The notes under the pieces are model-generated. The model saw only the letters and a list, made by a program, of their open reading frames with translations. It did not search any database and had not been told where the DNA came from. A DNA stretch of 64,000 nucleotides from Posidonia oceanica (Eukaryota > Streptophyta > Magnoliopsida > Alismatales > Posidoniaceae). The translations under genes were made by a program, and so were the position numbers. Positions 1 to 64,000 of this stretch are shown one piece after another. Numbering within the stretch: the stretch's first letter is position 1; each line of letters starts with the position of its first letter. Where the stretch lies: the NCBI GenBank assembly GCA_037176725.1, contig JAZBRS010000059.1:7365001-7429000 (forward strand), read 5' to 3'.

Positions 1-1084
1 GGACTGCAAACCGCCTCCACCACTTCTGGCTCACCGATCCTATCCTCTCCTTCGTCAGCCCACTTACTATCGATCCCCTCGGCCACTTACTCACCGCTCT
101 CGGCCACCCACTATGCGCCAAGGCCACTTACTCGGCCTGCCACGGTGTCTTCTCTCCCCCGGTGGACTTCCTGCTCTCACCACCACCCACTGCCATGGCC
201 GCTTGTGCTCTTGCCACCACGGCGACTTTGGTGACCTCCTGACACGCCACACTTACTCTCCTGACACCCATGACTTGACTTACACCCCTAGCCACAGCCT
301 TTCCTCCGAGGGGTGTGCCATTTTTCACCATCTTCTTCGTCGGCAACCAAAGGAGAACCCAACACTCCCGAATCCTCTTCACACACCACACACACCTCTG
401 GAAACCGGAGAAGCTTCTGAGAGATCCCCTTAGCCTTCCCGAACCTTCCTCCTCAGGCGAGAGAGCCCACAGCAGCCTCCCCTTCCGCGAGCTTGCAGCA
501 TTCCGTCCAAGCTCGCCGGCGGTCGTGCACAACTCCGCCAGGTCACGCGTAGGTACATCTTTTTCCTTCGGCACGTCCCTCACCTCCTCCCCATCGTAGC
601 CAAGCTTCACAGCTAGGCTTCATGGCTTTTCGGCCCCACAGTTGGTCGAAAATGCCATGAACACCGGTGGAAAAAGGGAGGAGGTGGGTGGAGCAATCCT
701 CGTGCCCATTTCTAGCTTTAAATGCATGATTATGTTCGTTATTGCTTCCTCATGCTTGCTAGCTAGTTAGATTTCAATTTTCAATCGATTTGACCACTAA
801 TCTTGGCCGGGAAAGATCCCGACCTGTTGGACGCACAACCTGGTGTGTCCAACATTGGACGTGCCAATATGTAGCGTCCAACACCCTTTACTGGTTTACT
901 TAGCTTCTTTTCCTTGCTGGCATGTCTACAATGATGCTTCTCTGTAGGTTTTCCTTGCATGCTTTCTTCCATGCTTCCAGATGCCATGCCATGTCTAGTA
1001 TAAAGTCTTGGTCTGGATCTATGCCATACTTCTTTATGCCATGCTCTTCTGTGTGTTGGATGCAGCTGTACCCTGCGTCCTATG
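1..1084. other. unassigned C-rich region, probably repeat-derived
   Basis: No recognisable coding domain. Positions 1-600 are C/T-rich and resemble the transcribed part of a plant LTR or a 5' UTR; open frames exist on both strands, but their composition explains them. At about 826-893 there are decayed words (TTGGACGC, GCGTCCAAC) like those of the element B LTR, with a TTTAAA box at about 718 to the left. This hints at another retroelement end, but no boundary can be fixed. Low confidence in any identity. Confidence 0.3.
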
Positions 1085-2000
1085 TGTAGATACCCCGTTT
1101 TGGCACTCCCTTCATGTTAGTATAGTCTCTTGCATTAGGTCGCTCTTAGAAGCCCTCTGCCCAATCCAGGATGTCTCACTCAAGCCAAATGTTTTCTCCT
1201 TAGTCCAAAATGTTATCCTTATCTAAGCCCCAAGTGTCGGCAACTTGAATGTTTCTTCATGTCCTGACCAAATTTGAAAATTGAACTGACTGAGGGTGTT
1301 GTACGCTAGCTCCTCCGCGTACAACGTTGGCCGCTGGTTCTACAGCGGCTAACATTGGCCGTTGGTTTTCTAGCGTCCAACAGAGCAACCTAGTCAGCCC
1401 AAAGCTTTCCTTATTTGGCCAAATCCAAAAATCATTCTTTTGCCTTCTTTGATCCTGTTGACCGATCAAAGCCATCAAAGCTGAGTTTAAACACACTTAA
1501 TGACTCCTTAATTGGGGAATCTTCTCTTATCCTGACAGTTATGTCTCGGAGGTCGTTATAAGCTGGGACTCTCGCTTATAACGTTATACGCTAGTTTTCC
1601 AGCATATAACACTTCTGAAACAGGAAATTCTGCTAACTTGGCATTTGTGTCCTTTTTTGTTCCTCCCCTGCTTCTATAAAAGCAGGGGTACCCCCATAGG
1701 GTCAGGGGACGGTTTTTTGGGGAGAGTGGAACACAATTTTAGAGGGAAATTTATGAGAGAGAAGTTGTGGAAATCAAGTGAGTTGAGAAAGAACTTTGAG
1801 AGAGCTTGAGTCCTCTTCCATCTTCAACCACACCAACGGCGTATTGCATTCTGTTGCATACCATCCATATCAAAAGGGGGTTTTCTTTTTTAATAGTTTG
1901 CATATCATATTTCCTTTCACATATTGTTGTAGCTATTAATATTCATACATAGTTGCAACTGGGGGGGTAAAACCTCTTGGGTAAGTCTTTTCCTCTTTTC
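1085..2000 (+). repeat. truncated LTR of element B family (U3 and part of R)
   Basis: Starts TGTAGATACCCCG and matches the complete LTR at 33684-35033 and, inverted, the one at 7814-9087. It contains U3 words with an AACGTT core at 1323 and 1580, then a TATA box (TATAAAAGC, about 1674). It stops at about 2000, where it meets the G-patch coding sequence in opposite orientation; the last about 400 bp of a full LTR are missing. Confidence 0.85.
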
Positions 2001-2527
2001 TCAGGCACTGCTACAGTCTGGCCTTCGTGAGGCTCCGCTGTCAACTCCCTTGCAGTCTGACCTTCGTGAGGCTTTGTTGGCAATTCAAGTGTTTGGAATA
2101 AGCCGGAAATGTTTACGTCGACTGTGTCCTCTACACCTTGGAGAGTGTGTTTGGTTGATTGCGCCAAAATAATATTTCCTAGGGGGGATGAATTCGGATC
2201 GAAGATCCCTATACTGGTAAAATGTCCTTGTAGATTCCATTGTAATGGTCGTCCGTCGGGGAACTGGTCGAAACCGAGTCCTCCTCTTCCTTCTCTGTCA
2301 CAGGCCTTTACTGGCTCCTTCATTCCCTTTCCTTCCGGGCCTAAGCCCTGGCCTTCCTTGTAGCCAATTCTCCTCATGATCTCCCATCCCACATTCATGG
2401 AGGGTCTTTTGCTTTTTGAGAGTTCCTTCTTCTTGTGAAATAGCCTAGGCCTGGCCCACTTGTCTCTTAGCTTGACCATAGATACTACGTTCTTGCCCTT
2501 TTCGGCACGGGTTAGCTTTTCTCGCAC
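1943..2527 (-). pseudogene. G-patch domain segment of the Gag-Pol polyprotein
   Basis: The translated segment carries a G-patch signature (VGWEIMRRIGYKEGQGLG, then EGRGGLGFD), a glycine-rich RNA-binding motif that follows the protease in several plant Ty3/gypsy polyproteins. It is in frame with the upstream protease-like segment apart from a TAG at about 2531. A short PHEGQT repeat follows. The last 20 or so codons read into the LTR remnant at 1943-2000, so the natural C-terminal continuation has been lost at the inversion breakpoint; its likely continuation is the pol region at 9317 and beyond. Confidence 0.75.
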
Positions 2528-2533
2528 ACTGAA

Positions 2534-3190
2534 CTAGTGTGGCAGATATATCACATTTGCCTCTGCTTCTTGGCCTGGTATGTCCCCTACTATCTTGATG
2601 ATTTTCCCGTCGTGAGGGAATTTCAGGCATTGGTGCCGAGGAGATGATACTCCTTTTAAACTGTCCAGCCATTGTCTCGCTAGGATGATCTGATATGAAA
2701 CATTTATGTCTATGACGATTAGTTGGGTTAGAACTTGAGCTGGTCCTATCCTTATCTTTGTGGTCCACTTGCCGTGTGCCTTTCTTTTGTTGTCATCATA
2801 CCCGGCAATTGTCATATCAATGGGGGTTAAGGAAGCCTCATTTACGCCCAAGGCTCATATTGTATTTAACGAGCAAATATTCATTGATGCACCAGTATCT
2901 ATGAGCACTTCAGAAATTAAGTAATTGTTTATAGAAATGGTTACATTCAATGGTGCTTTTCTCCTCTCTATTGGCGCCAACTCGCTATCAGCAAAGGTAA
3001 TGACAGGCTCTACAAAGGCCGCTGTAGTTATAACATGGAGTTCCTTCACTGGCATTTCTGGGGCAACTTGGGCCCTCTCTAGCACTTCTTGTAGAGCTTT
3101 TCGGTGTTGATTTGAGCTGTTTATGAGGTCATAGATTGAGATCCTAGCCTGCGTCTTCTTTAATTGCTCTAAGATGTCATATTCCATCGA
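2534..3190 (-). pseudogene. second retropepsin-like protease domain
   Basis: Contains an intact aspartic-protease motif, VLIDTGASMNIC (DTGAS at about 2885-2899), then a flap and C-terminal region ending in ILARQWLDSLKGVSSPRHQCLKF cut here only by one TGA at about 2852. This is the usual single-aspartate retropepsin fold that processes Gag-Pol as a dimer. It is the domain nearer the G-patch, the normal place for protease in Tat elements. A separate, more decayed protease-like domain lies just upstream in the same reading direction. Confidence 0.7.
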
Positions 3191-3198
3191 CCTGGATC

Positions 3199-4190
3199 CT
3201 ACTTCAGGTCTGACCGGCTCTGCTTGCTCTGCTGGTGGTACAATCCGGTTCGACAGCCTCCCTCCTCTGGTGATGGGCGCAGCAGTCTAATTTTCTTTGC
3301 ACGGGTCGCTGGATGCTCCCTTCTTGAGCGGCCAGGCGAAGACGGACTCCCTCCATATAGGTCCACCAAGCTCTGGTGGCTTTGTGGCCCTAGCTTGTTA
3401 CTCTGTTGACACTCGAAAGATTGGGGATGACGGAGTAGTAGTGCTCCGGAATACTGAAGTGTTGAGGGCCGGCAACTGATTTGATGTTGGCCTAGCTGCT
3501 TTAAAGATTGGGGAGACCAGTGGCGACAGCGGCTTGGGAGCCCACAACGATGATTTTCTCCATGGCAGACATTGCGACTCCTCTTCTTTCCGAAGGGTTG
3601 CAATTTGTGGCTCGGGCATCTTGAATGTGCATAGAATCCCCGGTCGATTAGCTGGATTGCTGACGACCGTTCCTTGGTATTTGAATTTTAGCATTTAATG
3701 GACTGAAGATGCTACAGCCCCGACCTCTGCTAGCCAAGACCTCCCTAGAATGAGTGGCTCCAGGACTTCTTCCTTCATAATGATCACCGAAGTGATACTG
3801 GTCAACGGACCGACTGTGATTTCCATGGGTATTGTCCCTAGTGCCAATTTCTCTTTCTGATCAAACCCAGTGCATATAAAGGGGGTTCTATCTAGCTCAC
3901 CTTCATTTAGCCCTAAGCTCCGGAGTGTGGAGAGAGAACTGAGGCTTCAGCTTGCTCTAGTGTCAACCAATACTCCTTGTAGCACATGGTCATTGATGCC
4001 CACTGTGATAACAAGCGGCAGCTCTTGCTTATGTGGGGGTGGAAGCTCCGACTCTTTGAAGACTATATTTTCTCGTTCAAATCGTTGATTGGCTTTTTAA
4101 ACTTGGCTTTCTTCCTTCATATCCTCTTGTGGTCCCTCCACTACTGCTGTGAGGTTGAACTGGCTAAGGAGATCTTTCACTGTTAGCTCC
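3199..4190 (-). pseudogene. first retropepsin-like domain (active-site glycine lost) and linker
   Basis: About 4030-3690 reads PLVITVGIND, then GVLVDTRAS where DTGAS is expected, then ILGRSWLAEVGAVASS followed by a hydrophobic strand. The order matches a retropepsin domain, and it resembles the second domain at 2534-3190, so the two look like a tandem pair. The Gly-to-Arg change in the catalytic triad and a TGA two codons later would make it inactive now. The linker (3690-3199) is serine/proline-rich and unassigned. Whether this domain was ever active cannot be told from one copy. Confidence 0.6.
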
Positions 4191-4282
4191 TCGTCTGCCT
4201 CGCTGTCCCAATCATCATCTGAGATTACTTCCCAATGCTCAGCTTCGCTGTCCCAGTTCACTTCTGGTATAGCATGGTTGCC

Positions 4283-6246
4283 CTAGTCCTTTGATGTTAA
4301 TGGATTAGGGAGCTGTTCGTCCTGGAATGCCACGATTTGGTGCTTGGGGAGAGGATCACTGTAGACCTGTTGAGACGTCCTCGTCTGCTTCCTCTGTTTG
4401 GCTCTTTTCACCAGGACATCCCATTCAAACACATCTGCCTCTACCATGTCATAGACTATGTCTCTGAAAGTCCAACAGTCATTGATGTTGTGACCATGTA
4501 CCCTATGGAACGGGCAGTATTTGTTCTGGTCACAATTTGGCAATTTAGGCATGGCTGGCGGGAGTTCAATTGCTTTTGCCTCCTTTAGCTCTATGAACAT
4601 ATCTGCCAGTGTGACCAGTAGAGGAGGGTAATGGTCTCTTCTTCCCTTTTTGCGTGGTAATAGATGTGGAGGGGGAACATTGTGATAACCGTCCCCGTTT
4701 CCAGTGTTGTTAGGGGGATTTCTGGTGTTGGCCTGGCCATTTTGATTGCCCCTAGTCCATTGCTGCCGGGGAGCATTCCACATAGGACGGATTTGTTGCT
4801 GAGGGGAAGGGTTATTCCATGCCTGCTGTTGCTGAGGAGGGCGGCTCCATGCTTGCTGTTGCTGAGGAGGAGGGTGACTCCATGCTTGCTGTTGCTGAGG
4901 AGGAGGGTGGCTCCATGCTTGCTGTTGAGGATGGCTCCATGCTTGCTGTTGAGGAGGAGGATGGCTCCATGTTGGCTGTTGTGAAGCTAGTATAACCCTT
5001 TGTTCGAATGGCCTGGGTGCGGAGCCCATCTTGTTGACGACTCCAGTCACGTCCTCTACTACCTGTGTTTTTCGGCTCTTCTTTGGCTCCTCCATGAATT
5101 AATGCAGATTTTCTTTAACGGAGGCCGCCACTTCATATAAGGCCGTTACATTGGAACAGTAGGCATTTACGAGTCCCTTCTTCATCGGTCCAGTAGTGTT
5201 TGCAATGAGGGTCTGGACCACCTGTCTCTCTGGAATGGACTGTCCTGATCTGGTCGCCATTTCCCGCCATCTGTTGGCGAATGTCACCCAGCTTTCACCT
5301 TGCTTCATGACCTCCTTGCTTAGGTCGTGGAAGGTTGGCTTGGGGTCTATCTTGTGCTGGTATTTTGTGAGGATGCTCTCTCTGATTTTATCAAAGCTGC
5401 TGAGGTCTTCCTTGGAGAGAGTGAGAAACCAATCCATGGGCTCTCCTTCGAGTGAGTAGAAGAACAGGTGTACAACAAGCTCCAAATCATGGAAGTAGGG
5501 GGCTGACTCCATTTGGAACCGCACTAGGTGACTGAGCGGGTTAGTGGTTTCGTTGAACTTGGGAGTCTTCGGGTACTTGAAGCCCGGAGGTAACCTGAAT
5601 GGGGGAAACCGGCTCATATCAAAGTTTGTCGGAGCCTAGGTATGTACCCCTAATGCACTGAGCATTTTTCTCATTTCATCTAAATTTGCTATCCCGGCTG
5701 ATGGTTCTGCTGCTGATGATGGTAGCTGTTGCAGAAGTGTTGAGGTATGACCTGCTCGTGTCGCGGGGGAGACGCCTGATGGTGGTGATGATCTGGCCGA
5801 GGCTAGTTGCCTGCCATAGGTGGTTGGAGATGATGTCTTGGATAGACTCCTTCCTTGTACTCGCCATGTGGCATGTAATTTTGTTCCTAAATAAAGGGGT
5901 TGGCCCTTGAGTTATAAGCTCCGTTGAGCGCTGTACCATGACCTATGTGGTTTGTGTCCTTCGGTGGTTGCCATTTTGTCCCTGGTATAGATCTTCAAGG
6001 GTATGGTCCGCAACTGGCCTTCGTTGTCCTTCATCGAGGTGGCTGCTGGAGGTTGTTCTGACATGGCCCCATAGGGGTTGATGTTTCTTTGTTTAAGAAC
6101 TGGTACATGGCTTTGTACTGGATCGAGTCTGGATCCAAGGCTTCTCCAGTGATCGGATGGTAGATTGTGGGCTCCTTTTTCGAGGTACTTACTGAGTCTG
6201 ACCTCTCTCTTTTTGCCTGTTCAGCTTCAAGGATTTGGTTCATCAT
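4283..6246 (-). pseudogene. gag: gag (Tat-type capsid/nucleocapsid)
   Basis: Frames joined across stops give the Gag core (about 5617-5099: LPPGFKYPKTPKF, LFFYSLEGEPMDWF, FANRWREMATRS), the Retrotrans_gag-type capsid domain. A repeat-rich linker of PPPQQQQAWSH units (about 4980-4800) follows, then a knuckle KYCPFHRVHGHNINDC of CX2HX4HX4C form. The N-terminal part (6246-5640) is shifted and stopped several times. A TAA at about 5096 separates capsid and knuckle. The start at 6246 is the first ATG with gag-like content and is uncertain. The product would form the virus-like particle and bind genomic RNA. Confidence 0.75.
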
Positions 6247-6337
6247 TGTAACAGCTTTTGAGATGGAATTGGCTTTAAGGCATAATATGCCTCAGACAGC
6301 GGCGTATATCTTGGACGCAGTAACCTGGGCATCCAAC

Positions 6338-6507
6338 GATCCCAGTTGTATTTCCTCCTGTTCTTTTCCTGTCTTCTCTTTTCCTCTCTTTTTTCCTTTT
6401 TTCTCTCTCCTTTTTTTTCTTTTTTTGTTTTCTCTTTTCTCTTTTTTTTTCTTTCCTTTTTTTTCTTTCTTTTTCCTTCTCTCTTTTCCTTTTTTTTTAT
6501 ATATAAT
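6338..6507. repeat. pyrimidine-rich simple sequence in the gag leader
   Basis: About 170 bp of nearly pure C/T on the plus strand (purine on the element's sense strand), followed by an ATATATAA box at about 6499-6506. Read on the minus strand, that box lies upstream of gag. Confidence 0.7.
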
Positions 6508-6689
6508 GGAAGGGTTACAAGTGCTTACAAAAAAGGAATTACAAAATCTTTCGATTTAATACAGGCTCCTCAAAAGTAAAAACTGAATATAAAACTGCTA
6601 CTGTTCTGTTTATGGTTTTTTTTTTCAATGTTTTACCCTGCATTTAATCCACACAGAAAAGCTAAAAATAAACAGCCAAGAAAAGAATG

Positions 6690-7532
6690 TGTTAGACGTG
6701 CTATTTCCTGCGTCTAACGTTAGACGCAGAGATTTCAGCGTTTAACACCCTGTTTCAGAAAACTTCACAGAAACACTTTCAAATAGTGATTTAAAATTTT
6801 GATTTATGTTTTCGCTTTGAGATTAGTGTTTTAAACCTACTGTAGCTCTCTGGGTTCCTTAAGGCTTAGGTATGGCTCTTTTTTTTTTTTTGGGTTTGCT
6901 ATGGCTCCTCACAAAATGGGTAAAAGATTTCTCTTTTTCTTGGTACTGCCCCTATCTCAACTCCTGAGAATCTTTGGGGAGCCTGAATACACTTAGGTGC
7001 CTACCCCGTAGAGGTAGAGCCCAGCGTACTTAGGATTGATCGGGTCTCTCACGTATCAACAACAATAAAATAAACAAACCACCGAAGGGGGGGAAGAATG
7101 CAAATCTAGATTTGGATTTCTAACTTACTTCCACAGGGAGCAAGGGAGAGAAGAGTGCCTCTTGTGAAAGCAAGTGACAACACAAACACCTCTCTTAAGT
7201 CCTTTGCAACAGAGATGCTAAGGATTCAAGTGGTTACTTTGTGTAATCCAAGAAAAGACACAATCAAATTAGTTCCTTAAATAGGGCCATGCAAGTCATT
7301 CAGAAAAATTCGATTTTTATTTGTTTTTTTTTTTGTAAAGCACCCAAAGGAAAATGAGGTTCCGGTCCCTACGATAAACCCGATCACCTCACACTTCAGT
7401 CCTTGGGCCAGTTATGAAAAGAGAACTAAGAAAAAATTTAAAACAGAAATGTTTCTGTTCAGTGGTCGTTAGGCGTGGTGAATGGAGCATCTAATGTTAG
7501 ACGTGCCAGATCACACGTATAACGTACTGACA
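6690..7532 (-). promoter_or_regulatory. word clusters in the gag leader of element B
   Basis: Two groups of the LTR words occur between primer site and gag: 6691-6746 (GTTAGACGTG, a 22-bp perfect palindrome centred on AACGTT at 6708-6729, and GCGTTTAAC) and 7461-7532 (GTCGTTAGGCG, CTAATGTTAGACG, CGTATAACG). On the minus strand they precede a TATA-like box at about 6500 and gag at 6246. They may mark a secondary promoter, but transcription is not shown. Confidence 0.4.
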
Positions 7533-7789
7533 GAGTTTTTTGCAGAAAAATGATGGCTTTTACAAACCACCTCCATTCCTGAGAATCCCAGAGAAAAGGA
7601 GAGGTGATTTTAGTTATTTGGACGTGAAAAAAATGAGAAGGGTCACTACGCCTCAAAACACTACGAGGACTTTTACCGCTACCTTAAAACTTATGAAAAA
7701 AAAAAAAAAACTAACAAAAAACTAGAAATGAAGATAACAAGGAAGATGAAGAAGAAAGAAATTACTCACCTTGCACGCAGGCACTTTTA

Positions 7790-7811
7790 GCAGTCCCACC
7801 ATGATCACTAC
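7790..7811 (-). other. primer-binding site, degenerate
   Basis: Directly after the LTR end, the minus strand reads TAGTGATCATGGTGGGACTG, a decayed form of TGGCGATCACGGTGGGACTC found at the same place in element C (24400). A splice-donor-like CAAG/GTGAGT follows at about 7775. The cognate tRNA was not identified. Confidence 0.65.
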
Positions 7812-7813
7812 AC

Positions 7814-9087
7814 TGTGGATATGGGGTTTTGGAGGAGAAGAGGCTTGTTTCAGCTCTATTTGCTCTTTCTCGGGGTCCCCTTTTTGTATCCAACTCTGTC
7901 ACTCCACAGGTGATGGAATTGGTGTGATTGCCACTCTCGGTTCGCTTTCGTTGGCCCTTGAGACGCCTTGGGAGATGTGATATGGTTGTGGGTTCTGCAA
8001 CCTTGGGACACCACCTGCATTGCCCAAGGGTGCCCGTGCTTGGTAAGTTTCTTCTTCTTCTTCTTTCTTGTAAAACATATTTAAAGATGCGAATTAACAA
8101 AGTGTAGTATATGATTCAAAGCAAATAAAAAAAGTGACATGAAATAAGAAAAAAGGAAAAGACTTACTCGAGGGGTTTTAGCCCCCCGGTTGCAACTATG
8201 TATGAATATGACTAGCTACAACAATATGTGAAAGGAAAAATGATATGCAAACTATTAAAAAAGAAAACCCCCTTTTGATATGGATGGTATGCAACAGAAT
8301 ACAATACGCCGTTGGCGTGGTTGAAGATGGAAGAGGACTCTAGCTCTCTCAAAGTTCTTTCTCAACTCACTTGATTTCCACAACTTCTCTCTCATAAATT
8401 TCCCTCTAAAATTGTGTTCCACTCTCCCAAAAACCGTCCCCTAACCCTAGGGGGTACCCCTGCTTTTATAGAGGTAGGGAACAAATGCTAAGTCAGCTGA
8501 ATTTCCTGTTTCAGAAGTGTTATACGCTGGAAAACTAGCGTATAACGTTATAAGCGAGAGTCTCAGCGTATAACGACCTCCGAGACATAACTGTCAGGAT
8601 AAGAGAAGATTCCCCAATTAAGGAGTCAATAAGTGTGTTTAAACTTAGCTTTGATGGCTTTAACCGGTCAATAGGATCAAAGAAGGCAAAAGAATGATTT
8701 TTGGATTTGGCCAAATAAGGAAAGCTTTGGGTTGACTAGGTTGCCCTGTTGGACGCTGGAAAACCAGCGGCCAACGTTAGCCGCTGGTCCTGTTGGACGC
8801 TGGAAAACCAGCGGCCAATGTTAGCCGCTGTAGAACCAGCGGCTAACGTTGTATGCGAAGGAGCTAGCGTACAACACTCTTAGTCAGTTCAATTTCCAAA
8901 TTTGGTAGGACATGAAGAAACATTCAAGTTACCGACACTTGGGGCTTAGATAAGGATAACATTTTGGACTAAGGAGAAAACATTTGGCTTGAGTGAGACA
9001 TCTTGGATTGGGCAGAGGGCTTCTAAGAGCGACCTAATGCAAGAGATTATACTATCATGAAGGGAGTGCCAAAACGGAGTATCTACA
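7814..9087 (-). repeat. complete LTR of element B family, minus orientation
   Basis: Reverse complement of the family LTR: begins TGTAGATACTCCG at 9087 and ends CCACA at 7814. U3 carries AACGTT words at 8844-8850, 8773-8778 and 8544-8549, then a TATA box (TATAAAAGC, 8462-8470). It is bordered on one side by a primer site and on the other by a purine tract, so it sits between two internal regions, as in a tandem element. Confidence 0.88.
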
Positions 9088-9317
9088 GATTGCCCCTCCT
9101 TGAAGATGGCTTCGGCACGAAGCTATCTATAAGGCAAGACGATACCCCCGTGTGGCACTACCTGGAGATCTTAAATGAAATCTAATGCCTGCTGCCACCA
9201 GACTTGGTTGGGACACAAAGAGGGTCGGCTAAAGAAACACGGCCTAGGGGATTGCCTAAGGGGAATAAACTAACGACATGACACGGGAATTGCCCGCGGG
9301 GGTCAAACAAACGACAT
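9088..9317 (-). other. 3' end of internal region with polypurine tract (minus)
   Basis: Homologous, inverted, to 33440-33683. On the minus strand it has two GACCCCCGCGGGCAATTCCCG-type repeats and ends AAGGAGGGGCAATC directly before the LTR at 9087. Confidence 0.8.
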
Positions 9318-9430
9318 GCCTCCTCTAGCTCCAGACATTTCTTCCTCTTTGGAGCAAAGGCCAGGGCAAACCTTACGCAAGTCACAACGACTCGTAGACA
9401 GGGTCCACCGCCTCACGGCTGATCTCTCTG

Positions 9431-11485
9431 ATGGCCTGCAACCTCAAAGACTTGAAGTTGACCCCGATTCAGGGGTCGACCATGAGCTTTTCGAAGATGA
9501 TGGGAACGTCGACCACGACGAGCCCGCTTAGAAAGGCTCCTACCTTTACTGATGGAGGTAACTCTAGGGGCATCCCCCTAGATGCTGCAATTAAAACTTT
9601 ATTTAATTCTACATTGTTTTCATTTCCTAGGAATAAAAGTAATTTACTTTCTATTTACAATAAGGGAGAGGATCATCATGTTAGTTCTAGCAGCTCGCGG
9701 TCAACTTCGACCACCGCTTCCAAAACTGTGCACGTGTGTCAATACACAGAGGCATTGCCTCAGGAGTTGGCTACTACTAACATGGTTTTCCTAGTAAAAG
9801 AATTTCACCGGTTTGGGAAGTGTGTAGGAATGGAGGCATATGAGCTGGTTAACTGCAGTGATGAGGAAGAAGATCAAGAGGCCGACTCAGATCTCCTTAA
9901 GCATCTCATCGACAAGTATGATGAGCAAACCAAAGCAGCTGAAGATGAGACCGTGGACGTCAATCTGGGAACCATCAAAGAGTCAAAACCAATACTCATA
10001 AGTGCAAGCTTGAGCCCAAAAGAGCGGGAGGAAATGGTCCAAGTCTTGAAAGAATTTGTGGATGTGCTGGCCTTCAAGTTCGAGGATATGCCTGGTCTAC
10101 AATCAGCCCTAGTGGAACACCTGCTTCCACTAAACTCTGGAACCAAACCCGTCAAGCAGAAGTTAAGGCGACTAAGGCCGGAACTCGCCCTTAAAGTCAA
10201 GGAAGAAATTGACAAACTCAATAAAGCGAAGTTCATCAGGGTGGTTGTGTACCCTAGTTGGGTCGCAAATATAGTACCAGTGGCCAAAAAGGATGGGAAG
10301 GTTCGGGTTTGCATTGACTATTGCAACTTCAACGCCGCCTGTCCCAAAGATGACTTTCCTTTGCCACATATTGACTTGTTAGTAGACAATACAGCAGGAT
10401 TTGAGATGCTATCTTTCATGGATGGTTTCTCCGGTTACAATCAGATTAAGCTAGCGGAGGAGGACCAAGAGAAGACGTCATTCATCACACCATGGGGGAC
10501 ATACTGTTATGTAGTCATGCCATTCGGTCTCAAGAACACCGGCGCAACATATCAGAGAGCAATGATGGCCATCTTCCATGACATGATGCACGATTGCATG
10601 GAAGTGTATGTTGATGATATCTTGGTCAAATCAAGAACAAGGGAGGCACACTTTGAGGCGCTAAGAAGACTATTGAGCAGGGTAAGGCAATATTAGCTAA
10701 AAATGAACCTAAAGAAATGCGTGTTTGGGGTAACTGCCGGGAAGCAACTGGGCTTCATCATCAGCAAAAGAGGAATCGAAGTGGACCCATAGAAGGCTAG
10801 AGCAATAGCACAGATGCCTCCGCCCCGAAACATCAATGAACTCAGGAGACTTATCGGCCGCTTACAGTTCATTAGGAGATTCATTTCACAGTACGTAGAT
10901 CGATGTAAACCATTTTATTAGTTATTGAAAGGAGGAAGGGAATTTACCTGGGATAAGAAAAGCCAGAAAGCTTTTAATGAACTCAAAGCATACCTCATGA
11001 ACCTCCCAGTCTTGTCAGCACCCATGTTAGAGAAGCCTTTGCTACTCTATGTGGTAGTCACAGCATCATCAATAGGGGTAGTGCTAGCTCAACATGATGA
11101 GGATGGAAAGAAGGAAAAAGCCATCTACTACTTGAGTAGAACCTTCCTAGGTTATGAAGAGAAGTATATGGCCATAGAAAAGCACTGCTTGGCCTTGATA
11201 TGGGCATCTCAAAAACTGAGACACTACTTCCTATCCCATAAAGTCTGTTACATCGCTAAGATGGACCCAATCAAATATATGTTCGAAAAGCCAGCCCTCT
11301 CTGAAAGATTGGTAAGGTGGCAATTCCTCCTCACTGAATTAGACTTGCAATCTGTGTCCCAGAAAGCGATCAAGGGGCAAGCCATTGCAGATCATCTGGC
11401 AGAATTACCGATAGAGGATTATCAACCAGTCCGAACAGACTTCCCGATGAGGAAATACTGGAAATACAGGCCATCGAGTCTCCCA
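9431..11485 (+). pseudogene. pol: pol: reverse transcriptase and first RNase H
   Basis: One reading frame with TAG codons at 10694, 10790 and 10919. RT core: VKQKLRRLRPELALKVKEEI, then VPVAKKDGKVRVCIDY (about 10270-10320), FMDGFSGYNQI (about 10418), and the catalytic YVDDILVKS (about 10608). From about 10935 comes the RNase H/connection region (FTWDKKSQKAFNELK, YYLSRTF, KHCLALIWASQKLRHYF). The enzyme copies element RNA into DNA in the cytoplasmic particle and removes the RNA strand. The N-terminal 250 residues are acidic linker. The start at 9431 is only the first ATG; the natural polyprotein continues from the G-patch that is now inverted. Confidence 0.85.
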
Positions 11486-11960
11486 CTCGACAATGGACTC
11501 TCAACTTTGATTGAGCACTCAACAGACAAGGGGCAGGCATCAGAGTAAGACTTCTCACTCCGGAAGAAGTTCTCATTCCTCGAGCTGTACAACGAAACTT
11601 CGCCGCAAATACCAATAATGTTGCAGAATACGAGGCCTTGATCCTCGGATTACGCCTAGCATTGGAGCTAGGGGCCAAGTGGTTGAAACTCAATGGAGAT
11701 TCCCAATTGGTTCTAAGACAAATTCTGAACAAGTATAGAACCCTAAATCAAAGGCTAGAAGAATACAAAGGCATTGCTCGCCTCCTATTGGCGCGGTTTC
11801 AGCAAGTGGTGTATGTCCACACCCTCCGGAGTCATAACCTATTAGCAGATGCTCTTGCTTCGCTGGCTTCCTTAATTGAACTCTCCATCAATATCCGGGA
11901 GCAAACAATAATGGTACAGCAACACGGGATACCTGCCATTGACTCAACCGAGAATGGACC
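11486..11960 (+). pseudogene. pol: second (archaeal-type) RNase H domain
   Basis: In a different frame from RT: WTLNFD, a TGA, then GAGIRVRLLTPEEV, NNVAEYEALILGL, NGDSQLVLRQI and SHNLLADALASL. The D-E-D-D acidic residues of an RNase H fold are visible. A second RNase H located between the ordinary RNase H and the integrase is a known marker of the Tat lineage. Entry and exit both need frameshifts (about 11486 and 11950), so the domain is now disconnected. Confidence 0.8.
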
Positions 11961-13280
11961 GTGAAGCTTAGACAGAAAGCTGGAGAATCAAAGGTAGGCA
12001 CGTTCGAAGTTTGCAACAACATAGAGGATGATGGGAACCCATGGTTCTTCGACATCCAGAACTACATTCAAGACGGGATCTTCCCCGACTACGCAACTTC
12101 ATATGATAAAGAAGCAGTTCGGAGGATGGCCACAAGATACTTCATGAGAGCCGGGGTCATTTTTAAAAGGTCTTTCCGTGGAATAGAGCTGCGTTGTGTC
12201 ACTTATGAGGAGGTTGGAGTCATCATCAGAGAAATGCATGAAGGCATATGTGGAGGACACATCAGCTCTCAATTCATGGCAAAAATGATACTGCGCGGTG
12301 GGTACTACTGGCCCACAATGGAGGCAGATTGCGTAAAAAAGGTGAAAAGGTGCAGGCAGTGCCAGATCCATGCAGACAGAATACATGCACCAACATCAGA
12401 GTTGAATTCGACTCAAACGGTGTGGCCCTTCTATATGTGGACATTTGATGTCGTGGGACAATTCGACACTGAAAAGCAGAATAGGTTCATCCTCACAACC
12501 ACTGAGTACTTCAGTAAATGGGCTGAAGCAGAAGCATTCACTGAAATCAAAGCTTCAAATCTTTGCAAGTTCTTGCGAAAAAATATTCTCTCAAGGTTTG
12601 GGATCCCAAAGAAATTAGTAGTAGACAATGACGCAATCTTCGTATCCCAAGACTTTAAAAAGTTCTATAAGAAGTTTAAGATTGAATTGCATCATTCATT
12701 GCCATATTACCCCTAGGGTAATGGGGAAGCTGAAGCTACTAATAAAACGTTAATCCAAATCCTTAAGAAAACGGTAGGAGGAACCAAGGGACATGATTGG
12801 ACAGATAAACTAATTGATACCTTATGGGCCTATCGAACATTCATAAGAACGCCTACGGACCAAACCCCGTTTGTGCTTACTTATGGTATGGAGACAGTAG
12901 TCTCATTCGAGGTCATGATTTCCTCATCTAGGGTACAACTCGACGATGAGATAACTGCCGAGGATAAGAGGCAATTATTAAATCTACGGTTGGATCTGCT
13001 AGATGAGAAGCGGTTGCAAGCAGCTGAGCATGCCCGCCTCTACCAAGAACGACTCGCAAGAGCATATAAGAAGAAAGTAATTGAACGTAAATTCAATATT
13101 GGTGAATGGGTGCTTAAAGAAATCCTTCCTCGTAAGCATGGGAAACTGAGACCGAATTGGGAAGGACCATATTAGGTGGTTGAGGCATATCCGAGCAATG
13201 CCTATTGTTTGGCCAGAGAGGATGGCACTAGGCTTGAATATCTCTGGAATGCACTGCACCTCAAGAGGTACTACCCTTGA
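11961..13280 (+). pseudogene. pol: integrase
   Basis: Single frame broken by TAG at 12714 and 13173. Zinc-binding region: H in GGHISSQ through CRQC (12226-12362). Catalytic core: FDVVGQF (first Asp, about 12445), VVDNDAIF (second Asp; the usual DNG has become DND), GNGEAEATNKTL (Glu, about 12723). C-terminal part: YGMETVVSFEV, then a basic helix and GEWVLKEILPRKHGKLRPNWEGPY, ending with a TGA at 13278. Integrase inserts the cDNA into chromosomes. The order protease-RT-RNase H-integrase assigns the element to Ty3/gypsy. There is no chromodomain. Confidence 0.85.
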
Positions 13281-14040
13281 TATGCACACTGAGCCATTAG
13301 ACTAACCGTGCTTGAGGGCCTACTGCTGTTGAAGCGTAGGAGTCATGTCTCAGCCTCACCCCACAAACACTTCGTGGGAGAAGGAAAGGAAATGGTCCCA
13401 CACTGAGATAGAGGCAAATCATAAGAACCCCCTCCCAGTTCATAAATAACAAGTCCACACAAAACCCTTGAGTCAGAAATGTTACCCTAGTACAAATCGG
13501 GTAGGCGTCTAAGGTCAAAACCTAGAAGCGCAGAAAAGTGGGGAGTGTACCAAATAAAAGAGTGTCTCGGTTCGTTAAGGAACGAGTATCCATTGACCGA
13601 GCACTCAGAAGGAGTGAGACTACTTGCCAAAGTACCTAGAAAAGAAAGCAAAAAGGGTCAGAAAAGAAGGCAGCAAAGAAGCTATCCATGTGCAAGAAAA
13701 GAAAGAGAGTGGAAAAGAAGGCAGCAAAGAAGTTGTGCAAGAGTCAAAACTGAAAAGCTGGGGAATACTAAGCGCGGTAGGAATTAACCTTGAACTGGGA
13801 GGGGTTTAGGCTTCAAATCTTCAGCCAACATCTTAGGGTAGGACATGGACTTTCCTTCCACCCACGTCCCGCACCGTACACATTAGAGGCAAGGGGCAGA
13901 GGCCTAGGTTTGGGGCAGTTAGGTGCCGAAGCAAGCCTGAGGTATTTTCTGACTCTAAGATGCATAAGGGACCAAACTGTCAAGGTTTTCCAACCATGAG
14001 GTCCCCAGTTTCCCAACTTCCCGGAGGATTCTTTGTCTCC
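13281..14040 (+). other. post-pol spacer
   Basis: No domain. A purine-rich stretch (about 13630-13770) holds repeats of GGCAGCAAAGAAGCT(G/A)TCCA type. Similar units occur in element C at 28930-29050, so this is a shared structural module, not a gene. Confidence 0.5.
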
Positions 14041-14262
14041 CTTAAAATAAAAAATCCAAAAAAATGATAAAATCAAAAAATCCAAAAAAATGATAAAATC
14101 AAAAATCCAAAAAAATGATAAAGTCAAAAATCCAAAAAAATGAAAAAATAAAAAATTCAAAAAAAAAATGATAAGGTCAAAAATCCAAAAAAATGATAAA
14201 ATAAAAAATCCAAAAAAAAGAAGAAGATAAAACCAAAAAAACCAAAAATAATGAGTAGGGTA
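14041..14262. repeat. A-rich tandem array after pol
   Basis: About ten copies of a degenerate unit AAATCCAAAAAAATGATAA. Comparable arrays follow the coding part in element C (29396) and in the giant element (47560). Confidence 0.8.
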
Positions 14263-15042
14263 AAATCTACCCAACCAATATTACCTCATGAAATTGATAA
14301 CAAGTAAGGCCAGTGATGCAAAAATTTAGGACATTTTACGACTCCGCGTCGTACTCGACCCTTTCTACTCAGGACGGTCACTTGGTATTTGCCTACGAGC
14401 TAAGACTGGGATCTCGAGAAGAGACAGTCCCTCGTCTGGCATATCATCTTTAGACAACAAAACTGAGGCCAATACTTGTTATTCAAAACCTAAATTTCCC
14501 TTAACTTCTCTATTGCATTAAGACTTCTTTTTTTCCATTCATACCATTAGGTTTGCTTAAAGTATGCATTGTATATAGGTTATTACCAAGTGTTCTGTAA
14601 CCGTTTTGATTTCACATTATTAAGGATGTTTCTGAGTTTCCAGAAGTCACTTTGGACTAGGGGCAATAATACCCCCTAGATGGATTAACAAATTTGCTGA
14701 GGTTGTGTAGGAGAGTAGTTTGGGGGCATTCAACGAGCAAATAGCAGCGTCCAACGTTGGACACACTATCTGAAGCGTATAACGACCAACAGAGGGATAT
14801 TGGACGCCTGATATCATGCGTCTTACGTTATAAGTGCCAATTTGAGCGTCTTACGTTTTAACTGTGACTTAAACGGCAGAATTTGGACAGAGGGCCCTTC
14901 ATCAAATATCAAAGCCACCACGGAGTATTTCTAAACTCAGAATAGTTCAAAACACATGAACAAGGATGAAAAAAAATGAAAGATATATTTATTCCCTTGA
15001 AGAGATACATGGTCCCCAAAAATAAAAGACTACAATAATTGC
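14263..15042 (+). other. spacer with a word cluster at 14747-14856
   Basis: No coding potential. At 14747-14856 the LTR words reappear (GCGTCCAACGTTGGAC, GCGTATAACG, TTGGACGC, CTTACGTTATAAG, GCGTCTTACG). Unlike the other internal clusters, this one lies 3' of the nearest antisense gene and I see no convincing TATA box next to it. Confidence 0.5.
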
Positions 15043-16388
15043 CTAGCTAATCATCTTCTTCCTTTTCCTGCGCAGCACGCTCGTCGCTTCAACCCACTCA
15101 TCGGGTTTGGGCAGCAGCTTTGAATACCACCTCCAGTGCGCATCCTCTCGTGGTAAGCAGCAAGTCGAGGGAGCAGTTGATGGCCCCTTTGAATCATAAT
15201 GGCGGTCCAAAGACAACCAAAGAGCCTGAATGTAGTACACCATTACTGTATCAGAGCAAAGACTGCGCTCCCAAACTCGAATGCGAGGAATAAAGCTCAG
15301 CCGAGGTGGCACCCCTTTCTTCTACCCCACCATCTCGAAGCAGCGATGGGAGTTGTATACCACAAAGTGGGTGGGCCCAATCAACTCCAACTCAACTGAA
15401 GAACCTCGCGCCTGGTGCTTATGATGAAGGGACGTGGAAGGCACGGAGATGTCAATAGGGGCAAAGGACAAGGAGCAAACCCTTTCCTCGATCAAATCTG
15501 TCTTCACAGGCCTAAGCCTCGGGAAATGGACCTGCAACCACCTGAAAAGAAGGAAAGGAGGGCCTACAAAATCCCCTCCGGTGGAAACGCTAGTCAGACC
15601 AAAATATGTAGCAGTAAGAATGGCAACTAAAGGAGAACGCCGGAAGTGTTCAGTAAGGCCTATCAAGAACTCTGTGTGATAGACATCCAAAGAGAAGTCT
15701 TTGGTGACAAATAAGGTGAGGCCTCCAATCAATAAATGCAGACACACCAGCAGCTAATCCTGAGAGGCAGAGTCCTCAATCTGCCGGAAGCTGAAGTACA
15801 GATGTGCCAAGTTAAGCCTGCGACCTCTAATCACTGGGAAGGTAGGCGGAATGGTGAAGATACGGTCTACGAATGTCTGCATGTTTGCTATTCCGTAGGG
15901 CAATGGGAAGTCAATATTTGGCCGGGCCGCTCCAATCTGAGTTACATCAAGCAGGCCATGAACATCCTCTACTAGGATTGTCACCTCACAAACTCCAAAG
16001 AAGAAAGTATGAGTCTCGGGACTCCAGAAGGTGCATGAGGCATGAAGCAGAGGCCAGTCCAAGTTTGTGCCCAATAAGTCCAAAAGTCCATCAAAGCGGG
16101 TTCGGGCCAAAACAGACCTTCTTTCCCGAGCCCAAAGCACAAAGTCCTTCACCCAAGTAGAGTAGTAGGGGAAGTCATTATCAAAGCAGGGTGTTTTGGT
16201 AAAGTTGAGGATTTCCTGCAAAGAAATTCGAAAGCATTAGGAGCAAAAGAGAGTGAAAGGACCAATGAAGAAGATCATACCTTCCCTGTTTTGATAAGGG
16301 ACATCATATGCCCTTCAATCTCTTCCAGAGGTCTTGCAACACCCTTCTTGTTGTGCATGAAAACGTTGGGAACTGAATTAGAAGCCAT
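15043..16388 (-). pseudogene. antisense cargo gene 1: plant-mobile-domain protein
   Basis: Two exons on the minus strand. Exon 1 (16388-16281, 36 codons) begins MASNSVPNVFMHNKKG and ends at a GT donor; exon 2 (16215-15043) follows an AG acceptor in phase 0. Together they give 426 residues broken only by two TAG codons (15756, 15324). Exon 2 has the hallmark of the plant mobile domain (PMD): WPLLHASCTFWSPETHTFFF, then EVTILVEDVHGLLDV, then VYHTEFLIGL and GPPFLLFRWLQVHFPRL. The C-terminus is basic (RRKRKKM). PMD proteins derive from transposons; their biochemical role is unclear. The intron survives because the gene is antisense to the element's genomic RNA. A paralogue lies at 20834-22191. Confidence 0.75.
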
Positions 16389-16446
16389 GAAAGCAATAGA
16401 AAGGAAAGAGGGCAAGTGTGCATGAAAATCCAAGGGGTGGCCGGGC

Positions 16447-16700
16447 TTTTATAAGCACAGGAGGGCCGTCGGAAATCCGTCACGCAGGCATTGAGAGAAT
16501 TTCACAACATTCGGGAAGATTAGCCAAGAACAGGAAAGGAAAGAAAGGATTCTGGGTTCGCTTCGTTGCACGTGAGATAGAGCGCATCCAACGTTAGCCG
16601 CGCGATATGAAGTGTATAATGTTTAGAGCTGCTGCTGGCGTTGGACGCAGAATTTGAAGTGGATAACGTTGACCCCACCAGATAAGGCGTATAACGTTTT
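16447..16700 (-). promoter_or_regulatory. predicted promoter of cargo gene 1
   Basis: On the minus strand, a word cluster (ATAACGTT at 16691, GGATAACGTT at 16661, GCGTTGGACGC mirror at about 16637, ATCCAACGTTAGCCGC at 16586) is followed by a TATA box (CTTATAAAAGCC, 16445-16456) 60-70 bp before the ATG at 16388. The words are those of the element B LTR U3. Confidence 0.6.
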
Positions 16701-17176
16701 ATCAGTGACTTAAGTTACTGAACTTGGCTGGATTGCCCTCTAATCCGTGATTGAGTTGCATGAGCCTGTTTTACCCACTCCAGAGGTTTTACTAAGTTGA
16801 AATACACGTGTGAGCGTGGTTTTCATATTTTTTTGGACATCCGGGCCAGTCAGAATCTCTGGTTGCTCGTTTCATCAAGTAAATGGCTCATTAAGGCATT
16901 GACGACTTCAAAATTCAATTTTTAAGCTTCCAGGTGAAATCTTTCCTTACAGCTATGTCATTTGCATACTAGTTCACTTGAGTACGCTGGTTTCAAGTTA
17001 ATTTGGGATAAGGGTCATTATTTTACAATATTAGTCACTTAAGCTCATTTTAGCCTTGAGAAAGTTAGTTTAAAAGAAGTATTTGACAAGTTTGCTGAGT
17101 GTGCAGAAATCTATATCATTTCAAAATATACAATCGCTTTACAAGATCACTGGGGCATACCCCTAAAGTAAAGAAG
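16701..17176. other. spacer between cargo genes 1 and 2
   Basis: A/T-rich, no recognisable gene. It holds the 3' end of cargo gene 2 (stop at 17177) and upstream flank of the gene 1 promoter. Confidence 0.5.
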
Positions 17177-20100
17177 CTAAAGAGCACTCTCTCCCTCACC
17201 CTCGGGAGCTGAAGCTGGAGCCGTAGAAGGAGCGGTAGGAGGACGAGGCGACTGTCGAACAGAAACGCCTGATGGAGCCCTGGAGACGGACCGAAAGTGG
17301 CAGCTACTCGACCAACGGCTCGGTATAGAAGGAACGGGCACCCCGAGCCTAACACCAGCCGTAAAGGCAAACCTTCGGTAGTGCCGTAGCTCGAACTCAA
17401 GCTGGGAGATAAGCCCTGCCATGCTCTGAGGAGAGAAGCAATCAAAATGTCAGATGCAAGCAAGGACATGGAAGACGTAAAGAAGTGCTGAATTAAATCA
17501 TACCGCCTGAGATTGGGCAATCTCGGTGTCCCTGTCGGCAACCTGCTGCTCCAGCTCTCGGATCCGAGCATTGCTGGTGGCAACTGACCCCTCTAGCTCC
17601 TCCAACCTCCCGACAGAGCTGGCAACTATGAAGTCACCAGCCCGCTCCCTCAGCTCGCTCTCTAAATAGGCAACTTACAAGCAGTGGTGTCAGAACCAAG
17701 GGAATTTCAAAGGCAGAAATAAAATAAAGGTATTTTTACCTTCTCCTGGAGATGGGAGATCTCCTCTGAACAGTCTGGAGGAGGAGCACTACTCGTCGAA
17801 AGCTGAAAAGAAAGATTCAAGTCAGTTACAATTCATAGCCAGACTATAAAAGCTACATGTAAAGATACCTGAGAGGTAGAGGCACGTAGGCGCTCAATCT
17901 CTCCGGTCAAAGCTGAGAGCTGCTGAGTCAGGTAGCGCTCCTGCTGAGCCTGCTCATCTACTGCCTTGAGCTACAAAAGAAAGAAAGCAAGTCAGCCAAA
18001 TTGAATTAACAGTCTACAAAAATAAAATTCAGGAGCTCACCGCTATCTCCAGCTGGGCTCGGTAAGACTGAACCTCCTCCAGTAGATCCGCACGAGACAC
18101 CACCGCCTCCCCGGTATCTGTGTCCCCCAAAGGAAGGTTCCCGCGCCCGAAGAAGTGGGACTGGTGGAAGATCATCAAAGAAGAAAACTCCCGGTCTATC
18201 CACTCGGCCCACACCGCCTCGTCCTCCTCTGTGGCACCCGTCGAAGCAGGAGAACCACGACGGGCCCAGTCCAAGAGCTGTGGACCGTAGACGTCCACCC
18301 AATGACGAGCACGGCTGCCCCCGCCGCGTGTCTCTCGCCATGCTCAGTGAGGAGGAGGTAGAGGCTGAGCCTGCCGGCGCCCCAGCTGTCATAACGCCCT
18401 GCCAATCTGCTGGAAGTGATAGTGGTTCCAGCAGTGGATCCATACATTCCGGTCAAAAATGACCTAATCACGGGCAATCTCGGGGACGTCCGCATGCTCT
18501 CCCTCAGCATATGGACGCCAAATCACCTGAAGGGAGCAATACATGTCAGCAAGCAGCATAAATGAATAAACAGAAGCTGAAAAGTCAACAGAAGCAAGTT
18601 ACCTGAGCCGGGACAAGAAGCTCGAAAAGCAGACGATCGACATAGCGGTTGTTATCTGCGGGCTCGAGGGCTTGCTCAGCAGCGGTCCAGAACAGTCCCC
18701 GAGGAAAGGGGACACCAGTAGGAGGAACCGGAGAAGGGGCAGGTTGTAGAAAGGCGAAGTGGTCCCACACCGACATCTGCACGCAAAACAAGGAAGCCTT
18801 TAGCAAAAACATAATATCTGGTGCAAGCTCAAAATATGCAGATTTTACCTGAAGGAATGGCAGGTTCCCGCCTACCTGGCGAGAACTGCCGTCAGTGAAG
18901 CGGAAGAGGGTGGAGTACAAGTACGCCAAGCTAGCCGCACCCTAGGCGTACTCTCCCACGTGCTCCAAATCTGCCAGGAGAGGAAGGAACCTCGCCGACA
19001 GCTTTGAGGAGGAGTGCGAAAAGAGTACTTCCCCGAACAGTACTAGGAGGAAGGTCCGCAGCTGCTGGTCGGCCTCCACGCCTAGTCCGGCTACTGTCTT
19101 TGCCAGCTCACTAACTCGGCGAACCGCGGAAGTAATTACCACAAGTTGCTCCCCGCTCATTACTAACTGACATCCGACAAGCTCCTGCGCTAAGGCTGAG
19201 TAACCCGAGCGCACCCGCCTCGTCACTGGTCTGCCCGTGACCCGGAGATCGGTCAGTCGCAACATGTCCTCAAGGGAGAGGACAAACTCGCTTGCCCTCG
19301 TAACGATCGAGTTCGTGCGGAAGTTCCACCGCTCTGCGACAGCCTCCAGGAACATCGAACGGAGGGGAAAGTCCGGGATGGACAGGAAATGCTCAAACCC
19401 CATCTGATTCAGACGCTCCTGCTGGAAAGTAGCCAACACGGCGTAGGATCGGTGGACCTGACCCCAGTAGCAACGGGTCACGGCCGGTGCTCGACTCTGC
19501 AAACAAGTGAGAGAATCCTCAGTCAAGATGAAACAACTGAATAAACTGAAGGGAAAATGAAAAGATATCTACCTGCCCCCTCGAGTTAGTGTGGCAGTGG
19601 CGTACTCTGACTGAGATGCGTCCCTACGTGGTCCCGATTCCTGCACCTCGTCCCGAGGGATCTGCTCTCGCCAATAGTCCGGGGGATCCCTCGCATCGCC
19701 CTCCGCCTCCCGTCGATAGAAGTCGACCATGTTCCACCACCAGTCGTTGTCCTCACCAAATTGCGCGAGGAAGGGGTCGACCGGCCTCGCCTCTGGCACC
19801 TCCGTGGGCCCCGCCTCGTCCAGGCCAACCTTGGGCCTCGTCTCCGAGATCGTCTCCTCTAAATCCTCGTAGCTAAAAGAGCTACTGGAACCAGAGTCCG
19901 CCTCTATTGTCATCTCTACAGCCTGCCTGGAAGTTGCCTCAGTCTCCGCGGCATCACCGCTGGCCGTCGCCTCAACCTCCACGGCATCACCATCAGCCGC
20001 CACCTCAGCCTTCGCGGCATCACTACTAGCAGCCCCTGTTTCTGATCCTGTAGCCACGGCATCACCACTAGTCGTCGCCTTAGCCCCTGTGACGTCACCG

Positions 20101-20453
20101 CCAGCCTTCGCCACCTCCACGACAGTTCGGCCGGCCTCCACGGTCGCCCCAAGCGCCACCCCCGTTTTAGCAACCTCAGCCACCACTCCCACTGTGGAAG
20201 AACCGGCCCCCACAGGCGCAGCCCCGCCTACCATGGCCCTGCCGGCGGCCTCCGTAGCCCTCGCCGTCGTCTCCCCCACAGGCGCAGCCCGGCCTACCAT
20301 GGCCCTGCCGGCGGCCTCCGCAGCCCTCGCCGTCGTCTCCCCCACAGCTGGACCAGTAGCCAGCATCTCCGACGAAGGCTAGCCGAAGGGCGAAGGCCCC
20401 GTCCGAGCTCGTTTCGTCATCCAGGTGTAGAAATGGGAGATCCTCTTCTCCAT
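17177..20453 (-). pseudogene. antisense cargo gene 2: long plant-mobile-domain/coiled-coil protein
   Basis: Eight exons with GT-AG borders keep one frame: 20453-19573, 19494-18849, 18776-18603, 18526-18041, 17970-17869, 17802-17740, 17659-17504, 17425-17177 (2757 nt, 918 residues). Exon 1 is an Ala/Gly/Thr/Glu-rich low-complexity tail. Exons 2-4 form the PMD: ERWNFRTNSIVTRASEFVLS, then LEDMLRLTDLRVTGRPV, ASLAYLYSTLFRFTDGSSRQ, SVWDHFAFLQP, VIWRPYAEG. Exons 5-7 are heptad-rich coiled coil (QQLSALTGEIERLRAS; RIRELEQQVADRDTEIAQ). Five stops interrupt it: TAG at 20379, 18942 and about 18466, and TGA twice in exon 4, all explainable as C-to-T changes. ATG at 20453 or 20420 is possible. Function unknown; a nuclear role is only a guess. 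Confidence 0.7.
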
Positions 20454-20560
20454 CGGAGTAACCTTGCCGGAATGAGATGGAAGATCGCTAGAGAACTCTC
20501 TGGCGCCGGAGAAGAAGAAGAGAAGAGAAGCAGGTGACCACCCGTGGCGTAGGACGAGGG

Positions 20561-20720
20561 TTTTATACCATTCAATGTTATCCGCGTGAATTTCAACGTC
20601 CAACAGATCGGGAAGAAGGAATGTTGTACGCGCCCTATGGCCTGTCCAACGTTTTGAGAGTTAAAATGTTATCCGCTGCTTTCCCAGCGTACAACGTTGG
20701 TCGCTCCAGTTTTTGCGTAC
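20561..20720 (-). promoter_or_regulatory. predicted promoter of cargo gene 2
   Basis: Minus strand: words at 20688-20720 (GCGTACAACGTTGGTCGC mirror), 20641-20660 (TCCAACGTTTT), 20596-20605 (CAACGTCCAAC), then TGGTATAAAAC (20560-20570), about 110 bp before the ATG at 20453. Confidence 0.55.
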
Positions 20721-20833
20721 AACACTTTGAGTTCAGGGAAGTGTTCTGAATTTTGATGCTCTCATACAAATTCATTTAAAAGAGACAAAAGAGACGCAGT
20801 AAATTTTATTGATGATAAATGATACATTTCTAA

Positions 20834-22191
20834 TTACATTTTCTGTCTCTTTAAAGGAATTTCAATGAACAATTTAGGCCGCACGCCCTCGTACCAAGCG
20901 TCATAAGTAGTAAGAGAGATGGCTTCGCGGTACGCGTTCGATTTCTCCCATGTAGAAAGGACTCGGTTTTGCCCCTTCCCATCCCAAGTGCCAGCCTGAT
21001 AGAAAACCTAAATGATGTCCCCAGGGGTGTTTCTCAAGCGCGGGAGAATAATGTCGGAGAAGTGAGGTAAGGGAGGTATAGCCCGAGGAGTACCCAGCAT
21101 CGAGAAGCATCGCTGAGGGTTGTACCTTACAAACTCGGTCACCTCAATCAGCGTCAGGAAGTACTCTGGGTCGGACATTGTCCTGAAAGACAAGGGAGGA
21201 CTGAAGGAGTCCATCTGGGGCTTGACCTCAGAAGTACATAAGCGGCGAATGTACTCCTCCAGGGGAAGGCTAGCATTGAAAGTAGGTAGAAGAAAATGCT
21301 CCTCTAACTAGCGCAGAATTAGGAAGGGCGAGCCGAAGAATGGTCCCTCGAGGCAGACACTGGATAAGCCCCGGATAGTGAAAGCCAAAACAGACTGACT
21401 CAAACATTTCTCTGGAATGTGAACGCAGATACACATGAGCTCAGCATGGTAGGCGCTAATGGTTAGGGCCTCATTTGGGAAGAGTACCAGTCCCCCGATC
21501 AGAATGAAGACACATTTCAAGCAGGAAGCCTTGGAGCGGATGCTGTCGCGCTGTTTCCAGAAAAATTTCTACAAGGAGGAGAGTTTGATACAACCATCTA
21601 GCACCAGGTCCTCTGGCACAACATTAGAGCCAAAAATGCGCTTTAAGAGGGAAAAAGAGCCTACCACCCCGATTGGTAAAAGGTAGGCATCCTTGCAGTA
21701 AATGGATGGGTCGGCCTGTCGAGTACCTAAAAGGGCGCTCACCTCCTCCAAAAGAATAGTCAAGTCCCCTGAAAAGGAAAAGAATGTGTGAGTCAAAGGA
21801 TTCCACAGGCCGCAAAGGCCGAAGAGCACCTTCCAGTCAACAGGCTGCCGAACTAGCGAAGAGCTTGACAAAGACCAGCCTCTTCTAAGCACTCCCGATA
21901 CCTCTTCAAAGCCCAAGAGCGGAATTGTTGAACCCAGTTCAACTGGTAGGCTTTCGAGTCATGGTTGTTATTGGTAGAGGATAGGGGCTACGAAGTAAGA
22001 AAAATCAGCGGAGATAAAGGAATACGAGAATGGGAGTATGAGGTAGTAATGAAAACAGAAATTACCTTCTCATGCACCAAAAGGTTCGCCAAATGATAAG
22101 GTGTAGCCTCCAGCCAAAGTTGCATCATGTCGGAAGGAGAGGACAAGACAGCCACTTGGAAAGCATGGCATGGGATATCACTCAAATCCAT
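20834..22191 (-). pseudogene. antisense cargo gene 3: plant-mobile-domain protein, paralogue of gene 1
   Basis: Exon 1 (22191-22066, 42 codons, MDLSDIPCHAFQVAVLSSPS...) and a long exon 2 (21987-20834) split by a phase-0 intron, the same plan as cargo gene 1. Exon 2 contains DWKVLFGLCGLWNPLTHTFF and GDLTILLEEVSALLGT, aligning with WPLLHASCTFWSPETHTFFF and EVTILVEDVHGLLDV of gene 1, and AYHAELMCICVHI matching VYHTEFLIGLTEH. One frameshift near 21850 and TAG codons at 21571, 21310 and 21010 break it; at 21310 gene 1 has Trp. The C-terminus ends at TAA 20834. The two paralogues flank cargo gene 2, suggesting duplication inside the element. Confidence 0.7.
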
Positions 22192-22282
22192 GAGGAGAAG
22201 CACAATTCCGAGCAAGTAAAAAAAATCAGTAAAGAAAGGAAGATCGATGTTTGAATTACAAGATCCATGCCAAGATGGGGTC

Positions 22283-22466
22283 TAATATAGGCCGTGGAGC
22301 CTTCATCAGAATGGAAACCCAAAGAAAATCGGAGATTTACTGCCAAAACGGTGGTGCTTGAATAGGAAAGACAGCAGCCTGTCTCGCGACGTTATACGCA
22401 GCCGTCTTGGCATCCAACGTTAGCCGCGGTGTTTTACCCGTCCAACGTTGAATGATAAAACTCCAG
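22283..22466 (-). promoter_or_regulatory. predicted promoter of cargo gene 3
   Basis: Words at 22388-22399 (GACGTTATACGC), 22412-22428 (ATCCAACGTTAGCCGC), 22440-22450 (TCCAACGTTG) and 22465-22473, then a weaker TATA-like CTATATTAGA (22281-22290) about 92 bp before the ATG at 22191 on the minus strand. Confidence 0.5.
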
Positions 22467-22561
22467 CGTCCAACAAATCAAAGCAAAATTGAGAGCAAAT
22501 CAGAGAGCCCCGGAGTACAACCGGGCCAACAAAGCAAGCAAAGCCAAAGAAGTATCCTTTT

Positions 22562-22963
22562 CGACCCCCTTGGGTAATCCCCTTGGCATGTCATGATTTT
22601 ATTTTTGACCCCCTTGGGCAATCCCCTTGGTGCGTCATGTTTTTATTTTCGACCCCCTTGGGCACTCCCCTTGGCATGTCATGTTTTTATTTTCAACCCC
22701 CTTGGCACGTTATGTTTTTATTTTCGACCCCTTTGGGCAATCCCCTTTGCATGTCATGTTTTTATTTTTCGACCCCCTTGGGCAATCCCCTTGGCATGTC
22801 ATGTTTTATTTTCGACCCCCTTGGGCAATCCCCTTGGCACGTCATGTTTTTATCTTCGACCCCCTTGGCACGTCATGTTTTTATTCTCGACCCCTTTAGG
22901 CAATCCCTTGGCACGTCAGGTTTCTATTTTCAACCCCCTTGGGCAATCCCCTTGGCACGCCAT
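22562..22963 (+). repeat. tandem repeat, about 44-bp unit
   Basis: About ten copies of a unit reading GACCCCCTTGGGCAATCCCC then TTGGCAYGTCATGTTTTTATTTTC, some with a 13-bp deletion. Belongs to the 3' internal region of element B. The array is cut at 22963 by element C and resumes at 32322-32365. Related GGGCAATCCCC units recur at 33385-33530. Confidence 0.85.
22959..22963. other. target-site duplication of element C (left copy)
   Basis: GCCAT here and GTCAT at 32322-32326 directly flank the two LTRs. Confidence 0.75.
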
Positions 22964-24394
22964 TGTAGATATCCCATTTTCACATTTCCCAGAGTTTATA
23001 GAGGACAGGAACTTCTGAGGCACCCAGATCACATAACTAAGGCTTTAATAACACATTTTCCAAAGTTTTTCGTGACTTGCTTAAAAACAACACTTGACTC
23101 TACTTAGCTCAAGGACGCTAGCTGTGGCAGAGCTGACTCGCCCAAACTAGTGGCAAGTTTGAGTACCTTTGAGCACACTTTTCCACTCAAATCCATGGCA
23201 GATTTGAGTTAAAGAAGATGTTTTTATGATTTCATGAGATATCTGAAGTTTTACGGGCTTTTAATCGAGTTTTCTGGATAAAACTTAAAAGACAGGGTTA
23301 AAAATGCAAAAGACGTTGCTAGTTGCCAACTGGAGAGGCGACTGGGATAGGCGCCATGTCAACAGGCGACTAGCCTAGGCGCCACTCTAAGCGGCGACTG
23401 ACAGTCGTGGCCTCCATTAACCGAATCGAATGGTTATTTTTGGCGGTTGTGTTCCACCATCCCCTCGACAGCTAGGCGCTAACCTAATAGGCGACTAACG
23501 GTTGCGGAACTGCTACGATTATTTCCCACGATCCCATTGACTGTTAGGCGCCAACCTAACCGGCGACTAACGATCGTGGCTCCCGTCAACCAAATTTCTA
23601 CGGTTTTCCACACGTTTGCTTGGTTGGTTGCTAGCCTAAGTCGCCTACCCATGCGGCGACTGGCCATAACTGCCAATTTTTCTAGAAATTTCTATTTGTT
23701 AACCACCCACACCCCTTCGAGTTTATAAATAGACCCTGTGGGTCAGTGTTTGAACCCCTAGTCATTCTTGGAGAGAGACACCCCTCAGTCAGGTCAGAAA
23801 GAAATCTTCTATAGGTTTTAGGGTTTTGAGCTTCCACCTTCAAACAGCTAGGGTTTCCAAACCAGAAACCCTAGTCTCCACCCTCTATCTAGAGAAAAAA
23901 CCTAGATCCCAGAGATCACTACACTCAACTACGATCCCAGAGATCTTGAGCCAAGCCAGAGCTCCGACCGTGCCTTCACTTCTACTCTACTGCAAACAGC
24001 ACGAGGGTGAAGGGAGTATTCTTCTAATCTAATTTCCCATTTCATATTGCATTCCTTAAAATATGACACATAGCATATGCATGCGGGGAACAACTCCTGG
24101 CTAGTATTAGGTTTAATTGCTTATGTTATTTTCTGTCTACTTTGATTAGCATTTACTACACTTGAACTAATCTTATGTTATTTTCATTTGTTTTGAAGGA
24201 AAGGAAATTGCTTACATAACATGAAGGACCCACTGGACGACATCCTGCCGTTGATCCAGTGATTCGAGTACTCACAGCTTCATCATCTCTCCCAAGGTGT
24301 CTTGTCTACCCAAAGGCGAGTGGCGATCACAAAAGTTGACGACGTACGTGGAGGCGCAGTCATCTTCTTAAACACCCCCAAAAATCCATCCACA
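22964..24394 (+). repeat. 5' LTR of element C
   Basis: U3 holds a cluster of GGCGACT and TAGGCGCC words (23335-23670), then a TATA box (TTTATAAATAG, 23722). The downstream part carries TGGCGATCAC at 24321, a second copy of the primer-site core. The LTR pair is visibly diverged: the 3' copy has small deletions near 31315 and 31915. Confidence 0.9.
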
Positions 24395-24399
24395 GTCTC

Positions 24400-24419
24400 T
24401 GGCGATCACGGTGGGACTC
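24400..24419 (+). other. primer-binding site of element C
   Basis: TGGCGATCACGGTGGGACTC, 5 nt after the LTR. It starts with TGG as expected for pairing with a tRNA CCA end; the tRNA is not identified. Confidence 0.75.
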
Positions 24420-25721
24420 GATTTTAGCCAACCTCCGTGTAATGTATGGAAATCCCTTTCCTTCTTCCCTTTTATTTTGTAGATCTAAGTGTTGTTTTCA
24501 GTTTGGAAATCGTGCGAGTAGGTTTTTCATAATACCCCAAACTTTTTGTTGTTGTTGTTTTTTTTTTTTACTGTTTCTGACGTTATTAAAACCCCTGGCT
24601 TCGACAACTGGGACTATTTTACTAAGGTCTGGAGACTTTGGCACTGAGCCGCCTGTCCAAGGAGCGCCTGTCCAAGTCGCACCTCTAGGAGCGACTGACA
24701 GGGGCGCCACTGTAACAGGGGACACATCCTGAGTCTGTTTATACTGCAGATTATTACTGTTTTTTGTAATTTGTGCTGTATTTTTAGATTTGCAGTAGCA
24801 TTAAAAAAAAAAACAACTCTTCCTGTCCACTGTGTTTTAGTTTTTTTTAACGATTTCTAGGTTTGCTTGTGTCCACCCTTAAGGTGGAAACTAATTCGTT
24901 TATATATTAAAGTAAAAGTTCCTTGAGGAAATCTTCCTCAAGTTAGAACAATTAACCTGAGTGAACCCGGGCCAGTGTAAGTCGCTCTCTCATACTCAGT
25001 GTTAATTGTGATAGCTAGATCAAGATCTTGAGGTGTCCTAAGTAGTTATTTTTGACTCCTCCTTCTCCCTGAGTCAAAAATAACCCTTAGTAGATACTTG
25101 CACTTTAATATTTTATGTTTATTTACTATTTTGTGGTTTGATTAAGTGCCGAACCTAAGGACAGAATCTTAGGTAGAGGGTCCCTCTTTAGAGAGACAAG
25201 CCCCCCATCTAGGCCCTCTTGGTGGACCCTGAAGAAGATCAAAGAGTGGTACCCATTAGCCCAAATCCCATTAATTGTAAACATGCAGGTTTCAACTAAT
25301 TGACTAACTAATTACTCAAACAAATAAAAATCTACGGTCTTCCTGCAACTTGTATTTTTTTTTTTTCTGTTTGTTGCACGGTCTATCAAAGACAGACCTT
25401 GGCTGTTGGAAGAACAGGGACTGAGACGCCTGTTCAGAAGGCACCTCGCTCAACCGCCCGATCAACCGGTGACTTGTTTGGCCGCCTGTCACACAAGCGA
25501 CTACAGGGAAACGCTTCGTTCAGTGTGCCTTGTTTGCAGGGATTTGTTTATCTCCATTAACAGGTTGCAGAAACATCAGAGCAGCAGCTACTTACTAATA
25601 TTTTCACTTTCATTTAATCGAGTCTGTATTAAGTAGTGTTAATCGAGTATGTAATCTCCTTCTTGAATCCTCTATAATAGTTTGGAAAAAAAGAAAAAAA
25701 AAAGAAAAAGACAATCTTGCA
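24420..25721 (+). other. leader of element C
   Basis: Non-coding. Two clusters of GC-rich words recur here (24645-24720: GCCGCCTGTCC, GAGCGCCTGTCC, GGAGCGACTG, GGGGCGCCAC; and 25420-25510: GACGCCTGTTC, GGCCGCCTGTC, AAGCGACTAC). They echo the U3 words of the same element. An A-rich tract precedes the gag ATG. Confidence 0.55.
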
Positions 25722-27992
25722 ATGGAAGCTTATCAACAAAATCACAAGCACATCAACATGACATCTGCCTCAACCTCTACCTCTACGGTGCAACCAAGCA
25801 TGGACCCCAATAGGTTCTTATTTAGAGCTTCAACTCCACAAGCAGAGGAGCCAGAAACCCCTAGTTTCTCACAAGAAATGGGCCGGTCATTTGAAGAAGA
25901 AAGAGAAATAAGCCACTCCCTACCTTGGAGTACCCCGTTTGAGCATACAATTCCCGAGATAACCTCCCAAGTAGTGCCACCTACATCGACCGCTTCCTAT
26001 CTGTCTGAGGAAGCGACTAATGAGATCTATCAACCCCTGGCACGACACCACCATCCCTCACTTAGGAACCCGCAAACCTCACATGCTCACCAACCTTCTT
26101 TCCCAAACTACCACCAAATCCCATTAACCACGCCCACTCACACATGCACCACGACACTAAACCCCACTATAAATTTCCCTACTCAAAATTCATTCACACA
26201 ATACCATGCAACACCAACCTACCCTTACATCCATCCAACTCCGCCATATACAACCCAATACATACCACAACTTCCCGCTAATACACAATACTACCCTACT
26301 CCACTTCCATCATCGTTCTTCCATCCACAACAATCTCCTGCTAACGCACAATCATACTACACTCCACATCAAACCCAACCCTTCTCTCCACCATACGACC
26401 CTCTATCACCACCATTCCACCAAACACATGGGCACCTAAACCAGGGACAACAAGCTGTGCCAGGACAGGACATCAAGAGAATGATCTCTGAGGCACTCAC
26501 AGAGGCGGGAGTTACATCTAAAGCACCGATAGGGTTTGACACGTCGAAATTTCCTCATTTTGTTCTTCCACCTGGATTCAAAATGCCAAAAATGAGGAAA
26601 TACACTGGAATAGAGGATTCAAGGGGCCATCTAGCCACATTTGCCATGGACACTCTACCCTATCAATATGATAACGGGTTTATAATCTACCTCTTCTTTA
26701 AAAGCTTAGAAGGAGAAGCACTGGGATGGTTCAACACGCTCACAGCGTATGATCTCAGTGACTTCTAGATGGTCCAGGAGAAATTTCTGCGCCAATATGT
26801 CCATCGCATCCAGCACAAGCCTACAATAAGCGACCTCCTCGCTGAAAAGATGAAATCTGATGAGGAGTTCGCCACTTTTGCAAGTAGATGGAGAGACATG
26901 GCTGCAAGATCTAAATGCTATATTCTTGAAAGCCAAGCAGTCGAGATCATCGCCCGAAATACTACAGGAGCACTCAGAACAGGGCTACTGATGAGTGACC
27001 TCCAAACATACCCTCAGCTACATGAACACGCTGCAAGGATCCTCCGTCACAAAGAGGATCTACCATTCTTAGAGCTCGAGGGAAGGGGCAAAAAGAAGGG
27101 CACTGGCTATACACTTGAAGGGATCACTGGTGACATGGCACAGGTCTCAATCCAGCAGAAGCAGAAGGGCCTATACCAGTCTGAGCAATCACTCCTGGCC
27201 AAAGGGCAACTGACCCAGTATCTGCTAGAGCAGTACCTGAGCCAATCAGCACAGTACCAGGGGCAGTTAGTGCAGTCAATGCAGCACCAACAACAACAGC
27301 CACCTGATTATCCAATACATGCCCAGCAAAGATACCAGGGGCAACAACAGGGGCAAAGGAACTACCATAACGTCCCTCCTCCACGAAACTACAAAGGCCC
27401 TCAGAGGCAAAACTATCCTCCGCTTCCTGAATCAATCTCTGATACATTCAGGATGCTGGTTGAAAGTGGAGATCTGTAGCTCCCAGAACCTTGTCCAAGC
27501 TATCCAAACACTAATATGGCCAAGCACTGCCCTTATCATTAGAACAATGGGCACACCCTTGAAGAATGCTTCACTGTCAAAGACAAAATACACAATCTGA
27601 ATGACAAGGGTGATATCATGTGGTCTGAGCTCAAAGCCAGACTAAAGGCGGCTCAGGAAGAACAACAGGTGATGCAGATACACCAAGAGCCCTTGTTCAA
27701 CTACCGAGTAGATCATGCAGATGTAGAGATCATCTTATCAGCTGCTCGGGCTGAGTTCGCATCCATCCAGTGCATACCAGCAGATCTAGAGCAGAGCCCA
27801 TCCAGCAAAGGGGACCTTGATTCCCATGTACTCTAGGACTTAACAAAGGAAGGCTGCTCACCCATCTATGATGAGTACATTGACTGGTGCAATGAAAGGG
27901 CAGTGGACTCTCAGACGTTCCAGGACATAATTCATGAAAGCCAGTCGCCCATCTATGATGAATATGCAGATTCAGACTGGTATAAAGCATAA
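25722..27992 (+). pseudogene. gag: gag of element C
   Basis: One continuous frame of 756 codons from ATG 25722 to TAA 27990, broken only by four TAG codons (26766, 27477, 27540, 27834). The N-terminal 230 residues are Pro/Thr/His/Tyr-rich and encoded by an almost G-free stretch. The capsid core follows (FPHFVLPPGFKMPKMRKYTG, YLFFKSLEGEALGWFN, FASRWRDMAARSKCYI), similar to the gag at 4283-6246. A Gln-rich linker leads to a knuckle KHCPYH-NNGHTLEECF (CX2HX4HX4C, with a TAG inside it). The end is acidic with two SPIYDEY motifs. The TAGs sit where Gln is expected, so this Gag could have been intact recently. Its presence without pol suggests cis-packaging with helper enzymes. Confidence 0.85.
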
Positions 27993-29395
27993 GTTGCACT
28001 TGGTTCACTCTGCCAAGCTCTCCAAGCAGCACAAGCAAGAGCTGATCCTCCTCCCAAGTCACCCGACCCTACAAACAGACACACTAGGGGCAGTCATGAG
28101 CACTATGGTCGAGGAGAGGTTACTACAGAGCACATCGGCAGCCACACTTCAAGAGGAGGGGGAAATCTGATAGCCTCACTCTGAGACAAGGCCATCAGGG
28201 ACACGCTGCCTGGAACGGGTCAGGACGAGTCCAACTCTGACCCGCTGAAAGCAAGGACAGGGCGCAAACCAAAAGAAAGACAAGAACATGCGCCACAAGC
28301 ACCTGACTGCTACACGCCAGGGGCAGACTTCTGCAGTCACCCCTCAGGTAAGCCCCCTCATCTGGGAAGGGAGGTGCAAGGTTCCACTGAACCCGACTGA
28401 GGGCAGTGGTTAATTTAATTAAAACTTGTAAATAAGACATTTTTCTTTCTGTACCCTATTTTCCTTTATTTATCTTTATTTATCTCTAATGCTAAGTTAG
28501 ATTATAAGTAATGAATAATAAAAATAACTGATGAGTGTGGACTATACCCAACAACTTGGAGGCATTTAGTAGAGTTGCCAAGATATTATCTAAGATTTCC
28601 CAAGCAGAGACCGTAACACACAGGGAAAGTCCAACCATTGGTTGCAACAACCTAAAGGCATATTTAGATCCGTGGGAGTTACATACAATACACCCTTAAT
28701 TAGCATGCCAAAGTCTAGAAAGAACCAAAGACTGAGTCCTAGCCAAAGGAAGAAAGTTGCATCCTAAATAGAAAAGAAACTGAACAACTAGGGTAACCTC
28801 AACCTTGTCCTGTCTGCACATACACTTGCACGGGGAGGTAAGAGAAAGGCAAGCTCGGAGCAAAGGCTCATGGTACGAACCGCTTGCCAATTAACTTAGA
28901 CAGCGTCTAGAAAAGATGGTAGCAAAAACTGCCCAAACAGAGAGGAAAGAAGGCAGCAAAAAAGCTGTCCAAGTGAGGAACAAATGAAAAGAGACAGTAA
29001 AAGAAACTGTCAAACTAAAAGAGGTTAGCAAAGAGCTGTCCAAAGAGCGGAAAATGAACATGGCAAAAGTTGTCCATGAATCTAAAGCATAAATCCTAGA
29101 AAGACGCATAAAGGGCCAAGTAAGGGCAAGTGGAATTCAAGACTTGAGCCAAAGTCGAGAGCTTACTGCACTTGAAGCCTCCTCCACCTATCTTACTCAC
29201 AGACAAGGGGCAGGGAATCCTAGAAGTTCAGGGATTGATTAAACGAAGGAAACAACAATCAAACCAAGGCTAGTATGAGGTTCTAAGTTCTCAAAAGACA
29301 AGGCATGTTAGAAGGAAAAAGTTCTCTTACCCTAGATAATACAAGGCAATACTACAAGGTCTCTAAGTAAGACGGTTGTGACTGCACTCATCAAT
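27993..29395 (+). other. post-gag spacer of element C
   Basis: No gene. 28900-29100 has purine-rich units (GGCAGCAAAAAAGCTGTCC and variants) homologous to the post-pol spacer of element B. Confidence 0.5.
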
Positions 29396-29640
29396 TCGAA
29401 AACTACCAAAAAAATAGTAAAATCCGAAAAATACCAAAAAATAGTAAAATCCTAAAAATACCAAAAAAATCAGAAAAAACTAAAAACACCAAAAAAATAG
29501 AAAATACCAAAAATAATAAAAAAAAAATCAGAAAATCCAAAAACTACCAAAAAATTAGAAAACCCAAAATACAAAAAATAGAAAATCCCAAAATTCAAAA
29601 AATTAGAAAATCCAAGAAAACCAACCAAAAGAAGCACCAT
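29396..29640. repeat. A-rich tandem array in element C
   Basis: Degenerate units of CTACCAAAAAAATAGTAAAATC and AGAAAATCCAAAAA type. Same relative position as in elements B and the giant element. Confidence 0.8.
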
Positions 29641-30903
29641 CCACCCTACATACAAGTGAAAACTTAGTAAGTAGGGAAATTGGAATTAACTTGGCCGGTG
29701 ATGCAACAATCATTTCACCTCAGATTTGGAGATAGCATCCTACTCAAGTGTGTCTCACGGCTTGGGTGCGTTTTCTCAACAAAGTTATTGCTTCAGTAAT
29801 AATCTTTAGAGCATCTACGGATGACTCACAATCGACATCTACTGGACTCCGGTTTTCCATCTCTCAGCTGAGGCCAAGACTAATTCCCTCCACCTAGTTC
29901 TCAGGCGTGTTGATTAAGGGATTACTTTATCTTCTGTACAAGTATAACTTAGTCAATCGCCCTAGGAACTGGGAAAGGTTCACCTGTGATTACTAACATC
30001 TTTTGTTAAGTGTGCAGGTATACATCTCAACATAAAGAATAAGCTCATGTCTAGGGGGCTCATATAGTGTGCAAAGGCATACCCACTTTGACTAAGAGGC
30101 AAACCCCGGTTTGGCAAAGAAGGGTTCACTCCCACACTCGGTTCTTTAATCATAGAACTCCTTTACTTGCCAAATCGAGTTGTAGGACGACGGTCCTTTC
30201 CAGAGAGTGCTGGTCACACTCGAAGACGGAAAACACTTGACCACAACAAATTGCATTCATTCATCTTGCATATGTCCATATGGGTTGGGAACAACCGTAC
30301 CCCACCGGCCTAACCTAGCATATGGACCATTCATTGCATCGTATGTGGCATTTGCATTTGTTTGCTTGAATCATTTATCCATGCATTTTCTCATATCATT
30401 GGAAGTGGAGCACGGACGGAGCCAAATGTTCTTCAAGAGTGTTAGAAACCCTTAGGACATGTGATTCTCCTAGAGCCAACCCAGTTCCTACCAATCCTTC
30501 TATCGATTCCAATCCGAGTAAAATCTCAAACATGACACCACAAGAGCACTCCTTTTCGATCATGTAAGGGTCCTGTCCCACGATTTCCTCCCTAGCTTCT
30601 GCCCTATTGAAGTACATCTCTACATGGTTGACCTGGTCTTAACATCGGTTGCGACAAATAGCCCCGACTTGACCCCTCCATGCCTGAGTCTTCAATATGA
30701 CGGCAATTAATCGAACCACCGGCCGATCGGCAATCTCCCGACACCGAGTCAGTTTACCCCTTCTTCCTTTTTTATTATCTTCCTTCATCCCTTGTGGCGG
30801 ATTGTTTGAGATAGAGCTCCCCTTTTCAGGAAATGCACAATAGGACATTTGTTCTTACCTTGGACTCAATCTTGTTCCAAGATCAACTCCAAGGAGGGGC
30901 ATC
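29641..30903 (+). other. 3' internal end of element C with polypurine tract
   Basis: Starts with GGCCGGTGATGCAA, matching element B at about 14310. At 30190-30380 it carries the cGACnGTCC...ACAAATTGCATTC block also seen in B (33078-33150) and CATTGCAT-type words. Ends CCAAGGAGGGGCATC before the LTR at 30904. Confidence 0.6.
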
Positions 30904-32321
30904 TGTAGATATCCCATTTTCGCATTTCCCAGAGTTCATAGAGGACAGGAACTTCTGAGGCACCCAGATCACATAACTAAGGCTTTAATAACACATTTTC
31001 CGGAGTTTTTTTTGACTTGCTTAAAAACAACACTTGATTCTACTTAGCTCAAGGACGTTAGCTATGGCAGAGCTGACTTGCCCAAACTAGTGGCAAGTTT
31101 GAGTACCTTTAAGCACACTTTTCCACTCAAATCCGTGGCAGATTTGAGTTAAAGAAGATGTTTTTATGATTTCATGAGATATCTGAAGTTTTACGGGCTT
31201 TTAATCGAGTTTTCTGGATAAAACTTAAAAGACAGGGTTAAAAATGCAAAAGACGTTGCTAGTTGCCAACTGGAGAGGCGACTGGGATAGACGCCATGCC
31301 AACAGGTCACTGGGATAGACGCCATGTCAACAGGCGACTAGTCGTGGGCTCCGTTAACCGAATCGAACGGTTATTTTTGGCGGTTGTGTCCCACGATCCC
31401 CTCGACAGCTAGGCGCCAACCTAACAGGCGACTAACGGTCGCAGAACTGCTACGGTTATTTCCCACGATCCCTTTGACTATTAGGCGCCAACCTAACTGG
31501 TGACTAACGATCGTGGCTCCCGTCAACCAAATTTCTACGGTTTTCCACACGTTTGCTTGGGTGGTTGCTAGCCTAAGTCGCCTACTCATGCGGCGACTGG
31601 CCATAACTGCTAATTTTTCTAGAAATTTCTATGTGTTAACCACCCACACCCCTTGAAGTCTATAAATAGACCTCGTGGGTCAGTGTTTGAACCCCCGGTC
31701 ATTCTTGGAGAGAGACCCTCCCTCAGTCAGGTCAGAAAGAAATCTTCTATAGGTTTTAGGGTTCTGAGCTTCCACCTTCAAACAGCTAGAGTTTCCAAAC
31801 CAGAAACCCTAGTCTCCACTCCCTATCTAGAGAAAAATCTTAGATCCCAGAGATCACTACACCCAACTACGATCCTAGAGATCCTGAGCCAAGCCAGAGC
31901 TTCGACCGTGCCTCCACTTCAAACAGCACGAGGGTGAAGGGAGTATTCTTCCAATCTAATTTCCCATTTCATATTGCATTCCTTAAAATATGACACATAG
32001 CATATGCATGCGGGGAACAACCCCTGGCTAGTATTAGGTTTAATTGCTTATGTTATTTTCTGTCTACTTTGATTAGCATTTACTACACTTGAACTAATCT
32101 TATGTTATTTTCATTTGTTTTGAAGGAAAGGAAATTGCTTACATAACATGAAGGACCCACTGGACGACATCCTGCCGTTGATCCAGTGATTCGAGTACTC
32201 ACAGCTTCATCATCTCCCCCAAGGTGTCTTGTCTACCCAAAGACGAGTGGCGATCACAAAAGTTGACGACGTACGTGGAGGCGCAGTCATCTTCTTAAAC
32301 ACCCCCAAAAATCAATTCACA
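30904..32321 (+). repeat. 3' LTR of element C
   Basis: Same ends and order as the 5' LTR. Words at 31275-31605, TATA box CTATAAATAG at 31660. Confidence 0.9.
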
Positions 32322-32369
32322 GTCATGTTTTTATTTTCGACCCACTTGGGCAATCCCCTTGGTAAGTCT

Positions 32370-32770
32370 TTTAAAGAACCCCGGAGCATAACCGGGATAC
32401 CAAAGCAAAGATCCCAGGAGCATAACTGGGTACCAAAGCAAAGATCCCCGGAGCATAACCGGGATACCAAAGCAAAGATCCTCGGAGCATAACCGGGATA
32501 CCAAAGCAAGGAACCCCGGAGCATAACCGGGATACCAAAGCAAAGCACCCTGGAGCATAACTGGGATACCAAAGCAAAGAACCCCGGAGTAGAGCTGGGA
32601 TACCATAGCAAAGCACCCTGGAGCGTAACTAGGATACCAAAGCAAAGAACCCCGGAGCATAGCTGGGATACCAAAACAAAGCAAACCCCAGAGCACAACT
32701 GGACAAACAAAGCAAAACAATCCAACAGCAGGTACCCCGGAGCACAACCAGGTCAACAAAGCAAAGCCAA
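32370..32770 (+). repeat. tandem repeat, about 32-bp unit
   Basis: About twelve copies of CCCCGGAGCATAACCGGGAT then ACCAAAGCAAAG. A single decayed unit occurs at 22508-22545 on the other side of element C, so the block belongs to element B. Confidence 0.85.
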
Positions 32771-32774
32771 TAGT

Positions 32775-33170
32775 ATTAGTGAACCCTCCGCTCACTAAAC
32801 TCCCGGGTCAGAAGATGATCGTCCCCATTGAGAATGTAGGCAACACTCAATGAAAGGACACTTGATTCTGACGAATAAAGCCAATAGTCTTAGTGGACTC
32901 ATCGTTCATTAATTCTGGGTCACGAGATGACGGTCTCTGTCGAGAATGTAGGCAACATTCAATGAAAGGACACCTAATTGTGACAAATAGAGCCAACGTG
33001 GCCGGCAGAGAAGAGATCAATTCCCTTTTGCCTGGAAGCATCATGGACCTCTCGCTCACCAACTCGCGTATCATGAGACGACTGTCCCCTTGGAGAGTGT
33101 AGGCTATGCTCGAGGAAAGGGCACCTGATTATGACAAATTGCATTCACGCATTTGTCAGTCTGCCTTGGA
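32775..33170 (+). repeat. three copies of an approximately 120-bp repeat
   Basis: Units share CTCAnTAA...GGGTCA-GAnGATG-TCnCC...GAGAATGTAGGCAACANTC, then AATGAAAGGACACCTGATT. A related single copy is present in element C at about 30185-30255. Confidence 0.65.
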
Positions 33171-33683
33171 TGGTGAGAAAAATTCCCGAGCCAACCCGGT
33201 ATACAAATTAAAGCCGGCGATGATGGGGGAACCTCATTACCTAGGGTCATGTGTTGCATATCATGACCCCCTCTTTCACATTCCCGTCAGCATGCATCCA
33301 TGCATAGCGCATTGTATTGCATTCGCATTGTATTGTAATCGCATTGAGTGGTCGTCGGAAACATTAGCTATCCATCTTTTAAGTTTGACCCCTGTGGGCA
33401 ATCCCCGTGGCAAGTCTTTTTAGTTTGACCCCTGCGGGCAATCCCCGTGGCAAGTCTTTTAGTTTGACCCCCGCGAGCAACCCCCGCGGTCATGTCGTTA
33501 GCTTGTTCCCCTTGGGCAATCCCCTTGGCCGTGTTTCTTTAGCCGACCCTCTTTTTGCCTCATCCAAGTCTGGTGGCAGTAGGCATTGGATTTCATTTAG
33601 GATCTCTAGGTAGCGCCACACGGGGGTATCGTCTCGCCTTGTAGATAGCTTCGTGCCGAAGCCATCTTCAAGGAGGGGCAATT
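33171..33683 (+). other. 3' internal end of element B with polypurine tract
   Basis: Contains a CATTGCATTCGCATTG stretch (about 33300-33350), four TTTGACCCCYGYGGGCAATCC units (33386-33530), and AAGGAGGGGCAATT (33670-33683) directly before the LTR. Confidence 0.75.
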
Positions 33684-35033
33684 TGTAGATACTCCGTTTT
33701 GACACTCCCTTCATGTTAGTATAGTCTATTGCATTAGGTCGTTCCTAGAAGCCCTTTGCCCGATCCAGGACGTCTTACTCGAGCCAAACGTGTTCTCTCC
33801 AGTCCAAAATGTTATCCCTATCTAAGCCCCAAGTGTCGACAACTTGAATGTTCTTCATGTCTTGACCAAATTTGGAAATTGAATTGACTGAGGGTGTTGT
33901 ACGCAGGCTTCTCAGCGTACAACGTTGGCCGCTGGTTTTCCAACGGCTAACATTGGCCGCTGGTTTTCCAGTGTCCAACGTGGCAACCCAGTTATCCCAA
34001 AACTTTCTTTATTTGGCCAAATCCAAAATTCGTTCTTTGCCTTCTTTAGAGCCTGTTGACCGGTCAAAGCAATCAAAGCTGAGTTAAACACACTTAATGA
34101 CACCTTAATTGGGGAATATTCCTTTATTCTGGCAATTATGTCTCGGAGGTCGTTATACGCTGGGACTCCCGCTTATAATGTTATACGTTGGTTTTCCAGC
34201 GTATAACACTTCTGAAACAGGAAATTCTGCTGACTTGGCCTTTGTGTCCTTTTTTGTTCCTCCACTGCTTTTATAAAAGCAGGGTATCCTCACAGGGTTA
34301 AGGGCAGGATTTTTGGAGCTCACATGGTTTTTTGGAATTAAAAAGATTTTTAGAGAGAAGTGAGGTCCTTGAGAATTGAAAGAGTGAAGAGAAATTTTGA
34401 AAGGCGGAGAGTCTTCGAAAGAGCTTGAGCTTTCCTTTGTCGTCGGTGGCATCATGTCGACATGTCTTGCACTTCGTGCATAGATAAAAGGGGACTCTAT
34501 TTATTGTTTCCTTTTCTTTTTCTCATACCACATATTTAATTCCATAGCATAATCAAGCATATTGAGTTCATATATTGTTGTAGCTAAGCATATATTTTCA
34601 TCAGTTGCAACCGAGGGGATCAAACCCCTCGGGTATGTATTTCATTGCGTTTCTCCATTTTTCTATTTATTGTGAATAAGTTACTACACCATATTGATCC
34701 ATCTTTGCATTATTTTTGTTTGTTTTGCTAACATTTGTCATACGAGGAGGAAGGAGAAAGAAGAAGAAATTCACCAAGCACGGGCACCCTTGGGCAACAC
34801 TGGCGTTGTCCCAAGGTAGCTGCACCCGCAACCATATCACATTTCCCAAGGCGTCTCGAGGGCCAGTGAAAGCAAACCGAGAGTGGCGATCACACTGACT
34901 TCAACACACGTGGAGTGAAGAAGTCGGATACAACAAAGGAGACCCCAAGAAGGAGCGAATAGCAACAAAAAGGGAGAGGCGAAGCCTCCTTCTCCTCCTG
35001 AAATCCTCCTCCTCCCAAAACCCCATATCCACA
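33684..35033 (+). repeat. 3' LTR of element B
   Basis: 1350 bp, begins TGTAGATACTCCG and ends ATATCCACA. U3 words at 33897-33990 and 34150-34206, TATA box TTATAAAAGC at 34270. A copy of the primer-site core TGGCGATCAC lies at 34884. 35034-35164 beyond it is unassigned flank. Confidence 0.9.
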
Positions 35034-35164
35034 GTGCCGGTAGGTTAGAAGTAGATACCTTAAAAATAACAATCTAGGTGCTATACTAAACATTACCTCT
35101 AGCAATATATCCCCACTATGGAAATAACTAAAATCCTGCTTTGTGATTATCAATAACTTCAACT

Positions 35165-36121
35165 TCTTCTCAGTTCACGATGGTCAGTCTATTCTATTCT
35201 AGGAAAGTAGATGGATAGACCAAACGCCCCTTAAATTTGTATTTCCTGACCTCTACTATCTTGCAAAGAACAAGAAATGGTCTCTTGCCAAAATGATTTC
35301 ATCTTTTCATCAACGAGGAGCTGACTTATTCAAACTCAGTCCTAATCACTCTCTTGCTCTATTACTTCAACTTGGTAGCATCATTAATTCAGTTACTCTC
35401 TCTGCCAAAGCAGATTCAATTTTTTGGACACTCTCCCGGACTAATGCTTTTACAGTTAGAAGTTGTTATGATATTCTTAATGACGGGGGATTACGTTCTC
35501 AATTTAAGTCTACAATCTGAAAATGTGTAGCCCCTCTAAAGGTTAAGGCATTTGCTTGGCTTGTAATGAAGGATAAAATTTTAACCCATGTCAATCTACT
35601 TAAGAAAGGATAGTCAGGCCCGTCTCATTGTGAAATATGTGGATTTCAAGAAGAATCAGTTTTCTATATTTTCTTTCACTGTGCAGTCTCACATGCTTTA
35701 TGGAACTTTTTTTTAAAGTAACGCCAGCTATCATTTATCCAATATAACCTTAGCTCAACTATTTAATTTGAAGCAACATTTCAATTTCCAATTAAGCAAT
35801 AAGGGCTGGAATACCCTGGTTCTAGCCATCTTTTGGTGTCTTTGGTTACATCGTAATGAAGTTATTTTTCGTAATAAAAGATGAGATATTACCTCAATAT
35901 TTCTCCATATCATATCTCTAACTTTCTTTTGGTTAGACAATGTGGCTTCTGGACAGGGTGTGGTTGCCTCTGCTGCATCTACTGTCTTCAGATCCATGCA
36001 ACATAGTTGGGATTTCAACAACACCACTCAGGGTCAAGTTAATGTTGACTCTGGGCTCACATAGATTGAACAAGGACTTTCCACCGAGCCCAATGCAAAC
36101 TCTGAATGGGGGAGATGGGAA
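35165..36121 (+). pseudogene. LINE (non-LTR retrotransposon) fragment, zf-RVT region
   Basis: Translated pieces read KWSLAKMISSFHQRGADLFK, DSIFWTLSRTNAFTVRSCYD, then CVAPLKVKAFAWLVMKDKIL, then CEICGFQEESVFYIFFHCAV with SHALW. This is the zinc-binding zf-RVT region found C-terminal to the reverse transcriptase of plant L1-like LINEs. Trp codons have become TGA (35518) and TAG (about 35611), and there are frameshifts. Only the 3' part of ORF2 is present. The right end is cut by the CACTA terminus at 36122. Confidence 0.8.
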
Positions 36122-36287
36122 CACTACTAGAAAAACAGGAAATCACGAGGACAGATGTCCTCACGAAGTCCTTTCTAAGTCCTCGCAATTTCCTCATAAG
36201 TCTCAAACATAAATCAATAACTGACAAAGTGAAAATGTGAAAAGAGCATCAATTGAAGTTGGAGAATAAATGCACCATAGTACTTAC

Positions 36288-37682
36288 AACGAAGATACAG
36301 ATTGATTGCATGGCTAAGATAGCCACTGCCTGGAATCCCTGTAAGAAGAGACGTAATAGGGACGAATTTGAAAAAAATAACATTAGGGTTCAGAGCAACT
36401 TTTTGCAACCACTCAGAATGGCTTCCTGCATATATATTCCCACCCCTCTTTGAACAAATAATTGTAAGACCCTGTTTGTAAAAAGAAGAAGAGCAATATC
36501 AAGTTCAGAATGGTTAAGAAAATAAAGCATTTATGCAATCCACTGTTACTTACATCCTTGGTTGAAGTTTCCGTATGAATAGACAGTTGGAGACTATTCG
36601 GTTGTAATATTTTATTGAAAACATCAGGAACCTATGTACAATGACTACACCATAAGTTGCATTCATGAATATGAGTATAATATAAAAAAGATGTGAAAAG
36701 TGTACACACCTTGTTCTTGCCTTCTCTAGTTTTCCGGTGTAGTGGAGAGGGACTTCTTCCATCTGAGAATAGAAAATCTCCAAGGTCCTCAAGATGCAGT
36801 TTAAGATCAGCCAGTGAAATAGGTGAAGAATGCTTCTGCCTAACACAGACAACATCCTGACCTCCAACTGACAGTCCTACAATTATGTGTGTTCCGTACA
36901 TCTTGATAAACCTGCAAAATAATTTGATTCCCAATCAACACCACAATGCTTTGAGTTGCATGTATATTGATAAATCACATAAAGCTACAAATAAAGATCC
37001 ATCCTTGGGCCCACATGGCTTTAATATGATCAAGTTAGTTCACACAACTTCAGCCTAATACTTCATGTTGTTCTGAGTTTAAAAATTTATGATGATTGAT
37101 TAGTTATGCAAATTATTGCCCATGGTACAACTATAACGTTGTAAATCTATTTTAACATGGCAAACCAACGTTTAACTTATATTAGGAAAGAGATCTAATG
37201 CATTAACTTCCCAGCCAATATTCAGATTGCTTTAACATTCCTGTGTCAGTACACAGTTATTCATATTAGCCTTTCACCGCAATTAAGTAGTTGGGACTCA
37301 AATGTTATGGGAACTCATACAAGGCTAAGCATGATAACAGTGACATACAAATCACTCAACAGAATGACAACAGTAGAAAGTCATTGACTTGTTGCACTAG
37401 AAACATTAAATAATAGTTTCCAAGAATAGTAAAAAGATGCTACCTCGAAAGTAATACAGGGTCCCAATTAGATGGAACAACCTCTTTTACTTCATCTCGT
37501 AGGATTAGTGGAGAAGTCGTAAAGCGCAAATTGTATAGGGAGATGAAGTAACCATCAAAAGCAAGACTTTTAGTATCCATAGCATCATCCAGCCATGCTC
37601 CACTTAAATCAAATAAAGTATTTAAATACACAGAAGGTACTTTTCCCTGGACAGATGACTTTTGGTTAAGTAACTCCAACAT
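36288..37682 (-). pseudogene. captured MACPF-domain gene fragment (CAD1/NSL1-like), four exons
   Basis: Minus-strand exons 37682-37444, 36911-36710, 36631-36554 and 36471-36288 have correct GT-AG borders and join in one open frame of 703 nt. Translation: LLNQKSSVQGKVPSVYLN, LFDLSGAWLDDAMDTKSLAF, then FIKMYGTHIIVGLSVGGQD, KHSSPISLADLKLHLEDL, VPDVFNKILQPN, LTIICSKRGGNIYAGSHSEW and PITSLLTGIPGSGYLSHAI. This matches the middle of plant MACPF proteins such as CAD1 and NSL1, which restrain cell-death and immune responses; plant members end several hundred residues later. Both ends are missing, and exon 4 lies 166 bp from the CACTA terminus, so capture is likely. No internal stop. Confidence 0.8.
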
Positions 37683-38306
37683 CTGTTAAAAGCATAAATC
37701 AGTAAAGAACATGTCATAAAAAACAGAAGATCCATCACAAAAGACGTAGAGACATGTAATTCAACTTCCATCCATAATAGAGTGTAAAAATAAAGAATGT
37801 AGGACATTCATAGACTCCATATAAAATTTAATCAGATGGCCAAAATAAACCTAAGTGTAAGAAGTCTGAAGGAAGATTTAGATATATTATACGGCATGTT
37901 TTCCATTTCCATCGCAAAAATATATTTTGAATAATAAAATAAACAATTGAAATGCATACACCAAATAATTGTGATAAATAATGCATGTTGAGTTTCTTAG
38001 CTCTTAGCATGAGGTAGTGGATAAAGAAGGATAAATTTACTAAGATAAATAACAGAGATTAAAAAGCTTGTTGCGATCATGTGCCAAAAAATTGTGCAGA
38101 ATCATTCCACTACGTGGAAATCTTCAAATAGTTGTAGTTGTCATAGACCAAAAGTTATGAAATAGTGATCAGAATTTTCAAGAATTCATTTTTTTCTTCT
38201 CAAACAAGAAGAAGTAAATGATATGTAAGAAAGAGGCAAACCAACTATAGACATGATCACTTAATGAAGCGAATAGAAAAGTCAGATCCAAATATCATGA
38301 AGGGCG

Positions 38307-38332
38307 CTTAAAAGCTGTAAACAGCTTTTAAG
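38307..38332. repeat. perfect 12-bp inverted repeat
   Basis: Arms CTTAAAAGCTGT and ACAGCTTTTAAG separated by 2 nt, 26 bp before the minisatellite. Role unknown. Confidence 0.8.
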
Positions 38333-38357
38333 ATGAAAAGATGAAAAACTATCCAGT

Positions 38358-39215
38358 TGTGGTCATGTCTGCTTGTTTCCTCATAGGTTTGAGGACGAGC
38401 ACCTTTGCATGCCCTTTCGAGGTCATGTCTGCTTGTTTCCTCAATCGGTTTGAGGATGAGCGCCTTTGCATGTTCTATTGAGGTCATGTCTGCTTGTTTC
38501 CTCATAGGTTTTAGGACGAGCGTCTTTGCATGCCCTTTTGAGGTCATGTCTGCTTATTTCCTCATAGGTTTGAAGACGAGCGCCTTTGCATGTCCTTTTG
38601 AGGTCATGTCTGCTTGTTTCCTCATAGGTTTGAGGACGAGCGCCTATGCATGCCCTTTCGAGGTCAAGTCTACTAGTTTCCTCAGTCGGTTTGAGGACGA
38701 GCACCTTGGCATGCCCTTTCGAGGTCATGTCTGCTTGTTTCCTCAAAGGTTTGAGGACGAGCGCCCTTTGCATGCCCTTTTGAGGTCATGTCTGCTTGTT
38801 TCCTCAGTCGGTTTGAGGATGAGTGCCTTTGCATGCCCTTTCGAGGTCATGTCTGCATGTTTCCTCATAGGCTTGAGGACGAGCGCTTTTGCATGCCCTT
38901 TCGAGGTCATGTCTGCTTGTTTCCTTATAGGTTTGAGGATGAGCGCCTTTGCATGCCCTTTCAAGGTCATGTCTGCTTGTTTCCACAAAGGTTTGAGGAC
39001 GAGTGCCTTTGTATGCCTTTTCGAGGTCATGTCTGCTTGTTTCCTCATAGTTATGAGGACGAGCACCTTTGCATGTCTTTTCGAGGTTATGTCTGCTTGT
39101 TTCCTCATATGGTCTGAGGACGAGCGCCTTTGCATGCCCTTTCGAGGTCATGTCTGCTTGTTTCCTCAATTGGTTTGAGGACGAGCGCCTTTGCGTGCCT
39201 TTTCGAAGTCACGTC
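38358..39215 (+). repeat. 60-bp minisatellite, first array (about 14 copies)
   Basis: Unit: GTCATGTCTGCTTGTTTCCT, CATAGGTTTGAGGACGAGCG, CCTTTGCATGCCCTTTCGAG. Some units have a 1-2 nt insertion (CAGTCGGTTT, GCGCCCTTTG). Same unit as at 49222-50455. Because 60 is divisible by 3, both strands stay open in several frames; this is not evidence of a protein. Confidence 0.92.
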
Positions 39216-39577
39216 TGCTTTCATTTCCTTTCGGGCTGGCAGCCTCCACTGTCCGGATGGCAAGCACATTAGTCTTGTCTGGTGTCTCCTTTGTGCAAGC
39301 TTGGATTAACTGCTAACTTGTCGTCTAGCATCACATTGCATCTCCTTTTAGCATCACCTTGCATATCATTGTGTCCATTTTGGCATCGCGGCATCTCATT
39401 GCATTGCATCTGCACTTGCATTCGCATTGCGGCATCGAGTCATGACTTCCGGTGTATCCACCAGATAAGTGGCTCACGCCAACAGCAACATCTGGCTCTC
39501 ATCATCATCAGGTGGGGTGTCCTATCAACCCTGAGTAGCAGCCTCGGTCTCCTTGACCTCGCTCAGGGAGGTGCATC
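39216..39577 (+). other. 3' internal end before LTR1
   Basis: CATTGCAT/CATCGCGGCAT-rich stretch (39320-39440), then CTCAGGGAGGTGCATC at 39562-39577 next to the LTR; one purine of the tract is changed to T relative to the copy before LTR2. Confidence 0.7.
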
Positions 39578-41379
39578 TGTTGACACCCCATTTTTTCGAT
39601 TTTTGTGCTAATAGCTCTCTCTCTGGTGGAATGAAAACCTAGAAAACCCACTCACAAAATCCTAGCTTAAAAAAACCTTAAGAACCCTAGAACAAAACCC
39701 TAGGAATCTCCCATCAAAACTATAGAAAACCCTAGGAGCCTTCACAAAAACCAAGGTAGAAACCCTAGGTTTAAAATCCTAGAAAACCTAGGTAGAAACC
39801 ACACCTTAAAACCTAGAAAACCCTAGGTCACACCCAAACCAGGCACAAGCCCATTAACACTTTTCTCCTTCTTTTCTTCCCTTCTTTTTCTTCCCTGTCT
39901 CCTTCTTCTTTTCCTTCTTTATTTCTTTCCTTTTTCCCGTTTACAACCCACAACCCAACTCTTCTCCTCCTCTTCTTTTTTCCTTTTTTCTCCTTATTCC
40001 CCAAAGCCCAGCCCACCAACAATACTTCTCCCTTCTTTCCCTTTTTCATTTCTTTTTTATTTCCTTTCCACGGCCCAGCCCATCATCCCCCTCCTTTCCT
40101 TTTTCTTTCTTCCTTTCTTTTCCCAGCCTGGCCCACTTCACCTCCTTCCTTTTTTCTTTCTTCCTCCCATCTTTTTCCCTCCACAGGCCCGACCTTCTCC
40201 ATGCTTCCTCCTTCTTCTTCTCCCATCACGGCATTCACCACCATGCACAGCCTTTCACACCCTCTTCCACCACACTAACTGCCTATCTCTTCAGCACTAA
40301 CACTTCCCCTTCTTTCCCGCTCACCTGAGCCAATTCACAACCAATCACACAACCTCAACCCACTGCCCAATCCACTGCAGAACGGCGTCCTTGCCATTTC
40401 AGTGGCTTTGCACCGAATCAAAATCCATCTCTCCTCCTCATTTGATTCGGGCAACTCATTTCAGACTTCATATTTCACACACATAGAGCGTTTGAGAGAG
40501 AATCCCCCCCAGAGAACCCATTTTTTTCTCCACAGCCTTCACTCACACCTCTGCAAATTTCACCATCCACTGCCTTCCGCACACCTAGCCAACTCCTCTC
40601 CACACACCTTAAGTCACCACGATCAGCTGAGAGAGACCCACAAGCTGGAGAGAGCCACAACATCACCCAGACCACCGAAATCATCACTGCACACCCAAAA
40701 TCCGCATTTCTTCTCTGAGCAGCGCAATCCACTTCTGAGCGCATCTGGAGCATCCTCGGCGTGCCTGCAACTCGCCCGCATCTCGCCGTAGGCCTCCTAA
40801 TCCCTCGCATGCCTCTGCAAGCCCTCACCAGACTGCAGCACCCACCGCACGTTGCCAGCCCAATCCAACCTCCCGCGCAGGTAACCGAGCTCGTATTTAG
40901 ATTCCTAGCATATCTGCGAAGCCTCTGAGGGCTTCCTTTTTGTTTTTCGTGCTTTCGCTTGCTTTTTGAGCTCCGCTGCTAGCTTCGTCTTCTCTAGCGA
41001 CGATCCAGGCCGTCCCAGCTCCTCCGCAGCTCACCCTCGGCTTTGCCTCGGCTCCCGCAACATGACCGCACACCTCCCCACCGCAGCAGCAGCTCCCAGC
41101 GCCCGGATGATCGTCGGACTTCTCTGTAAATTTTTGCAGAGGCTGGCAGAGTGCCTCCGACACCTCCCCACACCGCCCGTGCCATCGGTGCCTCCGCTGC
41201 AGCTGCCCCCAGACCTTGCCGCCACGCCTCCTACACGCCGGAGCCACCATGCAGCTTCTTCTTCTCTAACGCTGTGCTGCAGGTGTCGGGCGGCACTGTA
41301 GCTTTATTTTCTTGTTTTTTAGTGTCGTTAGTTTTAATTGATGCATTACTTTTCAGTCCTTAGCTTTACTTTATTTGCA

Positions 41380-42130
41380 AGTTAGTCCTATGCCAGTTTA
41401 AGTTTCATTTAATTCATGATTAAAACTATATTGCATTAAAGTAAAGTATTGCAGGTTTTTATATTTATTTTCCAGTCCAGTTTCAATTGAGCAATCATTT
41501 AATCTCTGTTTTTTTACTTTGCTGTATTGCAATTAAGCCCTCTAGTTTGTTTATTTTGCATTTCAGTCCATCAATTGATTAAAAGTCACTTATTTTGCAT
41601 TTGTAATCATATTGCATTGCATTAAATGTCTGCATGGTTAATTAATTGCATTTAGGTCCAGTCACATGTTTAACTTTGATTTAAATGTGATTTTAAACCT
41701 TATTGCATTGTAATAGAGCCCTCTGGGTTTTAATATTTACATTTAGGTCCAGTTGGGTTTCAACTGTGATTTAAAATGTAATTTAAACTTTATTACATTG
41801 TAATAAAGTCCTGCAAGTTTCAATTATTACATTTGAGTCCAATTTACTTTGAATTGTGATTTAAATGTGACTTTTAAGCCTTATTGCATTGTAATAAAGT
41901 CCAGTAAGTTTCTATTATTGCATTTTGGTCCAGTTTGCTTCCAACTGCCATTTAAATGCAACTTTAAACTTTATTACATTGCAATAAAGTCCTGTGACTT
42001 GTTATTATTGCATTTAAGTCCTTTCTGCATACATGCATCATTTAAATTGCAATTTTAATCATATTGCATTGCTTTAAATGTCCAACAGTTAGGTTTAATT
42101 GCATGTTAGTCCTAAAATTCACTGTTGTTT
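41380..42130 (+). repeat. degenerate repeats of about 100-120 bp inside LTR1
   Basis: Units share TTTAAACTTTATTACATTGT then AATAAAGTCCTG and TTATTGCATTTAGGTCCAG. Mirrored in LTR2 at about 52470-53220. Confidence 0.7.
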
Positions 42131-42728
42131 GCTTACCTGCTTCTTTTGCATTGCATTTAGGTCCCACATGTTTTTTAAACTGCATATAGGTCCTTTTATT
42201 GCTTTATTGCATACCTGCTTTTACTTAATGCTGCATTTGGCCCCTGTTGGCCCCATACTCTGTTGCATCTACATCTTTACATGCATTTATCCTGTTGCAT
42301 TGTATTTTACCATGTTTTGCATGTGGGCCCCTGTAGTTTCTCTTAACTGCACTTAGGTCCCTGCCCTTTGCATTTTTACACGCATAGCATCCACATCATT
42401 GCATACTGCACTCTTGCACTTGTTTGAGCATTCTTAGCCTCATTGTATGTAGAACACCCTGCATTGCACACACATTAAGGGTAATTTGCACTTAGGCCCC
42501 CACTTAGATCACTTTTTCTGGCCCTTGAGCCATCTAACTTGAAACCTGAATAACTTTTGATCGGACCGTTGGATCTTCACGATCTAATGATCCAGGTTTT
42601 CCTGGTTGAACGATATTTCGTTCTAACCAAAGTGATTTCAGATCAGGCCTCAGATCCTCAAGATAAGCCCATCTGAATCACTGCATGCCTTGTTTTCACA
42701 CCTTGTTTTCTCGTACTTGTAGACTAGG

Positions 42729-43184
42729 CTTTTCCGCCTTTGTTTTCTTTCTCCTTTGTTTGTTTTACACTTGCATCGTGTGGTTTTACTTGGCTTTTCC
42801 GCGCTTGTTTTCTTTTCCCTTTGCTTGTTTTACACTTGCATCGTGTGCTTTTACTTGACTTTTCCGCCCTTGTTTTCTTTCCTCTTTGCTTGTTTTACAC
42901 TTGCATCTTGTGGTTTTACTTGGCTTTTTCGCCCTTGTTTTCTTTCCCCTTTGCTTGTTTTACACTGGCATTGTGTGGTTTTATTCGGCTTTTCTGCCCT
43001 TATTTTCTTTCCCCTTTGCTTGTTTTACACTTGCATCGTGTGGTTTTACTTGGCTTTTCCGTCCTTGTTTTCTTTCCCCTTTGCTTGTTTTACACTTGCA
43101 TCGTGTGGTTTTATTCGGCTTTTCCACCCTTGTTTTCTTTCTCCTTTGCATGTCGTACACTTGCATTGCGTGGTTTTATCAGCA
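42729..43184 (+). repeat. 65-bp tandem repeat in LTR1, 7 copies
   Basis: Unit: CTTTTCCGCCCTTGTTTTCT, TTCCCCTTTGCTTGTTTTAC, ACTTGCATCGTGTGGTTTTA, TTCGG. Starts at 42729, 42794, 42859 and so on. Confidence 0.9.
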
Positions 43185-43763
43185 TTTTGTTTTATCGTCT
43201 GCATTTGCATTAGGGCAGTGATGCTTACTGCCTGGAGTTCTCACGAACCAGGGTTCGCTCGGTTCGGAGCACTAGCAGCGCTGCTGAGCACATAGGTTGC
43301 ACGTTTAATTTCCCTTGCATGGCATTCTGGCACTTTGGCATTTAAAGCATTCATAGCATGGCATAGCACTCATCGCCCCCCTTAGGCATACAGTTAAAGA
43401 CAATCATTGCCGAAATTCCTGCAAATGCGAGCATTTAGCCAAGAAAGACCGATTCCTCGGGCGTGTCGGGGTGCCTAACACCTTCCCCGCACGTAACAAG
43501 AGTCCTTACCCTTTCTTTAGACCCGTAATGACCATTTTGCCCTCGTCCTTGGCACGAGTCATACATTTTGCATAGCATTGCATTCATCTGCATGTTTTCT
43601 ATGCATTTTCCTCGGTTTTCCTCGTCTTCCCGATAATAGACTAGGTGGCGACTCCGTTTTTGTCTTATCCTTTGCTTTCCTTCTTTGCGTTGCTATCCGT
43701 GAATTACCTCCTCCCATCTGGGCCCCCTCCGGTCCGGATCTGCGGGATTGGGCGCTCACAGGC

Positions 43764-43781
43764 TAGCGACTCTGCTGGGGA
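43764..43781 (+). other. primer-binding site of the giant element
   Basis: TAGCGACTCTGCTGGGGA, 3 nt after LTR1; resembles the tRNA-Arg-type primer site known from Ogre elements (normally TGGCGACTC...), with G-to-A at position 2. Confidence 0.7.
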
Positions 43782-45500
43782 TGTTAGACTCTGGCTTTCA
43801 TTTTGGCTTTTCGCTTGCATGGTTTTTCGCTTGTGCTTGCCTTGCCTTGCTTTACTGCTTGCTTTATGCCTATTTGCCTACCTTATTGCTTACATTGCCT
43901 TTACTTGCTTTATTTACGCATTATACATGCTTAAATACTTGCTTGTCGCATTATACATGCTTTTTGAGTGGTAAATGTTTTGTTCTACACAGTTGCTATG
44001 CCACCCCACATGCACATGCAATGCGTATCTGCCTTTTGATGTGACAAGTGTTTTTCTTTTCACTGTCATGTCTACATACATCTGCACATACCATGCCCAT
44101 GCCTTTTGAGTGATTGTATGTTGTTCGCTTGCCATGTTTGGGTGTTTTTCTTCCCCTTTTTGCATTAGGTCTAAGGACAACTAGAGACTGGTTGTTCGTT
44201 CCCCTTGGCAAATAAAAACAGCAAGTAAAAGTAAAATCTAGGAGCAACTAGAGACGTCAACACACTTTCACCCCCTTTGGGTTAATAAAACATGCAAGAT
44301 AAAAAGCTTAATTATTTTGCATGAATCATCATATAGGGCATGCATCTTCTCATCTGAGTCCACCTATCAGTCTGAGAAGGACAGTTTCGGTCCCTCGTTC
44401 CACCGCTTTGGTGCGAAGCGAGTCAGTCGTTCTATCCCCCCTTGTTAGGGGTCGCGTCGCTGTTAGTCGTGGGTACAACCTGTGCTTTGGCCGGGTCGAG
44501 GCTCCAAACGCACCACCCGTTTACTGCCTGAGCTTTGGTCAGGATTTAGAACGGGGACCTTACTTTCTGACCGAGTCGGTGACCCATACACTTGTGCGAG
44601 TCCGAAGTAGACAACCTATTAGGACACACTAGATTGGTGAGAGAGAGAGCATGCTAGAAAGCATATCATTTGCATGAATGCATTCATGCCACAATTAAGC
44701 ATTCGCATTTTACTTCGGGCTTTTAACTTTAGCTTGTCATGTTGGTTTTGCCTTGTTGTGTTATTGTCTGCATGCCATGACTTCCTGTTTCTTTCTCCCT
44801 CATGCTTTTGCCATGTTTAGGATATTAGAAACTTGTTTGCTCCCCTTTGGCTTAATTTAAAAACAACAATAAAGCCAACATTTAAACTTTAAGCAAAACT
44901 AGAGCTAAACTTGTAATTTTCCCCCATTGGTTAATAAAATGCAAGTAAAACACTCTAATGCATATCGCATGTCTGATCATTTTAGAAAGCATGTATGCTC
45001 TCCTCTGAGTCCACCTACTTAGTCCGAGAAGGACAGTCCCGGTCTCTTGTTCTGTCGCTTTGGCACGGCGCAAGTTGGTCGGTCTGTCCCCCTTGTCTAG
45101 GGTCGTGTCGGTGTTAGTCGAGGGTACAACCCGTGCTTTGGCTGGGTCGAGGCTCCAAAAGCACCAACCGTTCACTGCCTGAGCTTTGGTCAGGATTTAG
45201 AACGGTGACCTTACTTTCTGACCTGGAGTCAATAAAACCCATACCCATGAGTGAGTCCTAGTAGGCCGCCTACTCAGGACATGCATGGTGAGAGAGCGCA
45301 TTCTAGGGCATTTATTTTGCATGTGTGCCATTCATGCCACAACAAAATAACTTTGCAGCTATCTAATTACATTGTTTGTTCACGTAGGTCTCGAGTCGTG
45401 CCCGATTGCGTGTCTTCGGGTCATACCAGCTCTCCCTCCTTGCGTACAGTTTCTGACTGTCCTGTTCCCTGTTTTGCCTGTCTGGATCTTCTCCATTACC
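43782..45500 (+). other. leader with an approximately 650-bp direct duplication
   Basis: 44160-44700 and 44825-45345 are two diverged copies of one block: AACTAGAGAC...CCCCTTTGG..., then TCTGAGTCCACCTA, GAGAAGGACAGT, TTAGTCGTGGGTACAACC, ACTGCCTGAGCTTTGGTCAG and a GTGAGAGAG end. No coding region recognised. Confidence 0.65.
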
Positions 45501-47487
45501 ATGGGGGATCCATCATCTGGTTCGTCACCTCCCGCGGATTCTGCGGTTGATAGTCAGTCTTCCCCTTTTCTTCTGGCCAGCATCCGCCCCTTTCTCTAGG
45601 CGCCTCCTCCGGGAGCGCTCCCTGGTCCAGCCACCTTTGCCTTCTCTCTACCTATGGCACCTCATGCCGGGGCACAGGGTCAGCCCCCGTTTCCTTTCGG
45701 CATCGATCGTCTAAGCTATCAGGTGTCTCCTTTGTCTGTGGGTCAGCCGCCTTGTTTCTCGAACGTGCCTTTTGTACCTGCAGCTGTCGCCCCTCTGTCT
45801 GGCCAGTCTGCTCCCTCGCCTCGGGGATCGTTTGTGATATCTCACGTCAGGATATCACCACCCCTTTTGCCAGCCGTGCCCCCCTTTGACCCTTATTTTA
45901 AGTCACTTTTATATCCGACTCCTGGTCCTTGTGCCGAGGCATGTTCCTTCTTCCCTTCAGGCTCTTCTGTCGGGCTCCCTATTCCTAATCCAGTAGAACC
46001 CCCGTTAGGGCCCCCCATGTCCTCTAGGTCCACTACCTTAGCCACTTTATCCCCCTAGGTTGAATCCTTCTCCCAGCTAGCTCAAGAGATGCAGGCCCTA
46101 GCTTGAGCTTTGCAGAGTCAGCTTTCCATTGTTGCAAGTCCATCTCCTGCACTTCCTTTTCCTGCTCCGGTTGTGCCCCCTAGCTGTCCTGCACCCTTTG
46201 CACTTCCTGCTCCCCGTGAGCCGCGGCAAAAGGTGAAGCGCGCCCAACGCCAGGCTCTCGACTTTGCTCCCTTGGGCCATTCACTTAGCTTCTTATTTCC
46301 TAGGGTTGCCCATCTCTTGATACTCCCTGCGGTTTACCCACCATCGGACCCCCTTCCGTCATGGTTCAAGCCGCACCTGTTTTGTAGGTTTCATCGCTCT
46401 GTCGAGCATTCGACCGATAGGTGCTTCACCCTGCAGAGAAGGATTCAGCGTCTCATTGACGCCGAAATAATTGGGATCCTCACTCCTGCAACGCCTCCCT
46501 TTCTTGTGAAGCTTTTGCTTCCTACCCCTCCTCTTGAGCCCTCTCTTGATACTCATCCCGTTGAGCCAGAGCATCATGTCGCACTGGCTCGATAGGGGTC
46601 GCAGCCTAAGCAAAGGCGAGGTCACCGCTCCACTGGTTGCACCATTGAGCATTGTCTTTCCTAAGGTTGCACTCTATCTGAGTCTCCCTGAGGTTCGTCC
46701 ACCACCGGACCCACTTCCACGGTGGTTTGACACGGGTTTGTACTGTGACTACCATCAGGCCGTGGGACACGCGACTGATGACTGCTTCACTCTCCGAGAC
46801 GCCATTCAAGATCTGATTGGCGGGGAGGGTGAGTGCGAGCAGGGGGCAATCTCGGTACCCCCGACCGATCCTCTTGGTAGCGTCGGTCTGTCTCTGGCTC
46901 CAGCCCCCTTAGTTTCATTGTCACCCCCGTCTCCTCTTGCATCTTTGGTCCCTCCTCTCGAGCCCTCTCTTGATTTTCCTCCCGACGAGCTAGTGCATCA
47001 TGTCGCGCCGGCCTGTCAGGGACCGCAACTGGGACAAAGACGAGGCCTTTTTGACTTCGCCATGCTTTGTGGGCCGCTAAGCGTCGTCTTTCCTCAGATT
47101 GCGTCACTTCTGGGGCACTCGGAAGCTCGCCCGCTGCTAGACACACTTCCACGGGGGTATGATGCGAGTGCGTACTGCTGTTTCCATCGAGCCTCGGGGC
47201 ATTCGACGGATGACTACCGTATCCTCCGGACATCGTGAGGAGCTCATCAGCTCCGAATCCTTGTGGTCTGATTCCATCACTCTTGACTCTGTTCCCTCCT
47301 CGACGGACCCTTTTGATTCCGTCGGACTTGTTCCGACCCCCCTTGCTATCCCACATCTTGAGATTCCCGTTTCCCTGGGTCAGTCAGAACGTTTATGCAA
47401 GGGCAAGGGAGTACGTGGCCAGAGGCACCGGGGCAGCACTAGCAGCGCGGGAGCGGGTTCAGCACCTCCATCCTGAGGTTGCTGGCA
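45501..47487 (+). pseudogene. gag-like gene with three zinc-knuckle modules
   Basis: Starts MGDPSSGSSPPADSAVDSQS. The first 200 residues are Pro/Ser-rich. Then a module of about 120-140 residues occurs three times: SFLFPRVAHLL...PSDPLPSWF...FCRFHRSVEHSTDRCFTL (knuckle Cys at 46384); SIVFPKVALYL...PPDPLPRWF...YCDYHQAVGHATDDCFTL (46744); SVVFPQIASLL...LLDTLPRGY...YCCFHRASGHSTDDY (47176, last Cys lost). Each knuckle is CX2HX4HX4C, as in the Gag proteins of elements B and C, so RNA binding is likely. No capsid core is recognisable. TAG at 45597, 46056 and 46593, a TGA at about 46104 and a frameshift between modules 1 and 2 break it. Confidence 0.65.
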
Positions 47488-47870
47488 GGTAAGTACTTCT
47501 TACCTTGTCTTTTTCCCTTTGCATTGTCATTCATTCTTTCGGTTTTGTTCGTTTTCATGTTTTCTCGCATTAGCAAAAACTATAAAAATCATAAAATCCG
47601 TCAAAACCCAAAAACATGCATTTTTATCCATGTCCTGCATGTACAGGTCATTTCCTACATCTTGGAAAACCAAAAACACAAAAAATCAGAAAAGCCAAAA
47701 ACTCCAAAAACATGCTTTCTTTCCGCTGGTTTTCCCTTTTTATGTTTTCTTAAAACAAAAACCATAAAAAATACAAAACCAATGCAAAAACCCAAAATAT
47801 GTTTGTCCCATCCTTTTCTAAAATATACAAAACCCACAAACATTTGCATAATCCTGAAAACCCGACTTTA
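47488..47870 (+). repeat. A-rich array after the gag-like gene
   Basis: Units of the type AAAACCATAAAAAATACAAAA and AAAACATGC; parallels the arrays at 14041 and 29396. Confidence 0.7.
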
Positions 47871-49221
47871 GACCAACAAGCAGCGCCAAGAGGATGTTAA
47901 GCAATGACAATCTTAGGTAGAACTCACCCGAGCAGCGCCATCTCTTTGCATGTGGCCACAAAGTGAGACTGAGAGCAGAATAGAGCATCTTGCTGAGCTA
48001 AAATCTCCCAAAAGCGAGATCCACCTTATCAAGAGAGTCCACCAGACATGAAGAGGACCAAAGTAGAGCAGAGCATAGCTAGAGGCTGCTTGTACACATT
48101 GCAGAGGTCGAAGGTGTACGTCGACCAACCGAACTCTTAACGCCTCATCAGGGACCGCTACCCCAAGAGGGCGAAGACATGCATATCCAAAAGTATATAG
48201 ATCATGTAAGCAAAAAAAAATGATAACATGATATGCATGTTGAGCACAAAAGAAAAAATACAGAAAGAAGTTGAGGAAAGAAGGCGCTCATGAGAGGAGT
48301 GACTTGGACGAGCATCAAGGCCCCCTCACCTATCAACCTCAAACACCGCATTGCCAACTGCACGGGATGCATTATCAGGAGGACCTGGCCCCACCCTTCG
48401 TGCGTAGCAGCACGCTCCAACTCCTTTGTGCAGACAACTCTACCCCCCGGCAGGCTAGAAGCAACTCCAGTCATTTAAGAGGGGAAAAGAAAAATCAATC
48501 TGTGAGTATCAAAAGCGGTAGTCGGTCCCCGAGGAATTGAGACGGAGGCTATGAAGCTACATCCAATGCCTCTGCTACCCACAGGCAGCCAAAGGCCATA
48601 CTCTGCAAAGCCGAGGCCTTTTCCTGAACTAAGTGAGAAAGAGAGCCACCGACCACAACTCGACATGGCGTTGCTCGAGGGTCGAGAATCCCCAGAGTCA
48701 GAAAGTGCAGAAGCACCCACTTGGCAACAGCTGCCTTGAATCCTAAGCCACAAAAACATAATTGCATAATAAACTACCTTCCCTTCTCCCTGTTTTCGAA
48801 AATCGGAGTCAAGGATGAGCATATTTGCCTGCCTCGCTCAGAGGCTCTGCGCTTTTTCAAGTTTCGCCGCCCACCGCGTTGGGTGGTCCGTGATGACCAG
48901 CATGTCCTTTGTTTGCCACTCCATGGCATTACATCGCATGCCCACTCTGAGACCATTGCACACCCTCAACGATGGGCCCCCGCATTTTCCATTGCATCTA
49001 CCCATTGCATTCCCCAACCGGCATTGCACATTGCATGGTGAGTCCTTACATTCATCCTCCCTGCATCCGGGCTAGTAGCCCTAACTACTCATTTGACAAG
49101 CGCGTCAGCTTTGTTTATGTCCGTCGCTTTTCGATGCCAAGGACGCTTCGGCTGTCCCCTGCTATCACCCTGGATACCAGGGGCAACTTTTTTGCTGCCC
49201 CATGGTCTCGTTCTTTTCCGA
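47871..49221 (-). other. spacer with unassigned antisense open stretches
   Basis: Minus strand has open stretches at 48822-48475, 48474-48202 and 48128-47913, with donor/acceptor-like sites between (for example CTCGG/GTGAGT at about 47930). The position corresponds to that of the antisense genes of element B, but I see no PMD motif. 48850-49040 is CATTGCAT-rich. Treat as undetermined. Confidence 0.35.
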
Positions 49222-50455
49222 CTGATTTGTGAGTCTGCTTGTTTCCTCAGTCGGTTTGAGGACGAGTGCCTTTGCATGCCCTTTCGAGGTCATGTCTGCT
49301 TATTTCCTCATGGGTTTGAGGACAAGCGCCTTTGCATGCCATTTCGAGGTCACGTTTGCTTGTTTCCTCATGGCTTTGAGGACGAGCGCCTTTGCATGCC
49401 CTTTCGAGGTCATGTCTGCATGTTTCCTCATAAGTTTGAGGACGAGCGCCTTTGCATGCCCTTTCGAGGTCATGTCTGCTTGTTTCCTCATTGGTTTGAG
49501 GATGAGCGCCTTTGCTTGCCCTTTCGAGGTCATGTCTGCTTGTTTTCCTCAATCGGTTTGAGGACGAGCACCTTTGCATGCCCTTTCGAGGTAATGTCTG
49601 CTTGTTTCCTCACAGGATTGAGGACGAGCGCCCTTTGCATGCCCTTTCGAGGTCATATCTGCTTGTTTCCTCAGTCGGTTTGAGGACGAGCGCCTTTGCA
49701 TGCCCTTTCGAGGTCATGTCTGCTTGTTTCCTCATAGGTTTGAGGACGAGCGCCTTTGCATGCCCATTCGAGGTCATGTCTACCTGTTTCCTCATAGGTT
49801 TGAGGACGAGCGCCTTTGCATGCCCTTTCGAGGTCATGTCAGCTTGTTTCCATATAGGTTTGAGGACGAGCGCCATTGCATGCCCTTTCGAGGTCATGTC
49901 TGTTTGTTTCCTTATTGGTTTGAGGACGAGCGCCTTTGCATGCCCTTTTGAAGTCATGTCTGCTTGTTTCCTCAGTCGGTTTGAGGATGAGCGCCTTTGC
50001 ATACCCTTTCGAGGTCATGTCTGCTTGTTTCCTCATAGGTTTGAGGACGAGCGCCCTTTGCATGCCCTTTTGAGGTCATGTCTGCTTGTTTTCTCATAGG
50101 TTTGAGGATGAGCGCCCTTTGCATGCCCTTTCGAGGTCATGTCTGCTTGTTTCCTCAGTCGGTTTGAGGACGAGTGCCTTTGCATGCCCTTTCGAGGTCA
50201 TGTCTGCTTGTTTCCTCAGAGGCTTGAGGACAAGTGCCTTTAGATGCCCTTTCGAGGTCATGTCTGCTTATTTCCCCATAGGTTTGAGGACAAGCGCCTT
50301 TGCATGCCCTTTCGAGGTTATGTCTGCTTGTTTCCTCATATGGTCTGAGGACGAACGCCTTTGCATGCCTTTTCGAGGTCATGTCTGCTTGTTTCCTCAA
50401 TTGGTTTGAGGACGAGCGCCTTTGCATGCCTTTTCGAAGTCATGTCTGCTTTCAT
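49222..50455 (+). repeat. 60-bp minisatellite, second array (about 20 copies)
   Basis: Same unit as 38358-39215, with more copies. The last four or five units of both arrays (ending CTCATATGGTCTGAGGACG, then CTCAATTGGTTTGAGG) are in the same order, so the arrays share their 3' end and differ inside. Confidence 0.92.
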
Positions 50456-50808
50456 TTCCTTTCGGACTGGCAGCCCCCACTATTCAGACAGCAAGCACAT
50501 TAGTCTTGTCTGGTGTCTCCTTTGCGCAAGCTTGGATTAGCTGCCAACTTGTCGCCTAGCATCACATTGCATCTCCTTTTAGCATCACCTTGCATATCAT
50601 TGTGTCCTTTTTGGCATCGCGACATCTCATTGCATTGCATCTGCACTTGCATTCGCATTGCGGCATCGAGTCATGACTTCCGGTGTATCCGTCGGATAAG
50701 TGGCTCACGCCAACAGCAGCATCTGGCTCTCATCATTGTCAGGTGGGGTGTCCTGTCAACCCTGAGCAGCGGCCTCGGTCCCCTTGACCTCGCTCAGGGA
50801 GGGGCATC
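50456..50808 (+). other. 3' internal end before LTR2 with polypurine tract
   Basis: Near-identical to 39216-39577. Ends CAGGGAGGGGCATC at 50808. Confidence 0.8.
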
Positions 50809-53800
50809 TGCTGACACTCCATTTTTTCGATGTTTGTGCTAATGGCTCTCTCTCTGGTGGAATGAAAACCTTGAAAACCCACTCACAAAATCCTAGGTTA
50901 AAAAAATCCTAAGAACCCTAGAACAAAACCCTAGGAATCTCCCATCAAAACTCTAGAAAACCCTAGGAGCCTTCACAAAACCTAGGTAGAAACCACACCT
51001 TAAAACCTAGAAAACCCTAGGTCACACCCAAACCAGGCCCAAGCCCATTAACACTTTTCTCCTTCTTTTCTTCCCTTCTTTTTCGTCCCTTCCTCCTTCT
51101 TTTCCTTCTTTATTTCATTCCTTTTTCCCTTTTACAACCTACAACCCAACTCTTCTCCCCTTCTACTTTTTTCCTTTTTTCTCCTTAATCCCCAAAGCCA
51201 AGCCCACCAACAATACTTCTCCCTTCTTTCCCTTTTTCATTTCTTTTTTATTTCCATTCCACGGCCCAGCCCATCATCCACCTCCTTTCCTTTTTCTTTC
51301 TTCCTTTCTTTTCCCAGTCCGGCCCACTTCACCTCCTTCCTTTTTTCTTTCTTCCTCCCATCTTTTTCCCTCCACAGGCCCGACCTTCTCCATGCTTCCT
51401 CCTTCTTCTTCTCCCATCACGGCATTCACCACCATGCACAGCCTTTCACACCCTCTTCCACCACACTAACTGCCTATCTCTTCAGCACTAACACTTCCTC
51501 TTCTTTCCCGCTCACCTGAGCCAATTCACAACCAATCGCACAACCTCAACCCACTGCCCAATCCACTGCAGAACGGCGTCCTTGCCATTTCAGTGGCTTT
51601 GCACCGAATCAAAATCCATCTCTCCTCCTCATTTGATTCGGGCAACTCATTTCAGACTTCATATTTCACACACATAGAGCGTTTGAGAGAGAATCCCCCC
51701 CAGAGAACCCATTTTTTTCTCCACAGCCTTCACTCACACCTCTGCAAATTTCACCATCCACTGCCTTCCGCACACCTAGCCAACTCCTCTCCACACACCT
51801 TAAGTCACCACAATCAGCTGAGAGAGACCCACAAGCCGGAGAGAGCCACAGCATCACCCAGACCACCGGAATCCTCACTGCACACCCAAAATCCGCATTT
51901 CTTCTCTGAGCTGCACAATCCACTTCTGAGCGCATCTAGAGCATCCTCGGCGTGCTTGCAACTCGCCCGCATCTTGCAGCAGGCCTCCCGGTCCCTCGCG
52001 TGCCTCCGCGAGCCCTTACCGAACAGCAGCACTCACCGCACGTTGCCAGCCCAATCCAACCTCCCGCGCAGGTAACCGAGCTCGTATTTAGATTCCTAGC
52101 AAATCCGCGAAGCATGAAATGCTCTGCCTTGGCTCCGGCAGCATGACCGCACACCTCCCCACCGCAGCAGCAGCTCCCAGCGCCCGGACGATCGCCGGAC
52201 TTCTCTGTAAATTTTTGCAGAGGCTGGCAAACTGCCTCCGGCACCTCCCCACCCCGCCCGTGCCACCGGTGCCTCCGCTGCAGCAGCCCATAGCCCTCGG
52301 ACCTCGCCGCCACGCCTCCTACCCGCCGGAGCCACCGTGCAGCTTCTTCTTCTCTAACGCAGTGCTACAGGTGTCGGGCGGCACTGTAGCTTTCTTTTCC
52401 TATTTTTTAGTGTCGTTAGTTTTAATTGATGCATTACTTTTCAGTCCTTAGCTTTACTTTATTTGCAAGTTAGTCCTATGCCAGTTTAAGTTTCATTTAA
52501 TTCATGATTAAAACTATATTGCATTAAAGTAAAGTATTGCAGGTTTTTATATTTATTTTCCAGTCCAGTTTCAATTGAGCAATCATTTAATCTCTGTTTT
52601 TTTACTTTGCTGTATTGCAATTAAGCCCTCTAGTTTGTTTATTTTGCATTTCAGTCCATCAATTGATTAAAAGTCACTTATTTTGCATTTGTAATCATAT
52701 TGCATTGCATTAAATGTCTGCATGGTTAATTAATTGCATTTAGGTCCAGTCACATGTTTAACTTTGATTTAAATGTGATTTTAAACCTTATTGCATTGTA
52801 ATAGAGCCCTCTGGGTTTTAATATTTACATTTAGGTCCAGTTGGGTTTCAACTGTGATTTAAAATGTAATTTAAACTTTATTACATTGTAATAAAGTCCT
52901 GCAAGTTTCAATTATTACATTTGAGTCCAATTTACTTTGAATTGTGATTTAAATGTGACTTTTAAGCCTTATTGCATTGTAATAAAGTCCAGTAAGTTTC
53001 TATTATTGCATTTTGGTCCAGTTTGCTTCCAACTGCCATTTAAATGCAACTTTAAACTTTATTACATTGCAATAAAGTCCTGTGACTTGTTATTATTGCA
53101 TTTAAGTCCTTTCTGCATACATGCATCATTTAAATTGCAATTTTAATCATATTGCATTGCTTTAAATGTCCAACAGTTAGGTCTAATTGCATGTTAGTCC
53201 TAAAATTCACTGTTGTTTGCTTACCTACTTCTTTTGCATTGCATTTAGGTCCCACATGTTTTTTAAACTGCATATAGGTCCTTTTATTGCTTTATTGCAT
53301 ACCTGCTTTTACTTAATGCTGCATTTGGCCCCTGTTGGCCCCATACTCTGTTGCATCTACATCTTTACATGCATTTATCCTGTTGCATTGTATTTTACCA
53401 TGTTTTGCATGTGGGCCCCTGTAGTTTCTCTTAACTGCACTTAGGTCCCTGCCCTTTGCATTTTTACACGCATAGCATCCACATCATTGCATACTGCACT
53501 CTTGCACTTGTTTGAGCATTCTTAGCCTCATTGTATGTAGAACACCCTGCATTGCACACACATTAAGGGTAATTTGCACTTAGGCCCCCACTTAGATCAC
53601 TTTTTCTGGCCCTTGAGCCATCTAACTTGAAACCTGAATAACTTTTGATCGGACCGTTGGATCTTCACGATCTAATGATCCAGGTTTTCCTGGTTGAACG
53701 ATATTTCGTTCTAACCAAAGTGATTTCAGATCAGGCCTCAGATCCTCAAGATAAGCCCATCTGAATCACTGCATGCCTTGTTTTCACACCTTGTTTTCTC

Positions 53801-54832
53801 GTACTTGTAGACTAGGCTTTTCTGCCTTTGTTTTCTTTCTCCTTTGTTTGTTTTACATTTGCATCGTGTGGTTTTACTTGGCTTTTCCGCGCTTGTTTTC
53901 TTTTCCCTTTGCTTGTTTTACACTTGCATCGTGTGCTTTTACTTGACTTTTCCGCCCTTGTTTTCTTTCCTCTTTGCTTGTTTTACACTTGCATCTTGTG
54001 GTTTTACTTGGCTTTTTCGCCCTTGTTTTCTTTCCCCTTTGCTTGTTTTACACTGGCATTGTGTGGTTTTATTCGGCTTTTCTGCCCTTATTTTCTTTCC
54101 CCTTTGCTTGTTTTACACTTGCATCGTGTGGTTTTACTTGGCTTTTCCGTCCTTGTTTTCTTTCCCCTTTGCTTGTTTTACACTTGCATCGTGTGGTTTT
54201 ATTCGGCTTTTCCACCCTTGTTTTCTTTCCCCTTTGCATGTCGTACACTTGCATTGCGTGGTTTTATCGCCTGCATTTGCATTAGGGCAGTGATGCTTAT
54301 TGCTTGGAGTTCTCACGAACCAGGGTTTGCCCGGTTCGTAACGTAGGCAGTGCTGCTGTGCACAGAGGCTGCACGTTTAATTTCCCATGAATGGCATTCA
54401 GGCATTTAGGCATTTAAAGCATTCATAGCTTGGCATAGCACTCATCGCCCCCTTGGGCGTACAGTTAAAGGCAATCATTGCCGAAATTCCTACAAATGCG
54501 AGCGTTTAGCCAAGAAAGACCGATTCCTCGGGCATGTCGGGGGTGCCTAACACCTTCCCCGCACGTAACAGGAGTCCTTACCCTTTCTTTGGATCCGCAA
54601 TGACCATTTTACCCTCATCCTTGGCATGAGTCATACATTTTGCATAGCATTGCATTCATTTGTATGTTTTCTATGCATTCTCCTCAGTTTTCTTCGTCTT
54701 CCCGATAATAGACTAGGTGGCGACTTCGTTTTTGTCTTATCATTTGCTTTCCTTCTTCGCGTTGCTATTCGTGAAGTACCTCCTCCCGTCCGGGCCCTCT
54801 TCGGTCCGGATCCGCGGGATCGAGCGCTCACA
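50809..54832 (+). repeat. LTR2 of the giant element (4024 bp)
   Basis: Begins TGCTGACACTCC, ends GCGCTCACA. Lacks about 110 bp present in LTR1 at about 40925-41040. Nearly identical to LTR1 across 52420-54240 but more diverged towards both ends. The 25 bp after it (54833-54857) separate it from the copia element. Confidence 0.88.
53817..54270 (+). repeat. 65-bp tandem repeat in LTR2, 7 copies
   Basis: Same unit and copy number as 42729-43184. Confidence 0.9.
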
Positions 54833-54857
54833 GGAACATAACAACTCTGGTCCTTAG

Positions 54858-56077
54858 TGTTGAAAATAATCTATGATATGTTTAATTTTGATGATAACAA
54901 ATAATATTACTTGAGATATTATTCTTCAGTAGATTCTATGATAGGAATATTATCTGAGAGAAGTCAACCTGTGAAGAACGTCAAGTGAAGCATTAAAAGC
55001 AGAAAGAAATTCTACATCAGAGACTTCTTGAAGACAAGACGAAAAGTCAAGAAACTATTATTCATGTTTGTAATATGTTGTATGCAATTTTTCTTCATTA
55101 TTGTACTTTATAGAGAGGATGTAAAAGATCTCCCAGAATGTCTTAAAAGTACCTAGGAAATATCCATACCCAAAGATCAGAAGAAACCTTGTGAAAAAAT
55201 CTAGAGTATAGAGGTCAGGTGAAAATCGGCACACCGATTTTCAACCGGTATACCGAATAAAGGCACCTAGTAAAAATAGCATTTATTTTTTACCGTTATT
55301 TGAAAAATTGAAGTCAGGTCAAAATTGGAATACCGATTTATTCTCCAGTATACCGAGTTAGAGGTATCAGGAAAATATCATTTATTTTTTACCGTTGTTG
55401 GTTTTCGGAACACCGATATTTTTCGGTCTGCTGATGTTGTCGAACGTTGTTTTTCGGTCGACCGGTCATTTTCGGCATACCGAAATAGGTGTCTGTTTCT
55501 ATCCGTTGGGCTAGCCGTTAGGCACAGTTTCAGACCTTGCTAATCCTATAAATTGGACCTCAAGGACCCTACCAAAAAGCACCAAAAGAGATCACATCAT
55601 ATACTATCTCTCCAAAGCTTCAAAATCCATTTTTAGTGAGATTTCTCCCTAGTAAGCCAACAAGTGCATCAAAGTGTGTTTTCAAGTGCAAATTGTGTTG
55701 TTGGAGATCAAAAGAGCTACTGATAGTAAAGTTTGCTGTAACAAGGGTTGTATACTTCTCCTGCTGTGAGAAGGGCTCTACGGATATTGCAGAGGAGGCT
55801 TCGATCTTCGTTAAGTGTAGTTTAATTTGATATAAGATTAAGGGAACTGCAGAGGGAATCTGGGAGTAGACTAGGCCGGATTGGCTGAACCACTATACAT
55901 AGTTTTGTTATACATTGCCTCTCTTCCCCTTCTATGCATGTTTTAGAGTAAAATTCAACACTATAGATTGTTTGAGCATATTTGTTTAATTAACTTTAAG
56001 CATAATACTTCAAAAAATCCTGTAAAATTTTAAATACTCTATTCATCCCCTCTCTAGAGTCGTACTCGATCCTAACA
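54858..56077 (+). repeat. 5' LTR of the copia element
   Basis: TGTTGAAAATAATC to ATCCTAACA, 1220 bp. U3 contains seven interrupted palindromes of TCGG-N4/5-CCGA type (55226-55492), then a TATA box (CTATAAATT, 55546). Confidence 0.88.
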
Positions 56078-56079
56078 AT

Positions 56080-56095
56080 TGGTATCAAAGCTTGG
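56080..56095 (+). other. primer-binding site (initiator tRNA-Met type)
   Basis: TGGTATCAAAGCTTGG, 2 nt after the LTR; the standard copia form is TGGTATCAGAGC. Confidence 0.85.
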
Positions 56096-56131
56096 TTGTC
56101 TAAAAAGTAGGATTTAACAATCTATTTAGAC

Positions 56132-57559
56132 ATGGCTTCAGCTAGTACTAATGTAATTGATGGTCAAAGTATTAACAGACTACCATTCTTTGATGGTAAT
56201 AACTATAGTTACTGGAAATGCAGAATGGACATATATTTAAAATCAACAAACTTTAAATTATGGGATATTATAATAAATGGCTTTCCTAAAAATGATAAGC
56301 CATACAAAGATTGGAATGAAGAGGATGAAAGATTAGCTACCTTAGATGCAAAAGGTTTAAATATTTTATTTTGTGCTGTAAATCAAGAATAATTCAATAA
56401 AATATCTAACTGTACAACTTCTCAAGAAGCTTGGCATAATTTTGAAGTAACCCATGAAGGGACAAATCAAGTTAAAGAAACTAAAATCAATATGTTGGTT
56501 CACAAATATGAACTATTCAAAATGAAACCTAATGAGCCAATTGGAGAAATGTTCTCACGATTCTGTGACATAACAAATTCTTTACATGCTCTTGGTAAAA
56601 GTTATCCTGAAAGTGTTTTAGTGAGAAAAGTTTTAAGATCATTAACTCCTGAATGGGAAAAGAAAACAACAGCTATAGAAGAAGCTAAAGACTTATCAAA
56701 CTATGCTTTAAAAAATTTAATTGAAAACTTAACCTATTATGAAGTACAAATGCAAGAAAAAGAAAATGAAAAAAAATCAAATAAAAAGGTTATTGCTCTA
56801 AAAACCACAACTGACTCTGAATCAGAAAATGAGAACGATGAGGAAATTGCTCTTATTACAAAACGATTTCAAAGATTTATAAGAAATAAAAAATTTCATA
56901 AGAAAGGAAAAACTCACGAACAAGATGAAGCACCTTTATGTTTTAAGTGTAACAATCCAGGACATATCAAAAGAGATTGCCCCTTACTTAAAATGAAAAA
57001 CTTTAGGAAAGACACTAGAAAACCTAAGAAGAAGGCTCTCCAAGCCACTTGGGATGAAAGTGATTCCTCTTCTGATGAAGAATCATCTTCGGATACTAAA
57101 AGAGCAAATATGTGCATCATGGCACAAGAAGAAAACTCTATCTCCCAAAGTGATGATATTGAAGAGTTGTTAGATGCTTTCAATAATCTATATGACAAAT
57201 ATAAAATTCTGAAATCATCATCCAAACTTAAAAATCAACAAAATGAAGATTTGGCAAAAACAAATGAGGAACTCATAAAAGAAGGAGAAAAACTATTTAG
57301 TGAAAATGAAGAACTAAGTATTAAAAATACAGAGTTAAACATGGATCTCAAGCATATGATAATTAAAATTACCAACCTTGAAAAAGACATAAAATCTCTT
57401 AAAGAGAAAAGTAATGACTTATTTAATACTGTTGTAAAATTCACAAAAGGAAAAGAAAATCTAAATTTAATATTATCTAGTCAAAGACCTTCACTGTACA
57501 AACATGGTATCGATTTTTCCCCTTTCAAGGATAAACCATACAAGAATGGATTTATTTGA
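56132..57559 (+). pseudogene. gag: copia gag
   Basis: Starts MASASTNVIDGQSINRLPFF. Residues about 15-190 are the copia capsid region (NYSYWKCRMDIYL; VTHEGTNQVKETKINMLVHK; RVLRSLTPEW-type motif as VLRSLTPEWEKK), then a true CCHC knuckle CFKCNNPGHIKRDC (about 56938). Acidic Ser-rich linker (SDSSSDEESSSD) and a C-terminal coiled coil (EDLAKTNEELIKEGEKLF) follow. A single in-frame TAA at 56390 splits the first 86 residues from the rest; otherwise 475 codons are open to TGA 57557. The product packages element RNA. Confidence 0.85.
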
Positions 57560-57708
57560 GCAACAACAAATGAAAAGTATATTTTTGTGGTAAAGAAACA
57601 TAATGCATCTAGAAGGGTTCAAAGGGATAGATTTGGAAAAATTAAAACTTCCCCCACAAAGATTTAGGTACCTAGCTAAAACCTTGTTGTCCTCTAATAT
57701 AGGAACAT

Positions 57709-58847
57709 GATGTACTCAAAGTGGATATTGGACAGTGGCTGCTCTTGTCACATGACCGGAGATCATAATCTCCTGAGCTCTCTTAAGTCTAAAGACGAAG
57801 GAACGGTATAAGGTTTTGTTTGATAAAAAAGAATATACAATCTTCGATTCAACCACAAACAAAATAATATTTACTGGAAATAGAAAACACAATGTGTATA
57901 AGATTAAAATATCCTATAAAACAAATAAAATGATATCATGTGTAGCTTCTACAAATGATGATGCTTGGCTATGGCACAGAAGGCTTGGTCATGCCAATAT
58001 GGGACAATTATCTAAATTATCCAAAGGTGATTTTATTAATGGTTTGCCAAAACTTGATTTCAAAAAGGATAGACTTTGTGATCCATGCCAATTTAGAAAA
58101 CAAATTAAATCTTCCTTCAAATCAAAAGAAATGATTTCTACTACCAAACCATTGGAATTACTTCATATCGATTTATTTGGTCCAAGTAGAACCTTGAGTT
58201 TAGGAGGAAAAAGATATGCTTTTGTTTTAGTAGATGATTTTTTGAGATTCACATGGGTGTTGTTTTTAACAAATAAAAATGATGTGTTTTCTGAATTACA
58301 AAAGTTTTGCAAAATGGTTCAAAATGAAAAAGGACTAAGTATTATTAAAATAAGAAGTGACAATGGAGGAGAATTTGAAAATGACATTTTTGAAAATTTT
58401 TGTGAAGAAAATGGATTTCAACACAATTTCTCTTTTCCTAGAACTCCACAACAAAATGGAGTTGTTGAAAGGAAAAATAGAACATTACAAGAAATGGCTA
58501 AGACAATGCTATGTGAAAATAATTTACCTAAGTATTTCTGGGTTGAGGCTGTCAATACAGCTTGTTATATTTTAAATAGAATTTTACTTAGACCTGTTCT
58601 AAATAAAACTCCTTTTGAGCTTTGGTTTTGTAAGACCCCACAGATTTCGTATTTCAAGGTTTTTGAATGCAAATGTTTTATTTTAAACACCAAAGATAAT
58701 TTGGATAAATTTGATCCCAAATCTGATGAAAGAATATTTTTTGGATATTCCTCTAGAAGCAAAGCATATAGAATATATAATAAAAGAACACTTACTATTG
58801 AACAATCAATGCATGTAAACTTTGATGAAAATTACATCAAATCATAA
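57709..58847 (+). pseudogene. copia protease remnant and integrase
   Basis: 57709-57810 reads YSKWILDSGCSCHMTGDHNL, the DSG active site of copia protease with its flanking Cys/His, then a stop. A deletion joins it to frame 57816-58847: pre-integrase zinc region (WHRRLGHANMGQL; CDPCQFRKQ), integrase core with Asp (HIDLFGP, about 58165), Asp (RSDNGGEF, about 58354) and Glu (NGVVERKNR, about 58456), ending before RT at TAA 58845. Integrase itself is open and complete in its catalytic residues; protease is truncated. Confidence 0.82.
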
Positions 58848-58959
58848 ATCTAGAAAATGAAGAAAATAATCAAGAAAATCAAGTAAGAAAGCTTGAGAAC
58901 AATAAAAATACAAACATACATGAAGAAGTTAAAAATGACTCATCTAACTGGCAATTCAT

Positions 58960-60150
58960 TCAGGATCATCTTAAAGAACAAATTCTTGGAGAAATATCCA
59001 AAGGAATATTGACCAGATTCAAATTGAATCACGAATGTACTTCATATGCATTCATCTCATTTATTGAGCCCAAAAATATAAATGAGGCTTGCAATGATGA
59101 ATATTGGATGATCGCTATGAATGAGGAATTAAATCAATTCAAAAGAAACAATGTTTGGGAATTAGTTCCAAAACCCAAAGATCATCAAATTATTGGAACA
59201 AAATGGATTTATAGAAATAAGTTAGATGAATCTGGGAACATAGTTAAAAATAAGGCTAGGTAGTGGCACAAGAGTACAATGAAGAAGAAGGAATCGACTT
59301 TGATGAAACTTATGCCCCAGTAGCCAGACTAGAATCAATAATGATGTTAATAGCTTATGCAAGCTCCATGAACTTCAAGTTGTATCAAATGGATGTTAAG
59401 AGTGTATTTTTGAATGGGGTAATTGAAGAAGAGGTTTATGTAAAACAGCCCCCTGGTTTTGAAAATAAATTATATACAGACCATGTGTTTAAACTAAACA
59501 AAGCACTCTATGGACTAAAGCAAGCTCCTAGAGCTTGGTATGATAGAGTAAAGAAGTTTTTGATTGAAAAAGAGTTAGTCATTGGAGTTGCTGATACAAC
59601 CCTATTTATTCAGAAAAATGCAAAAGGCTTATTGTTAATACAAATTTATGTTGATGATATTATATTTGGCTCTACAAATGAAGATTTATGTAATGAATTC
59701 TCAGATATCATGCAAAAAGAATTTGAAATGAATATGATGGGAGAGGTAAACTATTTTCTAGGATTTCAAGTCAAACAAATCAAAGATGGAATCTTCATTT
59801 TTCAAGAAAAATATGTAAAAGAACTACTAAAAAGATTTAGAATGGAAAATTCAAAGGAGGCAAAGACTTCAATGAGTACTAATACAAAACTTGACCAAGA
59901 TGAAAATGGGATTAACATAGATCAAAAGATGTATAGAGGGATGATTGGTTCTTTACTGTACTTAACAGCTAGTAGACCTGACATTATGTTCAATGTCTGT
60001 CTATGTGCTAGATATCAAGCTGCACCTAAGGAATCTCACTTAGTGGCGTTAAAAGGATATTTAGATACTTACAATGAACCAAAGACTTAGGACTATTCTA
60101 TCCTAGAGATTCAAAGCTAGATCTAATAGGATACAGTGATGCCGACTTGA
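58960..60150 (+). pseudogene. copia reverse transcriptase, RNase H truncated
   Basis: RT N-terminal part in 59009-59263 (EELNQFKRNNVWELVPKP; GTKWIYRNKLDESG), a one-base frameshift near 59262, then 59263-60090: DETYAPVARLESIMMLIAYA, QMDVKSVFLNG, KALYGLKQAPRAWYD, catalytic YVDDIIFGS (about 59647), SLLYLTASRPDIMF. After a shift, the start of RNase H is visible (LIGYSDADL) and is interrupted at 60150 by the next element. Copia RT/RNase H copies the RNA in the particle. Confidence 0.85.
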
Positions 60151-61424
60151 TGTGAATTTTAATTAACCGCAAGTGCACGGTGTACTGTGTAGTACGTATG
60201 CAAAATACAGGTCGATCCCACAGAGAATAGTGTTTCAAAACACAGAGATTAATTATCAGTTATTGAAAGGATGGTTGAGAGAGATGATGATTAAGAACTA
60301 AAACTATAAGATGTAATCAAATTAATTAAAACAAACCTAGGGCTTTGAATCCATTTATGTAAAATCCAATATGCATGATTAAATCCACTCTTGTCTCTCT
60401 TCATGATCTAAATAGTTTAGTCAATGATTCTTATCCTAACAAGCATAACCTATATGCGAAGCACCATAGATTATCAAGTCCTAAGATAAAATCACACAAA
60501 ATAAACTAAATCAAATGATATATGATAGATCTGCGATTATATACACAACCCCCAATGTATTCTTCCCCAAGTATAAACTAAAAAGATATTATCAATATTA
60601 ATCTATCAAGGTTTATCGAATAATGAATGATCCATGTCATATACATCCAGTCTACATAATCATAGCATTTAAGCATGAGAAGACAAAGAGAAACTTAATC
60701 ACAACATATGAACATACATAAACTTCATCTAAACCCTAGATCTAAGAACTTAGCCACACATGATAATGGAAAACATAAAACTAAAAGAAAGGAAAAGAGA
60801 AGAACAAGACATAATTAATATAAAGAAAATGAACTTCTATTGATAAAAATACATTGATTACAGAAACTAAGCTTGAAGAACTCTAAACAATGGAGGAAGA
60901 AAACTTAAGCCTAATGTTGAAGATTAAGGATCCCCTAGTGTTTACACAATGGGTCCCTTTTATAGGTTTACAAGGCTTGGCCGTCACATAAACAAATCCG
61001 GCTACAATTGAGGAAACTGAATTTCAATTACAATATATTTTTACGATATTTCTGTGATTGCCAAAGACGGAGTCAAACAAATCTGCTCTGGGCGCCTGGG
61101 AGGCGTCGGATGTGCTTTCGGGCGCCTGAGGGGTGCCAGCTGTTCTTGAATTTTCTCCAACTTTGTTGCTTCTGTTATCTTATCTTACTCTTCGTATTTA
61201 CACACGTGGAAAAGATATATTTGATATCTTGCACGAATTTCCATTTCTTTTATCCTTAGATTTGCATTTCTTTTTGTCTTTTATCATTTTTCCTCATTCT
61301 TTTCCTCTTTTCTCTTCAGCTCCAAAGTTCCTGCACAAATTGTAAAAAATACCTCGAGTAATATTATTTATGAACAAAAGAGATAAATATGGGCATAAAA
61401 TATGTAAGAATAATGTGCTAATCA
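60151..61424 (-). repeat. 3' LTR of element D
   Basis: On the minus strand begins TGATTAGCACATTATT at 61424 and ends TTAAAATTCACA at 60151 (1274 bp). The end contains the GTGCACTTGCGGTTAATT block common in plant LTRs. U3 words GGCGCC(T)GGGAGGCGTC at 61086-61135, TATA box CTATAAAAGGG at 60955-60965. Confidence 0.85.
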
Positions 61425-63122
61425 AATACCCCCATACCTATCTTTTGCTAATCCTCGAGCAAAACTGACTCAAACAAAAGAAAAAACAAATAAAGAAAGA
61501 AAATCCTAACTCACTTTCGCAGGAATCGCGATTGTACTTAGCACGTGCAACAAGTCTTTAAACCCCTAGGTTGCTCTAGAGGACGAGTGGTGTCTCGTGA
61601 GGATTTGCAGCGGATCTACCCACAAAATCCCAGAAGAAAAGGAAAAATAAAATAAAATAATGTTATTTACACTATTACTATCCACAATATTTTAACAAGT
61701 TAGGAAGCTTCTAAGATACCTTGAGTCTTTATTCTCCAGCTCTACCTCAAGTCAAGATCTCTCTCTCTTCCTCATGTCATGGAGACTCTTTCCTATTTTT
61801 AACACCATCCTTCTTTAAATTAAACTCACATGTACCTTGTGTTTGTGAAAATAATCCTTAACAATGATTTTCAAGTCCAACCTGAACACCTTAGCAATTT
61901 TATTTCATTGAGTTGTATCTTGCTTTCTTAGACTTTATTCTTAGCTACCCATTTAGCGAGCTTTAGGTCAGTGGATCCCAAACCAGACGGTTTTAGGTCA
62001 CCAGATGTGAAGACATACTAATGCTTACTGAGGCACGATACCTAGTTACTCAATGATTATTAGATATTTTTAATTTTATTTATAATTTTTTTTTTTAATT
62101 GCTAAGGTGTTTCAGATCTTCCTTTATTCTCTATAGTCAAGGACTAAAGTGTAAGTGTAAGATAAGGTACACATGTGCTTAAAGATAATCCAGATGATGC
62201 TATTTTTTAGATTTTGTCTCCACTCTAGGGTTTGAGAGATTCCATTCTATCAGTTTTACCTTTGAACTCCAACTCAAAGTTACTTATCCACCCTTAGCTA
62301 GCTAAATTATTATGGATAATTCCTAATTTGTTTTTGTTTTTATCTTTATATATATATATATATATAATTTTATTTTTAGAGAAAAGACAAAGGATTCTAA
62401 CTAAAGAAAATGAAAAGAACATTTTTTTTTATATAAAATTCTAACTCTAAGAAACTTTTAAAAAAAAAAAAAAAACTGAAATGTCACAAAAAAAACTCTA
62501 ATTAAAGAAAAATGAAAAGGACGCAAAGAAGACTCCCCCTATACCTAAACCATGCATTGTCCTCAATGTATGCAACAATTGATATGATCAATGAAAAACA
62601 ATTAAGATTAGAACAATGATACCTGATTCGGGATGGAGTACTTCTACTGCTAAGAAAAGAAAAGTTAGTCTTCTTCTTCTGAGTTCCCTAGATAGCTCAC
62701 CTTCTTCGTCTCCCCGTTGGTTTGCTAGAACTGACCCTTCTCAACTCCTCTAACTCAGCTCTAGTCCTCCTTACTTCTCTATGTATTCTTTGCATTCCCT
62801 CCCATACCCGGTTGTTGAAATCACTCTGAGAATCAAATGGAGGGCCATCAGTTCAGAAAGTGTCTCCCTCCTCATTCTCACCTGGAGGTGACTCAGCTCT
62901 AATGATGTGTTCCTGAAGCATATGAAGCCCCCATGGTGTACGAACAGTCAACCTATAGGAGTTAAACACATTTTCTACTAATGCCATTTGTCATCGTTAT
63001 TGGGACTCAAACGTAAATTGCACAGGTGTCAAGAAAGTCTTAACAATATCAGTGATTAGAATAGGTAAGGGCAGAGTTGACTTTCTTCTAGTTCTTTTTA
63101 CTTGAGTAATTGAATCAAAAAG
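61425..63122 (-). other. 3' spacer of element D
   Basis: No gene recognised. Begins (minus-strand 3' side) with CTCGAGGATTAGCAAAAGAT and the purine tract, typical of gypsy elements. A (TA)n run lies at 62346-62366 and A-runs at about 62460. Confidence 0.6.
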
Positions 63123-63650
63123 TCAACGACAGAGGCAAATCCTCGAATCCCTAGTCATCATCATGTAAACAATGTGAAGTGTAGGAATATAGAATGATGA
63201 AATGTGGGAACCCCCTACAATATTATTCTGGACCCACCTACAAGTTGTGTAAACATTCTCATATAAGGTGGTCCCTCTAATTCCCCCATCTGAGGCAATA
63301 GAACAATTAGGTCCCATGTGTGGGAGATAATGTCCTAAATCCTTAGTGGGTAAATTCACAGGTGAAATGGAGATTCCTGTGACTTGGGAAATTAAATCTA
63401 GGGATACTTCAATATTTAGTCGACGCCATACCAAGTAAATGACCCCTCTATCTATATCAACATTATTCCATTCAAAACACTTATAAAATTCTTCAACAAA
63501 GTGGGGTATCCAAAAATGATTATCTGTGGCATGCAATAAATAATGAAAGTCTCTAATTAAGATTTGTTCCCTAAAGAAATTGCCACATGCACCAAAAATT
63601 TCATCAAAATTTTTTTCTGGGAATACTCCTCTCCTACCATTATCTCCCAT
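63123..63650 (-). CDS. envelope-like / putative plant transposon protein of element D
   Basis: Open for 175 residues from ATG 63650 (MGDNGRRGVFPEKNF) to TGA 63123; the frame stays open about 48 nt upstream without another ATG. Motifs: HFVEEFYKCFEWN, RGVIYLVWRRLNIEVSLDLI, SQVTGISISPVNLP. This pattern (FY..., then a beta-rich RG.....V..IA..TGI) is that of the putative plant transposon protein domain found in the third ORF of Athila-like elements. Shorter than the usual 300-400 residues, so an exon or C-terminal part may be lost. No membrane segment is obvious. Its role is not known; called envelope-like by position. Confidence 0.6.
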   Translation of the reverse strand: MGDNGRRGVFPEKNFDEIFGACGNFFREQILIRDFHYLLHATDNHFWIPHFVEEFYKCFEWNNVDIDRGVIYLVWRRLNIEVSLDLISQVTGISISPVNLPTKDLGHYLPHMGPNCSIASDGGIRGTTLYENVYTTCRWVQNNIVGGSHISSFYIPTLHIVYMMMTRDSRICLCR

Positions 63651-63759
63651 TTTTGCTAAGTAATCACAAAAATTGAAAATAACAAAACCAGTTGACAAAA
63701 ACAGAGATTAGGGTTATCAGTAGCTTACTACCCCCAAAGTAGGGGGGAACGACTCGACG

Positions 63760-63995
63760 ATCGGCGCTTCTGCCTCAGATCGGGCGCCTGGTGGGCGTCC
63801 GTTGGTGAAAATGGCGCCTAGAAGGTGTCCAGAACATAGCGATCGGAGAAATCAAGCACAGAAGTCGGGCGATCTGAAATGCTAAGCCCTCCTCGAAGAA
63901 GAATAAACTGAAAGTTAAAGGAACGGGCGCCTGGGGAGCGTCCAGAAACCTTTTCGGCGCCTGGTGGGCGTCCTTTCGGCGGCGCTTGCTCTCCG
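63760..63995 (-). promoter_or_regulatory. word cluster upstream of the element D ORF
   Basis: Five GGCGCCT units, mostly GGGCGCCTGGTGGGCGTCC-like, at 63780-63983. The same words are in the LTR U3 at 61086-61135. On the minus strand they precede the ORF; no TATA box is clear. Confidence 0.45.
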
Positions 63996-64000
63996 GCGGT

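Follow-up and report, generated by a model that had tools for sequence, protein, structure and literature searches.

What could place the antisense accessory genes of a plant retrotransposon under the same control as its main promoter? The role of such genes in plant retrotransposons is called unknown in the available parts of two reports (PMC7264820; PMC11963269), and one of them, gene 23 of maize Grande, is an antisense accessory gene with a promoter of its own (PMC7264820). We analysed a stretch of 64,000 nt from Posidonia oceanica (GCA_037176725.1, contig JAZBRS010000059.1, positions 7,365,001-7,429,000, forward strand), hereafter the window. One identically spaced 28-bp module is present in the main promoter of a retrotransposon, in its leader and upstream of its three antisense PMD genes, and because the same module stands at all these places, a single DNA-binding protein might govern every transcript of the element. 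A spacing-dependent module common to LTR and cargo promoters offers a handle on the role of the accessory genes, a short probe for binding assays and a motif for genome-wide counting.

Organisation of the locus

The LTRs, internal regions and associated arrays are as follows, in window coordinates:

826: single unit, found by the unit scan
1085-2001, plus strand: LTR A, a fragment; arrays at 1298-1381 and 1555-1610, TATA box at 1675
6310-7523: leader of element A (PBS to gag); units at 6310-6337, 6691-6746 and 7468-7523, the 7468 unit scoring 11
about 7810-7792, minus strand: decayed PBS of LTR B, followed by the minus-strand gag of element A
7814-9087, minus strand: LTR B, aligned with LTRs A and C; termini TGTAGATACTCC...CCACA, TATA box at about 8470
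8519-8875: U3 arrays of LTR B, at 8519-8574 and 8748-8875
9101-9088, minus strand: PPT on the outer side of LTR B, AAGGAGGGGCAATC
9431-12716, plus strand: RT, two RNase H domains and integrase of element B (Pfam)
22964-32324, plus strand: element D, nested in the tandem repeats of element B (termini, PBS, PPT)
33684-35033, plus strand: LTR C; arrays at 33896-33979 and 34152-34207, TATA box at 34272

The word clusters that the original prediction had assigned to LTRs at 1085, 7814-9087 and 33684 are present, and the LTRs are real, as judged by termini, PPT and PBS. The same three features rule out an earlier reading of these regions as a protease-RT spacer with an antisense promoter, which had been adopted because the LTR TATA box opposes the neighbouring gag or RT frames; the LTRs lie in rearranged elements. 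By its termini, PPT and PBS, LTR B is the 5' LTR of element A, a minus-strand gag-PR element, and its array at 8748-8875 includes an overlapping 44-bp duplication. We read LTR C as the 3' LTR of element B. The LTR pair of the nested element D is 94% identical and flanked by GCCAT and GTCAT; element D has a clean PBS-like TGGCGATCACGGTGGGA, of which LTR B has a decayed form and which may be complementary to tRNA-Arg, as Ogre primer-binding sites are. Element B encodes two RNase H domains (RT_RNaseH at 10925-11548 and RVT_3 at 11515-11898, E 5.2e-16), a feature of Tat/Ogre-type elements (PMC9289625), and is probably an Ogre/Tat-type Ty3-gypsy element.

Beyond the plus-strand integrase, between pol and the 3' LTR, lie three genes on the minus strand:

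14728-14854: array of four units downstream of gene 1, scoring 11, 13, 12 and 11 of 14
15046-16386, minus strand: gene 1, PMD (E 4.6e-6, below the Pfam cut-off)
16565-16695: array of four units upstream of gene 1; TATA box at 16448, minus strand
17110-20453, minus strand: gene 2, PMD (E 1.1e-15; 0.0038 for the next piece)
20577-20723: array of four units upstream of gene 2; TATA box at 20562, minus strand
20837-22281, minus strand: gene 3, PMD, a paralogue of gene 1 (E 1.8e-4, below the Pfam cut-off)
22391-22474: array of three units upstream of gene 3; weak TATA-like TATATTAG near 22290

The first introns of genes 1 and 2 have GT-AG ends, and gene 2 probably contains several introns; in-frame stops interrupt the window copy of gene 1. 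Pieces of genes 3 and 1 are 36-38% identical. The C-terminal part of gene 2 is coiled-coil-like, with a weak coiled-coil match at 17501-17674. Both PMD and G-patch domains are present in the window, and Pfam scans of the protein pieces covered gave no DNA-binding domain apart from PMD. An AlphaFold model of the PMD alignment had a mean pLDDT of 42 and was not used.

The 28-bp unit and its placement

The words and TATA boxes named in the original prediction are where it placed them, the boxes of genes 1 and 2 reading TATAAA on the minus strand. It had taken AACGTT as the core of the words; the real unit is a 28-bp inverted repeat, GTTRNNCGC-N10-GCGNNYAAC, made of two inverted 9-bp half-sites 10 bp apart. 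Units occur singly or stacked head to tail, and AACGTT arises at the seam between two abutting units. Being inverted-symmetric, the unit has no orientation of its own, and direction is set by the TATA box. Allowing up to two mismatches at the 14 fixed positions, the window holds 34 units (0.3 expected). They occupy U3 of the three LTRs and stretches 5' of each antisense PMD gene, with others around 14.7 kb, at 826 and in the gag leader; the window scan found none inside gag-PR or the gene bodies tested. The arrays originally listed are all present, but those at 14728-14854, 6310-6337, 6691-6746 and 7468-7523 and the unit at 826 had been missed, and the proposed joint switching of four transcripts is an undercount because arrays are also found in the gag leader and around 14.7 kb.

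The spacing is strict. For 37 of the 40 perfect half-sites in the family regions, an inverted partner lies exactly 10 bp away (partner score at least 5 of 7; background 0.013), and 18 of the 40 have an abutting partner. Half-site pairs falling on a lattice of 9, 19, 28 and 47 bp number 36, as against 1.5 after jittering (5000 runs, maximum 10), and 13 as against 0.56 (maximum 6) when every LTR is left out. The predicted sharing of a module between U3 and the regions upstream of the antisense genes is borne out by its density: U3 has 21 perfect half-sites over 1.8 kb (11.7 per kb) and the 1.8 kb upstream of the antisense start regions has 14 (7.9 per kb), against a single one in 11 kb of element B gene bodies (0.09 per kb) and none per kb in R-U5. 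Across 54 pairs of LTR and gene or leader modules, the fixed positions are 84% alike, a value inflated because the units were chosen by those positions, while spacers are 34% and flanks 28% alike (random, 25%). The related sister family D has a similar site, with a spacer of 11 bp.

A TATAWAR box follows downstream within 200 bp, on the strand expected, at four of seven arrays (the LTR counted once; chance 0.053 each) and on the other side at none of nine. In LTR B it stands 49 bp downstream of the U3 arrays, on the minus strand. The gene 3, 14.7-kb and far leader arrays have no TATAWAR within 200 bp, and no gene was identified below the array at 14728-14854.

Copies elsewhere in the genome

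The module recurs in other genomic copies, which preserve its layout. A 14-base word occurs 7158 times in the 2.96-Gb genome and its reversed control three times. A separate genomic copy has arrays ahead of all three antisense genes. For gene 1, the promoter evidence comes from the window and two further places, L011 and L012 (L006 being the same place as L012), both with upstream units; L012 also has the same three leader arrays between LTR and gag. In L011-L053, a biased set of 40 places picked by the 14-base word plus three wider windows, perfect inverted pairs are separated by 10 bp 79 times, by 38 bp 46 times and by 11 bp six times, every other gap up to 60 bp occurring at most five times. 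Scans of viral contigs with integrase, motif and PMD found no related locus. Two bacterial matches (L001, L002) from one motif scan of genome contigs were taken as chance, about one match being expected by our own estimate.

The expectation that the words are more conserved than their surroundings holds in the LTR U3 and fails at the promoters of genes 1, 2 and 3 in the copies examined. Over 37 LTR rows, non-CpG half-site columns of U3 vary at 0.039 against 0.067 for the rest (p 0.017), and those of the proximal array at 0.017 (p 0.0003); LTRs A, B and C by themselves, variable at 9 of 70 fixed columns as opposed to 68 of 447, give no clear excess. Closely similar copies of the promoters of genes 2 and 3 (40 scored of 3161 and 40 of 3793 candidates, respectively, the window included in each) show no extra conservation of non-CpG half-site columns, nor do the gene 1 rows or the word-chosen gene 2 rows. 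When CpG columns are included, half-sites vary more than the remainder, at 0.064 against 0.037 for gene 2 and 0.054 against 0.033 for gene 3.

Candidate explanations and known systems

The best reading is that the arrays are bound by one dimeric factor, host or element-encoded, and they probably serve as cis-regulatory sites through which such a protein co-regulates LTR and antisense cargo. Each 28-bp unit would provide a dimeric DNA-binding protein with a double site, acting from upstream of the TATA boxes of the LTR and the antisense PMD genes as well as from the gag leader, and a trans factor shared by all arrays would tie expression of the genomic RNA to that of the antisense cargo mRNAs. 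Binding could be sensitive to DNA methylation, since CpG lies inside the sites. The sequence itself gives the module, its spacing, its positions and its recurrence in other copies, together with the direction of the TATA boxes found; binding, a single reader, activation and a role for methylation we infer.

It is quite plausible, if somewhat short of probable, that the reader is a dimeric host transcription factor recognising spaced sites, and that the element multiplied sites of a host type, bringing LTR and cargo under one programme. Host dimeric factors usually have spaced inverted half-sites, unit pairs occur at two places (L008, L015) that have none of the tested family features, and sister family D has like half-sites; on the other hand, nearly all of the 48 places with the 14-base word, a biased sample, belong to this family, and we know of no plant factor with the consensus GTTRNNCGC-N10-GCGNNYAAC. 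Binding by a host factor would identify the host programme by which a family with 7158 occurrences of the word is activated. The original prediction put forward one particular host class, bZIP factors recognising AACGTT as a T-box, which now seems highly improbable: the hexamer has an ACGT core and is over-represented (21 in the window against a mean of 10.7, sd 3.0, with one of 100 dinucleotide shuffles reaching 21), but the 38 half-sites off seams match the half-site motif as well (0.925) as the 36 at seams (0.901), only five of the 38 continue into GTT, and the single units at 826, 6310 and 20577 are free of AACGTT. A narrower form of the binding-array explanation, to which we assign a modest chance, has one of the PMD cargo proteins, or a protein partner, binding the arrays and lifting silencing or driving transcription of LTR and cargo together, much as VANC acts on VANDAL DNA transposons. 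The combination of short-motif arrays in non-coding DNA with additional nuclear-type genes is reminiscent of the VANC system (PMC5735166), the arrays precede the cargo genes themselves, and the 11-bp spacer of family D could mean family-specific readers, whereas PMD is the only candidate domain in the scanned pieces and VANC21 sites share one orientation where the units here are inverted. More specifically, and doubtfully, the antisense PMD protein would bind the arrays at LTR, leader and cargo promoters in a positive loop over silencing. Binding by an element protein would mean that retrotransposons own an anti-silencing switch; such a PMD loop would amount to a VANC-like switch that an LTR retrotransposon of plants had acquired separately, and the length of the spacer, 10 bp in this family and 11 bp in sister family D, would help to decide which family the protein recognises.

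The arrays may instead be functionless today: tandem inverted repeats that slippage or an earlier copy of the LTR promoter left behind, multiplied along with the element. Neutral decay in the gene-promoter copies fits this account, as do the tandem repeats common in this element class (PMC11963269); yet fixed positions and spacing persist while spacers and flanks differ between sites, the arrays are repeatedly placed just upstream of TATA boxes, and U3 half-sites are less variable than spacers, which makes it rather unlikely. We give least credence to a hairpin role for the units, in RNA or as single strands, such as one in genomic RNA packaging or dimerisation. The arms do covary in the LTRs (42 of 48 positions alike against 25.0 when shuffled, the three LTR copies not being independent), but outside the LTRs they show no covariation (32 of 63 against 32.9), and no single RNA contains both U3 proper and all the antisense upstream regions; as a general explanation hairpins were dropped because the covariation is confined to LTRs.

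Several known systems resemble this element in part. Like Grande, RIRE2 and Retand, it is a Ty3-gypsy element whose segment from pol to the 3' LTR holds tandem repeats and antisense genes (PMC7264820; PMC11963269), but it has three PMD genes, and a module common to LTR and antisense promoters is not described in the available parts of those reports. TRP28 (PF04195) is found in 97% of Retand clusters (PMC11963269) and was absent from the antisense pieces scanned here (E up to 0.1 or up to 1). A Grande-type promoter of the genes' own is predicted here from TATA boxes and GT-AG intron ends. PMD and G-patch, both present in our window, rank first and second among the three commonest atypical domains of plant Gypsy elements according to a survey whose available text gives no promoter analysis (PMC9289625). 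The host PMD proteins MAIN and MAIL1 are tied to the 'DOWN' promoter motif and to TE silencing, a likeness of description, with binding unproven there too in the text available (PMC7156037). VANDAL elements share with ours dense arrays of a short motif, of 9 bases there, in non-coding parts, with sites that differ between families (PMC5735166; PMC10398659); they are, however, DNA transposons with VANC21 motifs in one orientation, in place of inverted pairs at exactly 10 bp (PMC5735166), and VANC binding to the motif has been demonstrated (PMC5735166; PMC10398659) where we infer it. Bovine leukaemia virus likewise combines repeated U3 enhancer units, its Tax-responsive elements, with antisense transcripts from the same provirus, and has a CpG in the site whose methylation impairs binding (PMC10236774). 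Its units are 21-bp CRE-type elements in the LTR, and the antisense promoter of its 3' LTR is TATA-less and uses other cis elements (PMC10236774), whereas in the Posidonia element the internal promoters share the module of the LTR.

Repeat unit, placement and predicted function

AACGTT-cored words are present, and were correctly located by the original prediction, upstream of the three antisense PMD genes of element B (the plus-strand RT-integrase element) and in LTR U3. The words are real but are not the basic unit, which is a 28-bp inverted repeat, GTTRNNCGC-N10-GCGNNYAAC, whose 9-bp arms we call half-sites. The features concerned are:

LTR A, 1085-2001, plus strand: fragment
LTR B, 9087 to 7814, minus strand: PPT, then start TGTAGATACTCC; end CCACA, then decayed PBS
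LTR C, 33684 to 35033, plus strand: PPT identical to that of LTR B
Gene 1, 15046-16386, minus strand: antisense PMD gene
Gene 2, 17110-20453, minus strand: antisense PMD gene
Gene 3, 20837-22281, minus strand: antisense PMD gene
Nested element D, 22964-32324, plus strand: similar termini and PPT; PBS cleaner than beside LTR B

Counting both strands, the window holds 49 perfect half-sites (GCGNNYAAC) and 52 of the looser form GCGNNNAAC (14.0 +/- 4.1 in 200 Markov-1 sequences), and 34 places match the full unit at no fewer than 12 of its 14 fixed positions (0.3 expected). Half-site pairs up to 70 bp apart are rigidly spaced: 9 inverted pairs at spacing 19 and 9 at 47, 13 same-strand pairs at 28 and 5 abutting pairs at 9, with every further spacing found at most twice. 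In the family regions, 37/40 perfect half-sites have an N10 partner (at least 5/7 positions) and 18/40 an abutting partner; 2/40 have the abutting partner without the N10 one and 1/40 have neither. The 9 perfect half-sites elsewhere in the window lack both (0/9 each). This partner pattern identifies AACGTT as the seam between abutting units. GTT directly continues only 5 of the 38 half-sites off seams, and the motif match is 0.925 in these 38 vs 0.901 in 36 seam half-sites. The CpG observed/expected ratio is 1.42 inside units vs 0.58 elsewhere in the window, partly because the motif itself includes CpG.

As predicted, half-sites are concentrated in U3 and upstream of antisense starts.

Perfect half-sites per kb (regions together include 46/49 of those in the window)
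U3 of LTRs A, B and C: 11.7
Upstream of four antisense start regions, up to 450 bp each: 7.9
gag leader: 2.0
Element D: 0.43
gag-PR: 0.23
Element B gene bodies: 0.09
LTR R-U5: 0
35-64 kb: 0.07

Lattice half-site pairs number 36 vs 1.5 after jittering, and 13 vs 0.56 with all LTRs excluded; none of 5000 runs reached 36 or 13, respectively. A TATAWAR box on the expected strand follows downstream within 200 bp at each of LTRs A, B and C, at genes 1 and 2 and at the near array of the leader (the PBS-to-gag stretch of element A, the minus-strand gag-PR element), and is absent from that interval at gene 3, the 14.7-kb array (14728-14854) and the far leader array. Counting the LTR once, 4/7 arrays are positive (chance 0.053 each); on the opposite side, within 200 bp, the count is 0/9. 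One unit and an additional half-site (826-882) lie directly outside LTR A, at a spot with no PPT. The 14.7-kb array, with its four units, stands upstream of 13000-14574 (minus strand), a stretch in which neither a PMD relic nor another gene was found.

The most likely role of a unit is as a paired binding site for a single dimeric DNA-binding protein, a host or element factor, and such predicted paired sites would stand at the LTR, in the leader and at the cargo promoters. The alternative that units act as hairpins in general would accord with arm covariation in the LTRs (42/48 vs 25.0), but the arms covary there alone and not elsewhere (32/63 vs 32.9 outside LTRs), which speaks against it. 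Nested D belongs to a sister family, and in its U3 (23440-23600 and 31381-31441) related inverted half-sites, GTTAGGCGC and GCGACTAAC, flank an 11-bp spacer upstream of TATA, a hint that half-site spacing differs between families.

Across 54 pairs of an LTR module with a gene or leader module (random DNA, 25%), agreement is 84% at fixed positions, partly by choice because these served to select units, 54% at free half-site positions, 34% in spacers and 28% in flanks; that selection effect does not touch the low values in spacers and flanks. With units masked, blastn at E 0.01 linked LTR B U3 to none of the gene or leader regions.

Genomic copies and constraint

The word GCGTACAACGTTGG occurs 3636 + 3522 times in the 2.96-Gb genome, vs 1 + 2 for its reversed control. 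We sampled the first 48 of 100 listed places, on one contig only (L003-L010, L014-L053), and additionally wider windows around three earlier places (L011-L013). With L011-L013 removed, units of at least 12 in the 48 places number 170 in LTRs, 25 at the gene 2 promoter, 8 in the leader, 3 at the gene 1 promoter and 6 outside those classes (L008, L014, L015), a sample biased to LTR and gene 2 because the search word is theirs. Unit pairs at L008 (591-646) and L015 (279-334) occupy loci without LTR, leader or genes of this family; the L015 integrase is only 29% identical, so the module may be carried by another family.

L011 (83-91% identity to the window) carries 3 units upstream of gene 3, 3 upstream of gene 2 (then TATA ~10 bp on) and 4 upstream of gene 1 (then TATA ~113 bp on); L012 runs gene 2, gene 1, LTR, three leader arrays, gag. 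For the gene 2 and gene 3 promoters, 40 of 3161 and 40 of 3793 candidate copies, respectively, were scored, the window among both, and those listed include 15 same-strand pairs 1.5-1.75 kb apart, the window's being one.

The expectation that half-sites are more conserved than their surroundings was borne out in LTR U3 and failed at the promoters of genes 1, 2 and 3 in the copies compared. Across 37 LTR rows (search word excluded; L006 and L012 are one place), variation in non-CpG columns is 0.039 in half-sites vs 0.067 for the rest (p 0.017) and 0.105-0.118 in spacers. Half-site variation falls to 0.017 (p 0.0003) in the proximal array, which played no part in finding copies, and 27/37 rows keep five units of at least 11. 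Half-sites show no added constraint at the promoters of gene 2 (0.032 vs 0.031; 40 rows, a few places double) or gene 3 (0.023 vs 0.029; 22 rows); once CpG columns are counted as well, variation at fixed positions exceeds that of the remainder (0.064 vs 0.037 and 0.054 vs 0.033, respectively). Gene 2 rows chosen mostly by word (0.068 vs 0.064; 10 rows, nine places) and gene 1 rows (0.047 vs 0.038; 4 rows, three places) are likewise negative; leader rows give 0.070 vs 0.115 (p 0.04; 4 rows). LTRs A, B and C alone have 9/70 variable fixed columns vs 68/447 others. The close-copy test is weak because copies were selected for similarity and mostly reflect drift since insertion, and selection acting at the gene promoters is unproven.

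Antisense genes, element architecture and known systems

Pfam matches PMD in pieces of all three antisense genes, at E 1.1e-15 for gene 2 and, below Pfam's curated cut-off, at E 4.6e-6 for gene 1 and E 1.8e-4 for gene 3. Gene 1 pieces share 36-38% identity with gene 3 pieces, and those of gene 2 match neither at E 0.01. Database relatives of the gene 2 PMD exon number 23 (56-85% identity, contigs up to 2.5 kb). Both gene 1 and gene 2 have a first intron bounded by GT-AG on the minus strand, and in-frame stops break up the window copy of gene 1.

We read element B as a plus-strand series of RT (9431), integrase, antisense genes, tandem repeats with D inserted, and LTR C; LTR B as the 5' LTR of element A; and the joins near 9320 and 2001 as rearrangements. 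The frame following the element A protease encodes a G-patch (1943-2527, minus strand, E 1.4e-11). Beyond these elements, 38300-50100 holds long repetitive frames of minisatellite-like appearance, 42740-43300 and 53830-54350 are near-duplicate stretches, and plus-strand frames at 56492-60090 resemble, from translations judged by eye, a Ty1-copia element (gag, integrase, RT).

In the parts of the literature covered, we found no report of a cis module common to LTR and antisense cargo promoters. An antisense gene with its own promoter is already known in Grande (PMC7264820), as is PMD in Gypsy elements (PMC9289625). Two RNase H domains are present here, together with PMD and G-patch, a combination that fits the Tat/Ogre-type elements as described in PMC9289625.
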